Assembly: GCA_946548895.1 (NCBI GenBank)
Contig: CAMNQF010000001.1
Span: forward strand, 141,024 to 205,023
Length of the DNA stretch: 64,000 nt
Reading direction: 5' to 3'
Source: an uncultured bacterium
Lineage (GTDB): Bacteria > Bacillota > Clostridia > Oscillospirales > Oscillospiraceae
The notes beneath the pieces were generated by a model. That model was given only the letters and a program-made list of their open reading frames with translations, searched no databases and was not told the origin of the DNA. Positions 1 through 64,000 of the stretch are shown here, piece by piece (position 1 is the stretch's first letter; every line of letters starts with the position of its first letter). A program made the translations under genes and the position numbers.

Positions 1-612
1 GCCCACGCTGCCCTCCAGCAGCTTCCCGCTGGCGGAGGGATTGTGGAGGGTGGCCCGGGTGCAGGCTGCGTCCCGGGTAGAGCCGTCCGCCCCCAGCAGG
101 GTGAGGACCACCTGAGTACCCTCCTCCCCGCGGATGAGGTCGGAGCCCTCCTGCCGGGCGTCCCCGGCGATGGAGACGCCGTCCACGGCGGTGATGATGT
201 CACCGGGAACCACCCCCGCCTGGTCCGCGGGGCCGCCTTTCACCACGGACTGGACCAGCAGGCCTTCCTCCCGGCTGTATTCCACAGTGACGCCCACCCC
301 CACGTAGCTGTTGGCCCGGCGCTGGGTGGTGGACTGGTAGCCCTCCTGGGTGAGGTAGTAGGACCAGCGGTCCCCCAGGCCGTCCACAAAGGCGCCAAGC
401 CCCGCGTCCACGGCCTTGTCCAGGTCCGCGTCTGTCTCCACAAAGGCGAACCGGGCCAGCAGATAGGTCTGCACCATGGCCAGGCCGCTCCGTCCCAGCA
501 GAGCGCACCACAGCGCGGCGGACAGGGCCAGAGTGAGCAGCACCGCGATCAGAATCTTGCCCCAGCCCGCCAGCCGCCTCTTTCGCGTATGTGCCGTACG
601 TTGTTCCTCCAT
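1..612 (-). CDS. S41 family C-terminal processing peptidase, N-terminal part (runs off the window)
   Basis: This frame is open from an ATG at 612 to the left edge, so the ORF track missed it (no stop inside the window). Translation gives a basic N terminus (RTAHTRKRRL), one transmembrane/signal-anchor segment (ILIAVLLTLALSAALW), then a PDZ domain with YVGVGVTV and GGPADQAGVVPGDII. This is the layout of CtpA/CtpB carboxy-terminal processing proteases, which are membrane-anchored and cut exported proteins. The catalytic Ser-Lys dyad would lie beyond position 1, so activity cannot be judged. The start is supported by GAGGAGG about ten bases upstream. It lies downstream of ftsE-ftsX-M23 on the same strand, an association common in Firmicutes. 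Seen: TM segment and PDZ. Inferred: protease identity. Confidence 0.85.
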   Translation of the reverse strand, partial: MEEQRTAHTRKRRLAGWGKILIAVLLTLALSAALWCALLGRSGLAMVQTYLLARFAFVETDADLDKAVDAGLGAFVDGLGDRWSYYLTQEGYQSTTQRRANSYVGVGVTVEYSREEGLLVQSVVKGGPADQAGVVPGDIITAVDGVSIAGDARQEGSDLIRGEEGTQVVLTLLGADGSTRDAACTRATLHNPSASGKLLEGSVG

Positions 613-639
613 GGTCCGTCCTCCTCGCAGAAAATGGCG

Positions 640-668
640 CAGGGGCGCGGGTTTTCCCCGCGCCCCTG
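640..668 (-). terminator. GC-rich hairpin between the M23 and S41 genes
   Basis: An 11-bp perfect stem (CAGGGGCGCGG / CCGCGCCCCTG) lies between the two genes. Read on the minus strand it is followed after a few bases by ATTTT. It could be a partial terminator or mRNA-processing/stability hairpin that lowers expression of the downstream protease. There is no strong U-tract, so full termination is doubtful. Confidence 0.45.
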
Positions 669-717
669 GGTTTTATGGTGTTCGATCCGGGATCCCCCGC
701 GGGCACGGCGGATGGGG

Positions 718-1980
718 TCAGCCCCCGTTCATTTTCCCGCCGCTGGGGGAGGTGAAGGTCATGCCGGGGTAGAGCTTAAGTACGTCGTTGCGCACGCCGT
801 TGATCCGCAGCTCGAAGTGGAGGTGGTTGCCGGTGGAGCGGCCGGTGGAGCCCACGTAGCCGATGACCTGGCCCTTTTTGACCGTCTGCCCCTCCTTGAC
901 GATGGGCACCTGGTTCTGGTGGGCGTACAGGGTGGCGTAGCCGCTGCCGTGGCTGATGATGCAGTAGTAGCCGTAGGAGGAGGCGTAGCGGTTGGCGTTC
1001 ACCGTGGTGACCACGCCGTCCTTGGCGGCGTAGATGGGGGTGCCGCCGGGGGCCGGGATGTCGGTGCCGGTGTGGTTGTCCCGCTTGCCGGTGAAGGGGT
1101 CGGCCCGGTTGCCGAACAGGGAGGAGATCTTGTACCGGCCGGGCAGGGGCCAGTACCAGTCGCCGCTGGTCATATTGATGTTGGCGTTCTGCTGGGCCTC
1201 CAGGGCGGCCAGCTGGGCGGCGTATTTTTTCTCCGCCTCCTTCAGCTCCTTGTTGATCTTGGCCTCGCTGTCCGCCAGTTCCTTGGCCTCCTTGGCGTAC
1301 TCGTTCTCCGAGGCGGCGATCTGGTTGAGCAGCTTCTGCTGCTCGTCCCGCTTCTGGTCCAGCTCGTCCAGCCGCCCTTCCAGCTCCGCCTGGACCTCCG
1401 CCTGGGCGTCCCGGTCCGCCTGGAGGGCTCCCCGGGCCAGGTCCAGCTCCGCCTGGGTGGCGTTGAGCTGGTCGATGATGCGGTTGGAGTAGTCCATGAT
1501 GTCGCCGATGAGCATGGTGTAGTCCAGCATATCGGCAAAGCTCTTGGCCTCGAAGAGGATGGACAGGTAGGACACGCCGCCGGTCTCCTCCATCCAGCGC
1601 ACCTGCTGGTAGAACTCCTGGTACTGGGCCTCCTCCTGCCGCTCCAGTTCGGCAATCTCCCGCTCTTTGTCGGCAATCTGGAGATCGTAGCCGTCCAGCA
1701 TGGCCTGGCTGGCGTTGATCTCCTGCTCGGTGAGCAACACCTGCTCCTGGATGAGCGCCGCCTGCTCCTTGGCCTTGGACAGGTCGCTGCGGATGGCGGC
1801 CAGCTTGGCCTCCGCCTCTTTTTTCTGGGCGGTGATGTCGCTGAGCTCATTTTTGATGTTCTGGATGTCGTTTTTGGTGACGTCCGCCCGGGCAAACAGG
1901 GTGAGCGCCGGGAGGAGCACCGACAGCAGCAGCGCCGCCGTGACGACAATCACGATGATCCGCTGGGTCTTTTTCTTCAT
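718..1980 (-). CDS. Murein hydrolase activator / M23 (LytM) peptidase with coiled coil
   Basis: 420 aa. It has an N-terminal signal/anchor (QRIIVIVVTAALLLSVLLPAL), a long heptad-rich coiled coil (about residues 35-260, rich in Glu, Lys, Ala and Gln), then a C-terminal LytM/M23 domain. The zinc-site motifs appear intact: HTGTD (H..D) and HLHFELR (HxH). With FtsEX directly upstream in the same direction, this matches the EnvC/PcsB-like partners that FtsEX controls during cell separation. In those systems the coiled coil binds FtsX and the hydrolase acts outside the membrane. Because the metal ligands are present it may be a hydrolase itself rather than only an activator. Start is the ATG 19 bp after ftsX. 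Confidence 0.88.
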   Translation of the reverse strand: MKKKTQRIIVIVVTAALLLSVLLPALTLFARADVTKNDIQNIKNELSDITAQKKEAEAKLAAIRSDLSKAKEQAALIQEQVLLTEQEINASQAMLDGYDLQIADKEREIAELERQEEAQYQEFYQQVRWMEETGGVSYLSILFEAKSFADMLDYTMLIGDIMDYSNRIIDQLNATQAELDLARGALQADRDAQAEVQAELEGRLDELDQKRDEQQKLLNQIAASENEYAKEAKELADSEAKINKELKEAEKKYAAQLAALEAQQNANINMTSGDWYWPLPGRYKISSLFGNRADPFTGKRDNHTGTDIPAPGGTPIYAAKDGVVTTVNANRYASSYGYYCIISHGSGYATLYAHQNQVPIVKEGQTVKKGQVIGYVGSTGRSTGNHLHFELRINGVRNDVLKLYPGMTFTSPSGGKMNGG

Positions 1981-1999
1981 AGCGGCCTCCTTGTGTGTA

Positions 2000-2893
2000 T
2001 CAGACCTGCAGGAACTTGCGGATGGCGAAGCCGGAGCCCAGCGCGCCGATGGCCGCGCCGGACAGCAGGAATATGGCGAGCACCCGCTTCCAGATCATGG
2101 AGAACTCCATGAGGGTGAACAGGGCGGTGGCGCCGCTGTCCGCCAGGGCCTTGCCCACGGCGGCGTACACCCCCCACTGGAGGAAGAAGGCCACCGCCGC
2201 CCCCATGAGGCCCAGCAGCAGCCCCTCCACGATGAAGGGCCAGCGGACAAAGCCGTCGGTGGCGCCGCACATCTTCATGATGGCGATCTCCTCCCGGCGG
2301 GAAAAGGCGGCCAGCCGGGTGGTGTTGGAGATGATGAACAGGGACACCGCCGCCAAAATCGCGATGAGCACGTAGGCCAGGGCGGTGACCGCGTTGCGCA
2401 CGGTGACAAAGCCCTCCGCCACTTTGTTCTCCGCCCGGTGGTTGGCCACGCCAGGCAGGGCGCAAACCGCCTCCACCGTCTCGGTGAACTTTTCCAGGTC
2501 GATCACGTGGATGGAAAACCGGTCCCGCAGCACCTCGTCGGGCATATTGACGTACAGCCCGTCGGTCTCGTGGCCCTTCAGGTAATCCTGCTTGGCCTGC
2601 TCCCGGGTGATGAAGGTCACGCCGTTGGGGTCCACGTTGTCGATCTGCTTAATCTTCTCCATGAGGGTGCGGACCTGGTCCGGGGTGAAGCTCTCGTCAA
2701 TGTAGGCCAGAAACTCGTTCTCCTCCTCCAGCTGGCTGAGCATCCCGTCCACATTGACGGCCAGCAGGGAGAAGGACCCCATGATGATGAGGCAGGCCAC
2801 GATCATGCACACCGCGGCGAAGGACATCAGCCCGTGGGAAAAAATACTGGAAAAACCTTCCTTGATGAAATAGCCTAAGTTGAATCTTCTCAT
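2000..2893 (-). CDS. ftsX: Cell division protein FtsX (permease subunit)
   Basis: 297 aa, the usual FtsX length. One N-terminal TM segment (FAAVCMIVACLIIMGSFSLL) precedes an extracellular loop of about 120 residues, followed by three C-terminal TM segments (ALAYVLIAILAAVSLFII, GLLLGLMGAAVAFFL, VLAIFLLSGAAIGAL). This is the FtsX/MacB-like topology. FtsX does not transport; it relays FtsE ATPase state to a periplasmic or wall-side hydrolase through the large loop. The start overlaps the ftsE stop by 4 nt (ATGA), implying translational coupling. The M23 protein downstream is the probable partner. Confidence 0.93.
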   Translation of the reverse strand: MRRFNLGYFIKEGFSSIFSHGLMSFAAVCMIVACLIIMGSFSLLAVNVDGMLSQLEEENEFLAYIDESFTPDQVRTLMEKIKQIDNVDPNGVTFITREQAKQDYLKGHETDGLYVNMPDEVLRDRFSIHVIDLEKFTETVEAVCALPGVANHRAENKVAEGFVTVRNAVTALAYVLIAILAAVSLFIISNTTRLAAFSRREEIAIMKMCGATDGFVRWPFIVEGLLLGLMGAAVAFFLQWGVYAAVGKALADSGATALFTLMEFSMIWKRVLAIFLLSGAAIGALGSGFAIRKFLQV

Positions 2894-3570
2894 GCTCTGT
2901 AGTAGCCTCCCTGACCGTCCCGTATCAGCTCTCCGTCCTTGATGGCCACCACCCGCTTGGAGAAACGGTTGACCAGGTCCCGCTCGTGGGTGACCACCAG
3001 CATGGTGGTGCCCATGGCGTTGATCCGCTCCAGCAGGGTCATAATCTCCAGGGAACGCCGGGGGTCCAGATTGCCGGTGGGCTCGTCGGCGATAATCATC
3101 CGCGGGTTGTTCACCAGCGCCCGGGCGATGGCCACCCGCTGCTGCTCGCCGCCGCTCATCTCGTTGGGATAGGCGTCAGCCTTGTCCTCCAGCCCCACCA
3201 GGTCCAGCACGTAGGGGATGCGCTTGCGCATCTCCCGGCCGCTGGCCCCCACGGTGCGCATGGCGAACTCCAGGTTGCCCTGCACCGTCTTTTTCTCAAT
3301 AAGCCGGAAGTCCTGGAAGATGACGCCGAGGGTGCGCCGCATATGGGGGATCTGCCAGCGGCGGATGTTGTTGAGGTTGTAGCCGTTGACGATGACCCGT
3401 CCTTTGCTGGCGGTGATCTCCGCCGTCAGCAGCTTGACGATGGTGGACTTGCCCGAGCCGGAGGGACCCACCAGGAACACGAATTCGCCGTCCTCTATGC
3501 GCAGGTTGATCCCTTTCAGGGCCTTGGTTCCGTTGTCGTATTCCTTGTGAATGTCGATGAGTCGTATCAT
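2890..3570 (-). CDS. ftsE: Cell division ATP-binding protein FtsE
   Basis: 226 aa from the ATG at 3570 ([14 protein letters not shown]), the normal length for FtsE. ABC motifs are complete: Walker [11 protein letters not shown]-loop FQDFRL, signature MSGGEQQR, Walker [14 protein letters not shown]-loop VVTHE. The ORF track start at 3654 cannot be right because that ATG lies in the -35 region of the promoter at 3631-3659. The in-frame ATG at 3582 is another option but sits directly on the GGGAG Shine-Dalgarno. FtsE is the cytoplasmic ATPase that drives FtsX. First gene of the ftsE-ftsX-M23(-S41) operon. Confidence 0.93.
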
Positions 3571-3630
3571 GATGGCCCGCATCTCCCTGCCGCTGCTTTG
3601 TAGTCTTTGTATGCTGGCGTCAGCCTTTTT

Positions 3631-3659
3631 ATTATATCGGTTCTTGGCTGCCATGTCAA
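3631..3659 (-). promoter_or_regulatory. Sigma-70 type promoter of the ftsE operon
   Basis: On the minus strand TTGACA (3659-3654) and TATAAT (3636-3631) are separated by exactly 17 bp, a perfect consensus. It lies about 60 bp upstream of the chosen ftsE start. Confidence 0.88.
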
Positions 3660-3721
3660 CCTGGACCGTTCCATTCCCAAAATAAAGCAGGGCGGCGGGC
3701 CGCTGGTTTCCCCCCCGATTT

Positions 3722-3750
3722 GGAAAGAGCCGCCGGCCGGACGCGGCGGC
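3722..3750 (-). terminator. Rho-independent terminator of the VWA/MoxR/SWIM operon
   Basis: On the minus strand GCCGCC...GGCGGC forms a GC stem followed by TCTTTCC. It is placed just after the VWA gene stop at 3764 and upstream of the ftsE promoter. Confidence 0.55.
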
Positions 3751-3763
3751 CCAAGGCGCGGCT

Positions 3764-4912
3764 TTATACCGCGAGGGCTTCCCCGGTCAGCGCGCGTTCC
3801 AGCAGGTTTGGAAGCTTTTCCGGGGCGCAGGCAAAGCAGGGGACGCCCATGGCCGCGACGCGCTGGGCGGTTTGCGCGTCGTAATAGGGCTTGCCGCCGT
3901 CGGCTATGGCCAGCAGCACCACCACCGTCACCCCCGCGCCCTTCAGCTCCTCCAGGCGCCGGAGGAGGGCCGCCCGGTTTCCCCCCTCGTCCAGGTCGGA
4001 GATGAGGAAAAACAGCGTCCTGGCCGGGGATTCCACCAGTCCCTGGCAGTAGGCGATGGATTTGGCGATGTCAGTGCCGCCGCCCATCTGAAAGCCGAAC
4101 AGCAGGTCTACCGGGTCGGCGCACAGGGGGGTCAGGTCCATAATCTGCGTGTCGAAGGCCACCACGCTGGTTTTGACCGCGGACATGGAGGCCAGCACGC
4201 AGGCCATCACCGAGGAGTATAAAATGGACTGGCCCATGGAGCCGCTCTGGTCAATATCCAGGATGACGTGCCATCGGTTGACCCGGCTGGACCGGTCAAA
4301 GAACCACACCCGCTCCGGGATGATTGTGCCCAACTCTCTGTTGTAATTTTTTAAATTTCTCCGAATTGTATAGGGAAAGTCCAGGGCGGAGGCGGAGGGC
4401 AGCGGGGAATGGGACCGCCGGTTCAGGGCCGCCGTCACCGCCCGGCGCACGTCGTTCTCCAGCAGTTTGTTGATCTCCTCCACAATTTTGCGGATGAAGG
4501 CCCGGGCGGACTCCTTGGACTTTTTGGGGATCTGGTCCTTGAGCATCAGCAGCGTGGAGGCCAGGTTCAGGTCCGGCTCCAGGCTGTCCAGCAGCTCGGG
4601 CTCCAGAAGAAGCTGCTTGAGCCCTTTGCGCTCAATGGCGTCGTTCTGCACCACCGCCACCGTCTCCGGGTCGAAGAGGGAGCGCAGGTCCCCCAGCCAC
4701 TTGGAGATGTGGGGGGACGAGGGGCCTTTTCCCGCTCCCCGGCCGGGGCTGCCGCCAAAGGACTCCCCCGGCCCGCCGTAGATGGCGCCCAGGGCGGAAT
4801 CCATCAGCAGCTCCTCCTGGGAGAGGGCGCCGCCCCCCATACCGGCGAAGGAGTTCTCCGTCTCCGAGCCCAGGATCAGCCGCCAGCGGGCGAGCTGTCC
4901 CGCCCGCGTCAC
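3764..4912 (-). CDS. VWA domain-containing protein (CoxE-like)
   Basis: 382 aa, last gene of the six-gene minus-strand operon. The C-terminal half is a von Willebrand A domain with an intact MIDAS: DQSGSM (DxSxS) after ILDI, then GGGTDIAKS (Thr) and LISDLDEGG (Asp). The N-terminal half is helical and poorly conserved. VWA proteins of this kind are the standard partners of MoxR AAA ATPases, as in CoxDE-type metal insertion or remodelling systems, binding targets through a metal ion. No signal peptide, so probably cytoplasmic. The start ATG overlaps the preceding gene by 4 nt (ATGA). Partner and client are unknown. Confidence 0.85.
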   Translation of the reverse strand: MTRAGQLARWRLILGSETENSFAGMGGGALSQEELLMDSALGAIYGGPGESFGGSPGRGAGKGPSSPHISKWLGDLRSLFDPETVAVVQNDAIERKGLKQLLLEPELLDSLEPDLNLASTLLMLKDQIPKKSKESARAFIRKIVEEINKLLENDVRRAVTAALNRRSHSPLPSASALDFPYTIRRNLKNYNRELGTIIPERVWFFDRSSRVNRWHVILDIDQSGSMGQSILYSSVMACVLASMSAVKTSVVAFDTQIMDLTPLCADPVDLLFGFQMGGGTDIAKSIAYCQGLVESPARTLFFLISDLDEGGNRAALLRRLEELKGAGVTVVVLLAIADGGKPYYDAQTAQRVAAMGVPCFACAPEKLPNLLERALTGEALAV

Positions 4913-5388
4913 GGCGCGTCCTCCTCCGGCTCCAGCAGGTGGGACATGGCGTAGCCATACACCGCCTGATAGGCCGACAGCGCCCGTTTCTTTGCCTGCT
5001 CCAGGGTCTTATGGGCATAGACGAAGCGGCCGAAATCGTTGACGCCCAGCGCCGGGGAGCTGGGGCCGGCGGATTCTCTTGACGGCTCCGGGTACGCGAT
5101 GGGGACGTTGCTGCCGCTATAACACCGCTCATAGAGGATGTACCGGTCAATTCCCTGGTTTGGGCAGGCCGCGCAATCCTCATTTTCCGGGTACTGGAAC
5201 ACAATGGTGTACTTCCGGGCGTATTCACCGTTGGGCCCCTGGATGACGCAGTACCAGCCCTCCTGGCCGCACTGGAGCATATTGTTCGGGTAATAGGGCT
5301 TCCACTCCAGGTCCTCCAGCCACAGCGCGTACGCCCGCTCCACGCCCCGGCGGATCCGCTTCTGCTCCACGCGCTTATCCTGATCCAT
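4909..5388 (-). CDS. Conserved-operon protein of unknown function, 159 aa
   Basis: Small soluble protein between the DUF5682 and VWA genes, translationally coupled to VWA by a 4-nt overlap. I do not recognise a family. Visible features: a charged N terminus (MDQDKRVEQKRIRRGVERAYALWL), an aromatic-rich middle (EGWYCVIQGPNGEYARKYTIVFQYP), one CAAC pair (EDCAACP) plus further single cysteines, and a helical C terminus. The CxxC is too sparse to call a zinc finger. Its place in the operon suggests it works with the MoxR/VWA pair, perhaps as adaptor or substrate; that is inference only. The sequence looks coding in this frame, and the start has GGAGG about ten bases upstream. Confidence 0.75.
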   Translation of the reverse strand: MDQDKRVEQKRIRRGVERAYALWLEDLEWKPYYPNNMLQCGQEGWYCVIQGPNGEYARKYTIVFQYPENEDCAACPNQGIDRYILYERCYSGSNVPIAYPEPSRESAGPSSPALGVNDFGRFVYAHKTLEQAKKRALSAYQAVYGYAMSHLLEPEEDAP

Positions 5389-5400
5389 ACGCTTACCTCC

Positions 5401-7659
5401 TCAGATGTCGTCAAAGTCAAACTCGTCCAGGCTGTCCAGCGCCGCTTGCTCCGTCTCGGTGAGGTCATTCATCAAAACCTCCGCCGCCTGCCGGGGATTG
5501 GCCCCCCAGATTTCCCCCAGGTTTTCCGCGATGTCGTTCTTCTCAGAGGGCGTGAAGTCCGCGAACGCCCGGCGCAGAAAGACCAGTGCCCGGCGGAAAG
5601 CCCCGTCGTCCAGGCCGCCGAGGTAGCCGTCCAGCTGCCGCCATAGCGGCAGGCGGGCAATGAGGGCATAGCGGTTTTTGCCCGCCAGCCCCTCGAACCA
5701 CCCCGCGCCCAAGTCGGCGGGCACCCCGGGGGACAGCCGCCGGGCCACCTCCCGGGACAGCAGGCTTTCGTCCGCCCTGCCCCGTTCCAGCAGGATGGCC
5801 ATGGCGAAGCCGGAGCAGCGGGTGTTCAGGTCGTCCCGGTCGGAGATGTCCTCCAGCAGGGAGACCCAGCGGCCCTCCTCTAAAAAATCGTGACTGAGCT
5901 GGAGCGTGTTGAGCTGGTCCATCGCTTTTATGGCCGCCGGGGCGGCCTGCGCGTCGCAGGCGCAGGCGTCCGCCAGGGTGAGGCAGGCCCGGAGGTAGAG
6001 CTGTTTCACCAGGGGGACCACGGGCTTGGGATCAAACCGGCGCAGGTCGCCGTACCGCACCACCAGGGACAGCCGGACAGCGGTCTCCGCCACGTCGGCG
6101 ATGGCGGCGGAATCCACGCTCAATCCCTGCAAAACGGACAGGGCGTGGCTGGCGGCGGCGGGCATACCGCACAGGAAGGCGTCCTGAAAGATGGCGGCAG
6201 CCTCGGAGATGGAGGCGCTGCTGTCCGCCCGCTCCTTCAGGGCGAAGGCCGCCGCGCCCTGGATGGTGTCCCCCATGAGGGCGGATTCCACGATTTCGAT
6301 CTCTGCCTCCGGGGTCCAGCGCAGCTCCCAGTATTCGCCCCAGCTGGCCCCGTCCTGCCGGGAGGGGAGCGGATTGGCGAAATGCACCCCCAGCACCCGC
6401 AGGCGGTGGAGAAAGAAAGAACGCCGCAGGTCGGCCAGGGCGGCCGTCTCCGATTTGACGTTCAGCTTCTCCCGCAGGTCCAGGTCCAGCCGCTGGAGCC
6501 CGGCGGTGCGGAATCTCTCCAGCCGCAGTTCCTTGAGCTGGCGGTAGAAGTCCTCCTGCACGGAGGTCCGGCTCACCCCCTGGGGAAGGAATCCGATCTT
6601 TTTCCCGATTTCCGTGTCCGCCGCGGCCAGGGCCAGCTCGGAGAACTGCCCGTGCCCCATGGTGGCGACGGCGGCGTCCCGCAGGTCGGCCAGGGTGGGA
6701 TACCGGCTCCCCCGCATGGCCGCCAGGGCGCCGGCCAGCCGCGCCGCCTCAATGACCTCGGCGGAAGACACCAGATTGCCCGCCTTTCGGTGGGCGGCGG
6801 CCAGCCGGGTGAGGTAGAGGTAAGGGGCACGGTCCAGGCCGTCCCCGTTCATCGCGTCCCACAGCAGTTCAAAGTAGGCCGGGGCCCGGTTCCCCGCCCC
6901 ATAGCCGGAGCGGGAGGACAGCCGGTAATAGGAATAGGGCATCAAGGTGGCGCGGGAGGGAACCGCAGGCAGGGCGGCCAGCTCCTGACCGCTCAGGGGG
7001 GTGTTTTCCTCCAGGCCGGCCACGTGAAAGGCCCCGCAGACGCAGAAAATCTGCTCAGACGGCGTCCCCCCGCCGGCGGCGTCCAGAATGACCCGCTTCA
7101 TATACGCCTCCCGCACCACAGTCTCCGCGGCGCGGCGGGGGCTGTCCTCTGCCGCCGCCCGCAGCTCCCGGCCAAAGGCGCTGGCCGCGGCTTGATAGTT
7201 CGCCTCCAGCTGCTCAAAGCGCCGCTCCCAAAAGGTGTCGTGGTCCTCTCCCGTCAGCGTCTCCAGGCGGCGGTAGACGCTCTCGGTGTCCGCCCGCCCG
7301 GCGGCCTCCTCCGGCGGCAGCCCCTCCTGGGCCTCCTCCAGGGCCAAAAACACCGAAGAGGGCAGGTCCATGAAACGGCACTCCACCCCGTGCTCACGGG
7401 CCCACAGAATGGCTTGGATCTCCGGGGAGTAAATGGCGAAGGGCCACAAAATGGTCCGCACCGGCGGCGTTTGGGTGTAGGCCAGGATGGCGGCGGGGAA
7501 CCGCGTCTCAGGGCTGGACAGCCACCGCATCTGATCGTTCAGGTCGCTGGGGCCCTCCACCAGCACCAGCCGGGGGCGGGCTTCGTCCAGGGCCCTCCGC
7601 ACCTGGACGGCCGCCGCCGGGGACAGGTGGCGCACGCCGAAAAACACCGGCTTTCTCAT
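5401..7659 (-). CDS. DUF5682 family protein with TraB/TIKI-like motifs
   Basis: 752 aa. I recognise the DUF5682 type, found with MoxR, VWA and SWIM genes in scattered bacteria. The N-terminal ~220 residues show a motif set resembling the TraB/PrgY/TIKI and EreA/ChaN-like superfamily: GVRH (residues 8-11), LVEGP (Glu ~35), REAYM (~183-187) and GAFHVAGL (His ~212). In TIKI/TraB the two GxxH motifs and acidic residues form the proposed metal/catalytic centre, so an enzymatic role (protease or esterase-like) is plausible but unproven. The rest is helical and Ala/Leu-rich, perhaps a scaffold. No signal peptide or TM segment. The start overlaps the MoxR stop by 4 nt. Confidence 0.8.
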   Translation of the reverse strand: MRKPVFFGVRHLSPAAAVQVRRALDEARPRLVLVEGPSDLNDQMRWLSSPETRFPAAILAYTQTPPVRTILWPFAIYSPEIQAILWAREHGVECRFMDLPSSVFLALEEAQEGLPPEEAAGRADTESVYRRLETLTGEDHDTFWERRFEQLEANYQAAASAFGRELRAAAEDSPRRAAETVVREAYMKRVILDAAGGGTPSEQIFCVCGAFHVAGLEENTPLSGQELAALPAVPSRATLMPYSYYRLSSRSGYGAGNRAPAYFELLWDAMNGDGLDRAPYLYLTRLAAAHRKAGNLVSSAEVIEAARLAGALAAMRGSRYPTLADLRDAAVATMGHGQFSELALAAADTEIGKKIGFLPQGVSRTSVQEDFYRQLKELRLERFRTAGLQRLDLDLREKLNVKSETAALADLRRSFFLHRLRVLGVHFANPLPSRQDGASWGEYWELRWTPEAEIEIVESALMGDTIQGAAAFALKERADSSASISEAAAIFQDAFLCGMPAAASHALSVLQGLSVDSAAIADVAETAVRLSLVVRYGDLRRFDPKPVVPLVKQLYLRACLTLADACACDAQAAPAAIKAMDQLNTLQLSHDFLEEGRWVSLLEDISDRDDLNTRCSGFAMAILLERGRADESLLSREVARRLSPGVPADLGAGWFEGLAGKNRYALIARLPLWRQLDGYLGGLDDGAFRRALVFLRRAFADFTPSEKNDIAENLGEIWGANPRQAAEVLMNDLTETEQAALDSLDEFDFDDI

Positions 7660-8750
7660 TGCCCGTTCAGCTCCCGGCAGGCCCGGTAAAGGGGGAGCCA
7701 GGCAGAGCCCCGCTTCTTCATCACGTTTTCCAGGTACTCCTTCCAGGACACTTTATCCTTGTCCTCATCTTTCACCACCGCGCCCTGGAGGGCGGCGGCC
7801 AGGTCCTCCGCTGTGATTGCGCCGGTTCCGAAGCTGCCCGCCAGGGCCATGGAGTTGGCCAGCAGGGAGATGGCCTCGGCGGTGGACAGCACCCCGGAGG
7901 TGGGCTTCAGCTTCTGTTTGCCGTCCAGGGTAGCCCCGGCCCGCAGCTCCCGGAAGATTGTCACCACCTGTTCCACCGTGTCCTCCTCCGGCTGGCGGGC
8001 GTTCAGGTCCAGGCCGGCGGACAGCTGGGCCACCCGGGTGCGCACGATGTCCATCTCGGTGGCCATGTCGGACGGGGTGGGGAGCACCACGATGTTGAAG
8101 CGCCGCTTTAGGGCGGCGGACATATCGTTGACGCCCTTGTCACGGGTATTGGCGGTGGCGATGACTGAGAAGCCCTTGGCGGCGGGCACCTCCAGCCCCA
8201 GCTCGGGGACGCTGAGGCGCTTCTCCGACAGGATGGAGATCAGCGCGTCCTGCACCTCGCTGGCGCAGCGGGAGATCTCCTCCACCCGGGCGACAGAGCC
8301 CGTCTCCATGGCCCGGTACACCGGGCTCTTCACCATGGCCTCGGGGCAGGGGCCTTTGGCGATGAGCATGGCGTAGTTCCAGGAGTAGCGGATCTGTTCC
8401 TCGGTGGTGCCCGCCGTGCCCTGGACCACCTTGGTGGAATCGCCGTTGACGGCGGCGGCCAGGTGCTCGGACAGCCAGGACTTGGCGGTGCCCGGTTCGC
8501 CGATGAGCAGCAGGGCCCGGTCCGTCACCAGGGTGGCGATGGCGATCTCCACCAGCCGTTTGTTGCCCACGTACTTGGGGGTGATGTCCACCCCCTTTAC
8601 CTTTGCGCCCCCGGTGATGTAGGTGAGCGCCGACCGGGGGGACATCCGCCAGCCGGTGGGAATGGGGTCGGCCTCCGCCGAAATCAGGGCGTCCAGCTCC
8701 CGCTGAAACAGCTCCTCCGCCGGGAGGCGCTGTACGTTTTTGTCTGCCAT
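7656..8750 (-). CDS. MoxR-family AAA+ ATPase
   Basis: 364 aa. Walker A GEPGTAKSW (about 84-92), Walker B-like VEEISRC followed by DALISILSEKRL, and sensor-1 VIATANTRDKG fit the MoxR/RavA-type AAA+ fold used for remodelling or metal-cofactor insertion. An insertion around FNIVVLPTPSDMATEMDIV precedes the lid domain. MoxR proteins act with VWA proteins, and one is encoded two genes downstream. RBS and coupling: the stop overlaps DUF5682 by 4 nt; the start is 15 nt after the HEAT-like gene. Expected to be the energy source of the operon's complex. Client unknown. Confidence 0.9.
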   Translation of the reverse strand: MADKNVQRLPAEELFQRELDALISAEADPIPTGWRMSPRSALTYITGGAKVKGVDITPKYVGNKRLVEIAIATLVTDRALLLIGEPGTAKSWLSEHLAAAVNGDSTKVVQGTAGTTEEQIRYSWNYAMLIAKGPCPEAMVKSPVYRAMETGSVARVEEISRCASEVQDALISILSEKRLSVPELGLEVPAAKGFSVIATANTRDKGVNDMSAALKRRFNIVVLPTPSDMATEMDIVRTRVAQLSAGLDLNARQPEEDTVEQVVTIFRELRAGATLDGKQKLKPTSGVLSTAEAISLLANSMALAGSFGTGAITAEDLAAALQGAVVKDEDKDKVSWKEYLENVMKKRGSAWLPLYRACRELNGQ

Positions 8751-8765
8751 GTCAAATTCCTCCCT

Positions 8766-10682
8766 TTACCGCATATTCCACCAGTCGTTCCACTCCGGGA
8801 AGGGCCGGCCCGCCCGGAGCTGTTCCGCTGTCCAAGGCAGGACTTTTTGGGCCATGGCCGTGTCCTCCCTGCGGATGTAGTTGGCGTCCAGCACCTCCTG
8901 GCACAGGCGGGCCGTCTCGTCCGGGGTCAGGGACTTGGCCCCGTCGTTGAGCAGTCCCCAGACATAGTAGAGGTAGGCGGGCTTTCCGCTTTGGAGCATA
9001 CTGTCTTTCAGCGCCCCCTGGGGCGTGCACCCCAGGGCGAACAGCCAGCGGCTGTAGGTCTGGTAGTTTCCCAGCTCCCTCATCCGCTGGCGCAGGTAGG
9101 GCGCCAGCTCCTGCCGTATCTCCGGGCCGGCGGGGTCAAACAGGCGCGTGATAATGAGGTCGTATTCGTCCAGATGCTCTCCGTAGCCAAAGGGCGAGGG
9201 CATTTTGAAGTCGTGCATGGTGGTTTTCCACACCGCGTGGGTGAGCCGTTTTGCCCACCGCTTGTCCAAGGGCTGGGCGGCGGGCCAGCCCGCGCCCACC
9301 TCATAGCGGCCCGCCCCGCCGTTCCAGCGCGCTTCGGACAGGCCCGCCAGCGCGGCGTTGTGCAGCGCCTGCTTCTGCGCGCCCCCCAGCAGGGGCCTGC
9401 TGGTGGGCACATAGGGGGAGAACTCGTCGTACACCTCCGCAGCCGGCCGGGTGAGCAGGGAGGCAACCGCCCCGTGGGGCAGATACCGGGCCTTGCCCCT
9501 GTGCTTTTCCCACAGCCCCAGGCACAGCCCGCACAGCGGCCCCGGCCCGGCCTGGCACAGGCTGTCCAGCAGCAGGGCCGTCAACTCCGTGCCAAGCCCC
9601 AGGCGCTGGCCCTTTTCCCCCCGCACCTGGTCGATGTCCGCCAGCTTGGCGTCGGTCCACCGCCACAGGTCCAGCATGGAGGGGGAGGATTTGCCCCGCG
9701 CGGCGCTCCACCAGAGCCGGAGCATGGCGTGTATGTCCGCGGAGATCTCCCGCTCCCCCGCCAGCAGCCGTTCCATCAGCTCCCACAGCCCCCGGGCCAC
9801 CAGATCGGAGGCCCACTCCGTCCGGGCGCCGCTCAGGAATTTCACCGACAGGTGGTCCTTTTGCAGCCGCTCCTCCCAGTACGCGGCCACTTCCTCCCCG
9901 TCCTGGAGGGCCAGTCCCGCCAGGGCCGCGTCCAGATTTTTCCCCCGTTCGTACCGGGCCAGATTCAGCAACAGGCCGGTGTTCCCGCTGTCCCCGCCCA
10001 GGGCGGTGATGACGGCGGCGCGCACGTCCTTTTTCGCCGGCCCCAATATCTCCCTGAGCCAGGGGGAGGCCTCCTTCCCCTGAATGGCGGCGACGACCTC
10101 CACCCTCCGGGCCATCTCCTTTTTTCCGGCGGGGTCGAAGCCCCGTTTCACCGCCGGGACCGCGGCCGGCCCCAGCTTTTTCAGCAGCGTGGCGCAAAGC
10201 TCCGCCATCTCGCCGTAGCTGTCCCCCAGGCCCCCCACCACCGCGGGCAGCACCCGGTAGTCCTGGAAAAATTCAGGGTGGTTGTCCCAAGCGCTTTGGA
10301 CGGTTTCCATCCGCCCCCCGCCGGTGGTGGTCAGGGCGGTGAGCAGGGGCTGCATCTGTCCGTAGGAGATCTGGCGGTATACCCCGCCCCCGGCGGGCAG
10401 GGGCTCCAGCTCACCGTCTATCCCGGTTTTGGCCTGGGTGTAGGCCACGGCGTCCACCAGGGCGAGCACGTCCAGCAGCAGCCCGGGGCGGCGCTCCGGC
10501 GGCGCGGTCAGCAGTTTGGCCAGCCCGCCGTCAATTTTGGCGAACACCGGGCTGGCGGCGGCCAGAGGCTTGAGGGCTTCCGCGGCCCGCTGGAGGCGGA
10601 AATCCTCTCCCAGCAGGCCAACACCGGCAATGGCGGCCTGCTCCAGGCGGGATTTCACGTCGTAAAGAGGCTGTAAATTCAT
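8766..10682 (-). CDS. HEAT-like helical repeat protein in the MoxR/SWIM operon
   Basis: 638 aa from ATG 10682 (MNLQPLYDVK), preceded by GGGAGGG; the ORF-track start 17 codons upstream lies in the end of the SWIM gene region and is less likely. The protein is Leu/Ala-rich and helical throughout. Segments such as AEALKPLAAASPVF, VVAAIQGKEASPWLREILG and DVRAAVITALGGDSGNTGLLLNLA look like HEAT/Armadillo repeats. In related operons this position is filled by a DUF5691-type or HEAT-repeat protein; I cannot confirm the exact family by eye. No catalytic motif, signal peptide or TM segment is visible. Likely a scaffold linking the SWIM protein and the ATPase. Confidence 0.78.
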   Translation of the reverse strand: MNLQPLYDVKSRLEQAAIAGVGLLGEDFRLQRAAEALKPLAAASPVFAKIDGGLAKLLTAPPERRPGLLLDVLALVDAVAYTQAKTGIDGELEPLPAGGGVYRQISYGQMQPLLTALTTTGGGRMETVQSAWDNHPEFFQDYRVLPAVVGGLGDSYGEMAELCATLLKKLGPAAVPAVKRGFDPAGKKEMARRVEVVAAIQGKEASPWLREILGPAKKDVRAAVITALGGDSGNTGLLLNLARYERGKNLDAALAGLALQDGEEVAAYWEERLQKDHLSVKFLSGARTEWASDLVARGLWELMERLLAGEREISADIHAMLRLWWSAARGKSSPSMLDLWRWTDAKLADIDQVRGEKGQRLGLGTELTALLLDSLCQAGPGPLCGLCLGLWEKHRGKARYLPHGAVASLLTRPAAEVYDEFSPYVPTSRPLLGGAQKQALHNAALAGLSEARWNGGAGRYEVGAGWPAAQPLDKRWAKRLTHAVWKTTMHDFKMPSPFGYGEHLDEYDLIITRLFDPAGPEIRQELAPYLRQRMRELGNYQTYSRWLFALGCTPQGALKDSMLQSGKPAYLYYVWGLLNDGAKSLTPDETARLCQEVLDANYIRREDTAMAQKVLPWTAEQLRAGRPFPEWNDWWNMR

Positions 10683-10695
10683 CAGGTATCCCTCC

Positions 10696-12138
10696 CTAAT
10701 ATAGCAGCCGGATGATTTCCGCCCCGGTGACAACGCTGTAGGGATGGAGGCAGAGAGACTGGTCCCGCCCGTCGCAGAACATCAGCCCGAACAGGGCGCT
10801 GCCCGCCGGAATTTCCCCTGGCAGCGTCTCCAGCCGCTCCACGCAGGCGTGGTCCGGGCCGTCCTCGGGCCGGTCCCGCAGGACGATCCTGGTTCCGGCC
10901 GGGTCCTCCAGCACGAATTCCTCCCCCACCCGGCCCAGCCTCCCGATGGGCGCCAGTACCGCCAGAAACTTGGGGGCCAGGGTGTTCTTGATGGATCCCT
11001 TGGCCAACTTCACCGCCGCCGCCAGGTCCGGCTGGGCCAGCTTGGGCAGGGCGGAGCGCTCCCCGCCGGTGAGGGGCCGGGCGGAGGAGCTCTCCCAGCG
11101 CGCCCGCCGGTTTCCCCCGCCGGGGTAGATGTACAGGGCGGGGACCTCCAGCAGCCCGAAGCGGCTGTCCTCCCCCTTCACGTATTTCAGCGCCTTTACC
11201 GGCCGCAGGTTCAGGGCCTGGAAGATAGCGCCGCCGTCCAGGTCGATCCACCAGCCCCGCTCCACATACTCCTTTTTGGCCCTGTCAAAGCTCACGTCAA
11301 AGGACAGCTGAACCAGCCGGGCGTTCTCCTGGAAGGAGCCGATGCCCCGCAGGTCCTCCAGCTTCCACACGCCGCCCAGGGCCTCGAAGAGGGCGGAGTC
11401 CTCTGGGGTGAAGCTGCCGGCCTCCAGCTTGTCTTGGAGAAAGGCCCGGGACTTCTTGATGGTGGAGCGAAGCGCCACCAGAATGCGCAGGGCCTCGGCG
11501 TAGGCCCCCGCCGCCTGGTCAGGGCTCTGCTGGACGGTGCGTACCGCCAGGGCGATGCGGGTAAAGGCGGTCTGAGGGCCGGTGAGATAGCAGCTTCCCA
11601 GGTCCTTGGCCAGCTTGTCATAGGTCTGGGCGGAGCTGCCCGCCAGGGCGCCCAGGCCGGCGGAGAGCAGGTCGTCCACCATTTTCTCCGCCATGTCCAG
11701 CCCCTCCAGCTGCTTGGCAAGCTTTTTCTTCCGGGCGGCGGCGTTGGGCTTTTTGGGCTTGGGGGGCTCGTCCGCCGCGGCCTCCTTTTTGACGGCCCTG
11801 GCCGCCTGTCTGGCCCGCTTTTCGGCAATGTCCAGGGGGATGTCCGCCGTCTCAAAGCCTTTGCCGGACAGCTGCTCGAACATCAGGCCCAGGGCGTGCT
11901 TGCAGGGGAACTGGCGGCTGGGGCAGGAACAACGGCATACCGGGGCCTCCGGGGCGGTCCAGTCGACGGACACCCGGTAAGGCGTCTTGCCGCTGCCGGC
12001 GCACTGGGCCCAGTACAGCGTGCCGTCCTCCGTCCGGCAGCGGCCGGAAAAGCTCCCCTTTTTCGACAGCTTCCGCCCATTCTCCGCGGCGGCGGGATTG
12101 GGCGCCTGAAGCAGGATCGTCTGTTCCGTTAATGTCAT
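10696..12138 (-). CDS. SWIM zinc finger protein, first gene of the MoxR/VWA operon
   Basis: 480 aa from ATG 12138 (MTLTEQTILLQ), chosen because AAGGAG lies ten bases upstream; the 58 extra codons in the ORF track lack an RBS and look non-coding. A SWIM zinc finger is clear at about residues 68-81: CRCSC then PSRQFP then CKH (CxCxnCxH). SWIM domains bind zinc and mediate DNA or protein contacts. A Lys/Ala/Pro-rich linker (about 118-145) follows, then a long helical C-terminal half. It heads the operon SWIM, HEAT-like, MoxR, DUF5682, unknown, VWA. Possible target-recognition subunit (inference). Confidence 0.87.
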   Translation of the reverse strand: MTLTEQTILLQAPNPAAAENGRKLSKKGSFSGRCRTEDGTLYWAQCAGSGKTPYRVSVDWTAPEAPVCRCSCPSRQFPCKHALGLMFEQLSGKGFETADIPLDIAEKRARQAARAVKKEAAADEPPKPKKPNAAARKKKLAKQLEGLDMAEKMVDDLLSAGLGALAGSSAQTYDKLAKDLGSCYLTGPQTAFTRIALAVRTVQQSPDQAAGAYAEALRILVALRSTIKKSRAFLQDKLEAGSFTPEDSALFEALGGVWKLEDLRGIGSFQENARLVQLSFDVSFDRAKKEYVERGWWIDLDGGAIFQALNLRPVKALKYVKGEDSRFGLLEVPALYIYPGGGNRRARWESSSARPLTGGERSALPKLAQPDLAAAVKLAKGSIKNTLAPKFLAVLAPIGRLGRVGEEFVLEDPAGTRIVLRDRPEDGPDHACVERLETLPGEIPAGSALFGLMFCDGRDQSLCLHPYSVVTGAEIIRLLY

Positions 12139-12390
12139 TGACCACACACTCCTTCGGAGGCTGTACGCGATGGATCTCTTTCCCATGATACCATATTGCC
12201 GGCCGTAATGACAGGCACGGTCAAGGCATGGGAGCGGCTGAAGCGCGGGAAGCGTCAGCCCTTGCCGTCTCATTTTACCAAAGGCGCGGTGGTATGGCAA
12301 CTCCCTTTTCAAACCGTTTGCCCGCCCGGGCCCTCTTGCCGCGCCATTTGAACGCCCCGGCGGGACAGCGCCGGAGCGGGGCTTGATTTG

Positions 12391-12450
12391 CAGCGAAAAC
12401 CGAACCGCCGGCCCTTGCTCTTACGGGCAAGGGCCGGCGGTTCGGCTGCA
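12391..12450 (-). terminator. Terminator of the acyl-CoA operon
   Basis: A 19-bp perfect inverted repeat (12400-12418 with 12427-12445) with a short loop, followed on the minus strand by TTTTCG. It ends the minus-strand acyl-CoA operon about 60 bp after the enoyl-CoA hydratase stop. A second GC hairpin lies at about 12352-12382. The rest of 12139-12503 holds the SWIM operon leader; I could not place a convincing promoter there. Confidence 0.7.
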
Positions 12451-12503
12451 ATGGGTGCGCGGCCGGCGGGGAAACCGGCTTCTGATTGTCGCGGCGGGAG
12501 CCT

Positions 12504-13301
12504 TCACTTGCCGGTAAAGACCGGCTTGCGCTTTTCGATAAACGCGTCCACGGCTTCCTCAAAATCGCGGGACTTGGAGCACAGGTGGTTGGCCTCGGCC
12601 TCATCCTCCGCGTAGGCGCGGAAGCCGTCCTCATAGAAATACTTGTTTATGAGCTGCTTCTGGCAGGCGAGGGCTTTGCCGGGCCCCTTGGCCAGCCGGG
12701 CCGCAAACTGCGCCCCGGCCTGCGCCAGCTCTTCCTCCGGCACGCACTGGTTCGCCAGGCCGATTTGAACGGCCTCTTCGCCGCCCACCGGGCGGCCGGT
12801 CATCATGATTTCCGCCGCGCGGCCGGCGCCCGCCAGTTTGCCCAGCAGGTAGAGGCCCCCGGTGTCAGAGCAAAGACCCACGTTGATGAAAGCCATGATA
12901 AAGCTTGTCTTCGGCGTGACAATGCGGAAATCACAGGCGCAGGCGATGCTGAACCCCGCGCCCGCCGCCGCGTGGTTGACCACCGCCACGGTGGGTTTTG
13001 TGAAGCTGCGGATCTGGTAGGCCGTGTCGGCGGCGTAGCGCAGCTCCTCCTTGGTCAGGTAAACCTTGTCGGTGATGCGGCTCTTGAACTGGCGGATGTC
13101 GCCGCCGGCGCAAAAATGCTTCCCCATGCCGGTAAGGACGACCACACGGACATCCTCATCCGCCTCGCAGGCCTCCAGCTTCTCCTTGAGGGCCGCGTAC
13201 ATATCGAAGTCCAGGGCGTTCCCGTTTTCCGGGCTGTTGAAGGCCAGGGTCGCCACATGGCCGGACTGACTCATCAGAACAAGCTCTTTCATGTTTGCCA
13301 C
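12504..13301 (-). CDS. Enoyl-CoA hydratase/isomerase family protein
   Basis: 265 aa crotonase-fold protein, last of a four-gene acyl-CoA operon. The oxyanion-hole segments LAFNSPENGNALD and GKHFCAGGDI, and the core AVVNHAAAGAGFSIACACDF, are typical. At the position of the hydratase glutamate pair the sequence has GLCSDTGGLYLLGKLAG, where the usual second acidic residue (PDxGG or PExGG) appears as SDTGG. Substrate and exact reaction (hydratase or isomerase) cannot be read from this. Cytoplasmic. Neighbours suggest it hydrates the enoyl-CoA made by the acyl-CoA dehydrogenase. The gene starts 1 nt after the CoA-transferase stop. Confidence 0.88.
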   Translation of the reverse strand: MANMKELVLMSQSGHVATLAFNSPENGNALDFDMYAALKEKLEACEADEDVRVVVLTGMGKHFCAGGDIRQFKSRITDKVYLTKEELRYAADTAYQIRSFTKPTVAVVNHAAAGAGFSIACACDFRIVTPKTSFIMAFINVGLCSDTGGLYLLGKLAGAGRAAEIMMTGRPVGGEEAVQIGLANQCVPEEELAQAGAQFAARLAKGPGKALACQKQLINKYFYEDGFRAYAEDEAEANHLCSKSRDFEEAVDAFIEKRKPVFTGK

Positions 13302-13302
13302 C

Positions 13303-14592
13303 TCACCGTGCGATCAGGCCGGCCTTGACCGCCTGCTGGGTCAGCTCGCCGCGGAAATCGGGGTGGGCGATGCCGATCATGGCGCGGACGCGGTCGGGTA
13401 TGGATTTGTTCCTCAAATTGGCGATGCCGTATTCGGTGACGATGTACATGACCATTGCCCTGGGGGTGGTGACTACCTCGCCGGCGGGCAGGTTCAGCAT
13501 GATGTTGGACGTGGGCTTTCCGTTGACCTCTGTGGTAGAGGCCATGCACAAAAAGCTCTTGCCGCCCTTTGACCAGGAGGCGCCCTGCACAAAATCGATC
13601 TGCCCGCCGATGCCGCTGACCTGCTGGTGGCCCACGGATTCGGAACAGACCTGACCCGTCAGATCGGCCATCAGGCACTGGTTTACCGAGATGAGGCTGT
13701 CATAATGCTGCACGTTCCGGGGATCGTTGATCTCCCAGAAGGGGGCAAACTCCGCGTGTTCGCCCAGCCAGTAGGCAAATTTGTTGCTTCCCAGGCCCAG
13801 CGCGGCCTCGATCTTTCCCGTGATGGCGCCGGCCTCGTAGAGGTGCATGATGCACTCGGTGAGCATCTCCGCATGGATGGACAGGCCGCGTTTAGACTTC
13901 AGGCCGTAGCCGATGGCGTTGGACAAGCCGCCCAGCCCGATTTGAACGGTGGAGCCGTCAGGGATTTCAGGCAAGATGAGGGACGCGATTTTTTGGTCCA
14001 GCTCCGAGGGCTCGGGGCTGGGGAACTCCGGCAGAACGTGGTCGCCCTCGGTGATTGCGGTCACCTCGCTGACGTGGATCTTGCTGCTGCGGCCCTTCAC
14101 GCGGGGCTGGTTCCGATTGACCTGCACCAAAATGACGTCGGACATTTCCAGCGCCTTCGGGGTGATGCACACGCCCATGGGGCCCAGAGACATATAGCCC
14201 TCCTCGTCGGGTTCGCTCACGTCGCACATACACACATTGATGCGGCAATCCTCCAGAGCGTTGGCCAGCTGGCTGAACTGGCAGGAGTTGATGCTGATGT
14301 TGCCGAATTTGGCCAGCTTGCGTTCCAGGATGCCGAAAAACATGGTATCATAGGTCAGGTGGGGGCGGTGCTCGGCGGACTTCAGGAACTCAAAGGGGAC
14401 CAGCATCTGGCCCGAGACCAGGTGGACTCCGTTGATTTCTTTGGCCAGCGCCCTCTTTTGGAGCGCCTCAATCAGCTGGATGGGGGTTGCCGAGGCCGGG
14501 CTCATCCAGACGCGGTCGTTATCCTTGATGAGCGCCACCGCCTCGTCAAAGGTCGTCAGTTTGGAGTTGTATATATCCCGCCAGTTACTCAT
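13303..14592 (-). CDS. Acetyl-CoA hydrolase/transferase family CoA-transferase
   Basis: 429 aa, close in type to 4-hydroxybutyrate or butyryl-CoA:acetate CoA-transferases. The motif SIHAEM (Glu ~242) matches the active-site glutamate region of this family, and SGIGGQIDFVQGA is its conserved CoA-binding glycine loop. It would exchange CoA between an acyl-CoA and acetate or another acid without ATP. In this operon it could release the end product as free acid, or activate the incoming acid alongside the AMP-forming ligase. Cytoplasmic. The start overlaps the ligase stop by 8 nt. Exact acids unknown. Confidence 0.88.
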   Translation of the reverse strand: MSNWRDIYNSKLTTFDEAVALIKDNDRVWMSPASATPIQLIEALQKRALAKEINGVHLVSGQMLVPFEFLKSAEHRPHLTYDTMFFGILERKLAKFGNISINSCQFSQLANALEDCRINVCMCDVSEPDEEGYMSLGPMGVCITPKALEMSDVILVQVNRNQPRVKGRSSKIHVSEVTAITEGDHVLPEFPSPEPSELDQKIASLILPEIPDGSTVQIGLGGLSNAIGYGLKSKRGLSIHAEMLTECIMHLYEAGAITGKIEAALGLGSNKFAYWLGEHAEFAPFWEINDPRNVQHYDSLISVNQCLMADLTGQVCSESVGHQQVSGIGGQIDFVQGASWSKGGKSFLCMASTTEVNGKPTSNIMLNLPAGEVVTTPRAMVMYIVTEYGIANLRNKSIPDRVRAMIGIAHPDFRGELTQQAVKAGLIAR

Positions 14593-16153
14593 GATGATCC
14601 TCCTTCAATTGTTTTACGAGCTCGCGAATTTTTTGATAGTCCACCTTCCCTACCGAACTGCGTGGGATGCTGTCCACAAAATGGATCTCCCGGGGCCGTT
14701 TTGCGCCGCTGAGATGCCTTCTCAGGTGCGCCTCCAGCGCCTCCGGGGACACGGGTCCGTCTCCGGCCACCACAAGGGCGTGGGGCACCTCTCCCCAATA
14801 ATCGTCCGGGACGCCGTAGACGCAGGCCTCCCGGACCCCGTCAAACTGCGTGATGCACTCCTCAATCTCCACCGGGAATATGTTTTCGCCGCCTACGATA
14901 ATCATATTCTTCTTCCGGCCCACCACATAGAGGTATCCGTCCGAATCCTGCCGGGCAATATCGCCTGTGTGCAGCCATCCGTCGTGCCAGACGTTCCGCG
15001 TTTCCTCCTCCTGATTGAGGTATCCTGAGAAGAGCAGCGGCCCCCGGAAGCACAGCTCTCCCGCCTCCCCCGGGGCGACCGGGGCTCCGTCCTCGTCCAC
15101 AATCTGCACCTCGTTGAGGCACAAAGGCTTGCCTACGGAGTTCCAGCGCTTCCTTAAATCCTCCACGCCGGTCATGTCCATCGGCAGGGAGAGGTTGTTG
15201 GGGCCGGCCTCGGTCATCCCGAAGGAATTGCATATTTTGATTCCCCGGCTCAAATATTTTTCCAGGGTTTTCTGCCGGACCGGGGCAGCCCCCACAATGA
15301 GCCAGCGCAGGGCGGACAGGTCGGCGGAGGCGAAATCGGGGTGCTCCGCCAGAATGGCGTAAATCGTCGGGACAGAGACGCCCACGGTAACCCGCTCCTG
15401 TTGGAGAAGGCGCAGGATTTCGCCGGGATCCAGGTCCCGTTTGAGCACCATCTTGCCCCCGCAGAACAAGAGGGGCAGATTGATGACGTTCCAGCCGCCG
15501 GTGTGAAAAAGGGGCAGGAACTGGTACCCCACGTCCCGGTAGGACAGGCCGAACGAAATGATCTCGCTGATGCAGTTGCTGACCACCGCCCGGTAGGACA
15601 TTTTTGACGCCTTGGGCAGGCCGGTGGAGCCGCCGGTGTGGATATACATCATGCAGTCCTCGGGGTCCGGCCTGACGGGCGGCAGCGGCGGAAGGTCCTG
15701 AGCCAGCAGCGCGTCATACTCCCATACGCCCGCTTTCGACGGGCTGCCGTGCAGGACCGCCAGGGCCTTGAGGTAAGGCAGCTTTGCCCATTCCTCCACC
15801 CGGTCCTCCTGCGCCGCGTCATAGAGCAGCGCCTCCGGCCGCTCCTGTTCCATCAGCTGCGCGATCTCCTCCGGCTTCAGCATATGGTTGTATGTGGTGA
15901 TGGTAATGCCGGTCTTCCATGACACGTAGAACATATCGTAATGGGCAATGGAGTTGCGCGCGCATATGGCCGCGCAGCTCCCCCGCTTCAGCCCCAGCCG
16001 GTGCACCAGGAAACGGGCCAGGCGGTCGGCGCGCGCGTCCATCTCCCGATAGGTGTACTGCGCGCCGGTATCATAGTCATAAATCGCCGTTTTGTCTCCA
16101 TTCCACCTGGCTTGGAAGGAGAAAAAGTCTAAATATTCCTGTTCCATGGCCAT
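14585..16153 (-). CDS. AMP-forming acyl-CoA synthetase (class I adenylate-forming)
   Basis: 522 aa. The adenylation signature TGGSTGLPKASK (P-loop-like), FGMTEAGPNN (A5) and WLHTGDIARQDSDGYLYVVGRKKNMI (A7-A8), and the C-terminal lysine in SSVGKVDY (A10) are all present, so it should be active. It activates a carboxylic acid to acyl-AMP and then acyl-CoA. The substrate is not evident; candidates are medium-chain, aryl-alkyl or carnitine-like acids, since the operon resembles small beta-oxidation or cai-like units. The start ATG is 6 bp after the dehydrogenase stop. Confidence 0.88.
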   Translation of the reverse strand: MAMEQEYLDFFSFQARWNGDKTAIYDYDTGAQYTYREMDARADRLARFLVHRLGLKRGSCAAICARNSIAHYDMFYVSWKTGITITTYNHMLKPEEIAQLMEQERPEALLYDAAQEDRVEEWAKLPYLKALAVLHGSPSKAGVWEYDALLAQDLPPLPPVRPDPEDCMMYIHTGGSTGLPKASKMSYRAVVSNCISEIISFGLSYRDVGYQFLPLFHTGGWNVINLPLLFCGGKMVLKRDLDPGEILRLLQQERVTVGVSVPTIYAILAEHPDFASADLSALRWLIVGAAPVRQKTLEKYLSRGIKICNSFGMTEAGPNNLSLPMDMTGVEDLRKRWNSVGKPLCLNEVQIVDEDGAPVAPGEAGELCFRGPLLFSGYLNQEEETRNVWHDGWLHTGDIARQDSDGYLYVVGRKKNMIIVGGENIFPVEIEECITQFDGVREACVYGVPDDYWGEVPHALVVAGDGPVSPEALEAHLRRHLSGAKRPREIHFVDSIPRSSVGKVDYQKIRELVKQLKEDHHE

Positions 16154-16158
16154 TGGTA

Positions 16159-17301
16159 TTAAGCCTTTTGCTTTAAGACGTTGCCGGCAATGACCATGCG
16201 CTGGATCTCGTTGGTCCCCTCGAAGATTTGGAAGATTTTCGCGTCGCGGTAGAGCTTTTCCACCGGGTACTCCCGGCTGTATCCATAGCCGCCGAAGATC
16301 TGCACGGCCTCCTGCGTCACCTTGACGGCGCTGTCGCTGGCGTAGGCCTTCGCGACGGCGGCCTCTGTGGAATGGGGCTTGCCCGCCTTGATGAGGCCGG
16401 CCACATACCGAACGTACTGCCGGCTGGTTTCGGTGGCGATTTCCATGTCGGCCAACTTAAACTGGATGGCTTGGTTCACAGCAATCGGCCGGCCGAAGGT
16501 CTTTCGCTGGAGGGCGTAATCCCGGCACAGGTCGATGGCCGCCTGGCAGATGCCCACCGCGGCGGCGCCGCAGGACGGACGGGCCATATCCAGGGTTTTC
16601 ATTGCCAGCTTGAAGCCCTCTCCCTCGGCGCCGATGAGATTTTCCGCGGGCACCCGGACGTCCTCAAAAACTACGTCGGTGGTGTTGGACAGGCGTATGC
16701 CCATCTTATCCTCTTCCTTCCCCACGCTCACGCCCGGGGCGCCGCGCTCCACGATAAAGGCGGACATCCCTTTTACGCCCTTGGATTTGTCGGTCATGGC
16801 GAATACCACGTAGACGTCCGCCATGCCGCCGGTGGTGATGAAGCACTTCCTGCCGTTGAGCACATAGCCGCCGCCGTCCCGGACGGCTGCGGTCTGGCTG
16901 GCCCCCGCGTCCGAACCGGCCTGGGGTTCGGTCAGGCAGAAAGCGGCCATTTTGCCCTGGGCCAGTATATCCGTGAACATCTGGATCTGGCGGTCCGTCC
17001 CCGCGATCAGCAGGGGTTTGGCGGCCAGGCCGCTGGCGAAGAGGCTGACAGAGAAGCCGGCGTCGTATTTGGCCAATTCCTCCTGCACGATTACGGCGGT
17101 AACCGGGTCAAATCCGCCGCCGCCGAACTTCTCCGGGAGGTCGATCATGTGCAGCCCCATCTCCAGGGCCTTGTTATAGAGGTCCGTGGGGAATTCTCCG
17201 GTGCGGTCGCACTCCTGGGCTCTTTTCAGCACTTCATTTTTGCCAAATTTGGCAATCATCTGCTGAAGTTCTTTCTGCTCTTCCGTCAGCATCCAGTCCA
17301 T
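16159..17301 (-). CDS. Acyl-CoA dehydrogenase
   Basis: 380 aa, the standard length. Signatures LTEPQAGSDAGA (FAD/substrate), QRKTFGRPI and IFEGTNEIQR are present; the glutamate in FEGTNEIQ is the usual catalytic base position of short/medium-chain enzymes. It oxidises an acyl-CoA to the 2-enoyl-CoA with FAD. No EtfAB genes are seen in this window. First gene of the operon dehydrogenase-ligase-CoA-transferase-hydratase. Two matching palindromes (17322-17348, 17401-17427) lie between it and divergent tetR genes, the first only about 20 bp before its start, so TetR-type repression is likely. Confidence 0.92.
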   Translation of the reverse strand: MDWMLTEEQKELQQMIAKFGKNEVLKRAQECDRTGEFPTDLYNKALEMGLHMIDLPEKFGGGGFDPVTAVIVQEELAKYDAGFSVSLFASGLAAKPLLIAGTDRQIQMFTDILAQGKMAAFCLTEPQAGSDAGASQTAAVRDGGGYVLNGRKCFITTGGMADVYVVFAMTDKSKGVKGMSAFIVERGAPGVSVGKEEDKMGIRLSNTTDVVFEDVRVPAENLIGAEGEGFKLAMKTLDMARPSCGAAAVGICQAAIDLCRDYALQRKTFGRPIAVNQAIQFKLADMEIATETSRQYVRYVAGLIKAGKPHSTEAAVAKAYASDSAVKVTQEAVQIFGGYGYSREYPVEKLYRDAKIFQIFEGTNEIQRMVIAGNVLKQKA

Positions 17302-17321
17302 ACGCCATTCACTCCTAAAAA

Positions 17322-17348
17322 ATAATTTAATTCACTGAACTCAATTAT
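17322..17348. promoter_or_regulatory. Putative TetR operator 1
   Basis: Imperfect 27-nt palindrome centred on TTCACTGAA at 17335 with outer arms ATAATT/AATTAT. It shares about 19 of 22 bases with the site at 17401-17427, in the same orientation, 79 bp apart centre to centre. It lies just upstream of the acyl-CoA dehydrogenase start. Confidence 0.7.
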
Positions 17349-17400
17349 GTACTAATCCAAAATCAAGGCAGACTTCTAATTGTCTGCCAGCACCGGGGAC

Positions 17401-17427
17401 ATACTCAAATTCACTGAATCTAATTAT
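17401..17427. promoter_or_regulatory. Putative TetR operator 2
   Basis: Second copy of the TTCACTGAA-centred palindrome (centre 17414), less symmetric at its left arm. Two operators in a divergent regulator/operon gap is the usual arrangement for autoregulated TetR repressors of acyl-CoA genes. Confidence 0.65.
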
Positions 17428-17498
17428 GTTATACCACTGCTCGTAGAAAATGTCAATCATAAAAGAGCGATTCCTTGTGATTTTCTCCAAAACCGCTG

Positions 17499-17528
17499 TT
17501 TACAAAGGCCGGCTTATCGTGATAGAAT
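17499..17528 (+). promoter_or_regulatory. Promoter of the tetR pair
   Basis: TTTACA (17499-17504) and TAGAAT (17523-17528), 18-bp spacer, about 30 bp upstream of the first tetR ATG, which has AAGGAG nine bases before it. Confidence 0.6.
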
Positions 17529-17558
17529 TGTACAACTACTGCCAAGGAGATTGGAATT

Positions 17559-18185
17559 ATGCGGAATGAACACGCCCATGGCGTACAAGTAAGCGATACC
17601 AAAAATAAAATATTGGACAGTTGTCTCAGCTTGATGAGCAGGCGGTCGCTGAAGGAAATCAGGATCTCAGACATCTGTGCCGAGGCCGGCGTGACGACGG
17701 GAGCGTTCTACCACTATTTCTCCAAAAAGAGCGATATCATCCCGGAGCTCTACTGCCGGATCGACCGGGCGTTTACCGCTTTTTACCCAAAGCTTCGGGG
17801 CTCCTCCTGCCGGGAAAAGATTTCAGAATATCTCCTGCGGCACGCCAAATTTGCGGAGTCTTGCGGCTTGCAGCAGACCCGGAGCGTGTATTTTGAGCAG
17901 CTGGATTCGCAATATGGCTTTTTTGGAGATTTTAAACGGGGATTTGCGCACCACCTGCTGGAGCTTGTGGAAGAGGGGCAGGCAAAAGGCGAGCTGTCCG
18001 ATGAAAAAAGCGCGCAGGAAATCGCCACGGCTTTGATGAGCATTGAGCGGGGAGCCGTCTACTCCTGGTGCCTCACGGAAGGCGAGCTGTCCGCCAAGGC
18101 CCTCTCGCAAAAGCTGGTAGGAGCCTATCTGGGTTCGCTGGATTGCGTGGCTCAAGGCGTGGAACGCGGAAAGGAATCCGTATGA
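17559..18185 (+). CDS. TetR/AcrR family regulator (first of a paralogous pair)
   Basis: 208 aa. The N-terminal HTH is clear: ILDSCLSLMSRRSLKEIRISDICAEAGVTTGAFYHYFSKKSDI. The C-terminal ligand domain contains AVYSWCLTEGEL, which matches IYSWCLLKGEF in the next gene, so the two are paralogues. It probably represses the divergent acyl-CoA operon and itself through the TTCACTGAA palindromes and releases DNA on binding an acyl-CoA or the free acid (family precedent, inference). ATG start with AAGGAG. Its stop overlaps the next start (ATGA). Confidence 0.87.
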   Translation: MRNEHAHGVQVSDTKNKILDSCLSLMSRRSLKEIRISDICAEAGVTTGAFYHYFSKKSDIIPELYCRIDRAFTAFYPKLRGSSCREKISEYLLRHAKFAESCGLQQTRSVYFEQLDSQYGFFGDFKRGFAHHLLELVEEGQAKGELSDEKSAQEIATALMSIERGAVYSWCLTEGELSAKALSQKLVGAYLGSLDCVAQGVERGKESV

Positions 18186-18769
18186 AAACGACAAGGCAGC
18201 TCCAGGCGGAGAATACGAAAAAGCGGATTGTGGCGCACTATCTGGATATCATTCGGGAACGTCCGGCCAGCGAGGTTAAAATTTCTGAATTGTGCAAGCG
18301 GGCCAACATTTCCGTGGGTACTTACTACTATTATTATAAGGATAAGGACAGCGTCATCCGGGACATTTACTATCATATCGACGAACGGTTTATTGAAATC
18401 TACAAAGCATTGCGCGCGGACTCCTATGTAGGCCGCATTTTGGAGTATATTACCTATACGGGCAAGGAGGCGCAGAACTATTACGGCCTGCGGGCCGCCA
18501 CAACGATCTACCAGCTCCAGATGAAAATTGAGGGGAGCTTCTTCCTGGATATCACCAGGCCGTTCAGCCAAAATCTTTGCAAACTGCTGAACGGCGCCAT
18601 TGCGGCCGGCGAATTGCGGCCCGGCCTGGATATCCGAGCCACCACATTGGACTTGCTGTGCATTTTCCGGGGAATCATCTACTCCTGGTGCCTGCTCAAG
18701 GGCGAGTTTGACGTCGAAAATATGATCCATACCACAGTAGCCGCCTATATGAACCACTTGCGCGGATGA
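18182..18769 (+). CDS. TetR/AcrR family regulator (second of a paralogous pair)
   Basis: 195 aa from ATG 18182 (MKTTRQLQAENTKKRIV); the ORF-track start 38 codons earlier reads the upstream tetR in another frame. HTH: SEVKISELCKRANISVGTYYYYYKDKDSV. The C-terminal domain shares IYSWCL with the upstream regulator. The 4-nt overlap implies translational coupling and roughly equal amounts of both proteins, so a heterodimer or two-signal control of the acyl-CoA operon is possible. A run of five Tyr (GTYYYYYKD) at the recognition helix end is unusual but consistent with the YxYF position of TetR proteins. Confidence 0.85.
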   Translation: MKTTRQLQAENTKKRIVAHYLDIIRERPASEVKISELCKRANISVGTYYYYYKDKDSVIRDIYYHIDERFIEIYKALRADSYVGRILEYITYTGKEAQNYYGLRAATTIYQLQMKIEGSFFLDITRPFSQNLCKLLNGAIAAGELRPGLDIRATTLDLLCIFRGIIYSWCLLKGEFDVENMIHTTVAAYMNHLRG

Positions 18770-18816
18770 GGTCTAAATTTGCTGCCAAGAGCTCCAAATT
18801 TTACCCTATGCCGTCC

Positions 18817-18845
18817 TTGACGCTGGGGGCCGAAGAGAGTATAGT
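18817..18845 (+). promoter_or_regulatory. Promoter of the alcohol dehydrogenase gene
   Basis: TTGACG (18817-18822) and TATAGT (18840-18845) with a 17-bp spacer, followed by a leader of about 45 nt and AGGAGGT before the ATG. Confidence 0.75.
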
Positions 18846-18897
18846 AAAAGTAAGGACCCAAAACCAGGAAATTAAATATAACAGGAGGTAGTTTCCA

Positions 18898-20043
18898 ATG
18901 GCTGTCAACCGCTTCGTACTCAACGGCATTTCCTACCACGGCAAGGGCGCGATCCAGGAGATTCCCGGCATCATCGCCGCCAAGGGCGTGAAGAAGGCGT
19001 TCATCGCCTCCGACCCGGACCTGGTGAAGTTCGGCATCACCAAAAAGGTGACTGACCTGCTGGAAGCCAACGGTATGGCCTACGAGGTCTACGACCACAT
19101 CAAGCCCAACCCCACCATTGAGAACGTGGTAGAGGGCGTGGAGGCCTACAAGAAGTCCGGCGCGGACTATATGATTACCATCGGCGGCGGCTCCTCCATG
19201 GACACCGGCAAGGCCATCGGCATCATCATCAACAACCCGGAGTTTGCCGACGTGCGCTCCCTGGAGGGGGTGGCCCCCACCAAGAACCGCACCGTGTTCA
19301 CCATCGCCGTCCCCACCACCGCCGGCACCGCCGCAGAGGCCACCATCAACTACGTCATCACTGACGTGGAGAAGAAGCGCAAGTTTGTGTGCGTGGACGT
19401 GAACGATATCCCGGACGTGGCCATTGTGGATCCCGACATGATGTCCACCATGCCCAAGGGGCTCACCGCCGCCACCGGCATGGACGCCCTCACCCACGCC
19501 ATTGAGGGCTACACCACCGCCGCCGCCTGGGAGCTGGCCGACTGCCTGAACCTGGAGGCCATCAAGCTCATCGCCGCCAACCTGCGCAAGGCGGTCAACA
19601 ACGACCCCGAGGGCCGGGAGGCCATGGCCCTGGGCCAGTTCGTCACCGGCATGGCCTTCTCCAACGTGGGCCTGGGCATCGCCCACTCCATGGCCCACAC
19701 CCTGGGCGCGGTGTACGACACCCCCCACGGCGTGGCCTGCGCCATGATGCTGCCCATCGTCATGGAATTCAACCAGGAGGCCACCGGCGACAAGTTCAAG
19801 TACATCGCCGAGGCCATGGGGGTGGACACCGCCGGGATGGATCAGGCCGCCTACCGCAAGGCCGCCATCGACGCGGTGCGCCAGCTGTCTGTGGATGTGG
19901 GCATCCCCACCAAGCTGGAGGCCATGAAGGAGGAGGACCTGGAATTCCTGGCCCAGTCCGCCGCCGCCGACGCCTGCGCCCCCGGCAACCCCAAGGCCGC
20001 CTCCGTGGAGGACTTCAAGGCCCTGTTCCGCAAGATCATGTGA
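18898..20043 (+). CDS. Iron-containing alcohol dehydrogenase (FucO-like)
   Basis: 381 aa group III alcohol dehydrogenase. NAD(P) site GGGSSMDTGKAIG; metal-ligand region GMDALTHAIEGYTT (Asp, His) and GIAHSMAHTLGAVYDTPHGVACA (His, His). Closest in look to lactaldehyde:propanediol oxidoreductase and 1,3-propanediol dehydrogenase types. It interconverts an alcohol and aldehyde with NAD(H); the physiological substrate is not evident. Codon use is extreme (almost all C or G at third positions), more biased than its neighbours, suggesting high expression. Own consensus promoter and terminator, so monocistronic. A 436-codon antisense ORF over it is a GC-bias shadow. Confidence 0.92.
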   Translation: MAVNRFVLNGISYHGKGAIQEIPGIIAAKGVKKAFIASDPDLVKFGITKKVTDLLEANGMAYEVYDHIKPNPTIENVVEGVEAYKKSGADYMITIGGGSSMDTGKAIGIIINNPEFADVRSLEGVAPTKNRTVFTIAVPTTAGTAAEATINYVITDVEKKRKFVCVDVNDIPDVAIVDPDMMSTMPKGLTAATGMDALTHAIEGYTTAAAWELADCLNLEAIKLIAANLRKAVNNDPEGREAMALGQFVTGMAFSNVGLGIAHSMAHTLGAVYDTPHGVACAMMLPIVMEFNQEATGDKFKYIAEAMGVDTAGMDQAAYRKAAIDAVRQLSVDVGIPTKLEAMKEEDLEFLAQSAAADACAPGNPKAASVEDFKALFRKIM

Positions 20044-20061
20044 GCGTTTTTTCAAATTTGG

Positions 20062-20091
20062 CAGAGGCGGGCTTCGGCCCGCCTCTGTTTT
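20062..20091 (+). terminator. Rho-independent terminator after the alcohol dehydrogenase
   Basis: An 11-bp perfect stem with TTCG loop followed by TTTT, 18 bp after the stop codon. Confidence 0.92.
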
Positions 20092-20154
20092 GACAGAACC
20101 TCTATCCCTATTTTTGCAGGGCCGAAATTTATTCTTTCATTTTGTGGAAAGGGG

Positions 20155-20183
20155 TTGACAACTTGTTCTACAAGAGGTATACT
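20155..20183 (+). promoter_or_regulatory. Promoter of leader cassette 1
   Basis: TTGACA (20155-20160), 17-bp spacer, TATACT (20178-20183). The context GGGGTTGACAAC is repeated exactly at the second cassette promoter (20429), showing the two cassettes are related. Confidence 0.9.
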
Positions 20184-20230
20184 TGCCCCGAACTGAGAGA
20201 TCATTCCAGCACGAAAGGAGGCGCTGAGAG

Positions 20231-20335
20231 ATGGACTTCAACAAGATCATCGAGGTCAAGCTGCTCTATAAGGACGAGAGCAAAATTGAGAACAGCGGGC
20301 TGCTGGGGTATTTGTGCCTCTGCGGGCTGAAATAA
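20231..20335 (+). CDS. Leader peptide 1 (34 aa), candidate regulatory arrest peptide
   Basis: Short ORF missed by the track. It starts at ATG 20231 after AAAGGAGG (9-nt spacing) and ends at TAA just before an intrinsic terminator. N terminus MDFNKIIEVKLLYKDES; C terminus SGLLGYLCLCGLK. The second leader (20503) has an unrelated N terminus but the same C-terminal core SGxLGYLCxxG placed in the same register to its stop codon, five residues after GYLC. That pattern (conserved last dozen residues, strong RBS, terminator right after the stop, exporter genes downstream) fits ribosome-mediated transcription attenuation as known for bmrCD of Bacillus subtilis with its BmrB leader. An exported signal peptide is the alternative. 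Function is inferred. Confidence 0.75.
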   Translation: MDFNKIIEVKLLYKDESKIENSGLLGYLCLCGLK

Positions 20336-20354
20336 GCCCATTGCCGGGATTCGG

Positions 20355-20387
20355 ACCGCCCCTCTGCGCAAGAGGGGCGGTTTTTTT
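20355..20387 (+). terminator. Attenuator/terminator of leader cassette 1
   Basis: An 11-bp perfect stem (ACCGCCCCTCT / AGAGGGGCGGT) with a GCGCA loop and a T7 tract, 19 bp after the leader 1 stop. A small hairpin (GGGCT/AGCCC) spans the leader stop codon and could be an alternative structure controlled by the ribosome. Confidence 0.88.
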
Positions 20388-20428
20388 GCCCGGACAAAAA
20401 ATTCCACCTGTTTGATGAAAAAAAGGGG

Positions 20429-20457
20429 TTGACAACGCCCCTGAGAAGGAATATACT
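20429..20457 (+). promoter_or_regulatory. Promoter of leader cassette 2
   Basis: TTGACA (20429-20434), 17-bp spacer, TATACT (20452-20457), 274 bp after the promoter of cassette 1 and with identical core hexamers. Confidence 0.9.
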
Positions 20458-20502
20458 GGGCAACGCTGTTAAATGATTACACGATGAAAGGAGGCGCACA
20501 CC

Positions 20503-20610
20503 ATGACGATGATGACTGCCGCTAATTTGTGGGGCTTTGGGGCCAATGCTGCCTTTTGCCATAAGAAGAGTGGACCGTTGGGATATTTGTGCGCCTTTGG
20601 AATGGGATAG
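20503..20610 (+). CDS. Leader peptide 2 (35 aa), candidate regulatory arrest peptide
   Basis: Short ORF from ATG 20503 after AAAGGAGGCGC to TAG. N terminus MTMMTAANLWGFGANAAF; C terminus SGPLGYLCAFGMG. It shares SGxLGYLCxxG with leader 1 at the same distance from the stop, and the two also share the RBS block AAAGGAGGCGC. The next gene, the first ABC exporter subunit, begins 90 bp downstream, past another terminator. The peptide is too short and too hydrophobic at its end to be an enzyme. Likely cis-acting control of the exporter (inference); secretion by the exporter as a peptide signal is a less likely alternative. Confidence 0.75.
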   Translation: MTMMTAANLWGFGANAAFCHKKSGPLGYLCAFGMG

Positions 20611-20639
20611 GATTCTCCTTTCCACACCGTTGGTTTGCC

Positions 20640-20670
20640 GCGTCCCTCTGTCCAGAGGGACGCTTTTTTT
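20640..20670 (+). terminator. Attenuator/terminator of leader cassette 2
   Basis: A 10-bp perfect stem (GCGTCCCTCT / AGAGGGACGC) with GTCC loop and T7 tract, between leader 2 and the exporter operon. Since no promoter is visible between it and the ATG at 20700, exporter expression should need read-through. An alternative hairpin (TGGAA...TTCCA) spans the leader 2 stop. Confidence 0.88.
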
Positions 20671-20699
20671 GCGTCCGCCGCGCCGGGAAAGGAGATTAC

Positions 20700-22541
20700 A
20701 TGGAATCACACGTCAAGCTGTCCAGAAAGGACAAAATATCGCTTATCCTGCGCCATTTGGAGGGAAACTGGGGCTTTTTTGCCGGGGCAATCCTCTTGGC
20801 GTATATGAACACCATCTGCAACGCCATCATCCCGCAGATCATCAGCGTCACCGTGGACTCGGTGCTGGGGAGCGAGGCGCCCGACCTGCCCGGCTTCCTC
20901 CGGGCCCTGCTGCCCCTGGACCGGCTCCGCGCCGACCCCTGGGCCGCCCTCTGGACCGCGGCGGGGGCGGTGGTGCTGGCCGCCGCCATTCGGGGTGTGT
21001 GCATCTACGGAATGCGCGTCAACCTGGCCAAGGGTTCCGAGGGCTTTGTGAAAAAGCTGCGGGACAATCTGTACAGCCACATCCAGCGCCTGAGTTTTGA
21101 CTGGCACACCGCCCACGCCACCGGCGACATCATCCAGCGGTGCACCTCCGACGTGGAGGTCATCCGCACCTTTGTCTGCAACCAGCTGATGGAGGTGCTG
21201 CGCACCGTGTTCCTGATCGCGCTGTACACCGGCATCATGCTGGTGATGAACTGGAAGCTGGCCCTGGTGTCCCTGGCCTTTACCCCGGTGACGGGACTGG
21301 CCTCGGGGGTGTTTTACGGCAAAATCTCCGCCCGGTTCAAGGCCGCCGACGAGGCGGAGGGCGAGCTGACCACCTGCGCCCAGGAGAACCTCACCGGCGT
21401 GCGGGTGGTGCGGGCCTTTGGCCGGGAGAAGTTTGAGATCGACCGCTTCGCCCAGAAAAATAACCGCTTTTCCAACCTGTGGGTGGAGCTGGGCAAGGTG
21501 CTCAGCGTCTACTGGGCCTCCGGCGTGTTCCTGGTCTGCCTCCAGATCATGGCGGTAATCGTGGCCGGGTCCGTGGCGGCGGTAAACGGCGCCATTACCC
21601 TGGGCGATTTCCAGGCCTTCGTCATCTACAACAGCGCTATGGCCTGGCCGGTGCGCTCCCTGGGCCGGGTGCTGTCCGAGATGAGCAAGGCCGGGGTGTC
21701 CATGGACCGGGTGGGCTACATTCTCCAGGCGGAGGAGGAGTCCGACCGGCCCGCCGCCGGCCCCGTGAACCTGCGCGGTGATATCGTCTTTGACCACGTC
21801 ACCTTCGGCTACGAGGGGCAGGAGGTACTCCGGGACGTGTCCTTCACCATCCCCTGGGGGAGCACCTTCGCCATCCTGGGGGGGACGGGCTCGGGCAAGT
21901 CCACCCTGGTCCACCTGCTGGACCGCCTCTATGACCTGGGGGAGGGCCAGGGTTCCATCACCATCGGCGGGGTGGATATCCGGGACGTCAGCCGGGACAG
22001 CCTGCGCCGCCAGATCGGCCTGGTGCTCCAGGAGCCTTTCCTGTTCTCCCAGACCATCCGGGAGAACATCGCCGCCACCCGGCCGGACGCCCCGGAGGAG
22101 GAGCTGCGGGCCTGCGCCCAGACCGCCTGCGTGGACGAGGCCATCGCGGACCTGCCCAACGGCTATGAGACCGTGGTGGGCGAGCGGGGCGTGACCCTGT
22201 CCGGCGGGCAGAAACAGCGGGTGGCCATCGCCCGGATGCTGCTGCAAAACGCCCCGGTGATGGTGTTTGACGACTCCCTGTCCGCCGTGGACTCGGAGAC
22301 GGACGCCAAGATCCGCGCCGCCCTGAAGGAGCGCATGGCCCAGGCCACCGTCATTTTGATCTCCCACCGAATCACCACGCTGATGCAGGCCGACCGTATC
22401 CTGGTGCTGGACGGGGGACGGGTGGCGGATATCGGCGCCCACGGGGAGCTGACCGCCCGGCCGGGCATTTACAGGGAGATCTATGAAATCCAGATGAACA
22501 GCGACGACCGCGCCCTGGTGGAGGAAGGAGGGGAGGCATAA
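20700..22541 (+). CDS. ABC exporter half-transporter, subunit with degenerate Walker B
   Basis: 613 aa from ATG 20700 with AAAGGAG upstream; the ORF-track start lies before the terminator. Six-TM exporter domain (about 1-340) followed by a nucleotide-binding domain. Walker A GGTGSGKST; signature canonical LSGGQKQR; but the Walker B end is VMVFDDSLSAVD, with Asp where the catalytic Glu normally sits. In heterodimeric exporters (BmrC/BmrD, TM287/288) one subunit carries exactly this Asp and supplies the intact signature to the active site of its partner. So this is the BmrC/TM287-like half. Membrane protein, likely drug or peptide efflux. One-base overlap with the next gene. Confidence 0.92.
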   Translation: MESHVKLSRKDKISLILRHLEGNWGFFAGAILLAYMNTICNAIIPQIISVTVDSVLGSEAPDLPGFLRALLPLDRLRADPWAALWTAAGAVVLAAAIRGVCIYGMRVNLAKGSEGFVKKLRDNLYSHIQRLSFDWHTAHATGDIIQRCTSDVEVIRTFVCNQLMEVLRTVFLIALYTGIMLVMNWKLALVSLAFTPVTGLASGVFYGKISARFKAADEAEGELTTCAQENLTGVRVVRAFGREKFEIDRFAQKNNRFSNLWVELGKVLSVYWASGVFLVCLQIMAVIVAGSVAAVNGAITLGDFQAFVIYNSAMAWPVRSLGRVLSEMSKAGVSMDRVGYILQAEEESDRPAAGPVNLRGDIVFDHVTFGYEGQEVLRDVSFTIPWGSTFAILGGTGSGKSTLVHLLDRLYDLGEGQGSITIGGVDIRDVSRDSLRRQIGLVLQEPFLFSQTIRENIAATRPDAPEEELRACAQTACVDEAIADLPNGYETVVGERGVTLSGGQKQRVAIARMLLQNAPVMVFDDSLSAVDSETDAKIRAALKERMAQATVILISHRITTLMQADRILVLDGGRVADIGAHGELTARPGIYREIYEIQMNSDDRALVEEGGEA

Positions 22542-24370
22542 TGGCCGCCATTGACGAAAAAGAATACACCCAAGCCTTTAATTGGTCCATTTGGAAGCGG
22601 CTGCTGCCCATTTTGGCCCGTTTCAAGGGGTATTTCGCAGGGATGATCGGGACGGCCGCCGTGTCTGATTTGGTGGACGCGGCGCTGCCCCTGTTCCAGA
22701 TGTATGCCATTGCCAGTTTCATTGAGGCGGGGACCCTGGACGGGCTGATCCCCTTTGCGGCGGTGTACGGGGCGGTGATCCTCTTTCAGAGCGTCCTGGT
22801 GGTGTTGAGCACCCGCTGCACCATGAAGATCGAAATGTATCTGGGCCGGGACCTGCGGCGGGACCTGTTCGAGCACTTGCAGCGGCTGTCCCTGTCCTTC
22901 TACAACGTCACCCCGGTGGGCTACCTCCTCACCCGCGTGACCAACGACACCAACCGCATTGCGGGCAATCTGGCCTGGGGCCTGCTGGACATGGTGGACG
23001 TGGTGTTCTATGTGGCCAGCACCTTCACCATCATGCTGCTGCTCAACTGGCAGCTGGCCCTGGTGGTCATGCTGGTGGTGCCCTTTGTGGCGGCGCTGAC
23101 GGGCTGGTTCCAGCCCCGCATCCTCCACTGGACCCGGAAGGTGCGCAAGATCAACTCCAAGATCACCGGCGCGTTCAACGAGGGCATCACCGGGGCCAAA
23201 ACCACCAAGACCCTGGTCATGGAGGATCAGAGCATCCGCGGCTTCCGGGACCTCACCGGCAGCATGAACCGCTCCGCCGTCCGGGCGGCCCGGCTCAACG
23301 CGGTGTATATCCCGGTGACGCTGTTTTTCTCTACCCTGACGGTGGCCATCGTGCTGCTGCGGGGAGGCTGGCTGGTGGAGGAGCAGGTGATGGAGATTGC
23401 CACCCTGTCCGCTTTCATCACCTATGCCATGAACATCTTTGAGCCCATTCAGAACCTGACGGGCAACCTGGCGGAATTCATCGCCGTCCAGGCCTCCATT
23501 GAGCGGGTCACCGGCCTTTTGGATGAGGAGCCCCAGGTTGCCGACACGCCCGGGGTTGTGGAAAAATACGGCGACTGCTTCCATCCCAAGCGGGAAAACT
23601 GGGAGCCGCTGAACGGGGAGATTGAGTTCCGCGACGTGACCTTCCGCTACCCGGACGGCGGGGACAACGTGCTGGAGCACTTTAACCTGAAGATTCCCGC
23701 CGGGTCCACCGTGGCCATTGTGGGGGAGACGGGGGCGGGCAAGTCCACCCTGGTCAACCTGGCCTGCCGGTTCTTCGAGCCCACGGAGGGCCAGATCCTC
23801 ATCGACGGCCGGGACTACCGGGAGCGCAGCCAGCTGTGGCTCCACTCCAACATCGGCTATGTGCTGCAAAGCCCCCACCTGTTCTCCGGGTCGGTCCGGG
23901 AAAATATCCGCTACGGGCGATTGGACGCATCCGACGCCGAGATTGAGGCGGCGGCGCGGGCGGTGTCGGCGGACAAGGTGGCGGCCAAACTGGAGCGGGG
24001 CTGGGATAGCGACGTCGGCGAGGAGGGCGACCGCCTGTCCACCGGCGAGAAGCAGCTGATTTCCTTTGCCCGGGCGGTGCTGGCTGACCCCCGCATCTTC
24101 GTGCTGGACGAGGCCACCTCCTCCATTGACACCCAGACCGAGCAGGATATCCAAAACGCCATCGACCACCTGCTGCAAGACCGCACCTCTTTCCTCATCG
24201 CCCACCGGCTGTCCACCATCCGCAAGGCGGACATGATCCTGGTAGTCAAGGACGGCCGGATCGTGGAGCAGGGCACCCACCAGTCCCTGCTGAGGGCACG
24301 GGGCTATTATCACGACCTGTACAGCAAGCAGTTCGCGGAGGAAAACGCGGCCAAGGTGCTGGGGGCGTAA
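22541..24370 (+). CDS. ABC exporter half-transporter, subunit with catalytic Walker B
   Basis: 609 aa, N-terminal six-TM domain and C-terminal ATPase. Walker A GETGAGKST; Walker B IFVLDEATSSID with the catalytic Glu; signature degenerate, LSTGEKQL instead of LSGGQ. This is the complement of the upstream subunit: one composite site (this Walker A/B plus the upstream LSGGQ) is complete and the other is degenerate. That is the BmrD/TM288-like half of an asymmetric exporter. ATG overlaps the upstream TAA by one base (TAATG), implying coupled synthesis and 1:1 assembly. Substrate unknown; leader-peptide control points to ribosome-targeting or other antimicrobials. Confidence 0.92.
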   Translation: MAAIDEKEYTQAFNWSIWKRLLPILARFKGYFAGMIGTAAVSDLVDAALPLFQMYAIASFIEAGTLDGLIPFAAVYGAVILFQSVLVVLSTRCTMKIEMYLGRDLRRDLFEHLQRLSLSFYNVTPVGYLLTRVTNDTNRIAGNLAWGLLDMVDVVFYVASTFTIMLLLNWQLALVVMLVVPFVAALTGWFQPRILHWTRKVRKINSKITGAFNEGITGAKTTKTLVMEDQSIRGFRDLTGSMNRSAVRAARLNAVYIPVTLFFSTLTVAIVLLRGGWLVEEQVMEIATLSAFITYAMNIFEPIQNLTGNLAEFIAVQASIERVTGLLDEEPQVADTPGVVEKYGDCFHPKRENWEPLNGEIEFRDVTFRYPDGGDNVLEHFNLKIPAGSTVAIVGETGAGKSTLVNLACRFFEPTEGQILIDGRDYRERSQLWLHSNIGYVLQSPHLFSGSVRENIRYGRLDASDAEIEAAARAVSADKVAAKLERGWDSDVGEEGDRLSTGEKQLISFARAVLADPRIFVLDEATSSIDTQTEQDIQNAIDHLLQDRTSFLIAHRLSTIRKADMILVVKDGRIVEQGTHQSLLRARGYYHDLYSKQFAEENAAKVLGA

Positions 24371-24380
24371 TCAAAAAGCG

Positions 24381-24416
24381 AGCTGCCCGCCGCTCCGCGG
24401 CGGGCAGCTTGTTTGA
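24381..24416 (+). terminator. Terminator of the ABC exporter operon
   Basis: A 13-bp perfect GC stem with a TCC loop followed by TGTTTGATT, ten bases after the stop. The remaining 70 bp to the convergent regulator gene hold nothing else I can identify. Confidence 0.85.
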
Positions 24417-24489
24417 TTCAGGGGCGATACGGCGGAGGAGGCGGGCGCGGCGGTCCCCTGCGGAGCGGGGCACGCCGGGCTGAGGCGCG

Positions 24490-26148
24490 CTAATCGGAAT
24501 GGTCCTGTTCCGAGCCGGCGTCCTGGGATTTGCCGGGCTTCAGGTTGCGCTTGCGCAGCAGGATGTCCTCTTTTCGGTAGCGGCGCATATACTCCAAGAC
24601 GCGGTAGCTGAACAAAAGCCGCTCCCGAAGCAGGGGGCTGTCCAGGCTCTGGCCGATCACGGACTCAATTTTTCGGACCTTGTAGAGCATGGTATTGCGG
24701 TGGATATAGAGCGCTTTGGCGGCCTCCGCCGAGTTGCGTTCACAGCACAGGTAGGTGTAGAGCACGTCGGTGAGATTGCCGCCGGTCTTGTTATCATACA
24801 TCACAAGGGAGATCAGGGACGGGTGGCAGAGGTGGATGATATTGCGGCTGCCCAAATTCTGCCGGGCGGACTGCTCCGCCATCTCCACGATCTGGTACAC
24901 GCTGTAATCCTCATAATAGTAGATCCGCTTGTCCGGCTCCATGGCCAGGCCCAGCCGGAGGGCTCCCTGGGTCTGATAGTAGACCGGCGGCAGGGAGGTG
25001 AGAAACTCGGAGAAGTTCCCAATGGCGGCGTGGCCATCGTGATACTCCAGGATCTGGGTCAGGGCCTGCTCGTCAAAGGACAGGCGCACCCCCCGGTTCA
25101 TCTTGCGCACCAGGAGCAGGATCTGGCCCCGGTAGGTGGTGATATCGCTGAAGGGGAAAATCCGTTCCAGCTGGCTGATGACATAGTTCCAGGGGGTGCT
25201 GCCGTGCTCCTGCTTGTCCACAAAAGAGACCAGTATCACGTGGTAATACCGCCGGGTGGCCAGCTTGATCTGCTTGAGCCGCTGTTCCAGCTCCTCCGGG
25301 TCGATGAGGCGGAACTCGATCAGGTCGGCCACCAGGGCGCCGAAATTGGCGTTGCTGGTGTAGTCCACGCTTTTGTTGCTGAACATATATTGAGAGATAT
25401 AGTCGGACAGCACCCCGGCCAGGTCGGAACAGTAGGGGTCTGGCTCCCCGCCCGGGAGGATGACGATCAGCCGGGCGGCCAGGATGTCCCTGGAGCGCAC
25501 CACCCGGACAATGGTGTAGTTCCCGCTTTCCTTGGAGACGTACTCCATGAGATCCTGGTCCCTCCCGCCCAGCAGGGCGCTCTGCCGCCGGATGGCTTGG
25601 ATGGTGTCATAGGAGAGGTATCCGTTGTCCTGCAGTTCCCTGGCGGCCAAGTCCTGAACGTCCGGGTGGTGAACAGAGGCCAGGTGCTTAAAGCCGGCGT
25701 TCACCAGCAGGAGGGTGGCCCGGAAGGCGGAGGACGCCCGCCGCAGCACCTCCTGGATGCCGGCGTTGGTGTACACCGCCTCGTGGAGGCGGTCGTCCCA
25801 GTCCAAAAAGACGTGAACGTGCTCCTGGACCCGGTTGTAGAGGGGCAAGAGGGATAGGGAGGTCTCCAGCAGCCACAGCTGTTTGGGCAGGGGCGCGCCC
25901 TCCAGGGCGGAGCAGCTGCCCGCGCATATGATGCAGACCGGCCGGCCGGGAAGGCGGTCTGTTCGGACGGCCTGGACCACCGCCTCCCGCTCTCCGATAT
26001 AGAGGCAGTCGGAACGCAGCGGCGTGTCTCCGCCCCCTTCCAAAAGCTTGATGCCTCCGCGAAAATCGGGCCTGCCGCTGCCGGAATGGACGCGGAGGAC
26101 CACATCGGTGAGCCAGAAGCGGAGCATGGCGGGGGTATACATTCCCAT
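24490..26148 (-). CDS. PucR/CdaR family transcriptional regulator
   Basis: 552 aa from ATG 26148 (MGMYTPAML), with GGAGG eight bases upstream; the ORF-track start 12 codons earlier has no RBS. The C-terminal PucR-type HTH is clear: ERNSAEAAKALYIHRNTMLYKV. The N-terminal part (about 1-200) resembles the PucR purine-catabolism-like ligand domain and the middle is a GGDEF-like/CdaR-type fold with no catalytic motif visible. Such regulators usually activate nearby catabolic genes on binding a small molecule. It is divergent from the SLH-esterase gene, and two identical-core palindromes (TGTGC-N5-GCACA) lie in the gap, so it probably controls that gene and itself. Confidence 0.85.
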   Translation of the reverse strand: MGMYTPAMLRFWLTDVVLRVHSGSGRPDFRGGIKLLEGGGDTPLRSDCLYIGEREAVVQAVRTDRLPGRPVCIICAGSCSALEGAPLPKQLWLLETSLSLLPLYNRVQEHVHVFLDWDDRLHEAVYTNAGIQEVLRRASSAFRATLLLVNAGFKHLASVHHPDVQDLAARELQDNGYLSYDTIQAIRRQSALLGGRDQDLMEYVSKESGNYTIVRVVRSRDILAARLIVILPGGEPDPYCSDLAGVLSDYISQYMFSNKSVDYTSNANFGALVADLIEFRLIDPEELEQRLKQIKLATRRYYHVILVSFVDKQEHGSTPWNYVISQLERIFPFSDITTYRGQILLLVRKMNRGVRLSFDEQALTQILEYHDGHAAIGNFSEFLTSLPPVYYQTQGALRLGLAMEPDKRIYYYEDYSVYQIVEMAEQSARQNLGSRNIIHLCHPSLISLVMYDNKTGGNLTDVLYTYLCCERNSAEAAKALYIHRNTMLYKVRKIESVIGQSLDSPLLRERLLFSYRVLEYMRRYRKEDILLRKRNLKPGKSQDAGSEQDHSD

Positions 26149-26170
26149 GAAAAGCACCTCCAAACGAAAC

Positions 26171-26185
26171 TGTGCAGACCGCACA
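26171..26185. promoter_or_regulatory. Palindrome TGTGC-N5-GCACA, copy 1
   Basis: TGTGCAGACCGCACA, a perfect 5-bp inverted repeat with 5-bp spacer, between the pucR-type promoter and its start codon. Binding here would block elongation (autorepression). Confidence 0.55.
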
Positions 26186-26238
26186 AGATTTTTCGCCCAT
26201 TTATGGGCGACGGCCCAAAAAAGTTCTTATTTTCTTCA

Positions 26239-26267
26239 ATTATATCAAAAAAATAAGCAAAAATCAA
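26239..26267 (-). promoter_or_regulatory. Promoter of the PucR-type regulator
   Basis: On the minus strand TTGATT (26267-26262), 17-bp T-rich spacer, TATAAT (26244-26239). Confidence 0.8.
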
Positions 26268-26346
26268 CTACGTGAGACGGAGAAAGAGCTGGGAACGCAG
26301 GGGTCTTGTGTGCAATTTCCACAAAATGGCCTCTCAAAAAATGATA

Positions 26347-26361
26347 TGTGCAAAAAGCACA
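26347..26361. promoter_or_regulatory. Palindrome TGTGC-N5-GCACA, copy 2
   Basis: TGTGCAAAAAGCACA, same half-sites and spacing as copy 1, 176 bp away on the SLH-esterase side of the divergent gap. A weaker relative (TTGTG...CACAA) is at about 26306-26324. Likely operators of the adjacent regulator. No clear -35/-10 for the esterase gene was found in 26362-26470. Confidence 0.55.
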
Positions 26362-26491
26362 AAGTCTTTGGGCCGAGGGCACCTGTAAGCTGGTGATTTT
26401 TTGTGGTAGGATAAAAACAACAGCTTCCCCCAACGCACCGCCGCAAAGGGGGAAGCGAAGAGAAAACAGGAGCCAAGAAGGAGGAACAAAG

Positions 26492-29400
26492 ATGAAGAAA
26501 CGAATTCCCGCCCTGGCGTTGGCGCTGGCGGTCCTGATGACCGCGCTCCCGGTCAGGGCCCTCGCTTACAGCGACGTCTCGGGGCACTGGGCGCAGGGCG
26601 CCATTGAGAACAGTGAGAAGAGCGGATTCCTGGGCGGCTATGGGGACGGGACCTTCCGGCCCGACCAGCCGGTCACAGGCGCCGAGTTGGCCGGCGCCCT
26701 GAACAGCCTGCTGGGGACCAAGCTCCAGAGCTCCGCCCCCAGCCTGACCCGGCAGGACGCGGTGGTGATGATCGCCAAGGCGGTGAACATGGCCCCCGCG
26801 GATCAGGCTGAAGTGTCATTCGCCGACGCCGGCTCGATTTCCGCCGGCGCGCTGCCTTACGTGAACGCCATGGCTAACGGCGGCTATGTGAGGGGTTCCG
26901 CCGGACGGTTCCACCCCACCGCCGCCATGACCCGCGGAGAAGCCGCCACCGTGCTGGACAACCTCACCGACGGGGGCAGGGCGGTGGCAAAAGCTGATTC
27001 CGGCACCTACATTGGAAAGGTAATGAAGTCCAACGGCACCATTGCCTATCAAGGTATTCAATATGCCACGCATGAACGTTGGGAAGCGCCTGTTATGATT
27101 TCCGGGCGAAGCGATGTGATCCCCGCGCTGAACTTTGGCCCAAACTCCATTGACGGGTATGAAGACGACCTGAATCTCGTGGTTTATGTCAACCCCAACT
27201 CCACAAACCCCAATAAGTCGGTCTTTATGTGGCAGTATGGCTGCGGCCAGCGGGGCGGTGATACCGCAAACCATGATTGGAGCGGCTTTGTCGCCGAAAA
27301 CCCTGATATTATTGTTGTCACCCCCAACCATAGAGGCAATTTCTGGGGCAGCATTGATCTGAGCCAGCTACAGGGTTATGATGCTGTCGCCGATAAGTAT
27401 CAGTACTCCAACAATCTTGCCCGCCTTGACCTTCTAACCTGCTTGAAATGGATTAACAAGAACATCGCCGCATTCGGCGGCAACCCCAGGGACGTGACCA
27501 TCGGCGGCCAGTCCTCCGGTTCCAACAACTGTACCTGTCTCCTCATGATGGAAGAGGCTCATCCCTATTTCCAGAAGGCAATCATGGAGTCGTCTTTCTC
27601 TGTGGACATCTCTCTCCAGCCGTTGGATGACGCCAAATTTGTCTCTCAGCAGCTCTTTAACGAGCTGGGCGTGACTACGGTGGAGCAGCTTCTTGCCTGC
27701 ACTCCCGAGCAGATTAACGCCGTGAAGGATAAGTTCCTTTCCGCTTCCGCCAGCGGGTCTTCCGCCTTTGCCGAGATCGAATGCAAACTGTTCAGCCCGG
27801 TGGTGGACGGCGTTGTCATCCCCAATGACTACTATGAGTGCCTGATGAACGGTTCTCTTGCGGGCATCAAGTGCGTCTTTGGGTCCAATGCAGGCGAGTA
27901 TGACCAGCAGTATCTCAATAAGGACAAGACCCGTTACACAGACGAAGAGGCATTGGCCTTCACCGTGGAGCAGAACTGGGGCAAGCTGTCCGACCGCGGC
28001 TGGAACAAAGACAACGCCCAATCCGTGATTGACCAGTTCTACAGCCACAACGCCGAGTACGGGCGGGACAATTTTACTGCCGCCAAGGATTTGAAGAACG
28101 ATCTTTATCTCCGCATCGGTTCCCTGATGTATGCGGAGGCGGCCAGTGGATACACGGACGTTTATATGTACTACAATACCTTTGACGCGACACCGGCCGG
28201 GACTGCCCTCGATGATGATATCCGTGCCGCTCACGGCTCTGAGGTCAAGGTGATCAGCCGTAACTGGAGTGATCTGGAAAAGCCTGGCGCCCTGTTTGAT
28301 GTCGATCCGAACGCCCGCGAGTTTGCTTCCATGCTCAGCAACATCTGGGCCGCCTTTATCCGTACCGGCGATCCCAACTGTGCGGAAATCAAGGACAAGG
28401 GCGTTACCTGGACCAAATACGATTCCACCAGCCACAACACCCTGGTCATTGACGCCAAGCCCCAGATGGTCCAAGGCGTGCGGCAGAAGGACGTGGACCT
28501 GCTCATGCCGCTGTTCCGGGAGTATCCCCTGCTTCAGAATTTGAAGGTATCCTCCCCCGGCGTGTATTCCGGCTATAGCCGGGTTGAGTATGACGGCTAC
28601 AAGCGTTACAGCGTATACGTTCCCGTCAGCGACGGCACCAGGCTGGCTGTGGACTACTGCATCCCCACCAAGGACGGCGTGGAGGCCGGGGGCAAGTTCC
28701 CCGTGGTGTTTACCTATACTCCCTATGGCCGCCAGCGCGCCGATAACGCGGCCAGCGCCGAGTGGTTTACCAAGCACGGCTATATTTTCGCGGCCGCTGA
28801 CGCCCGGGGCATGGGGGCCTCTTTCGGCACCCGCGATTCCGCCAACTCCCCCCAGGAGGCCCAGGACGGCGCGGATGTGGTGGCCTGGATCCACGCCCAG
28901 AGCTGGTGCGACGGCAAAATCGGCACCATCGGCTCCTCCTATGTGGGCCAGACTCAGCTGGCCATTCTGAGCAAGACCAAACTGGTGGACGCCTCGGTCA
29001 TCGGCTGCACCGACTATAACAAGTATGACGGGTGGATCCGGGGGGGCGTGCCCCGCGCCTTCGGCTCCCAGCCGGACACCATGTGGGGTGAGACTGAGGC
29101 GGAGATCGCCGCCACCATCCAAAAGACGGTGGACAGCACCCCGGCCGTGGACGCTGACGCCGATAAAAAGCTCCTGGCCCAGGCCATCGCCGGTCATGTG
29201 GACAACGGCCTTCAGATCCCCATGTTCCAGCGCCTGCTCTGGCGGGACAGCTACTCCGAGGAAGTGGGCGGCGAATACTGGAACCTGGTCAGCGCCAGCA
29301 CCAACAAGCAGGCCATCAACGACTCCGGCTCCGCCATCTATCTGATGGGCGGCCTGTACGACGTATTCCGCCGGGATACCATCGTGACCTACCACAACCT

Positions 29401-30247
29401 GACCGGGCCCAAGAAGATGACCATCGGCCCCTGGTATCACACCAAGGCCAAGGTGGACCCGAACTGGGAGGTGGAGCAGCTGCGCTGGTTTGATTACTGG
29501 CTCAAGGGCATCGAAAACGGCGTCATGGATGAGGACCCCATTTACCTGAAAACCGCCAACCAGAGCGCGGACAACGGCTATACCTGGCTGAAGGAATGGC
29601 CCATGGACCAAGGCGGCAGCACCGCCATGTACCTGAACCGCGACGGCCGGCTCTCCCAGCAGAAGGCCGCGCAAGACAGCTTTATGGACTACGACGTGGT
29701 CTATGGCATTACCACCGGCGTGGAATCCGCCTCTTCCGCCGATGTGGACGCCAAGGGCCTGTGCTTTACCACCGCCCCCATGGACAAGGATTTCCGAATT
29801 TCCGGCCATGCCATGGCCCACATCAATTTTGAGATGCTCACGGACGACAAGGACATCGACTTCTTTGTCACGGTGTCCGACTATGATCCCGCCACCGGGG
29901 AGGCGTTTGTCTTTGACGACGGCCACCTGCGGGCGTCCCTGCGCCAGAGCAGCCAGGCTCCCTACAATTACCTGGGCCTGCCCTGGTTCAAGGCGGAGCA
30001 GGGAGACAACCAGTACCTGTCGAAGGGCCAGGTTTACAGTCTGGAATTTGACCTGATGCCCACCTCCTACATCATTCCGCGGGGCCATTGCCTGCGCGTC
30101 ACCGTCTCCAACTCCATGGACCGCTTCTATTACCTGGGCCGCGGGGAGTTTGAGGCCGACCCCAAGTGCGAGACGCCTGACATCCGGCTGTACACCGGGG
30201 GCGCGAACGCGTCCTATGTGGAATTCCCGGATATGCTGGCGGAATGA
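26492..30247 (+). CDS. SLH-anchored bifunctional hydrolase: carboxylesterase B fused to CocE/NonD-type hydrolase
   Basis: 1251 aa from ATG 26492 (MKKRIPALALALAV) with AAGGAGG; the longer ORF start lacks an RBS. Order: signal peptide (1-25); two SLH repeats (about 27-70 and 108-155) for cell-wall attachment; a type-B carboxylesterase domain (about 170-680) with GQSSG (Ser ~341), SNAGEYD (acid) and AAHGSE (His); and an X-Pro dipeptidyl-peptidase/CocE-like domain (about 690-1251) with GSSYVGQ (nucleophile), GGLYDVF (Asp) and GPWYHT (His). Both triads look complete. It should act outside the cell on esters or acylated compounds. The esterase part (about 27.0-28.4 kb) uses more A/T-ending codons than the flanking SLH and CocE parts, suggesting it was inserted from another source. 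Confidence 0.88.
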   Translation: MKKRIPALALALAVLMTALPVRALAYSDVSGHWAQGAIENSEKSGFLGGYGDGTFRPDQPVTGAELAGALNSLLGTKLQSSAPSLTRQDAVVMIAKAVNMAPADQAEVSFADAGSISAGALPYVNAMANGGYVRGSAGRFHPTAAMTRGEAATVLDNLTDGGRAVAKADSGTYIGKVMKSNGTIAYQGIQYATHERWEAPVMISGRSDVIPALNFGPNSIDGYEDDLNLVVYVNPNSTNPNKSVFMWQYGCGQRGGDTANHDWSGFVAENPDIIVVTPNHRGNFWGSIDLSQLQGYDAVADKYQYSNNLARLDLLTCLKWINKNIAAFGGNPRDVTIGGQSSGSNNCTCLLMMEEAHPYFQKAIMESSFSVDISLQPLDDAKFVSQQLFNELGVTTVEQLLACTPEQINAVKDKFLSASASGSSAFAEIECKLFSPVVDGVVIPNDYYECLMNGSLAGIKCVFGSNAGEYDQQYLNKDKTRYTDEEALAFTVEQNWGKLSDRGWNKDNAQSVIDQFYSHNAEYGRDNFTAAKDLKNDLYLRIGSLMYAEAASGYTDVYMYYNTFDATPAGTALDDDIRAAHGSEVKVISRNWSDLEKPGALFDVDPNAREFASMLSNIWAAFIRTGDPNCAEIKDKGVTWTKYDSTSHNTLVIDAKPQMVQGVRQKDVDLLMPLFREYPLLQNLKVSSPGVYSGYSRVEYDGYKRYSVYVPVSDGTRLAVDYCIPTKDGVEAGGKFPVVFTYTPYGRQRADNAASAEWFTKHGYIFAAADARGMGASFGTRDSANSPQEAQDGADVVAWIHAQSWCDGKIGTIGSSYVGQTQLAILSKTKLVDASVIGCTDYNKYDGWIRGGVPRAFGSQPDTMWGETEAEIAATIQKTVDSTPAVDADADKKLLAQAIAGHVDNGLQIPMFQRLLWRDSYSEEVGGEYWNLVSASTNKQAINDSGSAIYLMGGLYDVFRRDTIVTYHNLTGPKKMTIGPWYHTKAKVDPNWEVEQLRWFDYWLKGIENGVMDEDPIYLKTANQSADNGYTWLKEWPMDQGGSTAMYLNRDGRLSQQKAAQDSFMDYDVVYGITTGVESASSADVDAKGLCFTTAPMDKDFRISGHAMAHINFEMLTDDKDIDFFVTVSDYDPATGEAFVFDDGHLRASLRQSSQAPYNYLGLPWFKAEQGDNQYLSKGQVYSLEFDLMPTSYIIPRGHCLRVTVSNSMDRFYYLGRGEFEADPKCETPDIRLYTGGANASYVEFPDMLAE

Positions 30248-30358
30248 TTTGTGGAGAGAGGGTTCCACCGCACCGCCCGGAGGCTTTCCCGGACCGTACG
30301 TTATGAAAAACTGAGCGCCGTCCTCGCCTCCCGGGTGGGCGTGCGCAGCCGCGAAAAC

Positions 30359-30398
30359 GCACCGCCCCATCCTGCCCGCGGGCAGGATGGGGCGGTGC
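30359..30398. terminator. Perfect 40-bp palindrome after the SLH-esterase gene
   Basis: Twenty bases are followed directly by their exact reverse complement (centre CCCGCGGG), about 110 bp after the stop. There is no U-tract on the plus strand; on the minus strand it is followed by GTTTTC. Probably a terminator or mRNA 3'-end stabiliser. Nothing else is identifiable in 30248-30457. Confidence 0.6.
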
Positions 30399-30457
30399 CG
30401 GCGGTTTCCGGCCTCCCGCCGGGCCAGCCTGCAGGCAGAGGACCGCTGAAAAAGCCC

Positions 30458-30486
30458 TTGCGCTATGCCAGCTTTTGCGCTACAAT
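30458..30486 (+). promoter_or_regulatory. Promoter upstream of rpoN
   Basis: TTGCGC (30458-30463), 17-bp spacer, TACAAT (30481-30486). The leader to the GTG at 30623 is about 130 nt. Confidence 0.6.
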
Positions 30487-30622
30487 AGAACCGCGAAAAC
30501 AGGGCGCCCCGGCCGCTCGCGCAATGGCATGACCCCATCCCGGGCCCATTGGGGGGATGCCGCCTTCCTGTCCGCCGGCCTTTCCGATGTGCCCGCCGAA
30601 CGCTGAGGAGGAGAAATGCGCC

Positions 30623-31988
30623 GTGGAATTAGACCTGACACAGCGGCAGGGACAAACGCTCTCCCCCAGATGATACAATCCGCGGCAGTGCTCCAGATGG
30701 CCGCCCAGGAGCTTGGGGAGTACTTGGAGACGGTCCTCCAGGAGAACCCCGTTTTGGAACTGGAGGAATCCTTCAGCCCTCCCGACGCGGGGGACGACCT
30801 GCGGCGGAAATTGGAGTGGCTGGAGTCCAATGACCCGCAAAACAGGGAATATCATTGGCAGGACGCTCAGGCCGACGCGGATCCCCTGCGCAATTGCGGC
30901 GCCACGGGACGCGAACAGGAGAGCCTCTACCACTATCTGCGGCTTCAGCTGGAAGCGATGCGGCTGGACAGGCGCACAGCGGAATGCGCGCGGCTGCTGG
31001 CGGCCAGCCTGAATCAAAACGGCTGGCTGGATGAGGAACTCTCCGCGCTGGCCCTGGAAACGGGGCAGCCTGTCAGCGCCATAGAGCGGGCGTTAGAAGT
31101 GGTTCAGTCGCTGGACCCTGCCGGGGTGGCAGCGAGAAATCTGACAGAATGCCTGCGCCTCCAATTGGTCCGGCAGCGGCCAATCAACGAATTGGCGGTA
31201 CGGATTGCCGAGGGGTACTTGGACGCGCTTGCCAAAAACAGGTACGGCCTTATCGCGTGCTCGTTAGGGGTAGCGCGGGATGAGGCGTTCGCCGCCTGTG
31301 AATTAATCCGAAGCCTGAACCCCCGCCCCTGCGCTGATTTCACCGCCGGCAGGGGCCCCGCCTACATAACCCCCGATATCATTGTGTCGGGGGACGCCGG
31401 CCATTTTGAGCTGGCATATAACGACCGGCTTTTCCCGACCCTGAACATCAGTTCCTACTATACGAAATTGCTGCGAGAAAGTGACGACGAACAGGTGAGG
31501 GACTATCTCGCCGGCAAGCTTCGTCAGGCAAAGTGGACAATTCGCGCAGTAGATCAGCGGAAAACGACCCTTACCGTATGTGTGCAGTGCATCTTGGAGG
31601 CGCAGGAGGACTTTTTCCGCCTGGGGGAAGGCCATTTAAAGCCTTTGTCGCTGGCGGACATAGCGCGGCGGGTCGGCCTCCATGAATCGACTGTGAGCCG
31701 CGCGGTAAGCGGGAAGTACCTGCAATGCCCACGGGGGACGTACCCCTTGAGCTATTTCTTTTCCAGGCGTCTGGGCCCGGACGAGGGGGGGGGGAAAGCA
31801 TTTCCGCTGACGGCGCAAAGTCCCTGCTGAAGGAGCTGATTGAGGGCGGGGACCGGCGCAAGCCCTTATCCGACCAGAAGCTGTGCGAGCGCATGGCTGC
31901 CAAGGGCTGTGTGCTTTCGCGCCGGACAGTGGCGAAATATCGGGATGAATTGGGGATACCTGGGACCGGCGGCAGAAAACGCGGCTGA
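30623..31988 (+). pseudogene. rpoN: RNA polymerase sigma-54 factor, broken by two frameshifts
   Basis: Three reading frames are needed to follow one sigma-54 protein. Start: GTG 30623 (GAGGAGG upstream) reads VELDLTQRQGQTLSP, then the frame changes at a C5 run (30663-30667). The middle (MIQSAAVLQMAAQELGEYL to SRRLGPDE) includes the activator-interacting, core-binding and HTH regions. At a G10 run (31785-31794) the frame changes again to LLKELIEGGDRRKPLSDQKL and the RpoN box RRTVAKYRDELGIP. Adding one C at the first run and one G (or removing two) at the second would restore a normal ~455-residue protein. It may be a real pseudogene, slippage-controlled, or miscounted homopolymers in the sequence. 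No bacterial enhancer-binding protein is seen in the window. Confidence 0.85.
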
Positions 31989-32007
31989 CCTGGGGTGTTA
32001 AAAGTAT

Positions 32008-32052
32008 GAGGGTATTGGGGACGTTTCTAAAAGAAGCGCCCCCAATACCCTC
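32008..32052. terminator. Hairpin after rpoN
   Basis: A 13-bp perfect stem (GAGGGTATTGGGG / CCCCAATACCCTC) with 19-nt loop; ATTTTC follows. Likely the rpoN terminator. The rest of 31989-32301 is AT-rich with a TATAAT at 32171-32176 that may serve the helicase genes; its -35 is unclear (TTGCAA at 32136 pairs with TATACT at 32161 at a long 19-bp spacing). Confidence 0.6.
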
Positions 32053-32301
32053 GTCATTTTCATAAGGCGAAGCGGCTAGCGCGGCGATCTTATGTTCGCG
32101 CCTTCCCGGCAGCTTATCTTATATTATAACATTTTTTGCAAGCAGGTATGGTGTTTTGCGTATACTGTGCTATAATATGGGTAAGCGGACAAAAAGTTAC
32201 CATTTATTTCCTTCCAAGTGGAATATTTGAACTGTATGGCGCGTTACGGCCGGCGGGCGGATTTTAGGCGGCGCTTACTCGCAGGAAGAGGGAGGTATGA
32301 T

Positions 32302-34959
32302 ATGGAACAGTACGATCATGTACGGAATATCAGCAGAAGCCTGGGCTATGATCGGTTGCTGCCCCTGCAGGAAAAGGCATTTCGAATGCCGGAACTCTAC
32401 GACCCGAGTAAAAACATCTTTGTTACGGGAAACACTTCCAGCGGCAAAACGCTGATTCCGCTTCTCCACTACATTCTCGAGCGGGAGAAAAATCCTGCGT
32501 ACAAAATGCTGTTTCTTGTGCCATACCGGGCGCTGGCCGCGCAAAAGAAGCTGGAGATTGAGGAACTCCTGCGCAAAAAATTTTCGGAACTGAGTGTTTG
32601 CGTCTCAACGGGCGAACTGCGGGACGACGACAGGGACGTCAGAACAGGACTTGCGGATGTCGCGATTGTTATTTATGAAAAGGCGTATCATTTTGCCTGC
32701 TGCATACCAGATTTCTTGAAGCGCTATCACACCGTTGTTTATGACGAATTCGCGTTAAGCGAGGATGAGCAGCGCGGTGTGGCCTGTGACCTGATGCTGC
32801 TCCAGGGTATGAGTTCGTCCTGCAGGCTATTTGTCCTCTCCACCCCGCACTACAGCTGGGGCGAATATATCCACGGCGGGAATTTTACTCCCGTACAGGT
32901 TCTGGAACATGAGAGCCGGTCCGTGGTTCCCCGGGAGGAAATCCCTATTTTCCTGGATCGGTGCGCCAAGGGCAGCAAGGCGGCCGAGTTTCACGATTAC
33001 AATAAGCGCCCGCTGGGCATGGAAAAGGTTCGGGAACGCGGCTCAAAGAATGATTTGATCGAAGACCTCTGCGCGATGCATCTGGAGCGGGGACATCGGA
33101 TCTTGGTGTTCATGAACAATTGCCAGGAGGTGCGCCGGATGGCCAACGAGCTTGGACGGCGCCTGCAGGAGAAAAAGCCCGAGCTGCTTCATCCGCTGGG
33201 GCCGGACGAAGATGAGGATTGGTGTTTTCGCAATGTTTTGGATGAGACCGGCCTTTTGGAGGAGGACCTCCTCGGATTGATGAATCCACAGGAATGCGTC
33301 TTGTTCCGGCAGGGGATTGCGTATCACAACAGTTGGCTGAGGTATGAGCTCCGCACGCTGGTGGAAAAAGAATTGCTGACCGACAAGGGCTGCCTGAATG
33401 TCGTGTTCTCAACGGAGACAATGGCCTATGGAATTAACAGCAGCGTGGATGTCGTCATCGTGGCGGATATGTACAAAAACATATGGGAGTACAGGTCCTG
33501 CCGCAGGCCGGACAAAAATGGCCGTATGAAGGCCCGCACGATCAATCGGGAGTACACCGCGTTCTTAAAGGTAAACGAGTATCAGAACTATATTGGCCGC
33601 GCCGGACGGTATGGCCGCACGCAAAAAGGATACGCCTACGCGTTAATGACGCAGACTCCGGGCAAATCTGACATTCGGAGCTCATGGGACAAACTGATGA
33701 AGCAGCGCGACGACCCTCCCCGCGCGAGGAGCACGCTGCTGAAGCTGGACGCCTACTGCAATAGGGAATGCGAGCGCAAGGATCATTGCGCGGGCAGCAG
33801 CTGCCAGAAGTGCAGCCTCTATGCCAATGAATTCGCCATGCCGGTCCTGAGTTTAATCCCCCCGGAGGGAATCACCTTCCGGCAGATCAGGGAGCGCCTC
33901 CTGTGGCTGCCCGGCATAGATAAAAATATGTCTTGGCTGGACAGAAACATTGAAAACGCGCTGCGGCGCTTGGTGTACCGAACGGGGCCCGCCCGCTGGG
34001 TGAGGGCAAAAAAAAATACGGGACCGATATATTCCAGGCGGTATTATCTCACCAAGGCGGGACAGGCTGTCTGCGGTATGCTGACCACCATGTATGAATG
34101 TGACTGCCTGAGAAAGTACCTGTCTGGACAGCAGGCAGAGGCCTCGGACAAGATGGAACCGCGGAATCTTCTCCGCCTGATGACGCTTGATCCCTTCGAC
34201 CTGTTTTATGAACTGTGCGTGTTGCCGGAGCTCCAAAAAATTGCGGAGGATTTTTTTGGCATCAACGACTCCAGTTCCAGCGAGGGACGCAAGTGGCTTT
34301 CCGTTTACAACGACCTTTGCACCAGAAAGCTTTCGGCATATTATAACACGCGCAAAAAATGTATCTCGCTAAAGCTGTACGAACGGTTGACCATTCCGTC
34401 GGGGAACAGGCACGTGTACCGCATCACAAATCCCTTTGACACGTACCGGCTGCTGCTTGCCATTACGATCTACGAGTGGTACCGCACCGCGTCGATCCGT
34501 GAGCTCGATAGGGATTTGAACTCAGTGCCGGGAACAGTGGTCATCACGACGGGCCGAATCTCTCACCTGACGCAGCAAACTTCCTTTTATTTGCAAATCC
34601 TTGCCGCAATGTGTGATACCATGCTGGATCCAGCCTATGAGGAGATCAAAGCCCTTTTGCTTCGGATGGAGCTTTGCCTCTACTTTGGAATCCGGGAAAG
34701 CAACGCGACGGTGATTCCCGTGGAAGAACTGCGCCAGCTTACACGGCGGCAGCAATCGGCCGTCTCCAGGATTATGGAATTTTGCTCAAATTCCCCGCCG
34801 GCGCCAATACGCGAGGAACTGACCAAGCGGCAAATTCGGGACTGGAAGCAGCTGCTTCACACGATGAGCGATCTTCCGGCAGATGGCACGGCGGCCGTTC
34901 TTTTGAAAAAGAAGTATCCGATCCTGGTTGAAGCAGAACAAGAATTTAAGAAACCGTAA
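32302..34959 (+). CDS. Ski2-like superfamily 2 helicase (first of a pair)
   Basis: 885 aa from ATG 32302 (MEQYDHVRNIS) with GGGAGG six bases upstream; 28 extra codons in the ORF track have no RBS. SF2 motifs: I GNTSSGKT (43-50), Ia PYRALAAQ, II YDEFALSEDE (Walker B; DEFA rather than DExH), III LSTPHY, V TETMAYGIN, VI YIGRAGRYGR. After the helicase core a cysteine cluster CNREC-ERKDHC-AGSSC-QKC (about residues 490-515) could bind zinc or an Fe-S cluster. The remaining 350 residues are helical without known motifs. Paired with a second helicase 15 bp downstream. Lower GC than surroundings and next to mnmA: probably an acquired defence island (inference). Confidence 0.82.
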   Translation: MEQYDHVRNISRSLGYDRLLPLQEKAFRMPELYDPSKNIFVTGNTSSGKTLIPLLHYILEREKNPAYKMLFLVPYRALAAQKKLEIEELLRKKFSELSVCVSTGELRDDDRDVRTGLADVAIVIYEKAYHFACCIPDFLKRYHTVVYDEFALSEDEQRGVACDLMLLQGMSSSCRLFVLSTPHYSWGEYIHGGNFTPVQVLEHESRSVVPREEIPIFLDRCAKGSKAAEFHDYNKRPLGMEKVRERGSKNDLIEDLCAMHLERGHRILVFMNNCQEVRRMANELGRRLQEKKPELLHPLGPDEDEDWCFRNVLDETGLLEEDLLGLMNPQECVLFRQGIAYHNSWLRYELRTLVEKELLTDKGCLNVVFSTETMAYGINSSVDVVIVADMYKNIWEYRSCRRPDKNGRMKARTINREYTAFLKVNEYQNYIGRAGRYGRTQKGYAYALMTQTPGKSDIRSSWDKLMKQRDDPPRARSTLLKLDAYCNRECERKDHCAGSSCQKCSLYANEFAMPVLSLIPPEGITFRQIRERLLWLPGIDKNMSWLDRNIENALRRLVYRTGPARWVRAKKNTGPIYSRRYYLTKAGQAVCGMLTTMYECDCLRKYLSGQQAEASDKMEPRNLLRLMTLDPFDLFYELCVLPELQKIAEDFFGINDSSSSEGRKWLSVYNDLCTRKLSAYYNTRKKCISLKLYERLTIPSGNRHVYRITNPFDTYRLLLAITIYEWYRTASIRELDRDLNSVPGTVVITTGRISHLTQQTSFYLQILAAMCDTMLDPAYEEIKALLLRMELCLYFGIRESNATVIPVEELRQLTRRQQSAVSRIMEFCSNSPPAPIREELTKRQIRDWKQLLHTMSDLPADGTAAVLLKKKYPILVEAEQEFKKP

Positions 34960-34974
34960 GGGAAAGGGGCTATT

Positions 34975-37900
34975 ATGACATTACGCGAACGCTTGGAAGA
35001 GCATAAGCTCAACGGCGAGACATTTGCCGCCGGCCGTGAGACACATAACAATTGGGACGGGCAACTGACCGCGATGCAGGACGCGGTGCTGGCGGACGAG
35101 CATTTTTGGGACACGGCGAAGAACCTGATTATCCAGGGCGCCACCTCCAGCGGAAAAACGCTCCTTGCGGAGATCGCGGCTTACCGTCAGATCACGGATG
35201 AGAAAATCTGGCGCAAGAAAGTCATTTTTTTGGTTCCCCTGCGCGCGCTTGTCACCGCGCAGTGCAATCAAATCAAGCGCGATTTTCAGAACGTCACGCT
35301 CAATGGGAAACATCTCGAAATTTTTGAGTCTTCCGCGGACTATCAGGACCACGACGCGCAGATCATGATGGGCGATTATGACATCGCGGTAATCGTCTAT
35401 GAAAAGTTTTTCGCCCTGTTGAGCAGTGGGCAGAGCCGGGAAAACAATATGCTGAAAAACTGCGGGCTCGTTATCGTCGACGAATTGCAGATGCTCTCCA
35501 CAAAAGACCGCGGCCCTAAAATGGAGTTTTCCATTATGCGCCTGCTGGAAATGCACCGGGTCAAGGAAGAGGGAGACGAGGAGCCGGAGGAAAATATCCG
35601 CATTATTGGCCTGACGACGTCGGAGAGCGGCGTGGAGGACCTCGGCGCCTGGATGAAGGCCAATATAGTCGGGAACGCGATTCGCCCTGTCCCCCTGCGG
35701 CAGTACATCGTGTCCTATGACACGGGCAAAATGATGTATAAAGACATTGCCGGAGAGGGAGACCCCGCAAAACCCGATGACGCGAATGGGAACCCCGACA
35801 AGGTTGAGGAGATTTCATTGCTGGCCAAGTTTGATTCCGGCAATTGCGATAAGGACAAGAAACAACGCTGCCTGTACTCTCTTCTGGCAACCTGGCTGGA
35901 GCCGAACAAGGAAAAGAAAATCCTGATTTTTACGAACGCCAAGTGGAACACGCGGGAAATCGCCAATGGAATTGTCCGAAAATTCCCGCAGTTTGAGCCG
36001 CCGGCCGCGGAAAATGCCGAGAGGCGGGCGGAGCTGAGGGAACAGTTCCACAGGGTTCTGGTGGAATTCAGCGACGAGGATGGCGTAAACGACCTGGAAA
36101 GGCTTATCTCAAAGGGAGTGGCGTTCCATCACTCCGGCCTTCCCGCGATAGTGCGTACCATGATTGAGGATGATTTTCGCGACGAGAACGGGCATATTCA
36201 AATCGTCGTATGCACGGAAACCCTGATGGTTGGAATGAATCTTCCCGCCGACATCGTCATTCTGTATGACGGCACGACGTACCGCGGGGGCAAAATCCCA
36301 GTGCCGCTTTCCGTGCAATCGTATAACAATTTTGTGGGGCGCGCCGGGCGCCTGGGGATGAATAGCGCCCCCAATTACCGCGGCAAGAGCTATCTCCTGA
36401 CGGAAAACCTGGAGCGCGATTACAGCCGGTATACCGCCGACAGGAAGACTGCCGTCAAGTCGTCTTTCCGTTCCGGCAGCCCGGAGGTGCTGGCGCCGTA
36501 TTTTCTCAACTGGATCGGCAAAGAGCATACGGTGGAGGAGCGGATTCAGAGCGGCCTGCGCATCAACTTCTGCTACCACAAAGAAATATGGGACGAAGCA
36601 GTTATCAAAAAAGACGCCGAAGCGATTTTGGACCAGCTGAAAAACGCCGTTCCCACCCCCCAAAAGCGGCTGATTATAAAACGGAAAAATGGGAGCCATA
36701 TTTTGTCGAATTTGGGGAACGCGCTGGCGCCTTATGCGCTTAACCTTGACACCTGCAAAATCCTGATCGAGTATATGCTCCAAAAACCCATTTCTGAATC
36801 AGATATTTGGTTCTTAGCCCCGGACGACGAGTCCAGCGTCTGCCCGCCAAAGCCGCTGATTGAATTGATTTTGACAATCTGCTCCTGCGAGGAAGTGGAT
36901 AAAAGCCCGGCAATCAGCGTTTTTGGAAATGAGAGCGAGGTCAAGGCGCTGAACCGGTCGCTTCAGGACTATTTGAAGCAAATCTATCCCAAGCGGCAGG
37001 ATGAGGAGCCCCAGGAGGACGAATGGGACTGCGAGGACGAGGACGCCTGTAAAAAGCTTACGCGGATAGCGTACAGCAGCTATATTGCCGAGCCGGAGGA
37101 ATTGCGCCAGGTTGTCCGCACCCTGATTCTATGCCTCTGGCTGGCAGGATACCGCGTGAGAAAAATCAAGGAGATCCTCCGGCTGAACAGCGCGGCATTT
37201 TCGACCAGCGATATCGAGAGAATCTCCGAGGCCGCCGCCTACCTGGTGGAAGCCGCGAGCAAATGCCAGGACATCCTGCTTGACTCCAAAGACGCCCCGG
37301 CTTTGTACCGGCTGTCCATTCGAATGAAGTACGGCATCCCGCATGAGCTGCACTGCCTGGCCAATACCCATGTGCGCGGGATCACGCGCAATCAGCTGCT
37401 AACCATTTGGCGTAAGGCCCAGCAGGTGCACAAAACGCCGCGGGATTACATCATGGCAAGCTTTAATCCGCATCATCAAGCATTGCGGAAAGCGCTGCAG
37501 GCCCGCGAAAGGGTTAACAACTACTACCAGCAGATTGAGAATATTCAAGAAGAGGACCAGTCCCATATCTGCAAGGAACTCTCCTCCCATCTGCAGAATA
37601 TGGATATGCACTCCGGCGCCGGGGCGCGAGGGTGCCGGGATGCGATACACAGCATTCTGACCGCCGTTTCCGAAAGGCAGGAGAACGGCTGGTCAATTAT
37701 ACCTGCGCAGAATGAGTTGGAATTTACTTTTATGACAGAGAACCAACGCTCTTACTGCCTGCGCTTTGGATTGTTTGACATGGGCGAAAATAGCGATGAA
37801 TGGTTCACGCAAATTAGAGACTTTGATTGCCAGCCCACCCGGGACCGCAACCAACATCAAGTAAACATAGCGGTCCTGTATGGCGCGCCGCCGGCGGGAG

Positions 37901-38907
37901 AGGAGCGCCTCCCGCCAAACCTGCTGGTGATCTCCAGCGAGCTGCTCGGCGTTTTGCTGGCAAAATGCGTGCGCGACAGCGCGGGGGCCGATCCGGTAAA
38001 GCTGATTTACCGCATACTGTCCGACTTGCAAGGCAGCTTCATCTTGAATGGCGCCTCGTTCTTCCGGGCATATGGCCCTATCTCCGACCTCATCAAGGGA
38101 TATTTGCATACCGAACCAGACAAAACAAAGCCAGGGCTGCTGTATTACAGCGGCGTAGCCGATCCTGGAGCCGGTTCGCCCTGCGCGGTTGTCCCCTGGG
38201 GGGATATCGGCGAAGAAGAGAAGAAATTGTTCAAGCCAATCATTGCTTTTTACCACCCGGCTCTCCTTTTCAGCAAGACGGCCAAAGCGCTGCTGCAGGA
38301 GTGCGGCACCATCCTTTGTTCGGAGGACGACTATGAAACCGTCGAAAAAGATTACGGCAGCAAGGAAATCACAGTCATAAAAAACAGCGACATCAATGAT
38401 GCGTTAGAGGTTGTTGTCAAAACGATTCATCAGCCCGCGCACGTTAATTATGAATTTGATTTTGGGATTTCACTGCGCGGGCGCTATCTGGATAAAATGA
38501 ACCTGCTGAAGGGGGAGCTGGAAAAGTGCGGCAAGCGGGTTCTCCTGATGGAAAAGGATGACTTCCCGCAGCGCATAGCTGGAAGCGGTCTCATTGAAGC
38601 GCTCCATAGAGAATTTTCCCGCTGCCGCCATATCGTGATCTGCGATACGATTGACTACGATCAGAGCCCGTACACCGCGATGGTCGAGTTGAATGTTGTC
38701 ATGGATAAAATCTTTTCGGCGCTGAACACAGGCTGCCGCTATCCGATTTACCGGGTGAGGATGCCGGATGTGGAGCCAAGCCATGTTTTGAAGTGCCTGT
38801 TCCGCGACGATGACGACACCTATTCTGACGGCGACGTCCATGGGCTGGCGCAGCGTCTTGTTGATAAAAGCGAGGCGGTCGACAAGAGCAACCAATCCAC
38901 CCCTTGA
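34975..38907 (+). CDS. Ski2-like helicase with C-terminal TIR-like domain (second of a pair)
   Basis: 1310 aa; ATG 34975 with AAAGGGGC upstream. Helicase core: motif I GATSSGKT (55-62), Ia PLRALVTAQ, II VDELQML (169-175), III LTTSES, V TETLMVGMN, VI FVGRAGRLGM. A long middle region (about 500-1150) has no recognised motif. The last ~150 residues look like a TIR/SEFIR fold: FDFGISLRGRYLDKM (strand A), a helix, KRVLLMEKDDF, IEALHREFSRCRHIVICDT, then DQSPYTAMVELNVV, where the Glu in MVEL (~1238) falls at the TIR NADase catalytic position. So it may couple helicase sensing of foreign nucleic acid to NAD+ hydrolysis and abortive infection. TIR assignment is by motif reading only. Confidence 0.75.
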   Translation: MTLRERLEEHKLNGETFAAGRETHNNWDGQLTAMQDAVLADEHFWDTAKNLIIQGATSSGKTLLAEIAAYRQITDEKIWRKKVIFLVPLRALVTAQCNQIKRDFQNVTLNGKHLEIFESSADYQDHDAQIMMGDYDIAVIVYEKFFALLSSGQSRENNMLKNCGLVIVDELQMLSTKDRGPKMEFSIMRLLEMHRVKEEGDEEPEENIRIIGLTTSESGVEDLGAWMKANIVGNAIRPVPLRQYIVSYDTGKMMYKDIAGEGDPAKPDDANGNPDKVEEISLLAKFDSGNCDKDKKQRCLYSLLATWLEPNKEKKILIFTNAKWNTREIANGIVRKFPQFEPPAAENAERRAELREQFHRVLVEFSDEDGVNDLERLISKGVAFHHSGLPAIVRTMIEDDFRDENGHIQIVVCTETLMVGMNLPADIVILYDGTTYRGGKIPVPLSVQSYNNFVGRAGRLGMNSAPNYRGKSYLLTENLERDYSRYTADRKTAVKSSFRSGSPEVLAPYFLNWIGKEHTVEERIQSGLRINFCYHKEIWDEAVIKKDAEAILDQLKNAVPTPQKRLIIKRKNGSHILSNLGNALAPYALNLDTCKILIEYMLQKPISESDIWFLAPDDESSVCPPKPLIELILTICSCEEVDKSPAISVFGNESEVKALNRSLQDYLKQIYPKRQDEEPQEDEWDCEDEDACKKLTRIAYSSYIAEPEELRQVVRTLILCLWLAGYRVRKIKEILRLNSAAFSTSDIERISEAAAYLVEAASKCQDILLDSKDAPALYRLSIRMKYGIPHELHCLANTHVRGITRNQLLTIWRKAQQVHKTPRDYIMASFNPHHQALRKALQARERVNNYYQQIENIQEEDQSHICKELSSHLQNMDMHSGAGARGCRDAIHSILTAVSERQENGWSIIPAQNELEFTFMTENQRSYCLRFGLFDMGENSDEWFTQIRDFDCQPTRDRNQHQVNIAVLYGAPPAGEERLPPNLLVISSELLGVLLAKCVRDSAGADPVKLIYRILSDLQGSFILNGASFFRAYGPISDLIKGYLHTEPDKTKPGLLYYSGVADPGAGSPCAVVPWGDIGEEEKKLFKPIIAFYHPALLFSKTAKALLQECGTILCSEDDYETVEKDYGSKEITVIKNSDINDALEVVVKTIHQPAHVNYEFDFGISLRGRYLDKMNLLKGELEKCGKRVLLMEKDDFPQRIAGSGLIEALHREFSRCRHIVICDTIDYDQSPYTAMVELNVVMDKIFSALNTGCRYPIYRVRMPDVEPSHVLKCLFRDDDDTYSDGDVHGLAQRLVDKSEAVDKSNQSTP

Positions 38908-38941
38908 ACGCGCCCACGGGGTGGGGATCCCCAAAGGGCCG

Positions 38942-39997
38942 CTATTGGATTACTTCCGCAATGGTGCCGCCGCCCAGGACGCGGCCGCTCCCGTCGTAAA
39001 CCACTGCCGCCTGTCCCGGCGTGACAGCCCGCTGGGGATGGCCGAATTCCAGCCGCACCCGGCCCGCTTCGGGGAACACCGCCGCCGGCTGCTCTGTTTG
39101 GCGGTAGCGGGTTTTGACCAGGGCCCGGAAGGGCCCGGAGGGCGGTTCGGTGAGCCAGTTCCAATCCGCCGCCATACAGCCCCTGGAATACAGCGCCTCC
39201 TCCGGCCCCACGGTGACGGTGTTTGCCTCCATGCACTTGGCGCACACGTAGATCCGCCCGGGGGACGATACCCCCACCCCCCGGCGCTGTCCGATGGTGA
39301 GCCCCGCCGCCCCCCGGTGCCGGCCGACGACCTTTCCGCCCAGGTCCAGAATGTCCCCGGCGGGATAAGACCTGCCGGTGTATCGCTCCAGAAAGGCCAA
39401 GTAATCCCCGTCGGGGATGAAGCAGATGTCCTGGCTGTCGCGCTTGCGGGCGTTGGGAAAGCCCTCCCGCTCCGCGATGGCCCGGACCTGTGCCTTGGTC
39501 AGCCCGCCCAGGGGAAAGCGGGTGTAGGCCAGCCGCTCCCGGGGAATGGGGTAGAGCACATAGCTCTGGTCCCGGCTCAGGTCGGCGGCCTTGGACAGGT
39601 GGAAGCCGTTCCCGCCACAATCTGTAATTTGAGCGTAGTGCCCGGTGGCGATATAGCGGCAGTCCAGCTCCCGGGCCTTCTCATACAGCAGTCCGAATTT
39701 TAAAAAGCGGTTGCAGTCCACGCAGGGATTGGGGGTATCCCCCCGCTCATAGGCGTCCACAAACCGGCGGACCACCTTCTCTTCAAAGCTGGCTGTCAGG
39801 TCGAACACATGGTGGGGGATGCCCAGTCGGGCGGCTGCCTGGCGGGCGTCCTCCTCGTCCTGGGGGGCGCCGCCCAGCAGCCTCATGGTAGCCCCCACGC
39901 AGTCGAACCCCTGCTCCTTCAGCAGCCAGACCGCGACGCTGGAATCTACCCCGCCGCTCATGGCCGCCAGCACTCGAACTCCATTGTTTCCCATCAT
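38942..39997 (-). CDS. mnmA: tRNA-specific 2-thiouridylase MnmA
   Basis: 351 aa, normal length. PP-loop ATP motif SGGVDSSVAV at the N terminus; catalytic cysteines in NPCVDCN and SQDICFIPDGDY; C-terminal beta-barrel with GAAGLTIGQRRGVGV. It installs the 2-thio group on U34 of Lys, Glu and Gln tRNAs, using sulfur relayed from IscS-type desulfurases. It converges with the helicase pair (34-bp gap) and has its own consensus promoter, so it is the chromosomal neighbour of the acquired genes rather than part of them. Two adjacent ATGs (39997, 39994) are possible starts. Confidence 0.95.
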   Translation of the reverse strand: MMGNNGVRVLAAMSGGVDSSVAVWLLKEQGFDCVGATMRLLGGAPQDEEDARQAAARLGIPHHVFDLTASFEEKVVRRFVDAYERGDTPNPCVDCNRFLKFGLLYEKARELDCRYIATGHYAQITDCGGNGFHLSKAADLSRDQSYVLYPIPRERLAYTRFPLGGLTKAQVRAIAEREGFPNARKRDSQDICFIPDGDYLAFLERYTGRSYPAGDILDLGGKVVGRHRGAAGLTIGQRRGVGVSSPGRIYVCAKCMEANTVTVGPEEALYSRGCMAADWNWLTEPPSGPFRALVKTRYRQTEQPAAVFPEAGRVRLEFGHPQRAVTPGQAAVVYDGSGRVLGGGTIAEVIQ

Positions 39998-40023
39998 TCC
40001 GCACCCCCCGATTGATTCCCTGT

Positions 40024-40052
40024 ATTATAGCTGGTCCGCCCTTCGGTGTCAA
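40024..40052 (-). promoter_or_regulatory. Promoter of mnmA
   Basis: On the minus strand TTGACA (40052-40047), 17-bp spacer, TATAAT (40029-40024): perfect consensus. Confidence 0.9.
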
Positions 40053-40143
40053 GGAAAAGGCCCGGGCCGCGGGCCCCGCTCAGAAGAAAATCACCCCGCG
40101 GCGGCACCGAGTGAACACCACAGGGCTTGAAATGAGCCGGCGC

Positions 40144-40173
40144 TTGACAGGGACCTTGGCAATAGGATAAAAT
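40144..40173 (+). promoter_or_regulatory. Promoter of the HxlR-type regulator
   Basis: TTGACA (40144-40149), 18-bp spacer, TAAAAT (40168-40173), followed by a short dyad GGGCTGTACACCCC that could be an operator. Confidence 0.7.
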
Positions 40174-40223
40174 TGGGCTGTACACCCCAAATGGAAACTA
40201 TGAGTCTTATGGAGGGTAACGTG

Positions 40224-40550
40224 ATGGCGGCAGCCAAAGAGAGGCCGGCCTGCCCGGTGGAAATAACGCTGACCCTAATCAGCGATAAATGGAAGGTGCT
40301 GATCCTGCGGGATCTGCTTCAGGGGACAAAGCGCTTCGGGGAATTGAAAAAATCTCTTGGCGGTGTGAGCCCAAAGGTGCTCACCGCCCAGCTCCGGCAG
40401 ATGGAGGAGAGCGGCCTGTTGGTTCGAACTGTCTATCCAGAAGTGCCGCCGCGGGTGGAGTACGCGCTGACGGAGCTGGGATACAGCCTGAAGCCCATTT
40501 TGGACGCCATGCGGAATTGGGGCGAGGAATACAGGGCAAAAAACACGTGA
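40224..40550 (+). CDS. HxlR family winged-helix regulator
   Basis: 108 aa from ATG 40224 with GGAGG eight bases upstream; the longer ORF-track start would lie at the transcription start. It has the HxlR pattern: CPVEITLTLISDKWKVLILRDLL, then GELKKSLGGVSPKVLTAQLRQMEESGLLVRTVYPEVPPRVEYALTELG. The single N-terminal Cys (PACPVE) is at the position used for thiol or aldehyde sensing in some members. Its usual target is a neighbouring oxidoreductase or transporter gene, but none is beside it here. The 267 bp after it (40551-40817) hold only the next gene's promoter. Confidence 0.88.
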   Translation: MAAAKERPACPVEITLTLISDKWKVLILRDLLQGTKRFGELKKSLGGVSPKVLTAQLRQMEESGLLVRTVYPEVPPRVEYALTELGYSLKPILDAMRNWGEEYRAKNT

Positions 40551-40743
40551 GGAATCACGATGGAGGACGGCCCCCGCCACGGACTTTGCGTGTAACACGA
40601 TATAAGTTAAGAAATGTCGCCGTTTGGCCAAATGCAGGGCGTTTTTTCGCGAAAACGGATTGCCTGTATACCGCTGGGCGAGGTGCCGGCGCGTATCATA
40701 AACCTGAAATTAACAAAGGAAAGCGGGAAGCCTCAAAAAAGTA

Positions 40744-40772
40744 TTGTCATGGGCAGCCAATTAGTATATAAT
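40744..40772 (+). promoter_or_regulatory. Promoter of the third TetR gene
   Basis: TTGTCA (40744-40749), 17-bp spacer, TATAAT (40767-40772). It overlaps the in-frame ATG at 40749, which therefore cannot be the translation start. Confidence 0.78.
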
Positions 40773-40817
40773 TCCTGTTGGATTAGGAGACAGGAGAAGC
40801 GGTTATCGCGGGGGGAA

Positions 40818-41441
40818 GTGATTACTCTGGATAACACCAAAACGCGAATCATACTTGCGGCAATGAAGGCTGTGCGGCAGTATGGCCTGGAGGGTGTGCG
40901 CATCCAGAATGTCAGCGAGCTGGCAGGGATTTCGTCCGGGGCGATTTACCGTCACTTTGATGGCAAGGAACAACTGCTGATAGAGTGTTTTACTTATGTG
41001 GACAAACAGGCGGCAGCGATTTTTGAACATTTGAAGTTCAATCCTTTGGTCATGCTCACTGACCCTATGGGAGCGGTAAAAGGACTGTGGCTACCTTATT
41101 TTCGGTTTTGGACGTCCCACCCAGATGAAACAGTATTCTACCACCGTTTCCGGGATAGCACGTTTTTCCCTCAATATGACAGAGAGCGGGACTCCACCTA
41201 TTTCAAGACGTTTGCCGGAATGGTCCGCGTCTTCATGGTGACGTTTCCCAGCCTGCGCCGTATGAATCAGGACCTGTTGTGGCTCCATGTCCTCACGTCT
41301 ACCGTCATGTATGCGAAATATGTGGTGGAGGGAACGCTGCCAAACAGTCAGGAAACCGAGGACACCGTATTTCAGCTGCTGACCACTGGACTGAGTGGCT
41401 ATTTAAAACCAGACGACTTCCCAAAAACTGGGCAAGGCTAA
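40818..41441 (+). CDS. TetR/AcrR family regulator
   Basis: 207 aa from GTG 40818. This start is chosen because the promoter at 40744-40772 removes all upstream in-frame ATGs and no other start codon lies between; the RBS (GGGGGAA) is close and weak, so initiation may be poor or I may have missed an alternative. N-terminal HTH: TRIILAAMKAVRQYGLEGVRIQNVSELAGISSGAIYRHFDGKEQLL. The C-terminal domain is unassigned. It precedes the recombinase but is separated by a terminator, so it is its own unit. Target unknown. Confidence 0.8.
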   Translation: MITLDNTKTRIILAAMKAVRQYGLEGVRIQNVSELAGISSGAIYRHFDGKEQLLIECFTYVDKQAAAIFEHLKFNPLVMLTDPMGAVKGLWLPYFRFWTSHPDETVFYHRFRDSTFFPQYDRERDSTYFKTFAGMVRVFMVTFPSLRRMNQDLLWLHVLTSTVMYAKYVVEGTLPNSQETEDTVFQLLTTGLSGYLKPDDFPKTGQG

Positions 41442-41475
41442 AAATGTACCGCTGAAAGGCGGTTCATTTTTAGCC
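41436..41475. terminator. Bidirectional-type terminator after the third TetR gene
   Basis: A near-perfect long stem with A5 on the left arm and T5 on the right (GGCTAAAAATG ... CATTTTTAGCC) includes the tetR stop codon. The following 41476-41627 shows no further feature beyond the recombinase RBS AAAGGAGG. Confidence 0.8.
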
Positions 41476-41627
41476 GCATGATTGCGAGCATTCACTCGCC
41501 CCCGGCCAAAGCACCGCTGCCGGGGCGAAATTTTAGGGCTATAGGGGGGTGAACATTCACTTACTTTGGAATAACCTTCTTTCTATTCGGGAAACTATCA
41601 ACATCGAATACAAAGGAGGCTATTGCC

Positions 41628-42668
41628 ATGTCCAGTCAGGAAGCGGCTTTTATCGTTGACGCGGTTGAAAAGAAGCATTCACTCCTTTTCAGCCTATGCA
41701 GCGCATCAGCGCCCCATAGGCCGCAAATCGGCCGCGCGCCGGACAACATAGACAGTGTGCGGGCGTTGCCCGGCAGCGGCACCGCCGCTGTTCGAAAACC
41801 GATAAGACCGACTTTCCAGTGCGCTGACGGCACAATCCATGCCGGCCATATCGCCCAATATGCGGCACACCTCCAGGAAGAGGAGCGGGCAAAAAACACC
41901 ATAAAGAAATATGTCCATGATCTTCACGGCCTAATGGCGTTTTTGAGCGGACAGCCAATCACAAAAGGGGCTGTGATTGCGTGGAAAGAACACTTGGCGG
42001 AAATCTATGCCCCGGCCACTGTCAATTCCATGCTGGCGGCGGCCAATGGCTTTTTCCGTTTTATGGACTGGCCGAAGCTGTCTGTCAGGCCGCTGAAGAT
42101 ACAGCGCCCCCTTTTCTGCGACGAAAGCCGGGAAATGACCCGCGCTGAATATGTACGTTTGGTGGATGAGGCCCGGCGGCAGGGAAATGAGCGGCTGGCC
42201 CTGCTGCTTCAGACGGTATGCGCCACCGGCATCCGGGTGTCGGAACTTCGGTTTATCACTGTGGAAGCGGTGAACCTGGGCCGGACGGCGGTCAGCAACA
42301 AGGGGAAGCGGCGAACTGTCTTTCTGCCGGGGAAGCTGTGCGGGCTGCTGAAAAAATACCTGAAAAAGCAAAAAATCACCGATGGATCGGTGTTTGTGAC
42401 GCGGACGGGAAAGCCCTTGGACCGCTCCAATATTTGGCGTGACATGAAAGCCTTGTGTGAGCGCGCCGGGGTGGAGCCGGGCAAGGTGTTCCCCCACAAC
42501 CTGCGGCACCTGTTTGCCCGGACGTATTACGCGCTGGAAAAGGATTTGTCCCGGCTGGCGGATATTTTGGGCCATTCCAACATCAGTACCACCCGTATTT
42601 ATACCGCGGAGAGCGGTTCTGTTCACGCTCGGCAAATGGAGCGGCTGGGGCTGATCCTTACAACTTAA
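41628..42668 (+). CDS. Tyrosine recombinase (XerC/D-type), candidate invertase of the adjacent switch
   Basis: 346 aa. Catalytic residues of tyrosine recombinases are all visible: Arg203 (ATGIRVSEL), Lys225/227 (SNKGKRR), His290-x-x-Arg293 (FPHNLRHLF), His316 (LGHSN) and Tyr325 (TTRIYT). A SAM-like core-binding domain covers about 70-150; the first ~65 residues are extra and low in conservation. Its stop codon lies inside the left 24-nt inverted repeat of the segment 42660-42905, so the gene physically abuts its probable substrate. No integrase neighbours such as excisionase, relaxase or phage genes are present. It is therefore more likely a dedicated DNA invertase than a mobile-element integrase (inference). 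Confidence 0.9.
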   Translation: MSSQEAAFIVDAVEKKHSLLFSLCSASAPHRPQIGRAPDNIDSVRALPGSGTAAVRKPIRPTFQCADGTIHAGHIAQYAAHLQEEERAKNTIKKYVHDLHGLMAFLSGQPITKGAVIAWKEHLAEIYAPATVNSMLAAANGFFRFMDWPKLSVRPLKIQRPLFCDESREMTRAEYVRLVDEARRQGNERLALLLQTVCATGIRVSELRFITVEAVNLGRTAVSNKGKRRTVFLPGKLCGLLKKYLKKQKITDGSVFVTRTGKPLDRSNIWRDMKALCERAGVEPGKVFPHNLRHLFARTYYALEKDLSRLADILGHSNISTTRIYTAESGSVHARQMERLGLILTT

Positions 42669-42683
42669 TTTTTGTTATGTTGT
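42660..42683 (+). repeat. Left inverted repeat of the switch
   Basis: Built like a tyrosine recombinase core site: outer arm ACAACTTAA, 6-bp spacer TTTTTG, inner arm TTATGTTGT, the arms being 8/9 reverse complements. It includes the recombinase stop codon, which would survive crossover in the spacer. Confidence 0.82.
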
Positions 42684-42718
42684 TGTTCCGGCAAAAAGAA
42701 GCTAGCATACATATCCGT

Positions 42719-42747
42719 ATTATACAGAAAGTCCGGCTTTTTTACAA
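42719..42747 (-). promoter_or_regulatory. Promoter inside the invertible segment (OFF orientation here)
   Basis: On the minus strand TTGTAA (42747-42742), 17-bp spacer, TATAAT (42724-42719). It now directs transcription into the 3' end of the recombinase gene, possibly as antisense; a 15-codon ORF (MYASFFLPEQQHNKN) follows it. Confidence 0.85.
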
Positions 42748-42881
42748 GCCTTTTTCCAAATCTAAACGCGAAAGAACCGACGGGATGCGCTCTGCTCCAG
42801 ATCTCGCCTGCCTTTTTGTGCCCGCTATCGGGTTTCTTGCTTTCTCCGCGATGAAATCTGAGATACAATATTCTAATTAAT

Positions 42882-42905
42882 ACAACATAACAAAAATGAA
42901 GTTGT
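42882..42905 (-). repeat. Right inverted repeat of the switch
   Basis: Reverse complement of the left repeat except for one base in the outer arm (TGAAGTTGT). Inner arm ACAACATAA and spacer CAAAAA match the left site exactly, as required for strand exchange. Confidence 0.82.
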
Positions 42906-42945
42906 TATGAGGGACATTTGAGTAAACATAGTGAGGAGTGCAGTT

Positions 42946-43863
42946 ATGGAAAAAATACTGATTGTCGATGACAGCCTCTTGCAAGCGACACAGCTGAAGG
43001 CAATTATAGATGACGAATATGACGTCACCATCGCGCAGACGGCGGAAGATGGCCTGCGCAGAGCGAGCGACGAAGATTTTTCCCTCATTCTGCTGGATGT
43101 TGTGATGCCGGAAATGGATGGGTTTACGCTGCTAAAAAAATTGCAGGAGGAAATCATTACCCAAAATGTTCCGGTCATTTTGATCACCAGCCTCGCGGAC
43201 GTGGCAAATGAGCAGCATGGTCTCATTTTAGGGGCCGTGGATTATATTACGAAGCCGTATATTCCCCTGATCGTCAAAGCGAGGGTAAACACGCACGTCA
43301 AACTCTACCAATACCGCAGGCAGATTGAGGAACAATCCATGACCGACCAGCTGACCGGGATTGCCAACCGCCGCAGGTATGACCGCTACAGTCTGGCGAA
43401 ATGGAACGAAGCGGCCCGGCTGCAAATTCCTTTTTCCATCTGTATGTTCGATATTGACCATTTCAAAGTGTATAACGACACATTTGGCCACCCCGCGGGG
43501 GATAAAGTGATCGCCGCCATCGCGAAAACACTATCCTCCTATCTGAAACGCAGCACGGACTTTGTGGCCCGCTACGGGGGAGAGGAGTTTGTGGCGCTCT
43601 CCACGGGCGATTCCTCTGCAAAAATGTTTGAGCACCTGAAAAAAATCCGGCAGGCCATAGAAGACCTGCACATCCCCCACAGCCCAACCGTATCCGAGTG
43701 GGTGACTGTCAGCGTGGGCGGCGTTACCATCATCCCTGAAGCGGGGGGCGCCTATGACGTTTATCTAAAAATTGCTGACACCATGCTGTACGACGCGAAA
43801 AAGCATGGGCGCAACAGAGTCGTTTGGGCTGACGAGCAGCTAAAGCAGATATTCGAAAAGTAA
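42946..43863 (+). CDS. Response regulator with diguanylate cyclase (GGDEF) domain
   Basis: 305 aa from ATG 42946 (MEKILIVDDS) with GAGGAG upstream. Receiver domain (1-120): acidic pair VDD, phospho-acceptor Asp in LLDVVMPEMDG, Thr in ILITS, Lys in ITKPY. GGDEF domain (about 150-305): active site YGGEEF, and an inhibitory I-site RSTD five residues upstream, so the enzyme should make c-di-GMP and be feedback limited. PleD/WspR-like single-chain enzyme, cytoplasmic; no histidine kinase is encoded nearby. First gene of an operon with a PilZ protein and a sortase-anchored adhesin, 40 bp downstream of the invertible segment. Confidence 0.93.
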   Translation: MEKILIVDDSLLQATQLKAIIDDEYDVTIAQTAEDGLRRASDEDFSLILLDVVMPEMDGFTLLKKLQEEIITQNVPVILITSLADVANEQHGLILGAVDYITKPYIPLIVKARVNTHVKLYQYRRQIEEQSMTDQLTGIANRRRYDRYSLAKWNEAARLQIPFSICMFDIDHFKVYNDTFGHPAGDKVIAAIAKTLSSYLKRSTDFVARYGGEEFVALSTGDSSAKMFEHLKKIRQAIEDLHIPHSPTVSEWVTVSVGGVTIIPEAGGAYDVYLKIADTMLYDAKKHGRNRVVWADEQLKQIFEK

Positions 43864-43882
43864 ACAGAACTTGGAGGAAATC

Positions 43883-44569
43883 ATGAAATTGTTCCACCTG
43901 TTTGGAAGGAAAAGGGGTGCGCCGCCTCAAGAGGCTGAAAAGCAAACCGGCGCGGACGAGTGGGAAGTCTATTCGGGGATGCGGGTAGAGGTGACGACCG
44001 TTAGCGGCCATATCCTTTTCGTGGCGAAGCTGATGAGCCTGCACGGAAGCCACGCGGAACTGCACCAGTATTCGAAAGCGGAGATTGCTCAAGAGGAACC
44101 CACTCCTGTGAAGATACGCGGGTACAACGACAGAGATCGAAAGGCTGTCTGCATGGAGGGCGTGATTTCGCCCCTGCCGCAGAATAAATGGTCGGTTGCG
44201 GGATTAAAAGTATGCCGGGTGGGAAATGACCGCGCCTTTTTTCGCCTTGACACGAACCTTGACGCGACCGCTACCATGTTCAGGGGCTTGGAAATGGGGG
44301 AAAAACCGTGCAAGCTGCTGAATATCAGCATAGGCGGAGCCTGCATTAGTTCGGAATCCAGATACCATGACGGCGATAAATTTTTATTGAAGGTCAGGCT
44401 GCTGGAGGACAGGCCGGAGTCAGCCCTGTTTTCTCAGGTGGTGCGCGTCCTTGAAAAGGGCGGCGCCGGCTTTGAGTACGGATGCCGGTTTTTGGAGCTG
44501 ACCGAAGCCGATCAGGAGCAGATTACACAGAACATTTTCGCGGCGCAGAGACAGAAAAGAGGACATTAA
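43883..44569 (+). CDS. PilZ domain protein (c-di-GMP receptor)
   Basis: 228 aa from ATG 43883 with GGAGG five bases upstream (the ORF-track start is a TTG inside that RBS region). The N-terminal half resembles a YcgR-N/flagellar brake-like beta domain (GMRVEVTTVSGHILFVAKLMSL). The C-terminal PilZ domain has both c-di-GMP contacts: RAFFR (RxxxR) and NISIGGACI (N/DxSxxG). It is therefore expected to bind the product of the upstream cyclase. Only 19 bp separate the genes. Output target unknown; the adhesin gene 13 bp downstream suggests control of surface attachment. Confidence 0.9.
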   Translation: MKLFHLFGRKRGAPPQEAEKQTGADEWEVYSGMRVEVTTVSGHILFVAKLMSLHGSHAELHQYSKAEIAQEEPTPVKIRGYNDRDRKAVCMEGVISPLPQNKWSVAGLKVCRVGNDRAFFRLDTNLDATATMFRGLEMGEKPCKLLNISIGGACISSESRYHDGDKFLLKVRLLEDRPESALFSQVVRVLEKGGAGFEYGCRFLELTEADQEQITQNIFAAQRQKRGH

Positions 44570-44582
44570 AGGAGAATACGAA

Positions 44583-47500
44583 ATGGGGATGTTTTATCGC
44601 CGTAGCCGGGGCGGAAAGCGGCTTCAACGGGAATCAAAATCTGAACGCAATTCAGGAGTACGGCTTGCCGCGCTCCTTTTGTGCCTGTCCATGCTGACAG
44701 GCCTTCTCCCCACCCTGGCACAGGCGGCGGGAGATATGGAAAAACTCTCCGGCATTGTGACGTTTGACAGCATCACCCTCCACGATGCCGGCTCCAGCGC
44801 GGCAATTGCGAACGGCGCCCTCATTGAAAAGGACAGGCAGCTGATGCTGCGCTATACATACACGATCACAGAGGATCAGTGTAAACAGATCGCGGCAGAT
44901 ACGCGGTATTATTTAGAAGTATCGCCCCATTTAGTACTGACCCATTTGGAAAGCGGGTCACCTCTGACCATTGAAACCGATAGCGGGCAGGTTCAGTTTG
45001 GCAAGATTTATGCGGACGGCAGCAGCGCATGGGTGATATTTGACGCAAAGGAAGGCGGCGCCGGCACCGTCTTATCGGAATATGGGGAACTGAATGACGC
45101 CTATTTCTACCTGAACTGTAACCGGGCAGGCGATGTACCGGCGGATGAATCGCCCATAGATGGGAACAGCAACCTGTACGCGATAAAGGTTGAAAACAGG
45201 GACATACTCCAGTTCGGGTACGCGGAAAATGAATCGGTTGCGGCGAAAGCGCAGATCAGCAAGGACGGCAGCCTGATGGGCAGGACCATCACCTGGTCGA
45301 TTGACTATACTCCGTGGCAGAATCCCGCCGGGAACGATCCTGTTGACCTGAGCACACCCTTTGAGCTGCGGGATACCATTGATTCCAGCCTGCACAGCTT
45401 TGTCGGCGGCAGTGTGACAATCGGCGGAGCACCCGTGGCCGCTGTTGCGTCCCGCGGCGACCTCAAGGGCGGGGAGGATGCCTATGTGATCGTCGAGACG
45501 CCGGAAGACGGCGGAAACACGACCTTGACATTCGGCGGCACAAAATTTAACGCGGGTCAGGCGACACAGGGAAATCCGGCAGCGCCGCTGAACATTACCT
45601 ATCAGACTGCCATCAATGATGATCTTCTCCTGCCGGGCGGCGCGGCCGACAAAATCGTAACCAACACCGCCTACTTGTTTGCCGGCAAAGAGGGCTTGTT
45701 CAGCCGCCTGAACATCAGCGGCGGCACCACCGTAACCATTCCCCAGCCCATATGGCTGACAAAGACGGGAAAGACGACTCGCAACCCAGGCAATGGATCC
45801 ACCACCAATTGGGAGGTTACGTTTCAGCCCAACGGCTTTTCGTTTACCGCGGACAACAGCCTGACGCTCTCAGACCAACTTCCGACCGGCAGCACGCTGG
45901 TGGCAGATTCGCTGGAAGTAAATGGGACCAAGACGGCGGCAGTAGCCGGGGCAAATAACGGGTTTACGGTTTCCCCGATTACAACGGACAATCAGGCTGT
46001 CACCATCACCTATCAGACCCATGTGCCGGAAGAAATGTACGACAGCGGCACAAGCCTGGGCAGCAATGCGGCGTGGTTTATATTTGATTACAACGGTTCG
46101 AGCTATTCCACACCCAGGGCCACGACGCCCATTGGCAGCGGGGACGGCAGCGGGACCCCCGGAACGGCCACGCTGGTCAAGACAAACGGAGGATACAAAG
46201 CGGCGACCCGCACCATTGACTGGACCGTGAAAATCAATCCCCACCAGGCGTATCTCAGGGGCGGCACGTTTACAGACGATCTGAGCGCGGTTGGGCCTCG
46301 ATGCGCCAAGGGGCACGACAGCGGCCTGGAACTGGCAGGCGGCGTGGACGGCATCGCCATCAAGATCGACGGCAGCGACCCGAGCGAAGATGAGAAAGCG
46401 CTTGTCAAGTTAGACTATGAATACAATACGCGGGTCCTCACCATAGAAGTTGGGGAGATTGGCGCGAAAATCATCACGCTCACCTACACCACCAAGGTCT
46501 GTGACCCCTGTATCTTTGCCAACAACAGCGCGAACGTCACATTAACCAATGAAATTTCGGGAGACATGGGGATTGGCAAAGATACCGCTGGCACGCGCCC
46601 GGTCAGCGCCAGCAGCGCGGCGGTGGCCGGCGCCACGGTTTTGACCAAAAAAGCGCCGGTCTATGATTACGCCAGCGGCACGATGAAGTGGACGGCAGAG
46701 GTAGACGCGGCGGGGCTGCCTATGGCGGGTGTGGTCTTGACGGACGAGCTGCCCGAAGGCTTGACCTATGTGGAAAACTCGCTGCAAATTGCCCCGGAAA
46801 TTCAAGGCGCGTCGGCAAGCGTGAAGGGGCAGACGCTGACAATTCATCTGGGCGCCCTCACGGGATTAACGGCCGTTACCTTTGATACTGAGGTTGACCC
46901 AGAGGCGCTAGGTTTCAGCGGCGATGGCCCGGTGGTGGTGGAGAACACCATCCAAATGAACGGAGAGGCGGACGGAGCTGAGTTCGCGGAGGTTTCCCAC
47001 CGCGTTCAGCAGAATTTTTCCAATCACGGCCTTGTCAAGAGCAGCGCGGTGGATAACCGGCAGGAGCTGATTCAATACGAGGTGCTGATTAACCCGTACC
47101 ACCTTGCCCTGCCGGAAAATCCCTCCCTTGTGGACACGCTGGACAGACGGCTCCAACTGGACACAGATACGTTGAGGTTCTATCAAGCAACCCTGGGCGG
47201 AACAACCGCGGCCAGCGGACAGAGACCCGATTATGAAAAGATTGGAGACGGTCAGCCGCTGGAAATCACCGGCTTTGACCCGGACGAGAACAGCTTCACC
47301 GTGCGGCTTCCGATCAGCGCCGGCAGCCGGGACGCCTACGTGCTGACCTATACGGCGGATTTGATTGACCATCAGGCGGGCAGTTACGGCAACAGCGTCC
47401 GTTTTGAGGGCGGCTCCGTTCTGCTGGGCGGCAGCAAAAATAACAGCGCTTCCGTCGGCGGAGGCGGCGGGGGCGGCGGAGGCGGCGTCGCCGCCCGGAG

Positions 47501-48809
47501 AGCCACGATTGCCGTTGTCAAAACGGACGGGGAAACACAATCCCCGCTTTCCGGCGTGTCCTTCCTGCTGTATCAATGGGACAGCGGCAGCGAAACGCGA
47601 GGCCTGCCCTTCGCCAAGGGGCAAACGGACGCCAATGGAAAGCTGTCGTTCAAGGTAAAACCCAACGCGGTCTATGAGTTAGTGGAAACTGAGAGCGTCC
47701 CCGGTTACGGCAGCGATTTCAAATGGGCAAGCCTTCCAGACAGTGTGAGGGAAACGGACAGCGGCCTCTTGATTACAGCGGGCGCGGCAAAATCAGAGCT
47801 GAAGCTGGAGCTGACAAACGATGCCGATACCACCGACATTGTATTCCGGCTGGTCAATGAATCCGGCATCCCGATGGCGGGCGCGAGCGTGAAGATATTC
47901 GCGTTTGACCCCGCAGGAGAAACGAACCCGGTTCCGGCCAAGGAGGCAACCGTTTCCCCCGATGGGACAGTCAGGTTCCCGGGGATCCGCCGCGGAGCAA
48001 AATACTATATCCAGCGCCCTGATGGCGGAATTATGCCCATAGACGTTCCCGTCCAGGCAAATGACGAGCCAAAGGTGACTCTGCCGGACGGCACAACGGC
48101 AACGCTTAACGCGGACTATCGGGCAACCGGCGCCATGCCGGCGGAGCAACAGTGGGAATTAACGGTCAAGAAAGTAATCAGCGGCGGCGAAACCCCTCTG
48201 CCTGGGGCGGCGATTGGATTGTACGCGGACGCAGCCTGTCAGGCATTGATTAAAACAGCGGTCAGCGGACCGAATGGAATCATCACTTTTTCGGGTTTGA
48301 TAGAGGATCAAAGCTACTGGCTAAAAGAAACGGCGGCGCCAAACGGGTATCGGTTAAACTCTAACAGCTATGAGGGAACGGAAGAAACTCCCGCCGTAAC
48401 CATCGAAAATACTCCATTGCCAGTGAATCCCGGTAGGCCCGGCGATGGGGGGAACCCTGCTGATCCGAGCAGACCCGGTGATCCGGGCGATACGGAGAAT
48501 TCGGGCGATACGGAGAATTCGGGCGATACGGAGAATTCGGGCGATACGGAGAAACCGGGCGATGCGGAGGATCCGAACAATGCGAATGATTCGGGCAGCT
48601 CCGATCATTCCGGCCATCCTGATAGCCCTGGCGAACCCAGCGCACCCGCAAGCCCTGGCGGTGGAGGGGCCTCCACAGGCGGCCCTGACATCCCGCAAAC
48701 GGGCGACAATACCCAATTTTTGATCGTTGTGACGCTGTTTTCAGGCATTTCGCTGGCGGCGGTGATGCTATACCAATTTTTGGAGTCAAGAAGGCGTGAA
48801 AAAAAGTAA
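44583..48809 (+). CDS. Sortase-anchored surface adhesin with SpaA/Cna-B-like domains
   Basis: 1408 aa. A long basic N terminus precedes the signal segment VRLAALLLCLSMLTGLLPTLAQA. A large extracellular part contains several repeated beta-sandwich modules with TYTTKV/TYQT-type strands and DELPEGLTYVENSL, typical of isopeptide/collagen-adhesin-like repeats. A Gly10 hinge follows, then SpaA/Cna-B-like domains (IAVVKTDGETQSPLSGVSFLLYQ and LTVKKVISGGETPLPGAAIGLY). The C terminus has a Pro/Gly/Asp-rich stalk encoded by 18-bp repeats, IPQTG sorting signal, TM helix and RRREKK tail. Covalently wall-anchored adhesin or pilin-like protein; no sortase gene in the window. Cotranscribed with the GGDEF and PilZ genes, RBS AAAGGAG overlapping the PilZ stop. 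Confidence 0.9.
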   Translation: MGMFYRRSRGGKRLQRESKSERNSGVRLAALLLCLSMLTGLLPTLAQAAGDMEKLSGIVTFDSITLHDAGSSAAIANGALIEKDRQLMLRYTYTITEDQCKQIAADTRYYLEVSPHLVLTHLESGSPLTIETDSGQVQFGKIYADGSSAWVIFDAKEGGAGTVLSEYGELNDAYFYLNCNRAGDVPADESPIDGNSNLYAIKVENRDILQFGYAENESVAAKAQISKDGSLMGRTITWSIDYTPWQNPAGNDPVDLSTPFELRDTIDSSLHSFVGGSVTIGGAPVAAVASRGDLKGGEDAYVIVETPEDGGNTTLTFGGTKFNAGQATQGNPAAPLNITYQTAINDDLLLPGGAADKIVTNTAYLFAGKEGLFSRLNISGGTTVTIPQPIWLTKTGKTTRNPGNGSTTNWEVTFQPNGFSFTADNSLTLSDQLPTGSTLVADSLEVNGTKTAAVAGANNGFTVSPITTDNQAVTITYQTHVPEEMYDSGTSLGSNAAWFIFDYNGSSYSTPRATTPIGSGDGSGTPGTATLVKTNGGYKAATRTIDWTVKINPHQAYLRGGTFTDDLSAVGPRCAKGHDSGLELAGGVDGIAIKIDGSDPSEDEKALVKLDYEYNTRVLTIEVGEIGAKIITLTYTTKVCDPCIFANNSANVTLTNEISGDMGIGKDTAGTRPVSASSAAVAGATVLTKKAPVYDYASGTMKWTAEVDAAGLPMAGVVLTDELPEGLTYVENSLQIAPEIQGASASVKGQTLTIHLGALTGLTAVTFDTEVDPEALGFSGDGPVVVENTIQMNGEADGAEFAEVSHRVQQNFSNHGLVKSSAVDNRQELIQYEVLINPYHLALPENPSLVDTLDRRLQLDTDTLRFYQATLGGTTAASGQRPDYEKIGDGQPLEITGFDPDENSFTVRLPISAGSRDAYVLTYTADLIDHQAGSYGNSVRFEGGSVLLGGSKNNSASVGGGGGGGGGGVAARRATIAVVKTDGETQSPLSGVSFLLYQWDSGSETRGLPFAKGQTDANGKLSFKVKPNAVYELVETESVPGYGSDFKWASLPDSVRETDSGLLITAGAAKSELKLELTNDADTTDIVFRLVNESGIPMAGASVKIFAFDPAGETNPVPAKEATVSPDGTVRFPGIRRGAKYYIQRPDGGIMPIDVPVQANDEPKVTLPDGTTATLNADYRATGAMPAEQQWELTVKKVISGGETPLPGAAIGLYADAACQALIKTAVSGPNGIITFSGLIEDQSYWLKETAAPNGYRLNSNSYEGTEETPAVTIENTPLPVNPGRPGDGGNPADPSRPGDPGDTENSGDTENSGDTENSGDTEKPGDAEDPNNANDSGSSDHSGHPDSPGEPSAPASPGGGGASTGGPDIPQTGDNTQFLIVVTLFSGISLAAVMLYQFLESRRREKK
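48485..48574 (+). repeat. 18-bp tandem repeat in the adhesin stalk
   Basis: Five units of GGGCGATACGGAGAATTC; the first three identical, the last two diverged. They encode repeats of GDTENS. Copy number changes would keep the frame and alter stalk length. Confidence 0.9.
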
Positions 48810-48950
48810 TGCGCTCCCCGCTGTTGCTCTTTGCCCCGGCTGTTTTTATCCGTTTCGGTACGGCGCCGGCAATATGGGCACTGACTTTTCCGGCCCGCAT
48901 CGGGGGGCGCAGTCAGCGGCTCCAGGAAAAACTGCATTTGGATCGTAAGC

Positions 48951-48990
48951 TTACGCAGCCCTCGGATTTTTGTATCCGAGGGCTGCGTAA
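48951..48990. terminator. Terminator hairpin between convergent surface-protein genes (1)
   Basis: A 17-bp perfect stem with TTTTGT loop, about 140 bp after the adhesin stop. Confidence 0.7.
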
Positions 48991-49039
48991 ACGTTATGGC
49001 CACCGGCTATATGGCCAGGCAGCGTCTCAGGAAAAGAAC

Positions 49040-49093
49040 GGCCCTGCCCGCTCCAAACAATTGACAAACCATTTGTTCGGATTAGGCAGGGCC
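49040..49093. terminator. Foldback structure between convergent surface-protein genes (2)
   Basis: GGCCCTGCC pairs with GGCAGGGCC, with an inner weaker stem (AACAA/TTGTT). On either strand it would end transcripts of the adhesin or the giant SLH gene. The gap 48810-49147 holds no gene. Confidence 0.5.
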
Positions 49094-49147
49094 GGCCGTT
49101 TAAAACGTGAGCCTTACTAGACGCGAACCTGATTCAGCGCCCTTCTA

Positions 49148-52100
49148 TCAGGTGTTTTCAATGAAGTTCTTCAGCATTTGCGCCGCTTCGGCACGGGTCG
49201 CAGTCCCTCCGGGGGTAAGCTGGCCGCTGCCATTGCCGTTCAAAATTCCGTTCTCCACGGCCCAGCACAGCGCCTCCTGGGCGTAGCTGCTGATCTGGTC
49301 CGCGTCCGTGAAGGCCGCCAGATCGCGGCCATTCGCCTTGGGGCTTCCCACGTACCGCCAGAGCATCACCACAAACTGCTCCCGCGTCACGCTGTCGTTG
49401 GGGCCGAACTGGCCGTCCCCATAGCCGTTTACGATGCCGTTCTCCGCGGCCCAGGCGACGCTGTCCGCATACCAGGCATCACCGCTGACATCGTGATACA
49501 CATCTGTCAGCGCCTGGTCCGGCTGGCCCTCCAGCCGGTACAGCACGGTGGCCACCATTGCGCGGCTTGTGGTCTGGTCTGGGCTGAACGTCGTTTCGCT
49601 GGTACCGTTGAACAGTTCGCGGGCGCTGGCGAAAGTCACAGCCTCAGCCGCCCAGCTTGTGGACGGCACGTCGGAAAACGTCTTGCTGTTGTCCACGATC
49701 TCTACCGTGGCGGAGCCGTTCAGCGGAGCGTTCAGCTTGCCGTCTTTTACCACGCTGCGCTGGAGGACCTCGCGGGTGCCGTCGTCATTGACCAGCACCG
49801 CCACGGTGCCGGGGCCGGCGTCCTCCGCCGGGACGGTGAGCGTCACGCCGCCAGGTACGTCCGCCACGGTTTCGCCCCCCGCCGTCAGGGTCAGCGCCAC
49901 CGCGCCGTCCACCTGCTCGGTGACTACGTTCACCGTGCCGCCCGCGCGGCTCAGGGTGTTCAGCGCCTCATGGGGGATGGTCGCGTCGGCGACAGGGGTG
50001 GAGACGGTGAGCGCCGCGTTCGTCTGGCTCTGGATCTGGCTCACTGTGGAGGCCGGGATGGACACCTGGGTTTTGGTCACGTCGCTGGTGATTTCCGGCT
50101 TGATGACAATTGTCTCGCTCTGGTTCCTGACCGCCTCCCTCACCAGCTGATTTCCGTCCGAGGCGCTCAGGACAGTGTTTGCCGTGCCGTTCTGGATGGT
50201 CGTCCGCGTCGGGGTGCCGTTTGTCTCCGCGGGCGGCGTGCTGTCTGTGGCTGTGCCGCCGCCGCCGCTTCCGCTTCCGCCGCCGGTGCCGCCGCCGCTG
50301 GCAGCGGAGACCGCCGCGACCTGAATCGTGACTGTGTTGTAGTTGGCGGCATCCTGCGGCGTGAAGACCACGTCATACGATTTCCCGGCTTCGGCCGTAA
50401 TGCCGCCATCCGCCCAGGCGAAGGCTCCCGGCACATCTGTGGCGCCGCCGTTCAGCTTAATTTCACTCAGCGGCTGTCCCGCGGCGCCGGACGCCGTGGG
50501 CGCCGTATTGACGCTCGGGTTTGCCTTTGCGATCTGTACTGTAATCTCCGCGGCGGCGATGCCGGTGTAATTCACGCTGTCCGCCACCCTGTACCAGACG
50601 GTGTACGTGCCAGCGGCGGTGCCGGTGGGGATTTGATCGGAATACGCGCCGTTCTGGCTCGTGCTGTACTCGATTGTGCCGATACCGCCAACCGTGCTGC
50701 CGCCGGTGACAAGGGCTTGCGCGCCGCCGGTGTACGTCAGGCCGGGGTCCGCCGGCTTGGCGTCCAGCTTCGCGTCCACCTTGTAAATGGCCGCCGTCGC
50801 GCTGTCGGGCCAGGTGATGAGGTAATTTCCATTTTTGCCGTCCGGGTTTTTGGACGTGATGGTTACCTGCTTGTTTGTACCGGCATCGGCCGTCGCAAAT
50901 TGGCCGTCCACCGTGAGCGGGATCGTATCCGTACCCACCAGGTCGCCGCTCTTCCAAACGGCGCTCAGTGTCGCGGCGGTGGTTCCGTCATAGGGCTTAT
51001 CCTGGGCTGTCACCACCGGGGTCACGGGCTTCGGGTTCGCGACGAAGGGTACGCTGGCCGTGTTGGATTTGCCGTAGCCGTCCGCCCCCTCCTTGTACGC
51101 CTCCACGGTGAATCCGCCTGTGCCCGTTACGGTCACGACGCCATTTTGGTCGATGGAAGCAATGCCGCTCTCCGCAACGCTCCACCGAATCGCGCCGCCG
51201 CCGGAGCCGCCCATGGCGCTCAGGCGGAAGGTATCGCCGTAGTGGACGTCAGTTGGAATGCTGGTGACGATGCTCAGGGGGTTCTGGCTGGCCGCCACGA
51301 TCTCAAAGGTCCCGGTGACGGGGGGATCGAACTGGTAGTTGCCGCCTGGGTTGTCCTTGACGGTAACGGTGTACGTGCCCACCGCGATCCGGGGCGCGGG
51401 CAGCTCCACGGTATATTCGCCCTCCGGGATAATGCGGTTTGCGCCGTCCCGGACCACGACGGCGGGGGTCTTTTCCGTGCCGTCATACGGGAAGGTGTTC
51501 TGCGTGCACAGGACGGTGGGCGTATCCGTGTTCACGGAAATGGTCACATTCTCCACCTTCGCGGGGGCGCTGTCCTTGTGGTTCTCGTCCCCGGCGACCA
51601 CCTTGTACCATACGGTGTAGCTGCCGGCGTCCACAGCGGTGGGCAGGCTGTAGCTGTAGCTGCCGCCATCCAGAGAATAGGCCAGCTCTCCGCCCTCCGC
51701 CGTGCCGGGGGTGACCAGGGTCAACGGACTGCCGTTGTAAGTCAGAGGACCTGTGGCCGCCTTCGGCGCTTCTGTCACACTTGCAGCCTTCGGGGTGATG
51801 GACGCCTTAGTCGTAGAGGGCCAACCGCTGACGTCGTATTTTTCCTTGACGCCGTCGGAAACCGTCAGGCCGGTAATGATAACCGTCTTGTTTTCCCCGG
51901 CATCAGCGTCCATGAAATGCCCCGCTGCGGTGACGCCGTCGGCGGGAATGACGTCGCCGGCGACCAGACCGCTGAGGGTGACGGTCAACGCGGCGTCTGT
52001 GCCGCCGTCATAGGGCTTATTCGCCGCCGTTACAACTGCGGTGACCGGCTTCGGGTTGACGTAGAAGGTCCACGTGTCGCTGACGCCGCTTTCAGCGGCC

Positions 52101-55100
52101 GTGACGGTGACGCTGCCCGACTTCTTGGCCGTCACCACGCCGCTGCCGTCGATGGCGGCGACGTCCGGGTCACTGCTGCTCCACGCCACCGCGCCGCTGC
52201 CGGAGCCGCCGGCGGCGCCCAGACGGATGGTATCGCCATAGTAGACGGTGTCCCGCTTGCCGGTGATGGTCAGGGCGGGCAGGTCCGCGCCGGTAATTTG
52301 GAAGTGGGCCGTCGCTGTAAAGCTGTAGTTCCCTCCTTTGCTGGTGATGATAACGGTGGCCTCGCCCACCGCTACGTTGTCGCTGTAGGCCACCGTGTAC
52401 TCGCTGGCCGGGATCACATTGCCGCTCTTGTTGTCGGTCACGGTGACGGTGGGCTTGTGTTCGCCGCCGGTGTAGCTGAAGCTGCCGGAGGACAACGTGA
52501 CGGTCAGGTCGTCCGCGCTCAGGGTATTCGTTATGATCTCCGCGGGGATTGCAATGACGTCGCTGTCCTCGTGCTTGGAGTCGCCCTGTACCTTGGCCAA
52601 AACAGTGTACTTGCCCACATCCGCCTTGGTGGGGATCGTGGCGAAATACGACACGCCGTCCAGGGAATAGAACGGAATCCCGCCCGTGGCCGTGCCCGCG
52701 TTGACCAGCTCCTGGGCCGTGCCGTTGTAGGTCAGCCCCGTTTTCGCCGTGGGGGGCGTGGTAAATTTTGCCTGAGGCTTTACGATCTCAAAGGTCGCTT
52801 GGGTGCTGAACTGGTAGTTGCTGTTGTCCTTGTTCCAAATCAGAACAGTCGCGGTACCCACGTTGGTGTTATTGCTGTAAAACACGTTTACGTCAGATGT
52901 CATAAACGTTTTACCCTCTATGGATACCCATACATCGGGCTTTATTGCTCCACCGGTATACACAGCTGGATTCTCCGCCAAGAGCAATGTAACTGTTGGG
53001 GTGACCAGCTTCTTCTGGATCGTCACATACACCACCCGCGGGGCGGTGTCGGCGGCCCCGTTCTCACCCTTGACCTTGTAGTAGACGGAATAGCTGCCCG
53101 CGTTGACGCCCATGGGGATCGTGGGGGCAAAATCAGCGGCGTCCCCCGTCAGGGAATACTCCACGTGGCCATTGACCGCGGCGCCGTCCGTCACAAGCTC
53201 CTGGGGATTTCCGTTGTAGGTCAGGTTCTTCGCCTGCGGCGCGACGGTTATGGCGGCGGCCCCCGCCTTGATGGTAAAGGTCCTGCTGCCGCTGACGGTG
53301 TAGTTGCCGCCGGGGTTGTCGCTGATGATGACGGTGGCGTTGGTTCCCACCTCTACGTTGTTGCTGTAGCTCACCGTGTACTCGCTGGCCGGAATCACGG
53401 TGGAGCCGTCCTTGACCACCGCGTCGGGCTTCTTCGGCGTGCCGTCGTAGTCAAAGGCCTCGCGGGACAGCTCAATTGTGGGGTTGGTCACCGATTTCGG
53501 CTTGATGGTCACATCCACCCTGACCGCGGGGCTGTCCTTGTAATTCCCGCTGGCCTGGGCCTTGTACCAGATGGTGTACGTACCCGCGTTGGCCGCCTTG
53601 GGGACGCTCAACGTGAAATAGCTGCCGTCCCGGGAGTACGCCAGGGTCCCGTTGGCCGCCGTGACGCCGCCGCCCACCAGGTCCTGCTCACTGCCGTTGT
53701 AGGTCAGCTCGGTGGCTGTCGAGCCCGACACGCTGGCGGCCTTCGGGGTGATGGACGCCGTGGCGGTGGCGGGGAGCTTAATGTCGTACTTGTCGCTGAG
53801 AGGGAGAACGGCGCTGGATTTGAGATGAATCGTCACCTGCTTGCTGTCTCCGGCGTCGGCGGTGTTAAACTGCCCGGCCAGCATAGAGTCAAGCGCGATG
53901 GTGTCGCCGTTCAGCAGGTCGCCGTCCTTCCAGGTGACGGCCAGCTCCGCCGCGTCGCTGCCGTCAAACTCCTTGTCCTTGGCGGTCACAATGGGGGAGA
54001 CCGGCCTCTTTTCCGCGCTGAACGACCAGCTGACCGAGACCGCGCCGTAGTTGCCGTCCGCCTCCTTTGTGGCGGTGATGGTGGCCGCGCCCGACTTCAG
54101 GACCTTGACCAGGCCGTTTTGGCCGATGGTGGCAACGGCGGTGTCGCTGCTGGCCCAGGTCACGGCCCCCGTCCCGGAGCCGCCGGTTGTGCTGAGGGTA
54201 AAGCTGTCGCCGTATCGGATTTCGCCGGGCTGGCCCACGATGGACAGCGGGTTCTGGCCCATCATGAGGATGGTGAATTCCGCGCTTTTCGCGGTGATCT
54301 CGTAGTTTCCGCCCGCCACGTCGCCGATGGTGACCATGTGCTTCACGGCAGCCGACGAGGCGGTTTTCCAGTCCGTGCCGCCGTAATTGACGGTGTACTC
54401 CTCCGCCGGGATCACGCGGTGGTTCGTGTCCTTCACCGTGACCGACGGCTTGTGGACCGCGCCGTCATACGAGGCGCTGGGGGGCGTGAACTCAATGATG
54501 GGGCCGGCCACCTCCTGCGGGGCGATGTTTACCGAATTGTCCAGCGTTTTGCCCACCGTGTCCTTGTGGTTGCCGTCGCCCTTCACCCGGTACCAGACCT
54601 CGTAATCCCCCGCGCCTGTGCCGGTGGGGAGGCTGGCGGAGTAGGTCAGGCCGTCCAGGGAGTACTCCATGGCGCCTCCCGTGGCGGAGCCCGCGTTGAC
54701 CAGCGCCTGGGGATTGCCGGTGTACGCCAGCCCGGTTTTTCCCTCGGGAGCGGTTACATCCGTTACCTCCGCCTTGAAAATGGACGCGGTGGTTATGTCG
54801 GGGTAGGTGATGAGGTAGTTCTCATGATTCCCCGTACTGCCGCTGAAGTCCGGACTGGTGCTGTCGACCATCACCTTCTTGTCCGTTCCGGCGTTGGGGT
54901 CCTCAAAGCGGCCCGCCAGCGTGATGGTGATGTTGTCGCCGCCCACCAGGTCGCCGCTCCGCAGCCTGGCGGTCACCGTAGTGGTCGCGGGGGTAACGCC
55001 GTCATAGTCTTTCGACGCCGCCGTCACAACGGCGGTCACCGGCTTCTTCTCCGCGAAGAAGGACCAGGCGGCGGTCTGGTTGGCATAGCCGTCTTTCTTG

Positions 55101-56629
55101 CTGGTGGCCGTCACCGTCACAGAGCCCACGCCCTTGATGGTGAGCAGCCCGGTATCGGCGCCGATCTCCGCAATTGCGGAACCGCCAACGCTCCACTCTA
55201 CCGTCCCGTTTCCGCCGGTGGTTCCCAGCTGGATGGTGTCGCCGTAGTAGACCCGCTCCCGGGCGCCGGTGATGGTCAGGGGCGTCTGGTCCGCCGGGGT
55301 GATGGTAAAGGTGGCGGTGTTCTTGCCGTCTGTGGTATCGAAGGTGTAATTCCCGCCGCTGACTTCGGTGATGGTCAGGGTGTACGTGCCCACGTTGAGC
55401 AGCTCGGTCACGGCGTTGCCGCTGGCGTCCTGGTATGCCGTCTTGTATTCGCTGCCGTCAATCAGCAGGCCGTTGTCGTCCCGGACGGTGACCGTGGGCG
55501 CCTGCTTCTCTCCGTTGTACGTCACCGACGGCGGCGCCACCCGGATGGTGGGAGTGTCTACGGCGTTGACGGTGATGGTGGCGGCCACCGGTTGCGGTTG
55601 GGTGTCCTCGTGGTTGCCGTCGCCCTGGACCTTGTACCAGACGGTGTAAGGGCCCACCGCCTTCCCGGTGGGGATGGCCGGAGCATACTCGCCGTTCTGG
55701 GCCAGAGAATAGACCATCGTTCCGCCGGACGCGCTGCCCGCCTCGGCCAGCGCCTGCTCGGTGTTGTTGTAAGGCAGGTTTTCCAGGCCATTGGGCGCCG
55801 TCACCACCGACGCGGCGCCCTTTGTGATTGTAAAGGTCCCCGTGCCGTTGACGATGTAGTTGCCGCCGTTGGCGTTGGTGATGATGACCTCCGCCGTGCC
55901 GGCGTTGACGTTGTTCTGGTAAGACAGGGTGTACTCGGTGCTCGGAATGGCGGTGCTGCCGTCGTTCACCTCAACCGCGCCGTCCGCCGGGATCTGCGGA
56001 TTGCCGTCATAGGTATAGCTGCCGGACACCGTGACCTTCGGGCTGACGACCTCCTTCGGCTTGATGGTCACACTGACCGAGCCCACCGTGGGATCGTCTG
56101 CATGGTTGCCGTCGCCTACCACCTTGTAGGTTACCGTATAGGTCCCTGCCGCCGTTGCTTTGGGAATATCTTTGCCATAGCCGCCGCCGTCCACCGCGTA
56201 CTCGATGTGGCCGCCCTCGGCGGTGCCTATGGTCACCAGCTCCTGCGGCTGCCCGGTGTAGGTCAGGTCCCTGGCCTGGGGGGAGCCGGTCAGCTGCGCG
56301 CCGCCCTTGCGGATCTCAAATGTGACGCTGCCGCTGACATCGTAGTTTCCGCCCTCGCCGCTGGCGATAGTGACGGTGGCCGTACCCACGTTCTTGTTGC
56401 CGCCGTAGCTCACCGCGTACTCAACCGCCGGAACCACCGCCGTGCCGTCGCTGATGGTGACGGCGGGCCGCTTCTCAGTGCCGTCAAAGGTATAGAAATA
56501 CCCCTTGGCGTCCTGCTGCAAGTCGCTGCCGGACAGCGTGACATTGGTCACGCCCGCCGTCAGCTGCTTCCGGGTGATGGCCACCTGAACCGCCTGCGGC
56601 TCGGAGTCGCGGTGGTTGGCGTCCCCCAT
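49148..56629 (-). CDS. Giant SLH surface protein, C-terminal part (downstream of in-frame stop)
   Basis: 2493 aa. Arrays of Ig-like modules recur: MBG-like units ending in YTVWYKVxGDxNHxDS (eight here), Big_2-like units (YYGDTIQLGTTGGNG ... four) and YDG-like units (KPVTAVVTAANKPYDG ... four). A Gly/Ser linker (GGGTGGGSGSGGGG) leads to a unique domain and three SLH repeats (FSDVPSTSWAAEAV, YHDVSGDAWYADSV, FTDADQISSYAQEA) that bind wall polymers. It begins with ATG directly after a TAA in the same frame; the preceding residues continue the same repeat, so this is the rest of the upstream ORF. No RBS before that ATG; if separate, it relies on TAAATG reinitiation and would lack a signal peptide. 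Function probably adhesion or S-layer-associated. Confidence 0.82.
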   Translation of the reverse strand: MGDANHRDSEPQAVQVAITRKQLTAGVTNVTLSGSDLQQDAKGYFYTFDGTEKRPAVTISDGTAVVPAVEYAVSYGGNKNVGTATVTIASGEGGNYDVSGSVTFEIRKGGAQLTGSPQARDLTYTGQPQELVTIGTAEGGHIEYAVDGGGYGKDIPKATAAGTYTVTYKVVGDGNHADDPTVGSVSVTIKPKEVVSPKVTVSGSYTYDGNPQIPADGAVEVNDGSTAIPSTEYTLSYQNNVNAGTAEVIITNANGGNYIVNGTGTFTITKGAASVVTAPNGLENLPYNNTEQALAEAGSASGGTMVYSLAQNGEYAPAIPTGKAVGPYTVWYKVQGDGNHEDTQPQPVAATITVNAVDTPTIRVAPPSVTYNGEKQAPTVTVRDDNGLLIDGSEYKTAYQDASGNAVTELLNVGTYTLTITEVSGGNYTFDTTDGKNTATFTITPADQTPLTITGARERVYYGDTIQLGTTGGNGTVEWSVGGSAIAEIGADTGLLTIKGVGSVTVTATSKKDGYANQTAAWSFFAEKKPVTAVVTAASKDYDGVTPATTTVTARLRSGDLVGGDNITITLAGRFEDPNAGTDKKVMVDSTSPDFSGSTGNHENYLITYPDITTASIFKAEVTDVTAPEGKTGLAYTGNPQALVNAGSATGGAMEYSLDGLTYSASLPTGTGAGDYEVWYRVKGDGNHKDTVGKTLDNSVNIAPQEVAGPIIEFTPPSASYDGAVHKPSVTVKDTNHRVIPAEEYTVNYGGTDWKTASSAAVKHMVTIGDVAGGNYEITAKSAEFTILMMGQNPLSIVGQPGEIRYGDSFTLSTTGGSGTGAVTWASSDTAVATIGQNGLVKVLKSGAATITATKEADGNYGAVSVSWSFSAEKRPVSPIVTAKDKEFDGSDAAELAVTWKDGDLLNGDTIALDSMLAGQFNTADAGDSKQVTIHLKSSAVLPLSDKYDIKLPATATASITPKAASVSGSTATELTYNGSEQDLVGGGVTAANGTLAYSRDGSYFTLSVPKAANAGTYTIWYKAQASGNYKDSPAVRVDVTIKPKSVTNPTIELSREAFDYDGTPKKPDAVVKDGSTVIPASEYTVSYSNNVEVGTNATVIISDNPGGNYTVSGSRTFTIKAGAAAITVAPQAKNLTYNGNPQELVTDGAAVNGHVEYSLTGDAADFAPTIPMGVNAGSYSVYYKVKGENGAADTAPRVVYVTIQKKLVTPTVTLLLAENPAVYTGGAIKPDVWVSIEGKTFMTSDVNVFYSNNTNVGTATVLIWNKDNSNYQFSTQATFEIVKPQAKFTTPPTAKTGLTYNGTAQELVNAGTATGGIPFYSLDGVSYFATIPTKADVGKYTVLAKVQGDSKHEDSDVIAIPAEIITNTLSADDLTVTLSSGSFSYTGGEHKPTVTVTDNKSGNVIPASEYTVAYSDNVAVGEATVIITSKGGNYSFTATAHFQITGADLPALTITGKRDTVYYGDTIRLGAAGGSGSGAVAWSSSDPDVAAIDGSGVVTAKKSGSVTVTAAESGVSDTWTFYVNPKPVTAVVTAANKPYDGGTDAALTVTLSGLVAGDVIPADGVTAAGHFMDADAGENKTVIITGLTVSDGVKEKYDVSGWPSTTKASITPKAASVTEAPKAATGPLTYNGSPLTLVTPGTAEGGELAYSLDGGSYSYSLPTAVDAGSYTVWYKVVAGDENHKDSAPAKVENVTISVNTDTPTVLCTQNTFPYDGTEKTPAVVVRDGANRIIPEGEYTVELPAPRIAVGTYTVTVKDNPGGNYQFDPPVTGTFEIVAASQNPLSIVTSIPTDVHYGDTFRLSAMGGSGGGAIRWSVAESGIASIDQNGVVTVTGTGGFTVEAYKEGADGYGKSNTASVPFVANPKPVTPVVTAQDKPYDGTTAATLSAVWKSGDLVGTDTIPLTVDGQFATADAGTNKQVTITSKNPDGKNGNYLITWPDSATAAIYKVDAKLDAKPADPGLTYTGGAQALVTGGSTVGGIGTIEYSTSQNGAYSDQIPTGTAAGTYTVWYRVADSVNYTGIAAAEITVQIAKANPSVNTAPTASGAAGQPLSEIKLNGGATDVPGAFAWADGGITAEAGKSYDVVFTPQDAANYNTVTIQVAAVSAASGGGTGGGSGSGGGGTATDSTPPAETNGTPTRTTIQNGTANTVLSASDGNQLVREAVRNQSETIVIKPEITSDVTKTQVSIPASTVSQIQSQTNAALTVSTPVADATIPHEALNTLSRAGGTVNVVTEQVDGAVALTLTAGGETVADVPGGVTLTVPAEDAGPGTVAVLVNDDGTREVLQRSVVKDGKLNAPLNGSATVEIVDNSKTFSDVPSTSWAAEAVTFASARELFNGTSETTFSPDQTTSRAMVATVLYRLEGQPDQALTDVYHDVSGDAWYADSVAWAAENGIVNGYGDGQFGPNDSVTREQFVVMLWRYVGSPKANGRDLAAFTDADQISSYAQEALCWAVENGILNGNGSGQLTPGGTATRAEAAQMLKNFIENT

Positions 56630-59600
56630 TTACTTGTACCAGACCGTGTAGGTCCCCGCGTTGGTCCCGGTGGGAACGGCCGCGGAATAGACCCCGTCCC
56701 TGGAGCTGGCGTAGAGGGTGTTTGCGTCCCCGCCGGCCACAAGGTCTTGCGTTGTGCCGTCGTACACCCGATCATTCGCGGTCAGGGCCGGCGCGGTCCC
56801 GTCCGCCTTGAAAATGGACGCGGTGGTGGTGCGCTGGATGGTGATGTCGTACTTCTGCGCGGTGGCGTCGGAGACAGGGTCGCCGGTGATGGTCACCGAC
56901 TTGCCGGCTCCCGCCTGGGCGTCGGCAAAGGCGCCCCGCAGGGCCGATGTGTCGATGCGGTCGGTCCCGGCCAGGGCCGGCTCCCATGTGACATGGATTC
57001 CGGCGTCCGTTGTGCCGTCGTACACCTTGTCGTCCGCGGTGACAATGGCCGTGACCGGCTTTTTCAGCGCGTTGAACGGATAGGTGGCCGTGGCCGTGTC
57101 ATAATTGCCGCCGCCTGTCTTGGTGGCGGTGATGGTGGCGGAACCCACGCCGACAATTGTGACAAACCCGTTGGCGTCGATTTCGGCGATGCCGGCGGGG
57201 TCGCAGGTCCACGTGACCGTGCCGCTGCCGGAGCCGCCCACCGCGCTCAGGGTAAAGGTGCCGCCGTAGTAGACCAGGCCGGGCTTGTTGACGATTTCCA
57301 GCGGGTTCTGAGGTGTTATGCTGATTTCGAACTCCGCCTCTGCCCCAGTGATCTCGTAGTTGCCGCCCGTAATATTCTGCACCTTGACCTTGTGCTTTCC
57401 AACGTCTTTCCAGTTTGTGGCGGAATCGTAGACGACGGTATACTCGCTGTCCGGGATCACGTTGTGCGCGGCGTCCCTGACCGTGACCTCGGGCCGCTTC
57501 ACGCTGCCGTCGTACTGCGCGCCGGGAGGCGTCAGCTCGATTTGCGGCGTTACGGTCTGTCTGGCAATGGCCGCGCTCACCGTCTTGGCCTCGCTGTCCG
57601 TGTGGTTGCCGTCGCCCTGGGCCTTGTAGTAGACCGTGTAGCTGCCGGCGTCCTTGGCCTTGGGGATGGAGGGCGTGAAATTGGCGCCGTCCAGGGAATA
57701 GACCATGACGCCGCCGGTCACAGCCCCCGCCGTGACCAGCTCCTGGGCCTGGCTGGCGTCGTAGGCCAGGGTGTTCGCCGCCGGTTCCCTATCCACCGTG
57801 GCCGCCGCCGCCAGGATGGACGCGGTGGCGGTGGCGGGGAAGGTAATCTCATAGTTGGCCGCTTTCGGGTCGGTAACCGCCGGGGCGGGGCCGGTTATGG
57901 TGATGGTTTTATTGGTCCCGGCGTTCTCATTGTCGAAGACGCCCGTCAGGTTCGGAATGCTGAACGTGTCCCCAAACACCAGGTCTCCTGGGGCCACCTT
58001 GGCCGTTACGGTGGCGTCCGTATTGCCGTCAAAGGGCTTGTCAACGCCAGTCAGCACAGCCGTCACCGGCTTCTTCCCCGCGGTGAACTCCCATGTGGCG
58101 GATACGTCGCTGTAATTGCCGCCCCTGGAGCGGGTCACCGTCACCGTGATGGGCGTGTTCACATCTTTCACGGTGAGCAGCCCGGTGGCGCTGATGGTGC
58201 TGTTGATCGTGCCGCCGCCGTTGGCCGCAGCGGCCCAGGTGATGGTCCCGGCGCCGGTGCCGCCCGAGACGCCCAGCTGGATGGTGTCGCCGTAGCGGAC
58301 CTGGGCCTTGGTGCCGGTGATGGAGATGGCCTCCTGGTCCGCCGCAACGATCTGAAACGTGCGGACATTGACCGTTCCATCCGCCGTCATGTCATAATTG
58401 GAGGTATCCGGCGTGGTGACCGTGACCGTGTAGGTGTCCACATCCACCATGCCAACGTTGCCGTTTGTTCCGGCAATGTCCACCTTGTATTCGTGCTCCG
58501 GGATCACCTGGCTGTGATCGTCGTAGACGGTGATGGCGGGCTTGTGCTGGCCGCCGTCGTACTTGAATGTGTCCGAGGACAGCGTGATGGTGGGCTTCGT
58601 CACCTTGTTTTTGGCGATCTCCACACTGAGGGCCGCCGGGTCCGTGTCGCTGTGGTTGGCGTCGCCCAGCACCTTCCAGTCCACGGTGTATGTGCCCACC
58701 GCGGAGGCCGCGGGAATGGCGGGGGAATAGTTTCCGCCGTTCACAGAGTAGACCACGGTGCCTTCGCCGCAGACGCCCGCTGTGACCAGCTCCTGGGACG
58801 CGCCGTTGTACTGCAAGCCGGTTTTTACCGTTGGGGCCGTAACGGAGGGGGCCGCCCTTGTGATCGTAAAGGAGGCCGTGCCGTTGACGATGTAGTTGCC
58901 GCCGTTGGCGTCGCTGACGGTGACCGTGGCGGTCCCGGCGTTCACGTTGTCCCGGTAGGACACGCTGTACTCGGGCTTGGCGGCGCCGGGACCGTCGATC
59001 ACCGTGCCGCCGTCCTGGACGGTGACAGCGGGCGTTTTCGCGGCGCCGTCATAGACATAGGAATCCTGCGCCAGCGTGATGGCGGCTGTGATCTCCTTGG
59101 GCTTGATGGTGGCGGACACCTGGCCGGGCGCGGTATCCCCATGGTTGGTGTCGCCCTTCACCATATAAAATACGGTGTATGTGCCCGCCGCTGTTTGCGT
59201 GGGAATGGACGCTTTATAGGGGCCTGCCAGCGACTCCGAATACACCACGGTGCCGCCGGTGGCCGCGCCCACCGTCACCAGCTCCTGCGCGGTTCCATCG
59301 TAGGTCAGGTCCTTGGCCTGGGGGCTGGAGGTCAGCACCGCGCCGGCTCTTCGGATGGCAAATTTCACCTCCTCGTCGGCAAAGGTATAGTTGCCCCCCG
59401 CCTTGGCCGTGACGGTCACGGTTGCCTCGCCAACATTCTTGTTGTTGGTGACGCTCGCGCTGTAGTCGCGTTCCGCCAGCACCGCGTTGTCGTCGGTCGC
59501 CGTCACCTTGACGGTGGGGGTCTTGTCGGTGCCGTCGTACTCATAGTAGTAGACGTTGGGCGTGACGGAGGTATCTGTCTTTAAGTCATTGCCGGACAGG

Positions 59601-62600
59601 GTGACCGCCACGGTGACCTGCCTGGGGTTGATATCGCCCTTGGCGGCGTCGGGATAGCTGACGGCGTACTTGGCGGGGTCAGCCGTTGTGGCCGCGTTGG
59701 AGGCGTCCAGCGTGACCGTCTTGCCGGTCCCGGCGTTGGCGTCCTCGTAGGCGCCCTTCAGTCCGCTGATGGTGAAGAGGTCGGCAGGGTCCACCAGGTC
59801 AGCGGTTTTCACCGCCGCCGTGATATCGGCATCAGCAACGCTGGTGGTCCCGTCGTAGTCCTTCGCCGCAATGGCCACCTCCGCCACCACCGGCTTGGGC
59901 TCCACGGTAAAGGTCCAGGCGTCGGTGGCGGGGGCGTAGTTGGGGACCGTCCGCTCCGCCGCCACCGTGACGGACCCGGTGCCCTTGATGGTGAGGACGC
60001 CCGTGCCGGGGTCGATTTCAGCGCTGGCGCCGCCCGCCGTGATGCTCCATTTCACCGTCCCGTTGCCGGAACCGCCGCTGGCCTCCAGTGTGGTGACGGT
60101 GTCGCCGTAATGGACGTGTTCGGGCTTGCCGGTGATGTTCAGCGCACCCTGGGTCGCCGCTTTGATCTCAACCTGAGCCTTTGCGGTGAACGAATAATTT
60201 CCGTTGGCCACATTCGTGATGGTGGCCGTATAGGCGCCGGCGGCTGTCAGCAGTCCGTCTGTAACCGCCGTATCGTCATTCGCCCATGTGACCGTGTACT
60301 GGTCCGGGTCGATCACGGTTTTGCCGTCCTTGACCGTGACCTTCGGTTCCTTCTTCCTGCCGTCGTACAGGAAGGAGGACTCCGACAGCTCCACCACAGG
60401 GGTGACGGGCTTGGGCGCGATGATCACGGAGACAGGGTCCGCGTTTACGGCCACGCCGGTGTAGTTGTCGGTTTCGTCCACCCTGTAATAGACGGTGTAG
60501 GTGCCGGCGTCGGTCCCGGCAGGGACCTCCGGGGAGAAGCTGGCCCCATCCAGGGAGTACACCAGGAAGCCCACGTTGGTCTGGCCCGCCGTGACCAGCG
60601 CCTGGGGCTGGCCGCTGTAGGTCAGCGGGTCGATCTTCTCAGGAGCGGTGGTGATCGCTGCCGCCGCTTTGGTGATATTCGCGGTCACCGTGCCGGGGAA
60701 ACGGATGTCGTATTTGGACGCGTCCGCGCCGGCCACCCGGACGTTGGAGGTATCCAGCGCCACCGTTTTTGCCGTGCCGGCAGAAGGGGTGTCAAAGGCG
60801 GCGGTGATGCTGGCCGGGTCGATGGTCACCGTGTCGCCGTTGATCGTGGTGATACCGGCGGAGGCCACCGTGGCGGTCGTGTTCCCGTCGTAGGGCTTGT
60901 TGTTGACCGTGACCGACGCCGTCACAGGCTTGGGCGCGGCGGTGAAGGTCCACTGGTCGGAGACCGGCAGGTAGTTTTGATCCCCGGGATTGGTGGCCGT
61001 GATGGTGGCCTTGCCCACCCCCGTAATCTCCACGTCGCCGGTGGCCGGGTCCACGCTGGCGGCGCCCGTCGCGCTCCAGGCCACGGCGCTGCCGCTGGAG
61101 CCGCCGCTGGTGGTCAGCGTGAAGGTGCCGCCGTAGACGGCGGCGTCGGGTTTGTCCCCGATTGACAGCGGCGCCTGGGCGGTCTTGCCGATGGTGAAGT
61201 CCGCCGTATTGGCGGCAACGCCGGTCAGATCGTAGTTGCCCCCCGGGGCGTCAGAGATGGTAATAGTGTAGGTGCCCTGGTTCGCCGGGGCGGGGTCGCT
61301 GCATACCCATGTGTACTCCTCCTCCGGCAGCACCGTCCTGCCGTCCTTGACCGTGACCGCGGGCAGCTTGACCGTGCCGTCGTACTCAAAGGCGTCGGGG
61401 TTCAGCTCGATGGCGATGCCGGTCAGCGGCTTGCGCTGGATGGTCACGGACACGGACCGCACCGCCAGGCTGTTGTGGTTCTTATCGCCCACAACCTTAT
61501 AATAGACGGTGTAGGTCCCCGCGTTGGTGCCCGTGGGGATGGCCGCGCCATAGGTGCTGGTGGCGCTGTTCAGCGCGTACAGGACCTCGCCGCCGCTTGC
61601 CGTACCCGGGACCAGCAGCTCATGGACCATGCCGTCGTAGGTGAGGTCCGCCGCCTTCGGCTCCGGATTGAACACAATATCCGCCTTCTGGATCACAAAT
61701 GTGGTGGAGCCCGTCACGGTGTAATTGCCGTTCGGCTTGGCGGTGATGTTCACCGTGGCTTTGCCGGCGTCGGTGTTGTCGTCATAGACAATGTTGTATT
61801 CACCCGCGCCGATGACCGTGCTGCCGTCTTTGACCACGGCCTTGGGCTCCTTCGCCGTGCCGTCATAGGTGTAGCTGACGAGCGGATCGCCATGCTCATC
61901 AAGCAGCTCGATGGTGGGGTTATCCACCCTCTTGGGGGCGATGGTGACGGACACATGACCCACATCGGAATCGCTGTGGTTGGCGTCCCCCGCCACCTTG
62001 TAATATACGGTGTATTCAGCGGCTTTGAACCCGGTGGGTAGGTCCGCCGAATAGGTCCCATTCTCATCATTCACGCAGTAGACCATGGTGCCGCCGGACC
62101 CTGTGCCCGCGGTCACAAGCTTTTGATCCCTGTTGCTGAAGGTGAGCGGGTCGCCCGCCGGCTCCGGGGCGGCGATGACCTGGGCCTGCTCCTTGTCAAT
62201 GGTAAAGGTTGCTGTAACAGGGGCGTTTTCAAACGTGTAGTTTCCGCCGTCCCTGGCCGTGGCGGTGACGGTGGCGGTGCCCACGTTGACGTTGCCGCTG
62301 TACGCCACCGTATACTCGCCGACCGGGATCACGGTGGCGCCATCCGTCAGAGTGACAGCCGGTTCCTTGGGGCCGCCGTCGTAGACAAACCTGTCCTGGT
62401 CCAGCGTGATGACGGGCGACACCGGCTTTTTGGCAATCTCCGCGTCCACACTGGCCGGAGCAAGGCCGGTGTAATTGGGGGTCTCCACGATACGGTACCA
62501 GACGGTGTAAATGCCCGCGTTGACGCCCTTGGGGAAATTGGTGGAATAGGGGCCGTCCTCGCTCAGGGCGTACTCCACATCTACGCCCGCTGTGTCTACC

Positions 62601-63919
62601 ACCGCCCCGGCGCCGATCAACACCTGATCGGCCCCATTGTAGGTTAAGCTTGCGGGCGCCGGCGCCGTTGTAATATGCACGACCGCCTTGTGGATGGTGG
62701 CCTTGACGGCAGCGGAGGCGCTGGAGTAGGAGACATCGTAGTGCTGGGAATTGTTGCCGCTGATGGCCGCGCCCGCGGTAACCACGGCCACAGGCTTATC
62801 CACACCGGCGTTTTCGTTGTCGAAGGCGCCGGTCAGGCCTGTGATGGTAATGATATCCCCCGGCAGAACGCCCTGCTCCACCACGGCGTGGACGGTGGCG
62901 GCGGCGCTGCCGTCATAGAATTTGTCCTCCGCCGTCACGGTGGCGGTGACCGGCTTTTTCTTCGCGGTAAGCGTCCAGGCGGCGGTGGCGTCCTCGTAGT
63001 TGGCCACGCCTGTGACCGGGTCTCTGCCGGACTTGGTGGCTCTTACCGTGGCCGAACCATCGCCAATGATGACAACCTGCCCGCTCTGCCGGTCCACCGC
63101 AGCCACATCCGCGCCATCCACGATCTCCCAGCTGATGAGGCCGTTGCCCGAGCCGCCGGAGGTGCCCAGGGTAAACTGGTCCCCGTAGGTGACGGTATCG
63201 GGCTGTTTGGTGATGGACAGGGCATCCTGAGTCCGATGGGTGATTTGGAACGGAGCTTCCACCTTTGCAATGTCATAGTTGCCGCCGGGCTTGTCGGTGA
63301 CGACCGCTTTTGCCGGGTTGTCCTGGGTGCTCACATTTCGGTTGTTGACATACTCGAGCTGGTACTCGGTATCCGGCAGGACGGCGTTCAGATCCCCGTC
63401 TTTGACCGTGACCGCCGGCCGCTTATATCCGCCGTCATACAGGTATGTATCATCGGACAGGGTGACCACCGGCGTGAGCTGTTTGCGCAGGATTTCCACG
63501 CCGGCGACCTTGGCGGGGTCCGGGGTGAGGGCAATGTAGTTGTCGGTCACATCTACGGTGTACCAGACCTGATACTCCCCCGCGCCGGTGCCGGTGGGGA
63601 TGTCGGCGGAGTAGGGGCCGTTTGCATCCACCGCAAATTTGATCTCCAGGCCGTCGCCCACCGCCGCGGGGACCAGCGTGCCCCCGGTGACCAGCGCCTG
63701 GGCGGCGCCGTTGTAAGTCGGCTTTATGGCAATAGGGGCCATGGCAATCGGGCTGATTTTGCGAATGGTCAGCGTGATCGGGTCGCTGACCGCGGCCTCG
63801 AAGTTTGGCATCTCCGGGAGGCTGGCGATCACGTCATAGGTGCCCGCGTCCTTGGGCAGGCCGCCGGTGTAGTCCGTATCCCCCTGCTTTCTGTAAGAAT
63901 ACTGGAGATATCCCTGCAA
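56630..63919 (-). CDS. Giant SLH surface protein, N-terminal-side part (truncated at its start, ends at in-frame TAA)
   Basis: 2429 aa, same repeat classes as the downstream ORF: nine MBG-like units, five Big_2-like and five YDG-like. Its end YTVWYK-TAA-MGDANHRDS shows the stop falls inside a repeat unit. Replacing TAAATG by a Val-Asn pair would match other copies (YKVxGDxNH); a lost G before and a gained G after would explain it. The ORF opens at a TTG with no signal peptide and begins inside a module (YSYRKQGDTDYTGGLPKDAG). In-frame sequence continues upstream only to a TAA at 63953-63955, within an AT-rich patch (63921-63960). The true N terminus must lie beyond the window or is lost. Long plus-strand ORFs over it are shadows. 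Confidence 0.75.
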   Translation of the reverse strand: MQGYLQYSYRKQGDTDYTGGLPKDAGTYDVIASLPEMPNFEAAVSDPITLTIRKISPIAMAPIAIKPTYNGAAQALVTGGTLVPAAVGDGLEIKFAVDANGPYSADIPTGTGAGEYQVWYTVDVTDNYIALTPDPAKVAGVEILRKQLTPVVTLSDDTYLYDGGYKRPAVTVKDGDLNAVLPDTEYQLEYVNNRNVSTQDNPAKAVVTDKPGGNYDIAKVEAPFQITHRTQDALSITKQPDTVTYGDQFTLGTSGGSGNGLISWEIVDGADVAAVDRQSGQVVIIGDGSATVRATKSGRDPVTGVANYEDATAAWTLTAKKKPVTATVTAEDKFYDGSAAATVHAVVEQGVLPGDIITITGLTGAFDNENAGVDKPVAVVTAGAAISGNNSQHYDVSYSSASAAVKATIHKAVVHITTAPAPASLTYNGADQVLIGAGAVVDTAGVDVEYALSEDGPYSTNFPKGVNAGIYTVWYRIVETPNYTGLAPASVDAEIAKKPVSPVITLDQDRFVYDGGPKEPAVTLTDGATVIPVGEYTVAYSGNVNVGTATVTATARDGGNYTFENAPVTATFTIDKEQAQVIAAPEPAGDPLTFSNRDQKLVTAGTGSGGTMVYCVNDENGTYSADLPTGFKAAEYTVYYKVAGDANHSDSDVGHVSVTIAPKRVDNPTIELLDEHGDPLVSYTYDGTAKEPKAVVKDGSTVIGAGEYNIVYDDNTDAGKATVNITAKPNGNYTVTGSTTFVIQKADIVFNPEPKAADLTYDGMVHELLVPGTASGGEVLYALNSATSTYGAAIPTGTNAGTYTVYYKVVGDKNHNSLAVRSVSVTIQRKPLTGIAIELNPDAFEYDGTVKLPAVTVKDGRTVLPEEEYTWVCSDPAPANQGTYTITISDAPGGNYDLTGVAANTADFTIGKTAQAPLSIGDKPDAAVYGGTFTLTTSGGSSGSAVAWSATGAASVDPATGDVEITGVGKATITATNPGDQNYLPVSDQWTFTAAPKPVTASVTVNNKPYDGNTTATVASAGITTINGDTVTIDPASITAAFDTPSAGTAKTVALDTSNVRVAGADASKYDIRFPGTVTANITKAAAAITTAPEKIDPLTYSGQPQALVTAGQTNVGFLVYSLDGASFSPEVPAGTDAGTYTVYYRVDETDNYTGVAVNADPVSVIIAPKPVTPVVELSESSFLYDGRKKEPKVTVKDGKTVIDPDQYTVTWANDDTAVTDGLLTAAGAYTATITNVANGNYSFTAKAQVEIKAATQGALNITGKPEHVHYGDTVTTLEASGGSGNGTVKWSITAGGASAEIDPGTGVLTIKGTGSVTVAAERTVPNYAPATDAWTFTVEPKPVVAEVAIAAKDYDGTTSVADADITAAVKTADLVDPADLFTISGLKGAYEDANAGTGKTVTLDASNAATTADPAKYAVSYPDAAKGDINPRQVTVAVTLSGNDLKTDTSVTPNVYYYEYDGTDKTPTVKVTATDDNAVLAERDYSASVTNNKNVGEATVTVTAKAGGNYTFADEEVKFAIRRAGAVLTSSPQAKDLTYDGTAQELVTVGAATGGTVVYSESLAGPYKASIPTQTAAGTYTVFYMVKGDTNHGDTAPGQVSATIKPKEITAAITLAQDSYVYDGAAKTPAVTVQDGGTVIDGPGAAKPEYSVSYRDNVNAGTATVTVSDANGGNYIVNGTASFTITRAAPSVTAPTVKTGLQYNGASQELVTAGVCGEGTVVYSVNGGNYSPAIPAASAVGTYTVDWKVLGDANHSDTDPAALSVEIAKNKVTKPTITLSSDTFKYDGGQHKPAITVYDDHSQVIPEHEYKVDIAGTNGNVGMVDVDTYTVTVTTPDTSNYDMTADGTVNVRTFQIVAADQEAISITGTKAQVRYGDTIQLGVSGGTGAGTITWAAAANGGGTINSTISATGLLTVKDVNTPITVTVTRSRGGNYSDVSATWEFTAGKKPVTAVLTGVDKPFDGNTDATVTAKVAPGDLVFGDTFSIPNLTGVFDNENAGTNKTITITGPAPAVTDPKAANYEITFPATATASILAAAATVDREPAANTLAYDASQAQELVTAGAVTGGVMVYSLDGANFTPSIPKAKDAGSYTVYYKAQGDGNHTDSEAKTVSAAIARQTVTPQIELTPPGAQYDGSVKRPEVTVRDAAHNVIPDSEYTVVYDSATNWKDVGKHKVKVQNITGGNYEITGAEAEFEISITPQNPLEIVNKPGLVYYGGTFTLSAVGGSGSGTVTWTCDPAGIAEIDANGFVTIVGVGSATITATKTGGGNYDTATATYPFNALKKPVTAIVTADDKVYDGTTDAGIHVTWEPALAGTDRIDTSALRGAFADAQAGAGKSVTITGDPVSDATAQKYDITIQRTTTASIFKADGTAPALTANDRVYDGTTQDLVAGGDANTLYASSRDGVYSAAVPTGTNAGTYTVWYK

Positions 63920-64000
63920 GTCGTCTATTGTAGATATAATATTGATTAGTGGTTATCCCTTTAGCTCAGCCAGACGGAAGTGCTAACGGCCAGGACCAGA

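What the first reader, a model, noticed from the sequence alone, without database searches (positions are those of the whole stretch)
26492..30247. Surface protein fusing two different complete serine hydrolases
One chain has SLH anchors, a type-B carboxylesterase with full triad (GQSSG, GEYD, AAHG) and a CocE/NonD-type hydrolase with full triad (GSSYVG, GLYDVF, GPWYH). I know of no standard family with this order. It could process one substrate at two bonds outside the cell, such as diester drugs or acylated plant compounds.
Basis: partly seen in the sequence, partly recalled or inferred. Interest (0 to 1): 0.72.

Follow-up and report, generated by a model that had tools for sequence, protein, structure and literature searches.

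The report
Wall-anchored protein with two esterases
A gut-type bacterium (nearest named relative: an Oscillospiraceae genome from water-buffalo rumen) makes one surface protein that joins two different, apparently intact ester-cutting enzymes; the join was found in no other genome searched, it sits next to a regulator whose twin controls a second, single-esterase copy of the gene, and it is probably an inducible tool for opening esters outside the cell.

Summary
Window 26492-30247 (+) is one 1251-aa reading frame: signal peptide, SLH repeats, a type-B carboxylesterase (S341/E469/H581) and a CocE/NonD hydrolase (S816/D957/H983). Both halves pass curated cut-offs, align with solved enzymes at all triad residues and give confident AlphaFold models. 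The order is unique here: no second copy was found in about 1,200 genomes from genus to class, in a GTDB-wide scan for the CocE half, or on plasmids. The join lies where the genome's own single-esterase paralogue stops. The nearest CocE relatives are stand-alone and lack a signal peptide, so the fusion carries that enzyme to the surface. Multi-hydrolase surface proteins in other combinations are present in the same family, so the principle is not new. New here: the gene is divergent from a PucR-type regulator that is 60% identical to one beside the paralogue's acid/acyl-CoA operon. Both intergenic regions carry the palindrome TGTGC-N5-GCACA (3 of 9 exact sites genome-wide), which suggests one regulatory system for surface ester use. 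'One substrate, two bonds' is plausible but untested. The carboxylesterase half has an unusual oxyanion loop (YGCG for HGGG) and must be assayed. Verdict: a new variant of a known kind, of moderate interest.

The parts
26492..30247 (+). complete gene, 1251 aa: signal peptide - SLH - COesterase - CocE/NonD (S15 + PepX_C)
26492..26566 (+). predicted signal peptide (residues 1-25, MKKRIPALALALAVLMTALPVRALA)
   Evidence: hydrophobic peak 2.63 (Kyte-Doolittle, 12-residue window) at residue 8
26567..26692 (+). SLH repeat, residues 26-67
26816..26947 (+). second recognised SLH repeat, residues 109-152
26990..28498 (+). type-B carboxylesterase domain, residues 167-669
   Evidence: Pfam PF00135 169.6 bits; AlphaFold model pLDDT 84.5, pTM 0.91; Foldseek 2ogs, 8wdm, 1qe3
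27236..27247 (+). oxyanion-hole loop YGCG (residues 249-252), unusual
   Evidence: relatives have [HYF]GG[GAS]
27512..27514 (+). nucleophile Ser341 in GQSSG
   Evidence: invariant in the 36-sequence alignment
27896..27898 (+). acid Glu469 in GSNAGEYD
   Evidence: aligned with Glu of Est50/55; E or D in relatives
28232..28234 (+). His581 in AAHGSE
   Evidence: invariant in the 36-sequence alignment
28529..28591 (+). junction, residues 680-700 (LLQN-LKVSSPGVYSGY): end of the paralogue meets start of stand-alone CocE relatives
28631..29443 (+). CocE/NonD catalytic domain (S15), residues 714-984
   Evidence: model pLDDT 90.1, pTM 0.91; Foldseek 1ju3 cocaine esterase E 1.3e-39
28724..28726 (+). Tyr745 (TPYGR), matches oxyanion Tyr44 of CocE
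28937..28939 (+). nucleophile Ser816 in GSSYVG
   Evidence: at least 90% conserved
29360..29362 (+). Asp957 in GLYDVF, matches CocE Asp259
29438..29440 (+). His983 in GPWYH, matches CocE His287
29570..30115 (+). PepX_C jelly-roll domain, residues 1027-1208
24490..26184 (-). divergent PucR/CdaR-type regulator, 564 aa (true start probably about 26148)
   Evidence: HTH_30; 60% identical to the regulator beside the paralogue
26171..26185 (.). palindrome TGTGCAGACCGCACA, candidate operator
26309..26323 (.). near-palindrome TGTGCAATTTCCACA (1 mismatch)
26347..26361 (.). palindrome TGTGCAAAAAGCACA, candidate operator

Best explanation
It is an inducible, cell-wall-anchored double esterase. SLH repeats hold it outside the cell. 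The type-B carboxylesterase half opens an ester, and the CocE/NonD half, held a few tens of residues away, opens a second ester bond or a partial product of the same mixture. The freed acids and alcohols are then taken up and used through acyl-CoA enzymes. A PucR-type regulator encoded back to back with the gene senses the substrate or a product through TGTGC-N5-GCACA sites. The gene arose by duplication of a regulator/SLH-esterase unit and read-through into a CocE gene whose nearest relatives look cytoplasmic, so that this second enzyme gained export. Shown by sequence: anchoring repeats, two full triads, junction position, twin regulators, shared palindromes. Inferred: activity of both halves, a shared substrate, control by the regulator, and the fate of the products.
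For: Both halves pass curated cut-offs with all triad residues aligned to solved enzymes and give confident models matching carboxylesterases and cocaine esterase. Anchor: SLH plus a CsaB gene over cut-off and 72 SLH matches in the genome. Paralogue at G000:C5: SLH-COesterase alone, 39-40% identical, ending exactly at the fusion junction, inside an operon CitMHS transporter - two HGD-D subunits - esterase - CoA-transferase III - AMP ligase - MATE. Both loci have a divergent PucR-type gene, 60% identical over 542 aa, and TGTGC-N5-GCACA between the genes; 3 of the 9 exact sites in 3.8 Mb lie in these two short regions. The nearest stand-alone CocE relatives have no hydrophobic N-terminus. Published precedent: a natural CE6-CE1 esterase fusion works better than its separated domains (PMC7110780); tethered MHETase:PETase beats the free pair (PMC7568301).
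Against: The exact fusion occurs in one genome only, so selection for joint action cannot be shown by conservation. The oxyanion loop of the first half departs from the family (YGCG). No transporter or CoA enzymes directly follow the fusion gene; a sigma-54 gene does. The substrate is unknown. The carboxylesterase module has a lower synonymous GC3 than the rest of the gene (z -6.8), so the module may have come from elsewhere and need not share a pathway with the CocE half.
Confidence: 0.45

Rival explanations
1. Incidental fusion: loss of a stop codon joined two neighbouring esterase genes. Each half is active but serves its own, unrelated esters (general scavenging), and the only gain is export of the CocE half.
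For: Unique to one genome; the junction is exactly at the paralogue's stop; related CocE and carboxylesterase genes occur as separate neighbours elsewhere (L070; L114).
Against: The frame is intact over 3.75 kb with both triads kept; the regulator and palindromes show the locus is managed; tandem hydrolase proteins recur in the family.
Confidence: 0.33
2. The carboxylesterase half is weak or non-catalytic and mainly binds or presents the ligand (as in neuroligins), while the CocE half does the chemistry.
For: Oxyanion loop YGCG instead of HGG[GAS], and the usual EDCL motif replaced by YEDD; the paralogue also departs (TCGG).
Against: Ser, Glu and His are all kept, Ser and His invariant, and Tyr at the first loop position is normal (AChE type). 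Inactive family members such as neuroligins usually lose the Ser (established knowledge).
Confidence: 0.13
3. The second half is an X-Pro dipeptidyl-peptidase or alpha-amino-acid ester hydrolase, so the chain is a peptidase/esterase.
For: Pfam names S15 and PepX_C; Foldseek also lists AEH (1nx9, 1mpx) and PepX.
Against: NCBIfam Xaa-Pro dipeptidyl-peptidase scores 62.8 against a cut-off of 642, while CocE_NonD scores 236 against 66; the best sequence and fold hits are CocE.
Confidence: 0.06
4. Assembly artefact joining two genes.
For: Contigs cannot be checked against reads; single occurrence; GC3 differs between modules.
Against: Uninterrupted frame with domain-exact borders on both sides of the middle module; the contig is over 205 kb; 4% contamination overall.
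Confidence: 0.03

Closest known systems
Type-B carboxylesterases Est50/Est55 and B. subtilis p-nitrobenzyl esterase (PDB 2ogs, 2ogt, 1qe3)
   Same: fold, Ser-Glu-His triad, domain length
   Different: 24% identity or less; unusual oxyanion loop; SLH anchor; fused to a second enzyme
Cocaine esterase CocE and CocE/NonD family (PDB 1ju3; TIGR00976)
   Same: catalytic domain, jelly-roll C-terminus, triad and oxyanion Tyr
   Different: about 20% identity; tethered behind another esterase and exported
Own-genome paralogue G000:C5 (L060:4306-6816)
   Same: SLH + carboxylesterase, adjacent PucR-type regulator and palindrome
   Different: no CocE half; sits inside an acid/acyl-CoA operon
CocE + BD-FAE two-hydrolase proteins of the same bacterial family (confirmed by Pfam in L063, L066, L070, L073, L207; L064, L065, L067, L068, L072 look alike)
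   Same: two serine hydrolases in one chain, one of them CocE type
   Different: CocE comes first, the partner is BD-FAE, and Pfam finds no SLH
G183 protein L196: COesterase + alpha/beta hydrolase + metallo-beta-lactamase (twice) + 3 SLH
   Same: SLH-anchored chain with a carboxylesterase and other hydrolases
   Different: different partners; anchor at the C-terminus
CE6-CE1 fused acetyl/feruloyl esterases of Bacteroides ovatus and Flavobacterium johnsoniae (PMC7110780)
   Same: natural double esterase with two active domains and intramolecular synergy
   Different: other esterase families; xylan utilisation loci of Bacteroidetes

Membership tests
Type-B carboxylesterase (PF00135) | profile match over curated cut-off | tested here: met
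   169.6 against 27 bits
Type-B carboxylesterase (PF00135) | Ser-Glu/Asp-His triad in GxSxG context | tested here: met
   S341, E469, H581 aligned with Est50/55; Ser and His invariant in the 36-sequence alignment
Type-B carboxylesterase (PF00135) | HGG[G/A]-type oxyanion loop | tested here: not met
   YGCG in the fusion; 34 of 36 aligned sequences have [HYF]GG[GAS]. A variant inside the family rather than grounds for exclusion
Type-B carboxylesterase (PF00135) | fold | tested here: met
   TM 0.75-0.84 to 2ogs and 1qe3
Type-B carboxylesterase (PF00135) | esterase activity | not testable with these tools
   needs expression
CocE/NonD hydrolase (TIGR00976) | profile match over curated cut-off | tested here: met
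   236 against 66.3 bits over residues 711-1244
CocE/NonD hydrolase (TIGR00976) | Ser117/Asp259/His287 and Tyr44 equivalents | tested here: met
   S816, D957, H983, Y745
CocE/NonD hydrolase (TIGR00976) | catalytic + cap + jelly-roll fold | tested here: met
   PepX_C; model TM about 0.73 to 1ju3
Xaa-Pro dipeptidyl-peptidase (NF003780) | score over curated cut-off | tested here: not met
   62.8 against 642 bits
alpha-Amino-acid ester hydrolase | carboxylate cluster binding the substrate amino group | not tested
   only fold similarity seen
SLH-anchored surface protein | signal peptide, SLH repeats, pyruvylated wall polymer (CsaB) | tested here: met
   only two recognisable repeats
CE6-CE1 type fused carbohydrate esterase | catalytic domains from CE families 1 and 6 | tested here: not met
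   Pfam finds COesterase and S15, no CE1 or CE6 domain; works-like comparison only

The most novel reading that the evidence does not exclude
The two regulator/esterase units form one regulon with which a rumen or gut Oscillospiraceae bacterium senses and strips plant diesters of hydroxy acids at its surface (for example chicoric, phaselic or rosmarinic-type caffeoyl esters). The two fused enzymes cut both ester bonds of one molecule, and the hydroxy acid is dehydrated and reduced inside as acyl-CoA, as an energy or electron-accepting route.
Probability: 0.12. Interest if true: 0.65.

Novelty: new variant of a known kind. Interest (0 to 1): 0.4.

Why it matters
If both halves act on one compound, this would be a natural two-step ester-cutting machine fixed to a cell wall, comparable to engineered tethered pairs. 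It comes with a ready test system: a single-esterase twin, a twin regulator and a shared candidate operator in the same genome. The regulator and palindromes give a way to find the substrate by asking which compound triggers them. Beyond that, it shows how a cytoplasmic-type CocE enzyme can be moved outside by fusion.

Tried and rejected
A single-protein scan of GTDB contigs found nothing. The mixed alignment A1 had no stretch conserved enough to search with. A combined 76-sequence alignment (A3) put the two alpha/beta-hydrolase halves on top of each other and was discarded, so the halves were modelled apart and the relative position of the two active sites is not known. Xaa-Pro peptidase reading rejected on score. 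Paper searches for an SLH carboxylesterase/CocE fusion found no such protein; searches for links to hydroxy-acid or rosmarinate use gave nothing direct.

Full report
The observation. One open frame on the + strand, 26492-30247, encodes 1251 residues behind a good ribosome-binding site. In order it has a signal peptide, two recognisable SLH repeats (residues 26-67 and 109-152), a COesterase domain (167-669), a Peptidase_S15 domain (714-984) and PepX_C (1027-1208); NCBIfam-1244 CocE/NonD. The genome also encodes CsaB, needed for SLH anchoring (from general knowledge), and many SLH proteins.

Models. The carboxylesterase half reaches pLDDT 84.5 and pTM 0.91, the CocE half 90.1 and 0.91. Foldseek places the first with Est55, pNB esterase, a Thermaerobacter polyurethane-degrading carboxylesterase and the cholinesterases, and the second with cocaine esterase, Staphylococcus CocE/NonD, AEH and PepX. 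So both halves are complete domains. One oddity: the oxyanion loop of the first half reads YGCG, while 34 of 36 aligned sequences (all but the fusion and its paralogue) have [HYF]GG[GAS]. The paralogue is also odd (TCGG). Backbone amides could still form the hole, but activity of this half should not be taken for granted.

How the fusion arose. The same genome has a paralogue on contig 5: SLH plus carboxylesterase alone, 39-40% identical. It ends ...LMPLFEEYPLLRG-stop. The fusion reads ...LMPLFREYPLLQN-LKVSSPGVYSGY..., and the stand-alone CocE relatives read ...SAPGVYSGY... near their start. The join therefore falls exactly at the stop codon of the older gene. The nearest CocE relatives (about 46-48%) are stand-alone proteins in another genus of the same family. 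The nearest named hit is an Oscillospiraceae genome from water-buffalo rumen. They have no hydrophobic N-terminus, so the fusion probably exports an enzyme that is otherwise internal. Synonymous GC3 is lower in the carboxylesterase module than in the flanking modules (permutation z -6.8) and lower than in the paralogue, which suggests a mosaic history.

How common it is. No second protein with this pair was found in 42 congeners, 400 genomes of the family, 394 of the order or 391 of the class (the sets overlap). None was found among 79 loci kept from a GTDB-wide scan with the CocE half, nor on plasmids (no record covers 80%). The two genes are sometimes neighbours elsewhere (L114; L070 has a carboxylesterase near a CocE-type gene). 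What is common in the family is the general design: CocE-type plus BD-FAE in one chain, two S15 domains in one SLH protein, and an 1886-aa chain with a carboxylesterase, further alpha/beta hydrolases, two metallo-beta-lactamase domains and three SLH repeats. Published natural CE6-CE1 fusions show intramolecular synergy (PMC7110780), and engineered MHETase:PETase chimeras outperform the free pair (PMC7568301).

A regulatory link. The gene is transcribed away from a PucR-type regulator (24490-26184, -). The 300-nt gap holds TGTGCAGACCGCACA and TGTGCAAAAAGCACA, plus a near copy; the window expectation for exact matches is 0.07 and no shuffle had two. Genome-wide there are nine exact sites, against four for the reversed control pattern. 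One lies between a CitMHS transporter gene, which heads the paralogue's operon, and a second PucR-type gene that is 60% identical over 542 residues to the one in the window. Thus 3 of 9 sites fall within about 0.5 kb at the two esterase loci. This is strong evidence that the two loci are duplicates of one regulated unit. Binding itself is inferred.

What it probably does. The paralogue's operon (CitMHS transporter, two HGD-D proteins like 2-hydroxyacyl-CoA dehydratase or benzoyl-CoA reductase subunits, CoA-transferase III, AMP ligase, MATE) fits import and CoA-dependent breakdown of an organic acid, with the surface esterase releasing that acid. By analogy, the fusion is an inducible surface esterase for a related ester, with a second enzyme attached for a second bond. 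The nearest stand-alone CocE genes sit with a URO-D family protein, DUF2284 and two esterase-like genes (my reading of the sequences), which would suit methoxylated or acylated plant compounds. That is a hint only. Candidate diesters (chicoric, rosmarinic, dicaffeoylquinic acids) rest on general knowledge.

Verdict. The finding is real and correctly read at sequence level. The architecture is apparently unique, the principle is known, and the most useful new fact is the duplicated regulator/operator/esterase unit, which makes the substrate findable.

Noticed in passing
window 26149-26491 and L218:8107-8121 (G000:C5:116106-116120): Shared palindrome TGTGC-N5-GCACA in two divergent intergenic regions beside 60%-identical PucR-type regulators; candidate regulon.
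   Followed up: yes
L060:314-11168 (G000:C5): Operon with CitMHS transporter, two HGD-D proteins, SLH-carboxylesterase, CoA-transferase III, AMP ligase and MATE; looks like an organic-acid or aromatic-acid catabolic cluster.
   Followed up: partly
window 12507-17301 (-): Enoyl-CoA hydratase, butyryl-CoA:acetate-type CoA-transferase, AMP ligase and acryloyl-CoA reductase-like acyl-CoA dehydrogenase in a row, with a TetR gene upstream; all but the ligase score below their equivalog cut-offs (the ligase was scanned with Pfam only).
   Followed up: partly
L196:4712-10369 (G183): 1886-aa surface protein with carboxylesterase, further alpha/beta-hydrolase domains, two metallo-beta-lactamase domains and three SLH repeats.
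   Followed up: partly
L197:3-5168 (G056): One SLH-bearing chain with two S15 peptidase domains in tandem.
   Followed up: no
window 26990-28498: Synonymous GC3 of the carboxylesterase module is clearly lower than in the SLH and CocE modules (z -6.8).
   Followed up: partly
window 49148-56629 (-): 2493-aa open frame on the minus strand with three SLH repeats; a very large surface protein.
   Followed up: no
window 2003-8750 (-): FtsX-like permease, ABC ATPase, VWA/CoxE, DUF5682 and MoxR-type AAA genes in a row, resembling a MoxR-VWA system.
   Followed up: no

Follow-up and report, generated by a model that had tools for sequence, protein, structure and literature searches.

Organization of the locus

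The locus lies within a 64-kb window, by which we mean the whole stretch of DNA that was analysed, of the 3.8-Mb genome of an uncultured Oscillospiraceae bacterium from the gut. A TetR-family regulator (40614..41441, + strand), which is syntenic in orthologues, precedes a gene for a tyrosine recombinase (41628..42668, +). The recombinase carries the Pfam domains Phage_int_SAM_1 (PF02899) and Phage_integrase (PF00589), and its structure matches are XerC-like, XerA and XerD. The motifs TGIRVSE (200), KGKRR (225), HNLRH (290), LGHSN (314) and RIYT (323) are consistent with an R-K-H-R-H-Y catalytic set. The SAM-like core-binding domain and the catalytic domain with the R-K-H-x-x-R-H-Y residues that define a tyrosine recombinase are both present.

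The sequence-only reading had described a complete tyrosine recombinase ending in the left of two inverted repeats. The open reading frame 41628-42668 does end there, its TAA stop codon lying in the outer arm of that repeat, but the word complete has to be qualified. A dispersed repeat of ~181 bp (41648..41828, +) sits in frame within the gene and adds ~61 codons after codon 8, near the N-terminus, compared with the orthologues L022, L023 and L093, from which it is absent. Full-length copies that are ~75% identical occur elsewhere in the same genome (e.g., G000:C42:9753-9934), and among 41 other genomes of the genus, 6 contain full-length or partial copies (L148–L152 among the copies). The repeat looks like a small, non-autonomous mobile element whose insertion into coding sequence is tolerated.

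Three genes follow on the + strand. The first encodes a REC-GGDEF response regulator (42946..43863), a diguanylate cyclase close to PleD and WspR with a GGEEF active-site motif and an RSTD I-site five residues upstream of it. The second encodes a PilZ-domain protein (43871..44569) in which RAFFR and NISIGG correspond to the RxxxR and NxSxxG motifs, consistent with c-di-GMP binding. The third encodes a large surface protein of 1408 residues (44583..48809) with a signal-like N-terminus, collagen-binding and SpaA domains, and an LPXTG-like IPQTG sorting signal with a hydrophobic stretch and a basic tail. No Rfam family matched in the window, and hence no c-di-GMP riboswitch.

The order recombinase–switch–GGDEF–PilZ–adhesin is found in orthologues, which retain tetR–recombinase–switch–GGDEF and mostly also PilZ. 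A sortase gene stands right after the adhesin in L022 and L026; in the window, 48809-49150 holds no ORF of sortase size. In L023, L024, L025 and L027 the homologue of the adhesin is cut to its first ~97 residues, with GGDEF and PilZ retained. Convergent to the operon, the window encodes a 2493-residue SLH/YDG/Big_2 surface protein (49148-56629, −), part of which is similar to the C-terminal end encoded by a gene close to the L040 switch.

Recombination sites and promoter of the proposed invertible segment

Inverted repeats of 24 nt, matching at 23 of 24 positions, had been reported from sequence reading at 42660-42683 and 42882-42905, and both the coordinates and the match count were reproduced. 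They bracket a segment of 198 bp (42684..42881), the arrangement of inverted repeats around a short segment that marks an inverton, and inversion is observed in homologous segments. The left site (+), ACAACTTAA-TTTTTG-TTATGTTGT, is made up of a 9-nt outer arm (42660-42668), a 6-nt spacer (42669-42674) and a 9-nt inner arm (42675-42683). The right site is inverted (−) and reads ACAACTTCA-TTTTTG-TTATGTTGT, with its inner arm at 42882-42890, spacer at 42891-42896 and outer arm at 42897-42905. The pattern of both can be summarised as ACAACATAA-N6-TTATGTTGT. The 9/6/9 build claimed earlier also holds: spacers and inner arms are identical, and the right outer arm has the sole mismatch, at its position 8, where an A-to-C change gives TTCA for TTAA and is absent from orthologues.

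When all pairs in the 64-kb window were scanned, no other 24-nt inverted pair matching at 20/24 or better was found with 100–400 nt between the arms. The 3.8-Mb genome holds no further site at up to three mismatches besides these two, so control in trans of other genomic sites by this recombinase was rejected.

A candidate promoter, TTGTAA-17-TATAAT, lies inside the segment on the minus strand (42719..42747), with its −10 box 35 nt from the left site. It matches the consensus at 10 of 12 positions. A lone match of this kind in 800 bp is not significant, as 0.9 is expected. The promoter is credible because of its enrichment at a fixed place across the related loci described below, where 33 of 62 segments score at least 10 compared with 3 of 62 after shuffling. 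The −10 box often lies 33–36 nt from the site, at a near-constant distance to the left site. A putative promoter at a family-conserved position inside the segment is a further mark of an inverton, and the earlier claims that it points away from the operon and that the sequenced orientation would be OFF are borne out by its minus-strand placement. By coordinate arithmetic, inversion would bring the −10 box to 99 nt before the cyclase ATG at 42946, in agreement with the ~90 nt first estimated, and the site itself would lie within the mRNA leader.

Two further elements of the segment were considered. A hairpin followed by a T-tract in mid-segment (42781..42818, +), tentatively read as a possible insulating terminator, is conserved in orthologues but without compensatory changes. 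Its proposed role as a directional terminator tightening the OFF state was rejected, as hairpins with T-tracts are enriched on both strands alike (24 vs 20 of 54 segments; shuffled, 10 and 7). A second promoter on the plus strand, active in the OFF state, was likewise discarded: the TACAAT near the right site is kept in L021 and L022, but it has no −35 box and is not conserved in L023, L027 or L063.

A family of related loci in Clostridia

Scanning 84,980 genomes turned up 73 loci whose recombinase is related, and further loci came from searches of whole genomes within the genus and family, for ~100 relatives in total. A repeat pair (24 nt, at least 19/24) lies directly behind the recombinase in 83 of the 103 recombinase loci with sufficient downstream sequence, vs 2 of 95 in an upstream control and none of 103 after shuffling. 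In most members the recombinase ends inside the left site or within ~50 nt of it.

The two 6-nt spacers are identical within 74 of the 75 loci of clear site structure, while the loci have 43 different spacers among them, and comparison between loci gives agreement in only 3.9% of cases. Mean within-locus identity falls from 99.6% in the spacer to 93% in the inner arm and 83% in the outer arm; choosing good repeat pairs inflates all three figures, though not their gradient. Spacer identity within loci is what strand exchange inside the spacer would demand.

The genes behind the switch in other members encode chemoreceptors, CheW/Hpt, LRR_5, SLH, and Cna_B/SpaA and dockerin surface proteins, peptidases and two-component systems. 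Multi-gene alignments of the cargo served solely to carry Pfam scans, and the cargo proteins are not homologous to one another. Where a genome holds two cassettes, their spacers usually differ, as in Oscillibacter sp. 1-3 (TTTTTG and TTTTCG), H. hathewayi WAL-18680 (TGATGA and TATCAA), SIG427 (TTTCTA and TGGTGA) and CAJTGJ (TTTTTG and TTTCCG). Different spacers in one genome would keep the switches independent.

In 13 of 77 loci there is a third site that shares the spacer, mostly 41–46 nt from its direct neighbour, or about four helical turns (among them L021, L022, L032, L040, L046, L047, L123 and L130; L030 has one too). Its presence implies more than two states. At L030 (8811-13536, Oscillibacter sp. 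1-3), the site behind the recombinase has three more copies ~4.4–4.7 kb downstream, where the assembly contains N runs; these distant copies suggest a much larger invertible or excisable segment.

We are evenly divided on whether the locus represents a type of switch cassette in Clostridia that is both self-contained and portable. Such a cassette would have its stop codon usually in or beside the left site and a private 6-nt spacer, and it would be plugged before unrelated c-di-GMP, chemotaxis and surface-protein operons as independent, non-cross-reacting switches, with the recurrent third site 41–46 nt off adding states.

Both orientations among relatives

Comparing orientation across related genomes had been suggested as a test of inversion, and homologous segments lie in opposite orientations between matching flanks in three pairs of relatives: the Anaerotruncus colihominis strains L051 and L089, L064 and L075, and L031 and L034. 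Both orientations expected of an inverton therefore occur among relatives.

L021 and L022 are direct orthologues of the locus, with a GGDEF protein 88% identical to that of the window and three sites each. Between the two, a 17-nt piece flanked by two sites has switched sides and reversed its direction, and the inner arm TTTTGTTGT has shifted from the left to the right site with both outer arms unmoved. Inversions between sites explain this difference, and the exchange maps to the spacer.

Among 62 non-redundant segments, the better promoter faces away from the cargo 50 times and towards it 11 times, with clear calls at 40:6. As the promoter mostly faces away from the cargo, OFF is the common assembled state, and it is also the promoter orientation of every close orthologue recovered, about a dozen in number.

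Proposed mechanism and alternative explanations

All the above make it highly probable that the locus is an invertible promoter, that is, a phase-variation switch, flipped by the recombinase encoded right beside it. The recombinase would bind the 9-nt arms of both 24-nt sites, and strands would be exchanged inside their identical 6-nt spacers. As sequenced, the promoter would fire back towards the recombinase gene, leaving the operon OFF. Once the segment is inverted, transcripts would begin ~90 nt ahead of the GGDEF gene, and the diguanylate cyclase, the PilZ c-di-GMP receptor and the wall-anchored adhesin would be made together, so that a minority of cells might become adhesive or biofilm-prone. 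Inversion in this particular genome and orientation-dependent transcription of the operon are what we infer from the sequence.

The activity of the window copy is unproven, and it may be slow or locked because of the 61-codon N-terminal insertion in the recombinase and the point change in the right site, both absent in orthologues. We consider it unlikely that this family member is locked OFF, with the insertion, the right-arm mutation or both abolishing inversion and the operon silent or driven by rare read-through. The unique A-to-C change and the in-frame 181-bp repeat would fit a locked state, as would the OFF assembly of the close orthologues. However, the frame is open across 346 codons with the catalytic motifs intact, and the insertion falls in the N-terminal tail, ahead of the SAM-like domain at 75–146; with the DNA-binding domain preceded rather than interrupted, a recombinase of this form may function. 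Changes in the outer arm are, moreover, common in the family, even in pairs known in both orientations.

A second alternative is that the element mainly regulates the recombinase, with antisense RNA made over its gene in the sequenced orientation and damping switching, so that orientation would set the rate of flipping as well as the state of the operon. The aim of the promoter at the 3′ end of the recombinase gene in most assemblies and the overlap of the left site with its stop codon are consistent with such a role. As the main role it appears quite unlikely, since control of the operon is the simpler explanation, given that conserved cargo follows the right site and that switches of this class are already known. 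Regulation of the recombinase is compatible with the main explanation and does not exclude it.

That the repeats are a chance inverted repeat, a transcription terminator or a regulator site is extremely improbable: each site does contain a dyad of its own and can fold into a weak RNA hairpin (−5 kcal/mol), but this reading is refuted for the family by the opposite orientations among relatives, the arm exchange between L021 and L022 and the spacer covariation, and it sits poorly with 83 of 103 loci vs 0 of 103 after shuffling.

Relation to known switches

The invertible promoter proposed here has counterparts in several known systems. In the fim switch of E. coli, an invertible promoter segment of ~300 bp lies next to the tyrosine recombinases FimB/FimE and controls an adhesin operon. 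The locus is similar in its invertible promoter segment, adjacent tyrosine recombinase and adhesin operon. The fim switch differs in its repeats and recombinase lineage, and the locus has a single recombinase and an operon that includes a second-messenger enzyme as well as an adhesin anchored to a Gram-positive wall.

Clostridioides difficile possesses switches controlling cwpV (Cdi1), flagella (Cdi4), c-di-GMP proteins (Cdi2 and Cdi3) and cmrRST (Cdi6) (PMC5903667, PMC9286219). Like the locus, they have short inverted repeats, segments of ~150–230 bp and tyrosine recombination acting on surface and c-di-GMP functions (PMC5903667, PMC9286219). The Cdi switches are mostly inverted by RecV in trans, whereas the recombinase of the locus is adjacent; phosphodiesterases (pdcB and pdcC) are their c-di-GMP targets, while the cargo here is a diguanylate cyclase with a PilZ receptor and an adhesin (PMC5903667, PMC9286219). 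A RecV-type system, with a non-adjacent recombinase and several unlinked sites, is thus not what is found at the locus, given the adjacent recombinase and the two sites that are the only ones in the genome at up to three mismatches.

A further counterpart comes from the hCom2 survey, the main text of which describes inverton group 139 and invertase group 35 from gut Clostridia, with 32 of 33 invertons in Clostridia (PMC11892184). As described there, a tyrosine-type recombinase/integrase adjoins nearly all members of group 139, in a position that the inverton cannot regulate, and the member from Intestinimonas butyriciproducens has 14-nt repeats with ~227 bp between them and shifts with surface attachment (PMC11892184). 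The locus agrees with this group in taxon, segment size, adjacent recombinase and its non-regulatable position, and on these features it is probably related to group 139 (PMC11892184). No GGDEF–PilZ–adhesin cargo is named for group 139 in the main text of the survey, where GGDEF does not occur, whereas the locus has such cargo (PMC11892184).

Gut Clostridia are known to carry a class of invertible promoters that adjoin tyrosine recombinases, and the locus is very probably of that kind. In the literature compared, we found no switch described whose cargo combines a diguanylate cyclase with its PilZ receptor and an adhesin, and no description of family-wide spacer covariation with the stop codon inside the site.

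The predicted switch would let a subpopulation of a gut commensal turn on c-di-GMP synthesis, a PilZ receptor and a collagen-binding-type adhesin at once, a one-step heritable change to attachment. With its dozens of recombinase/site pairs, in which the spacers vary together, the family offers a test bed: the specificity of the pairs can be assayed in laboratory E. coli, and the orientation of the switches can be read from existing metagenomes.
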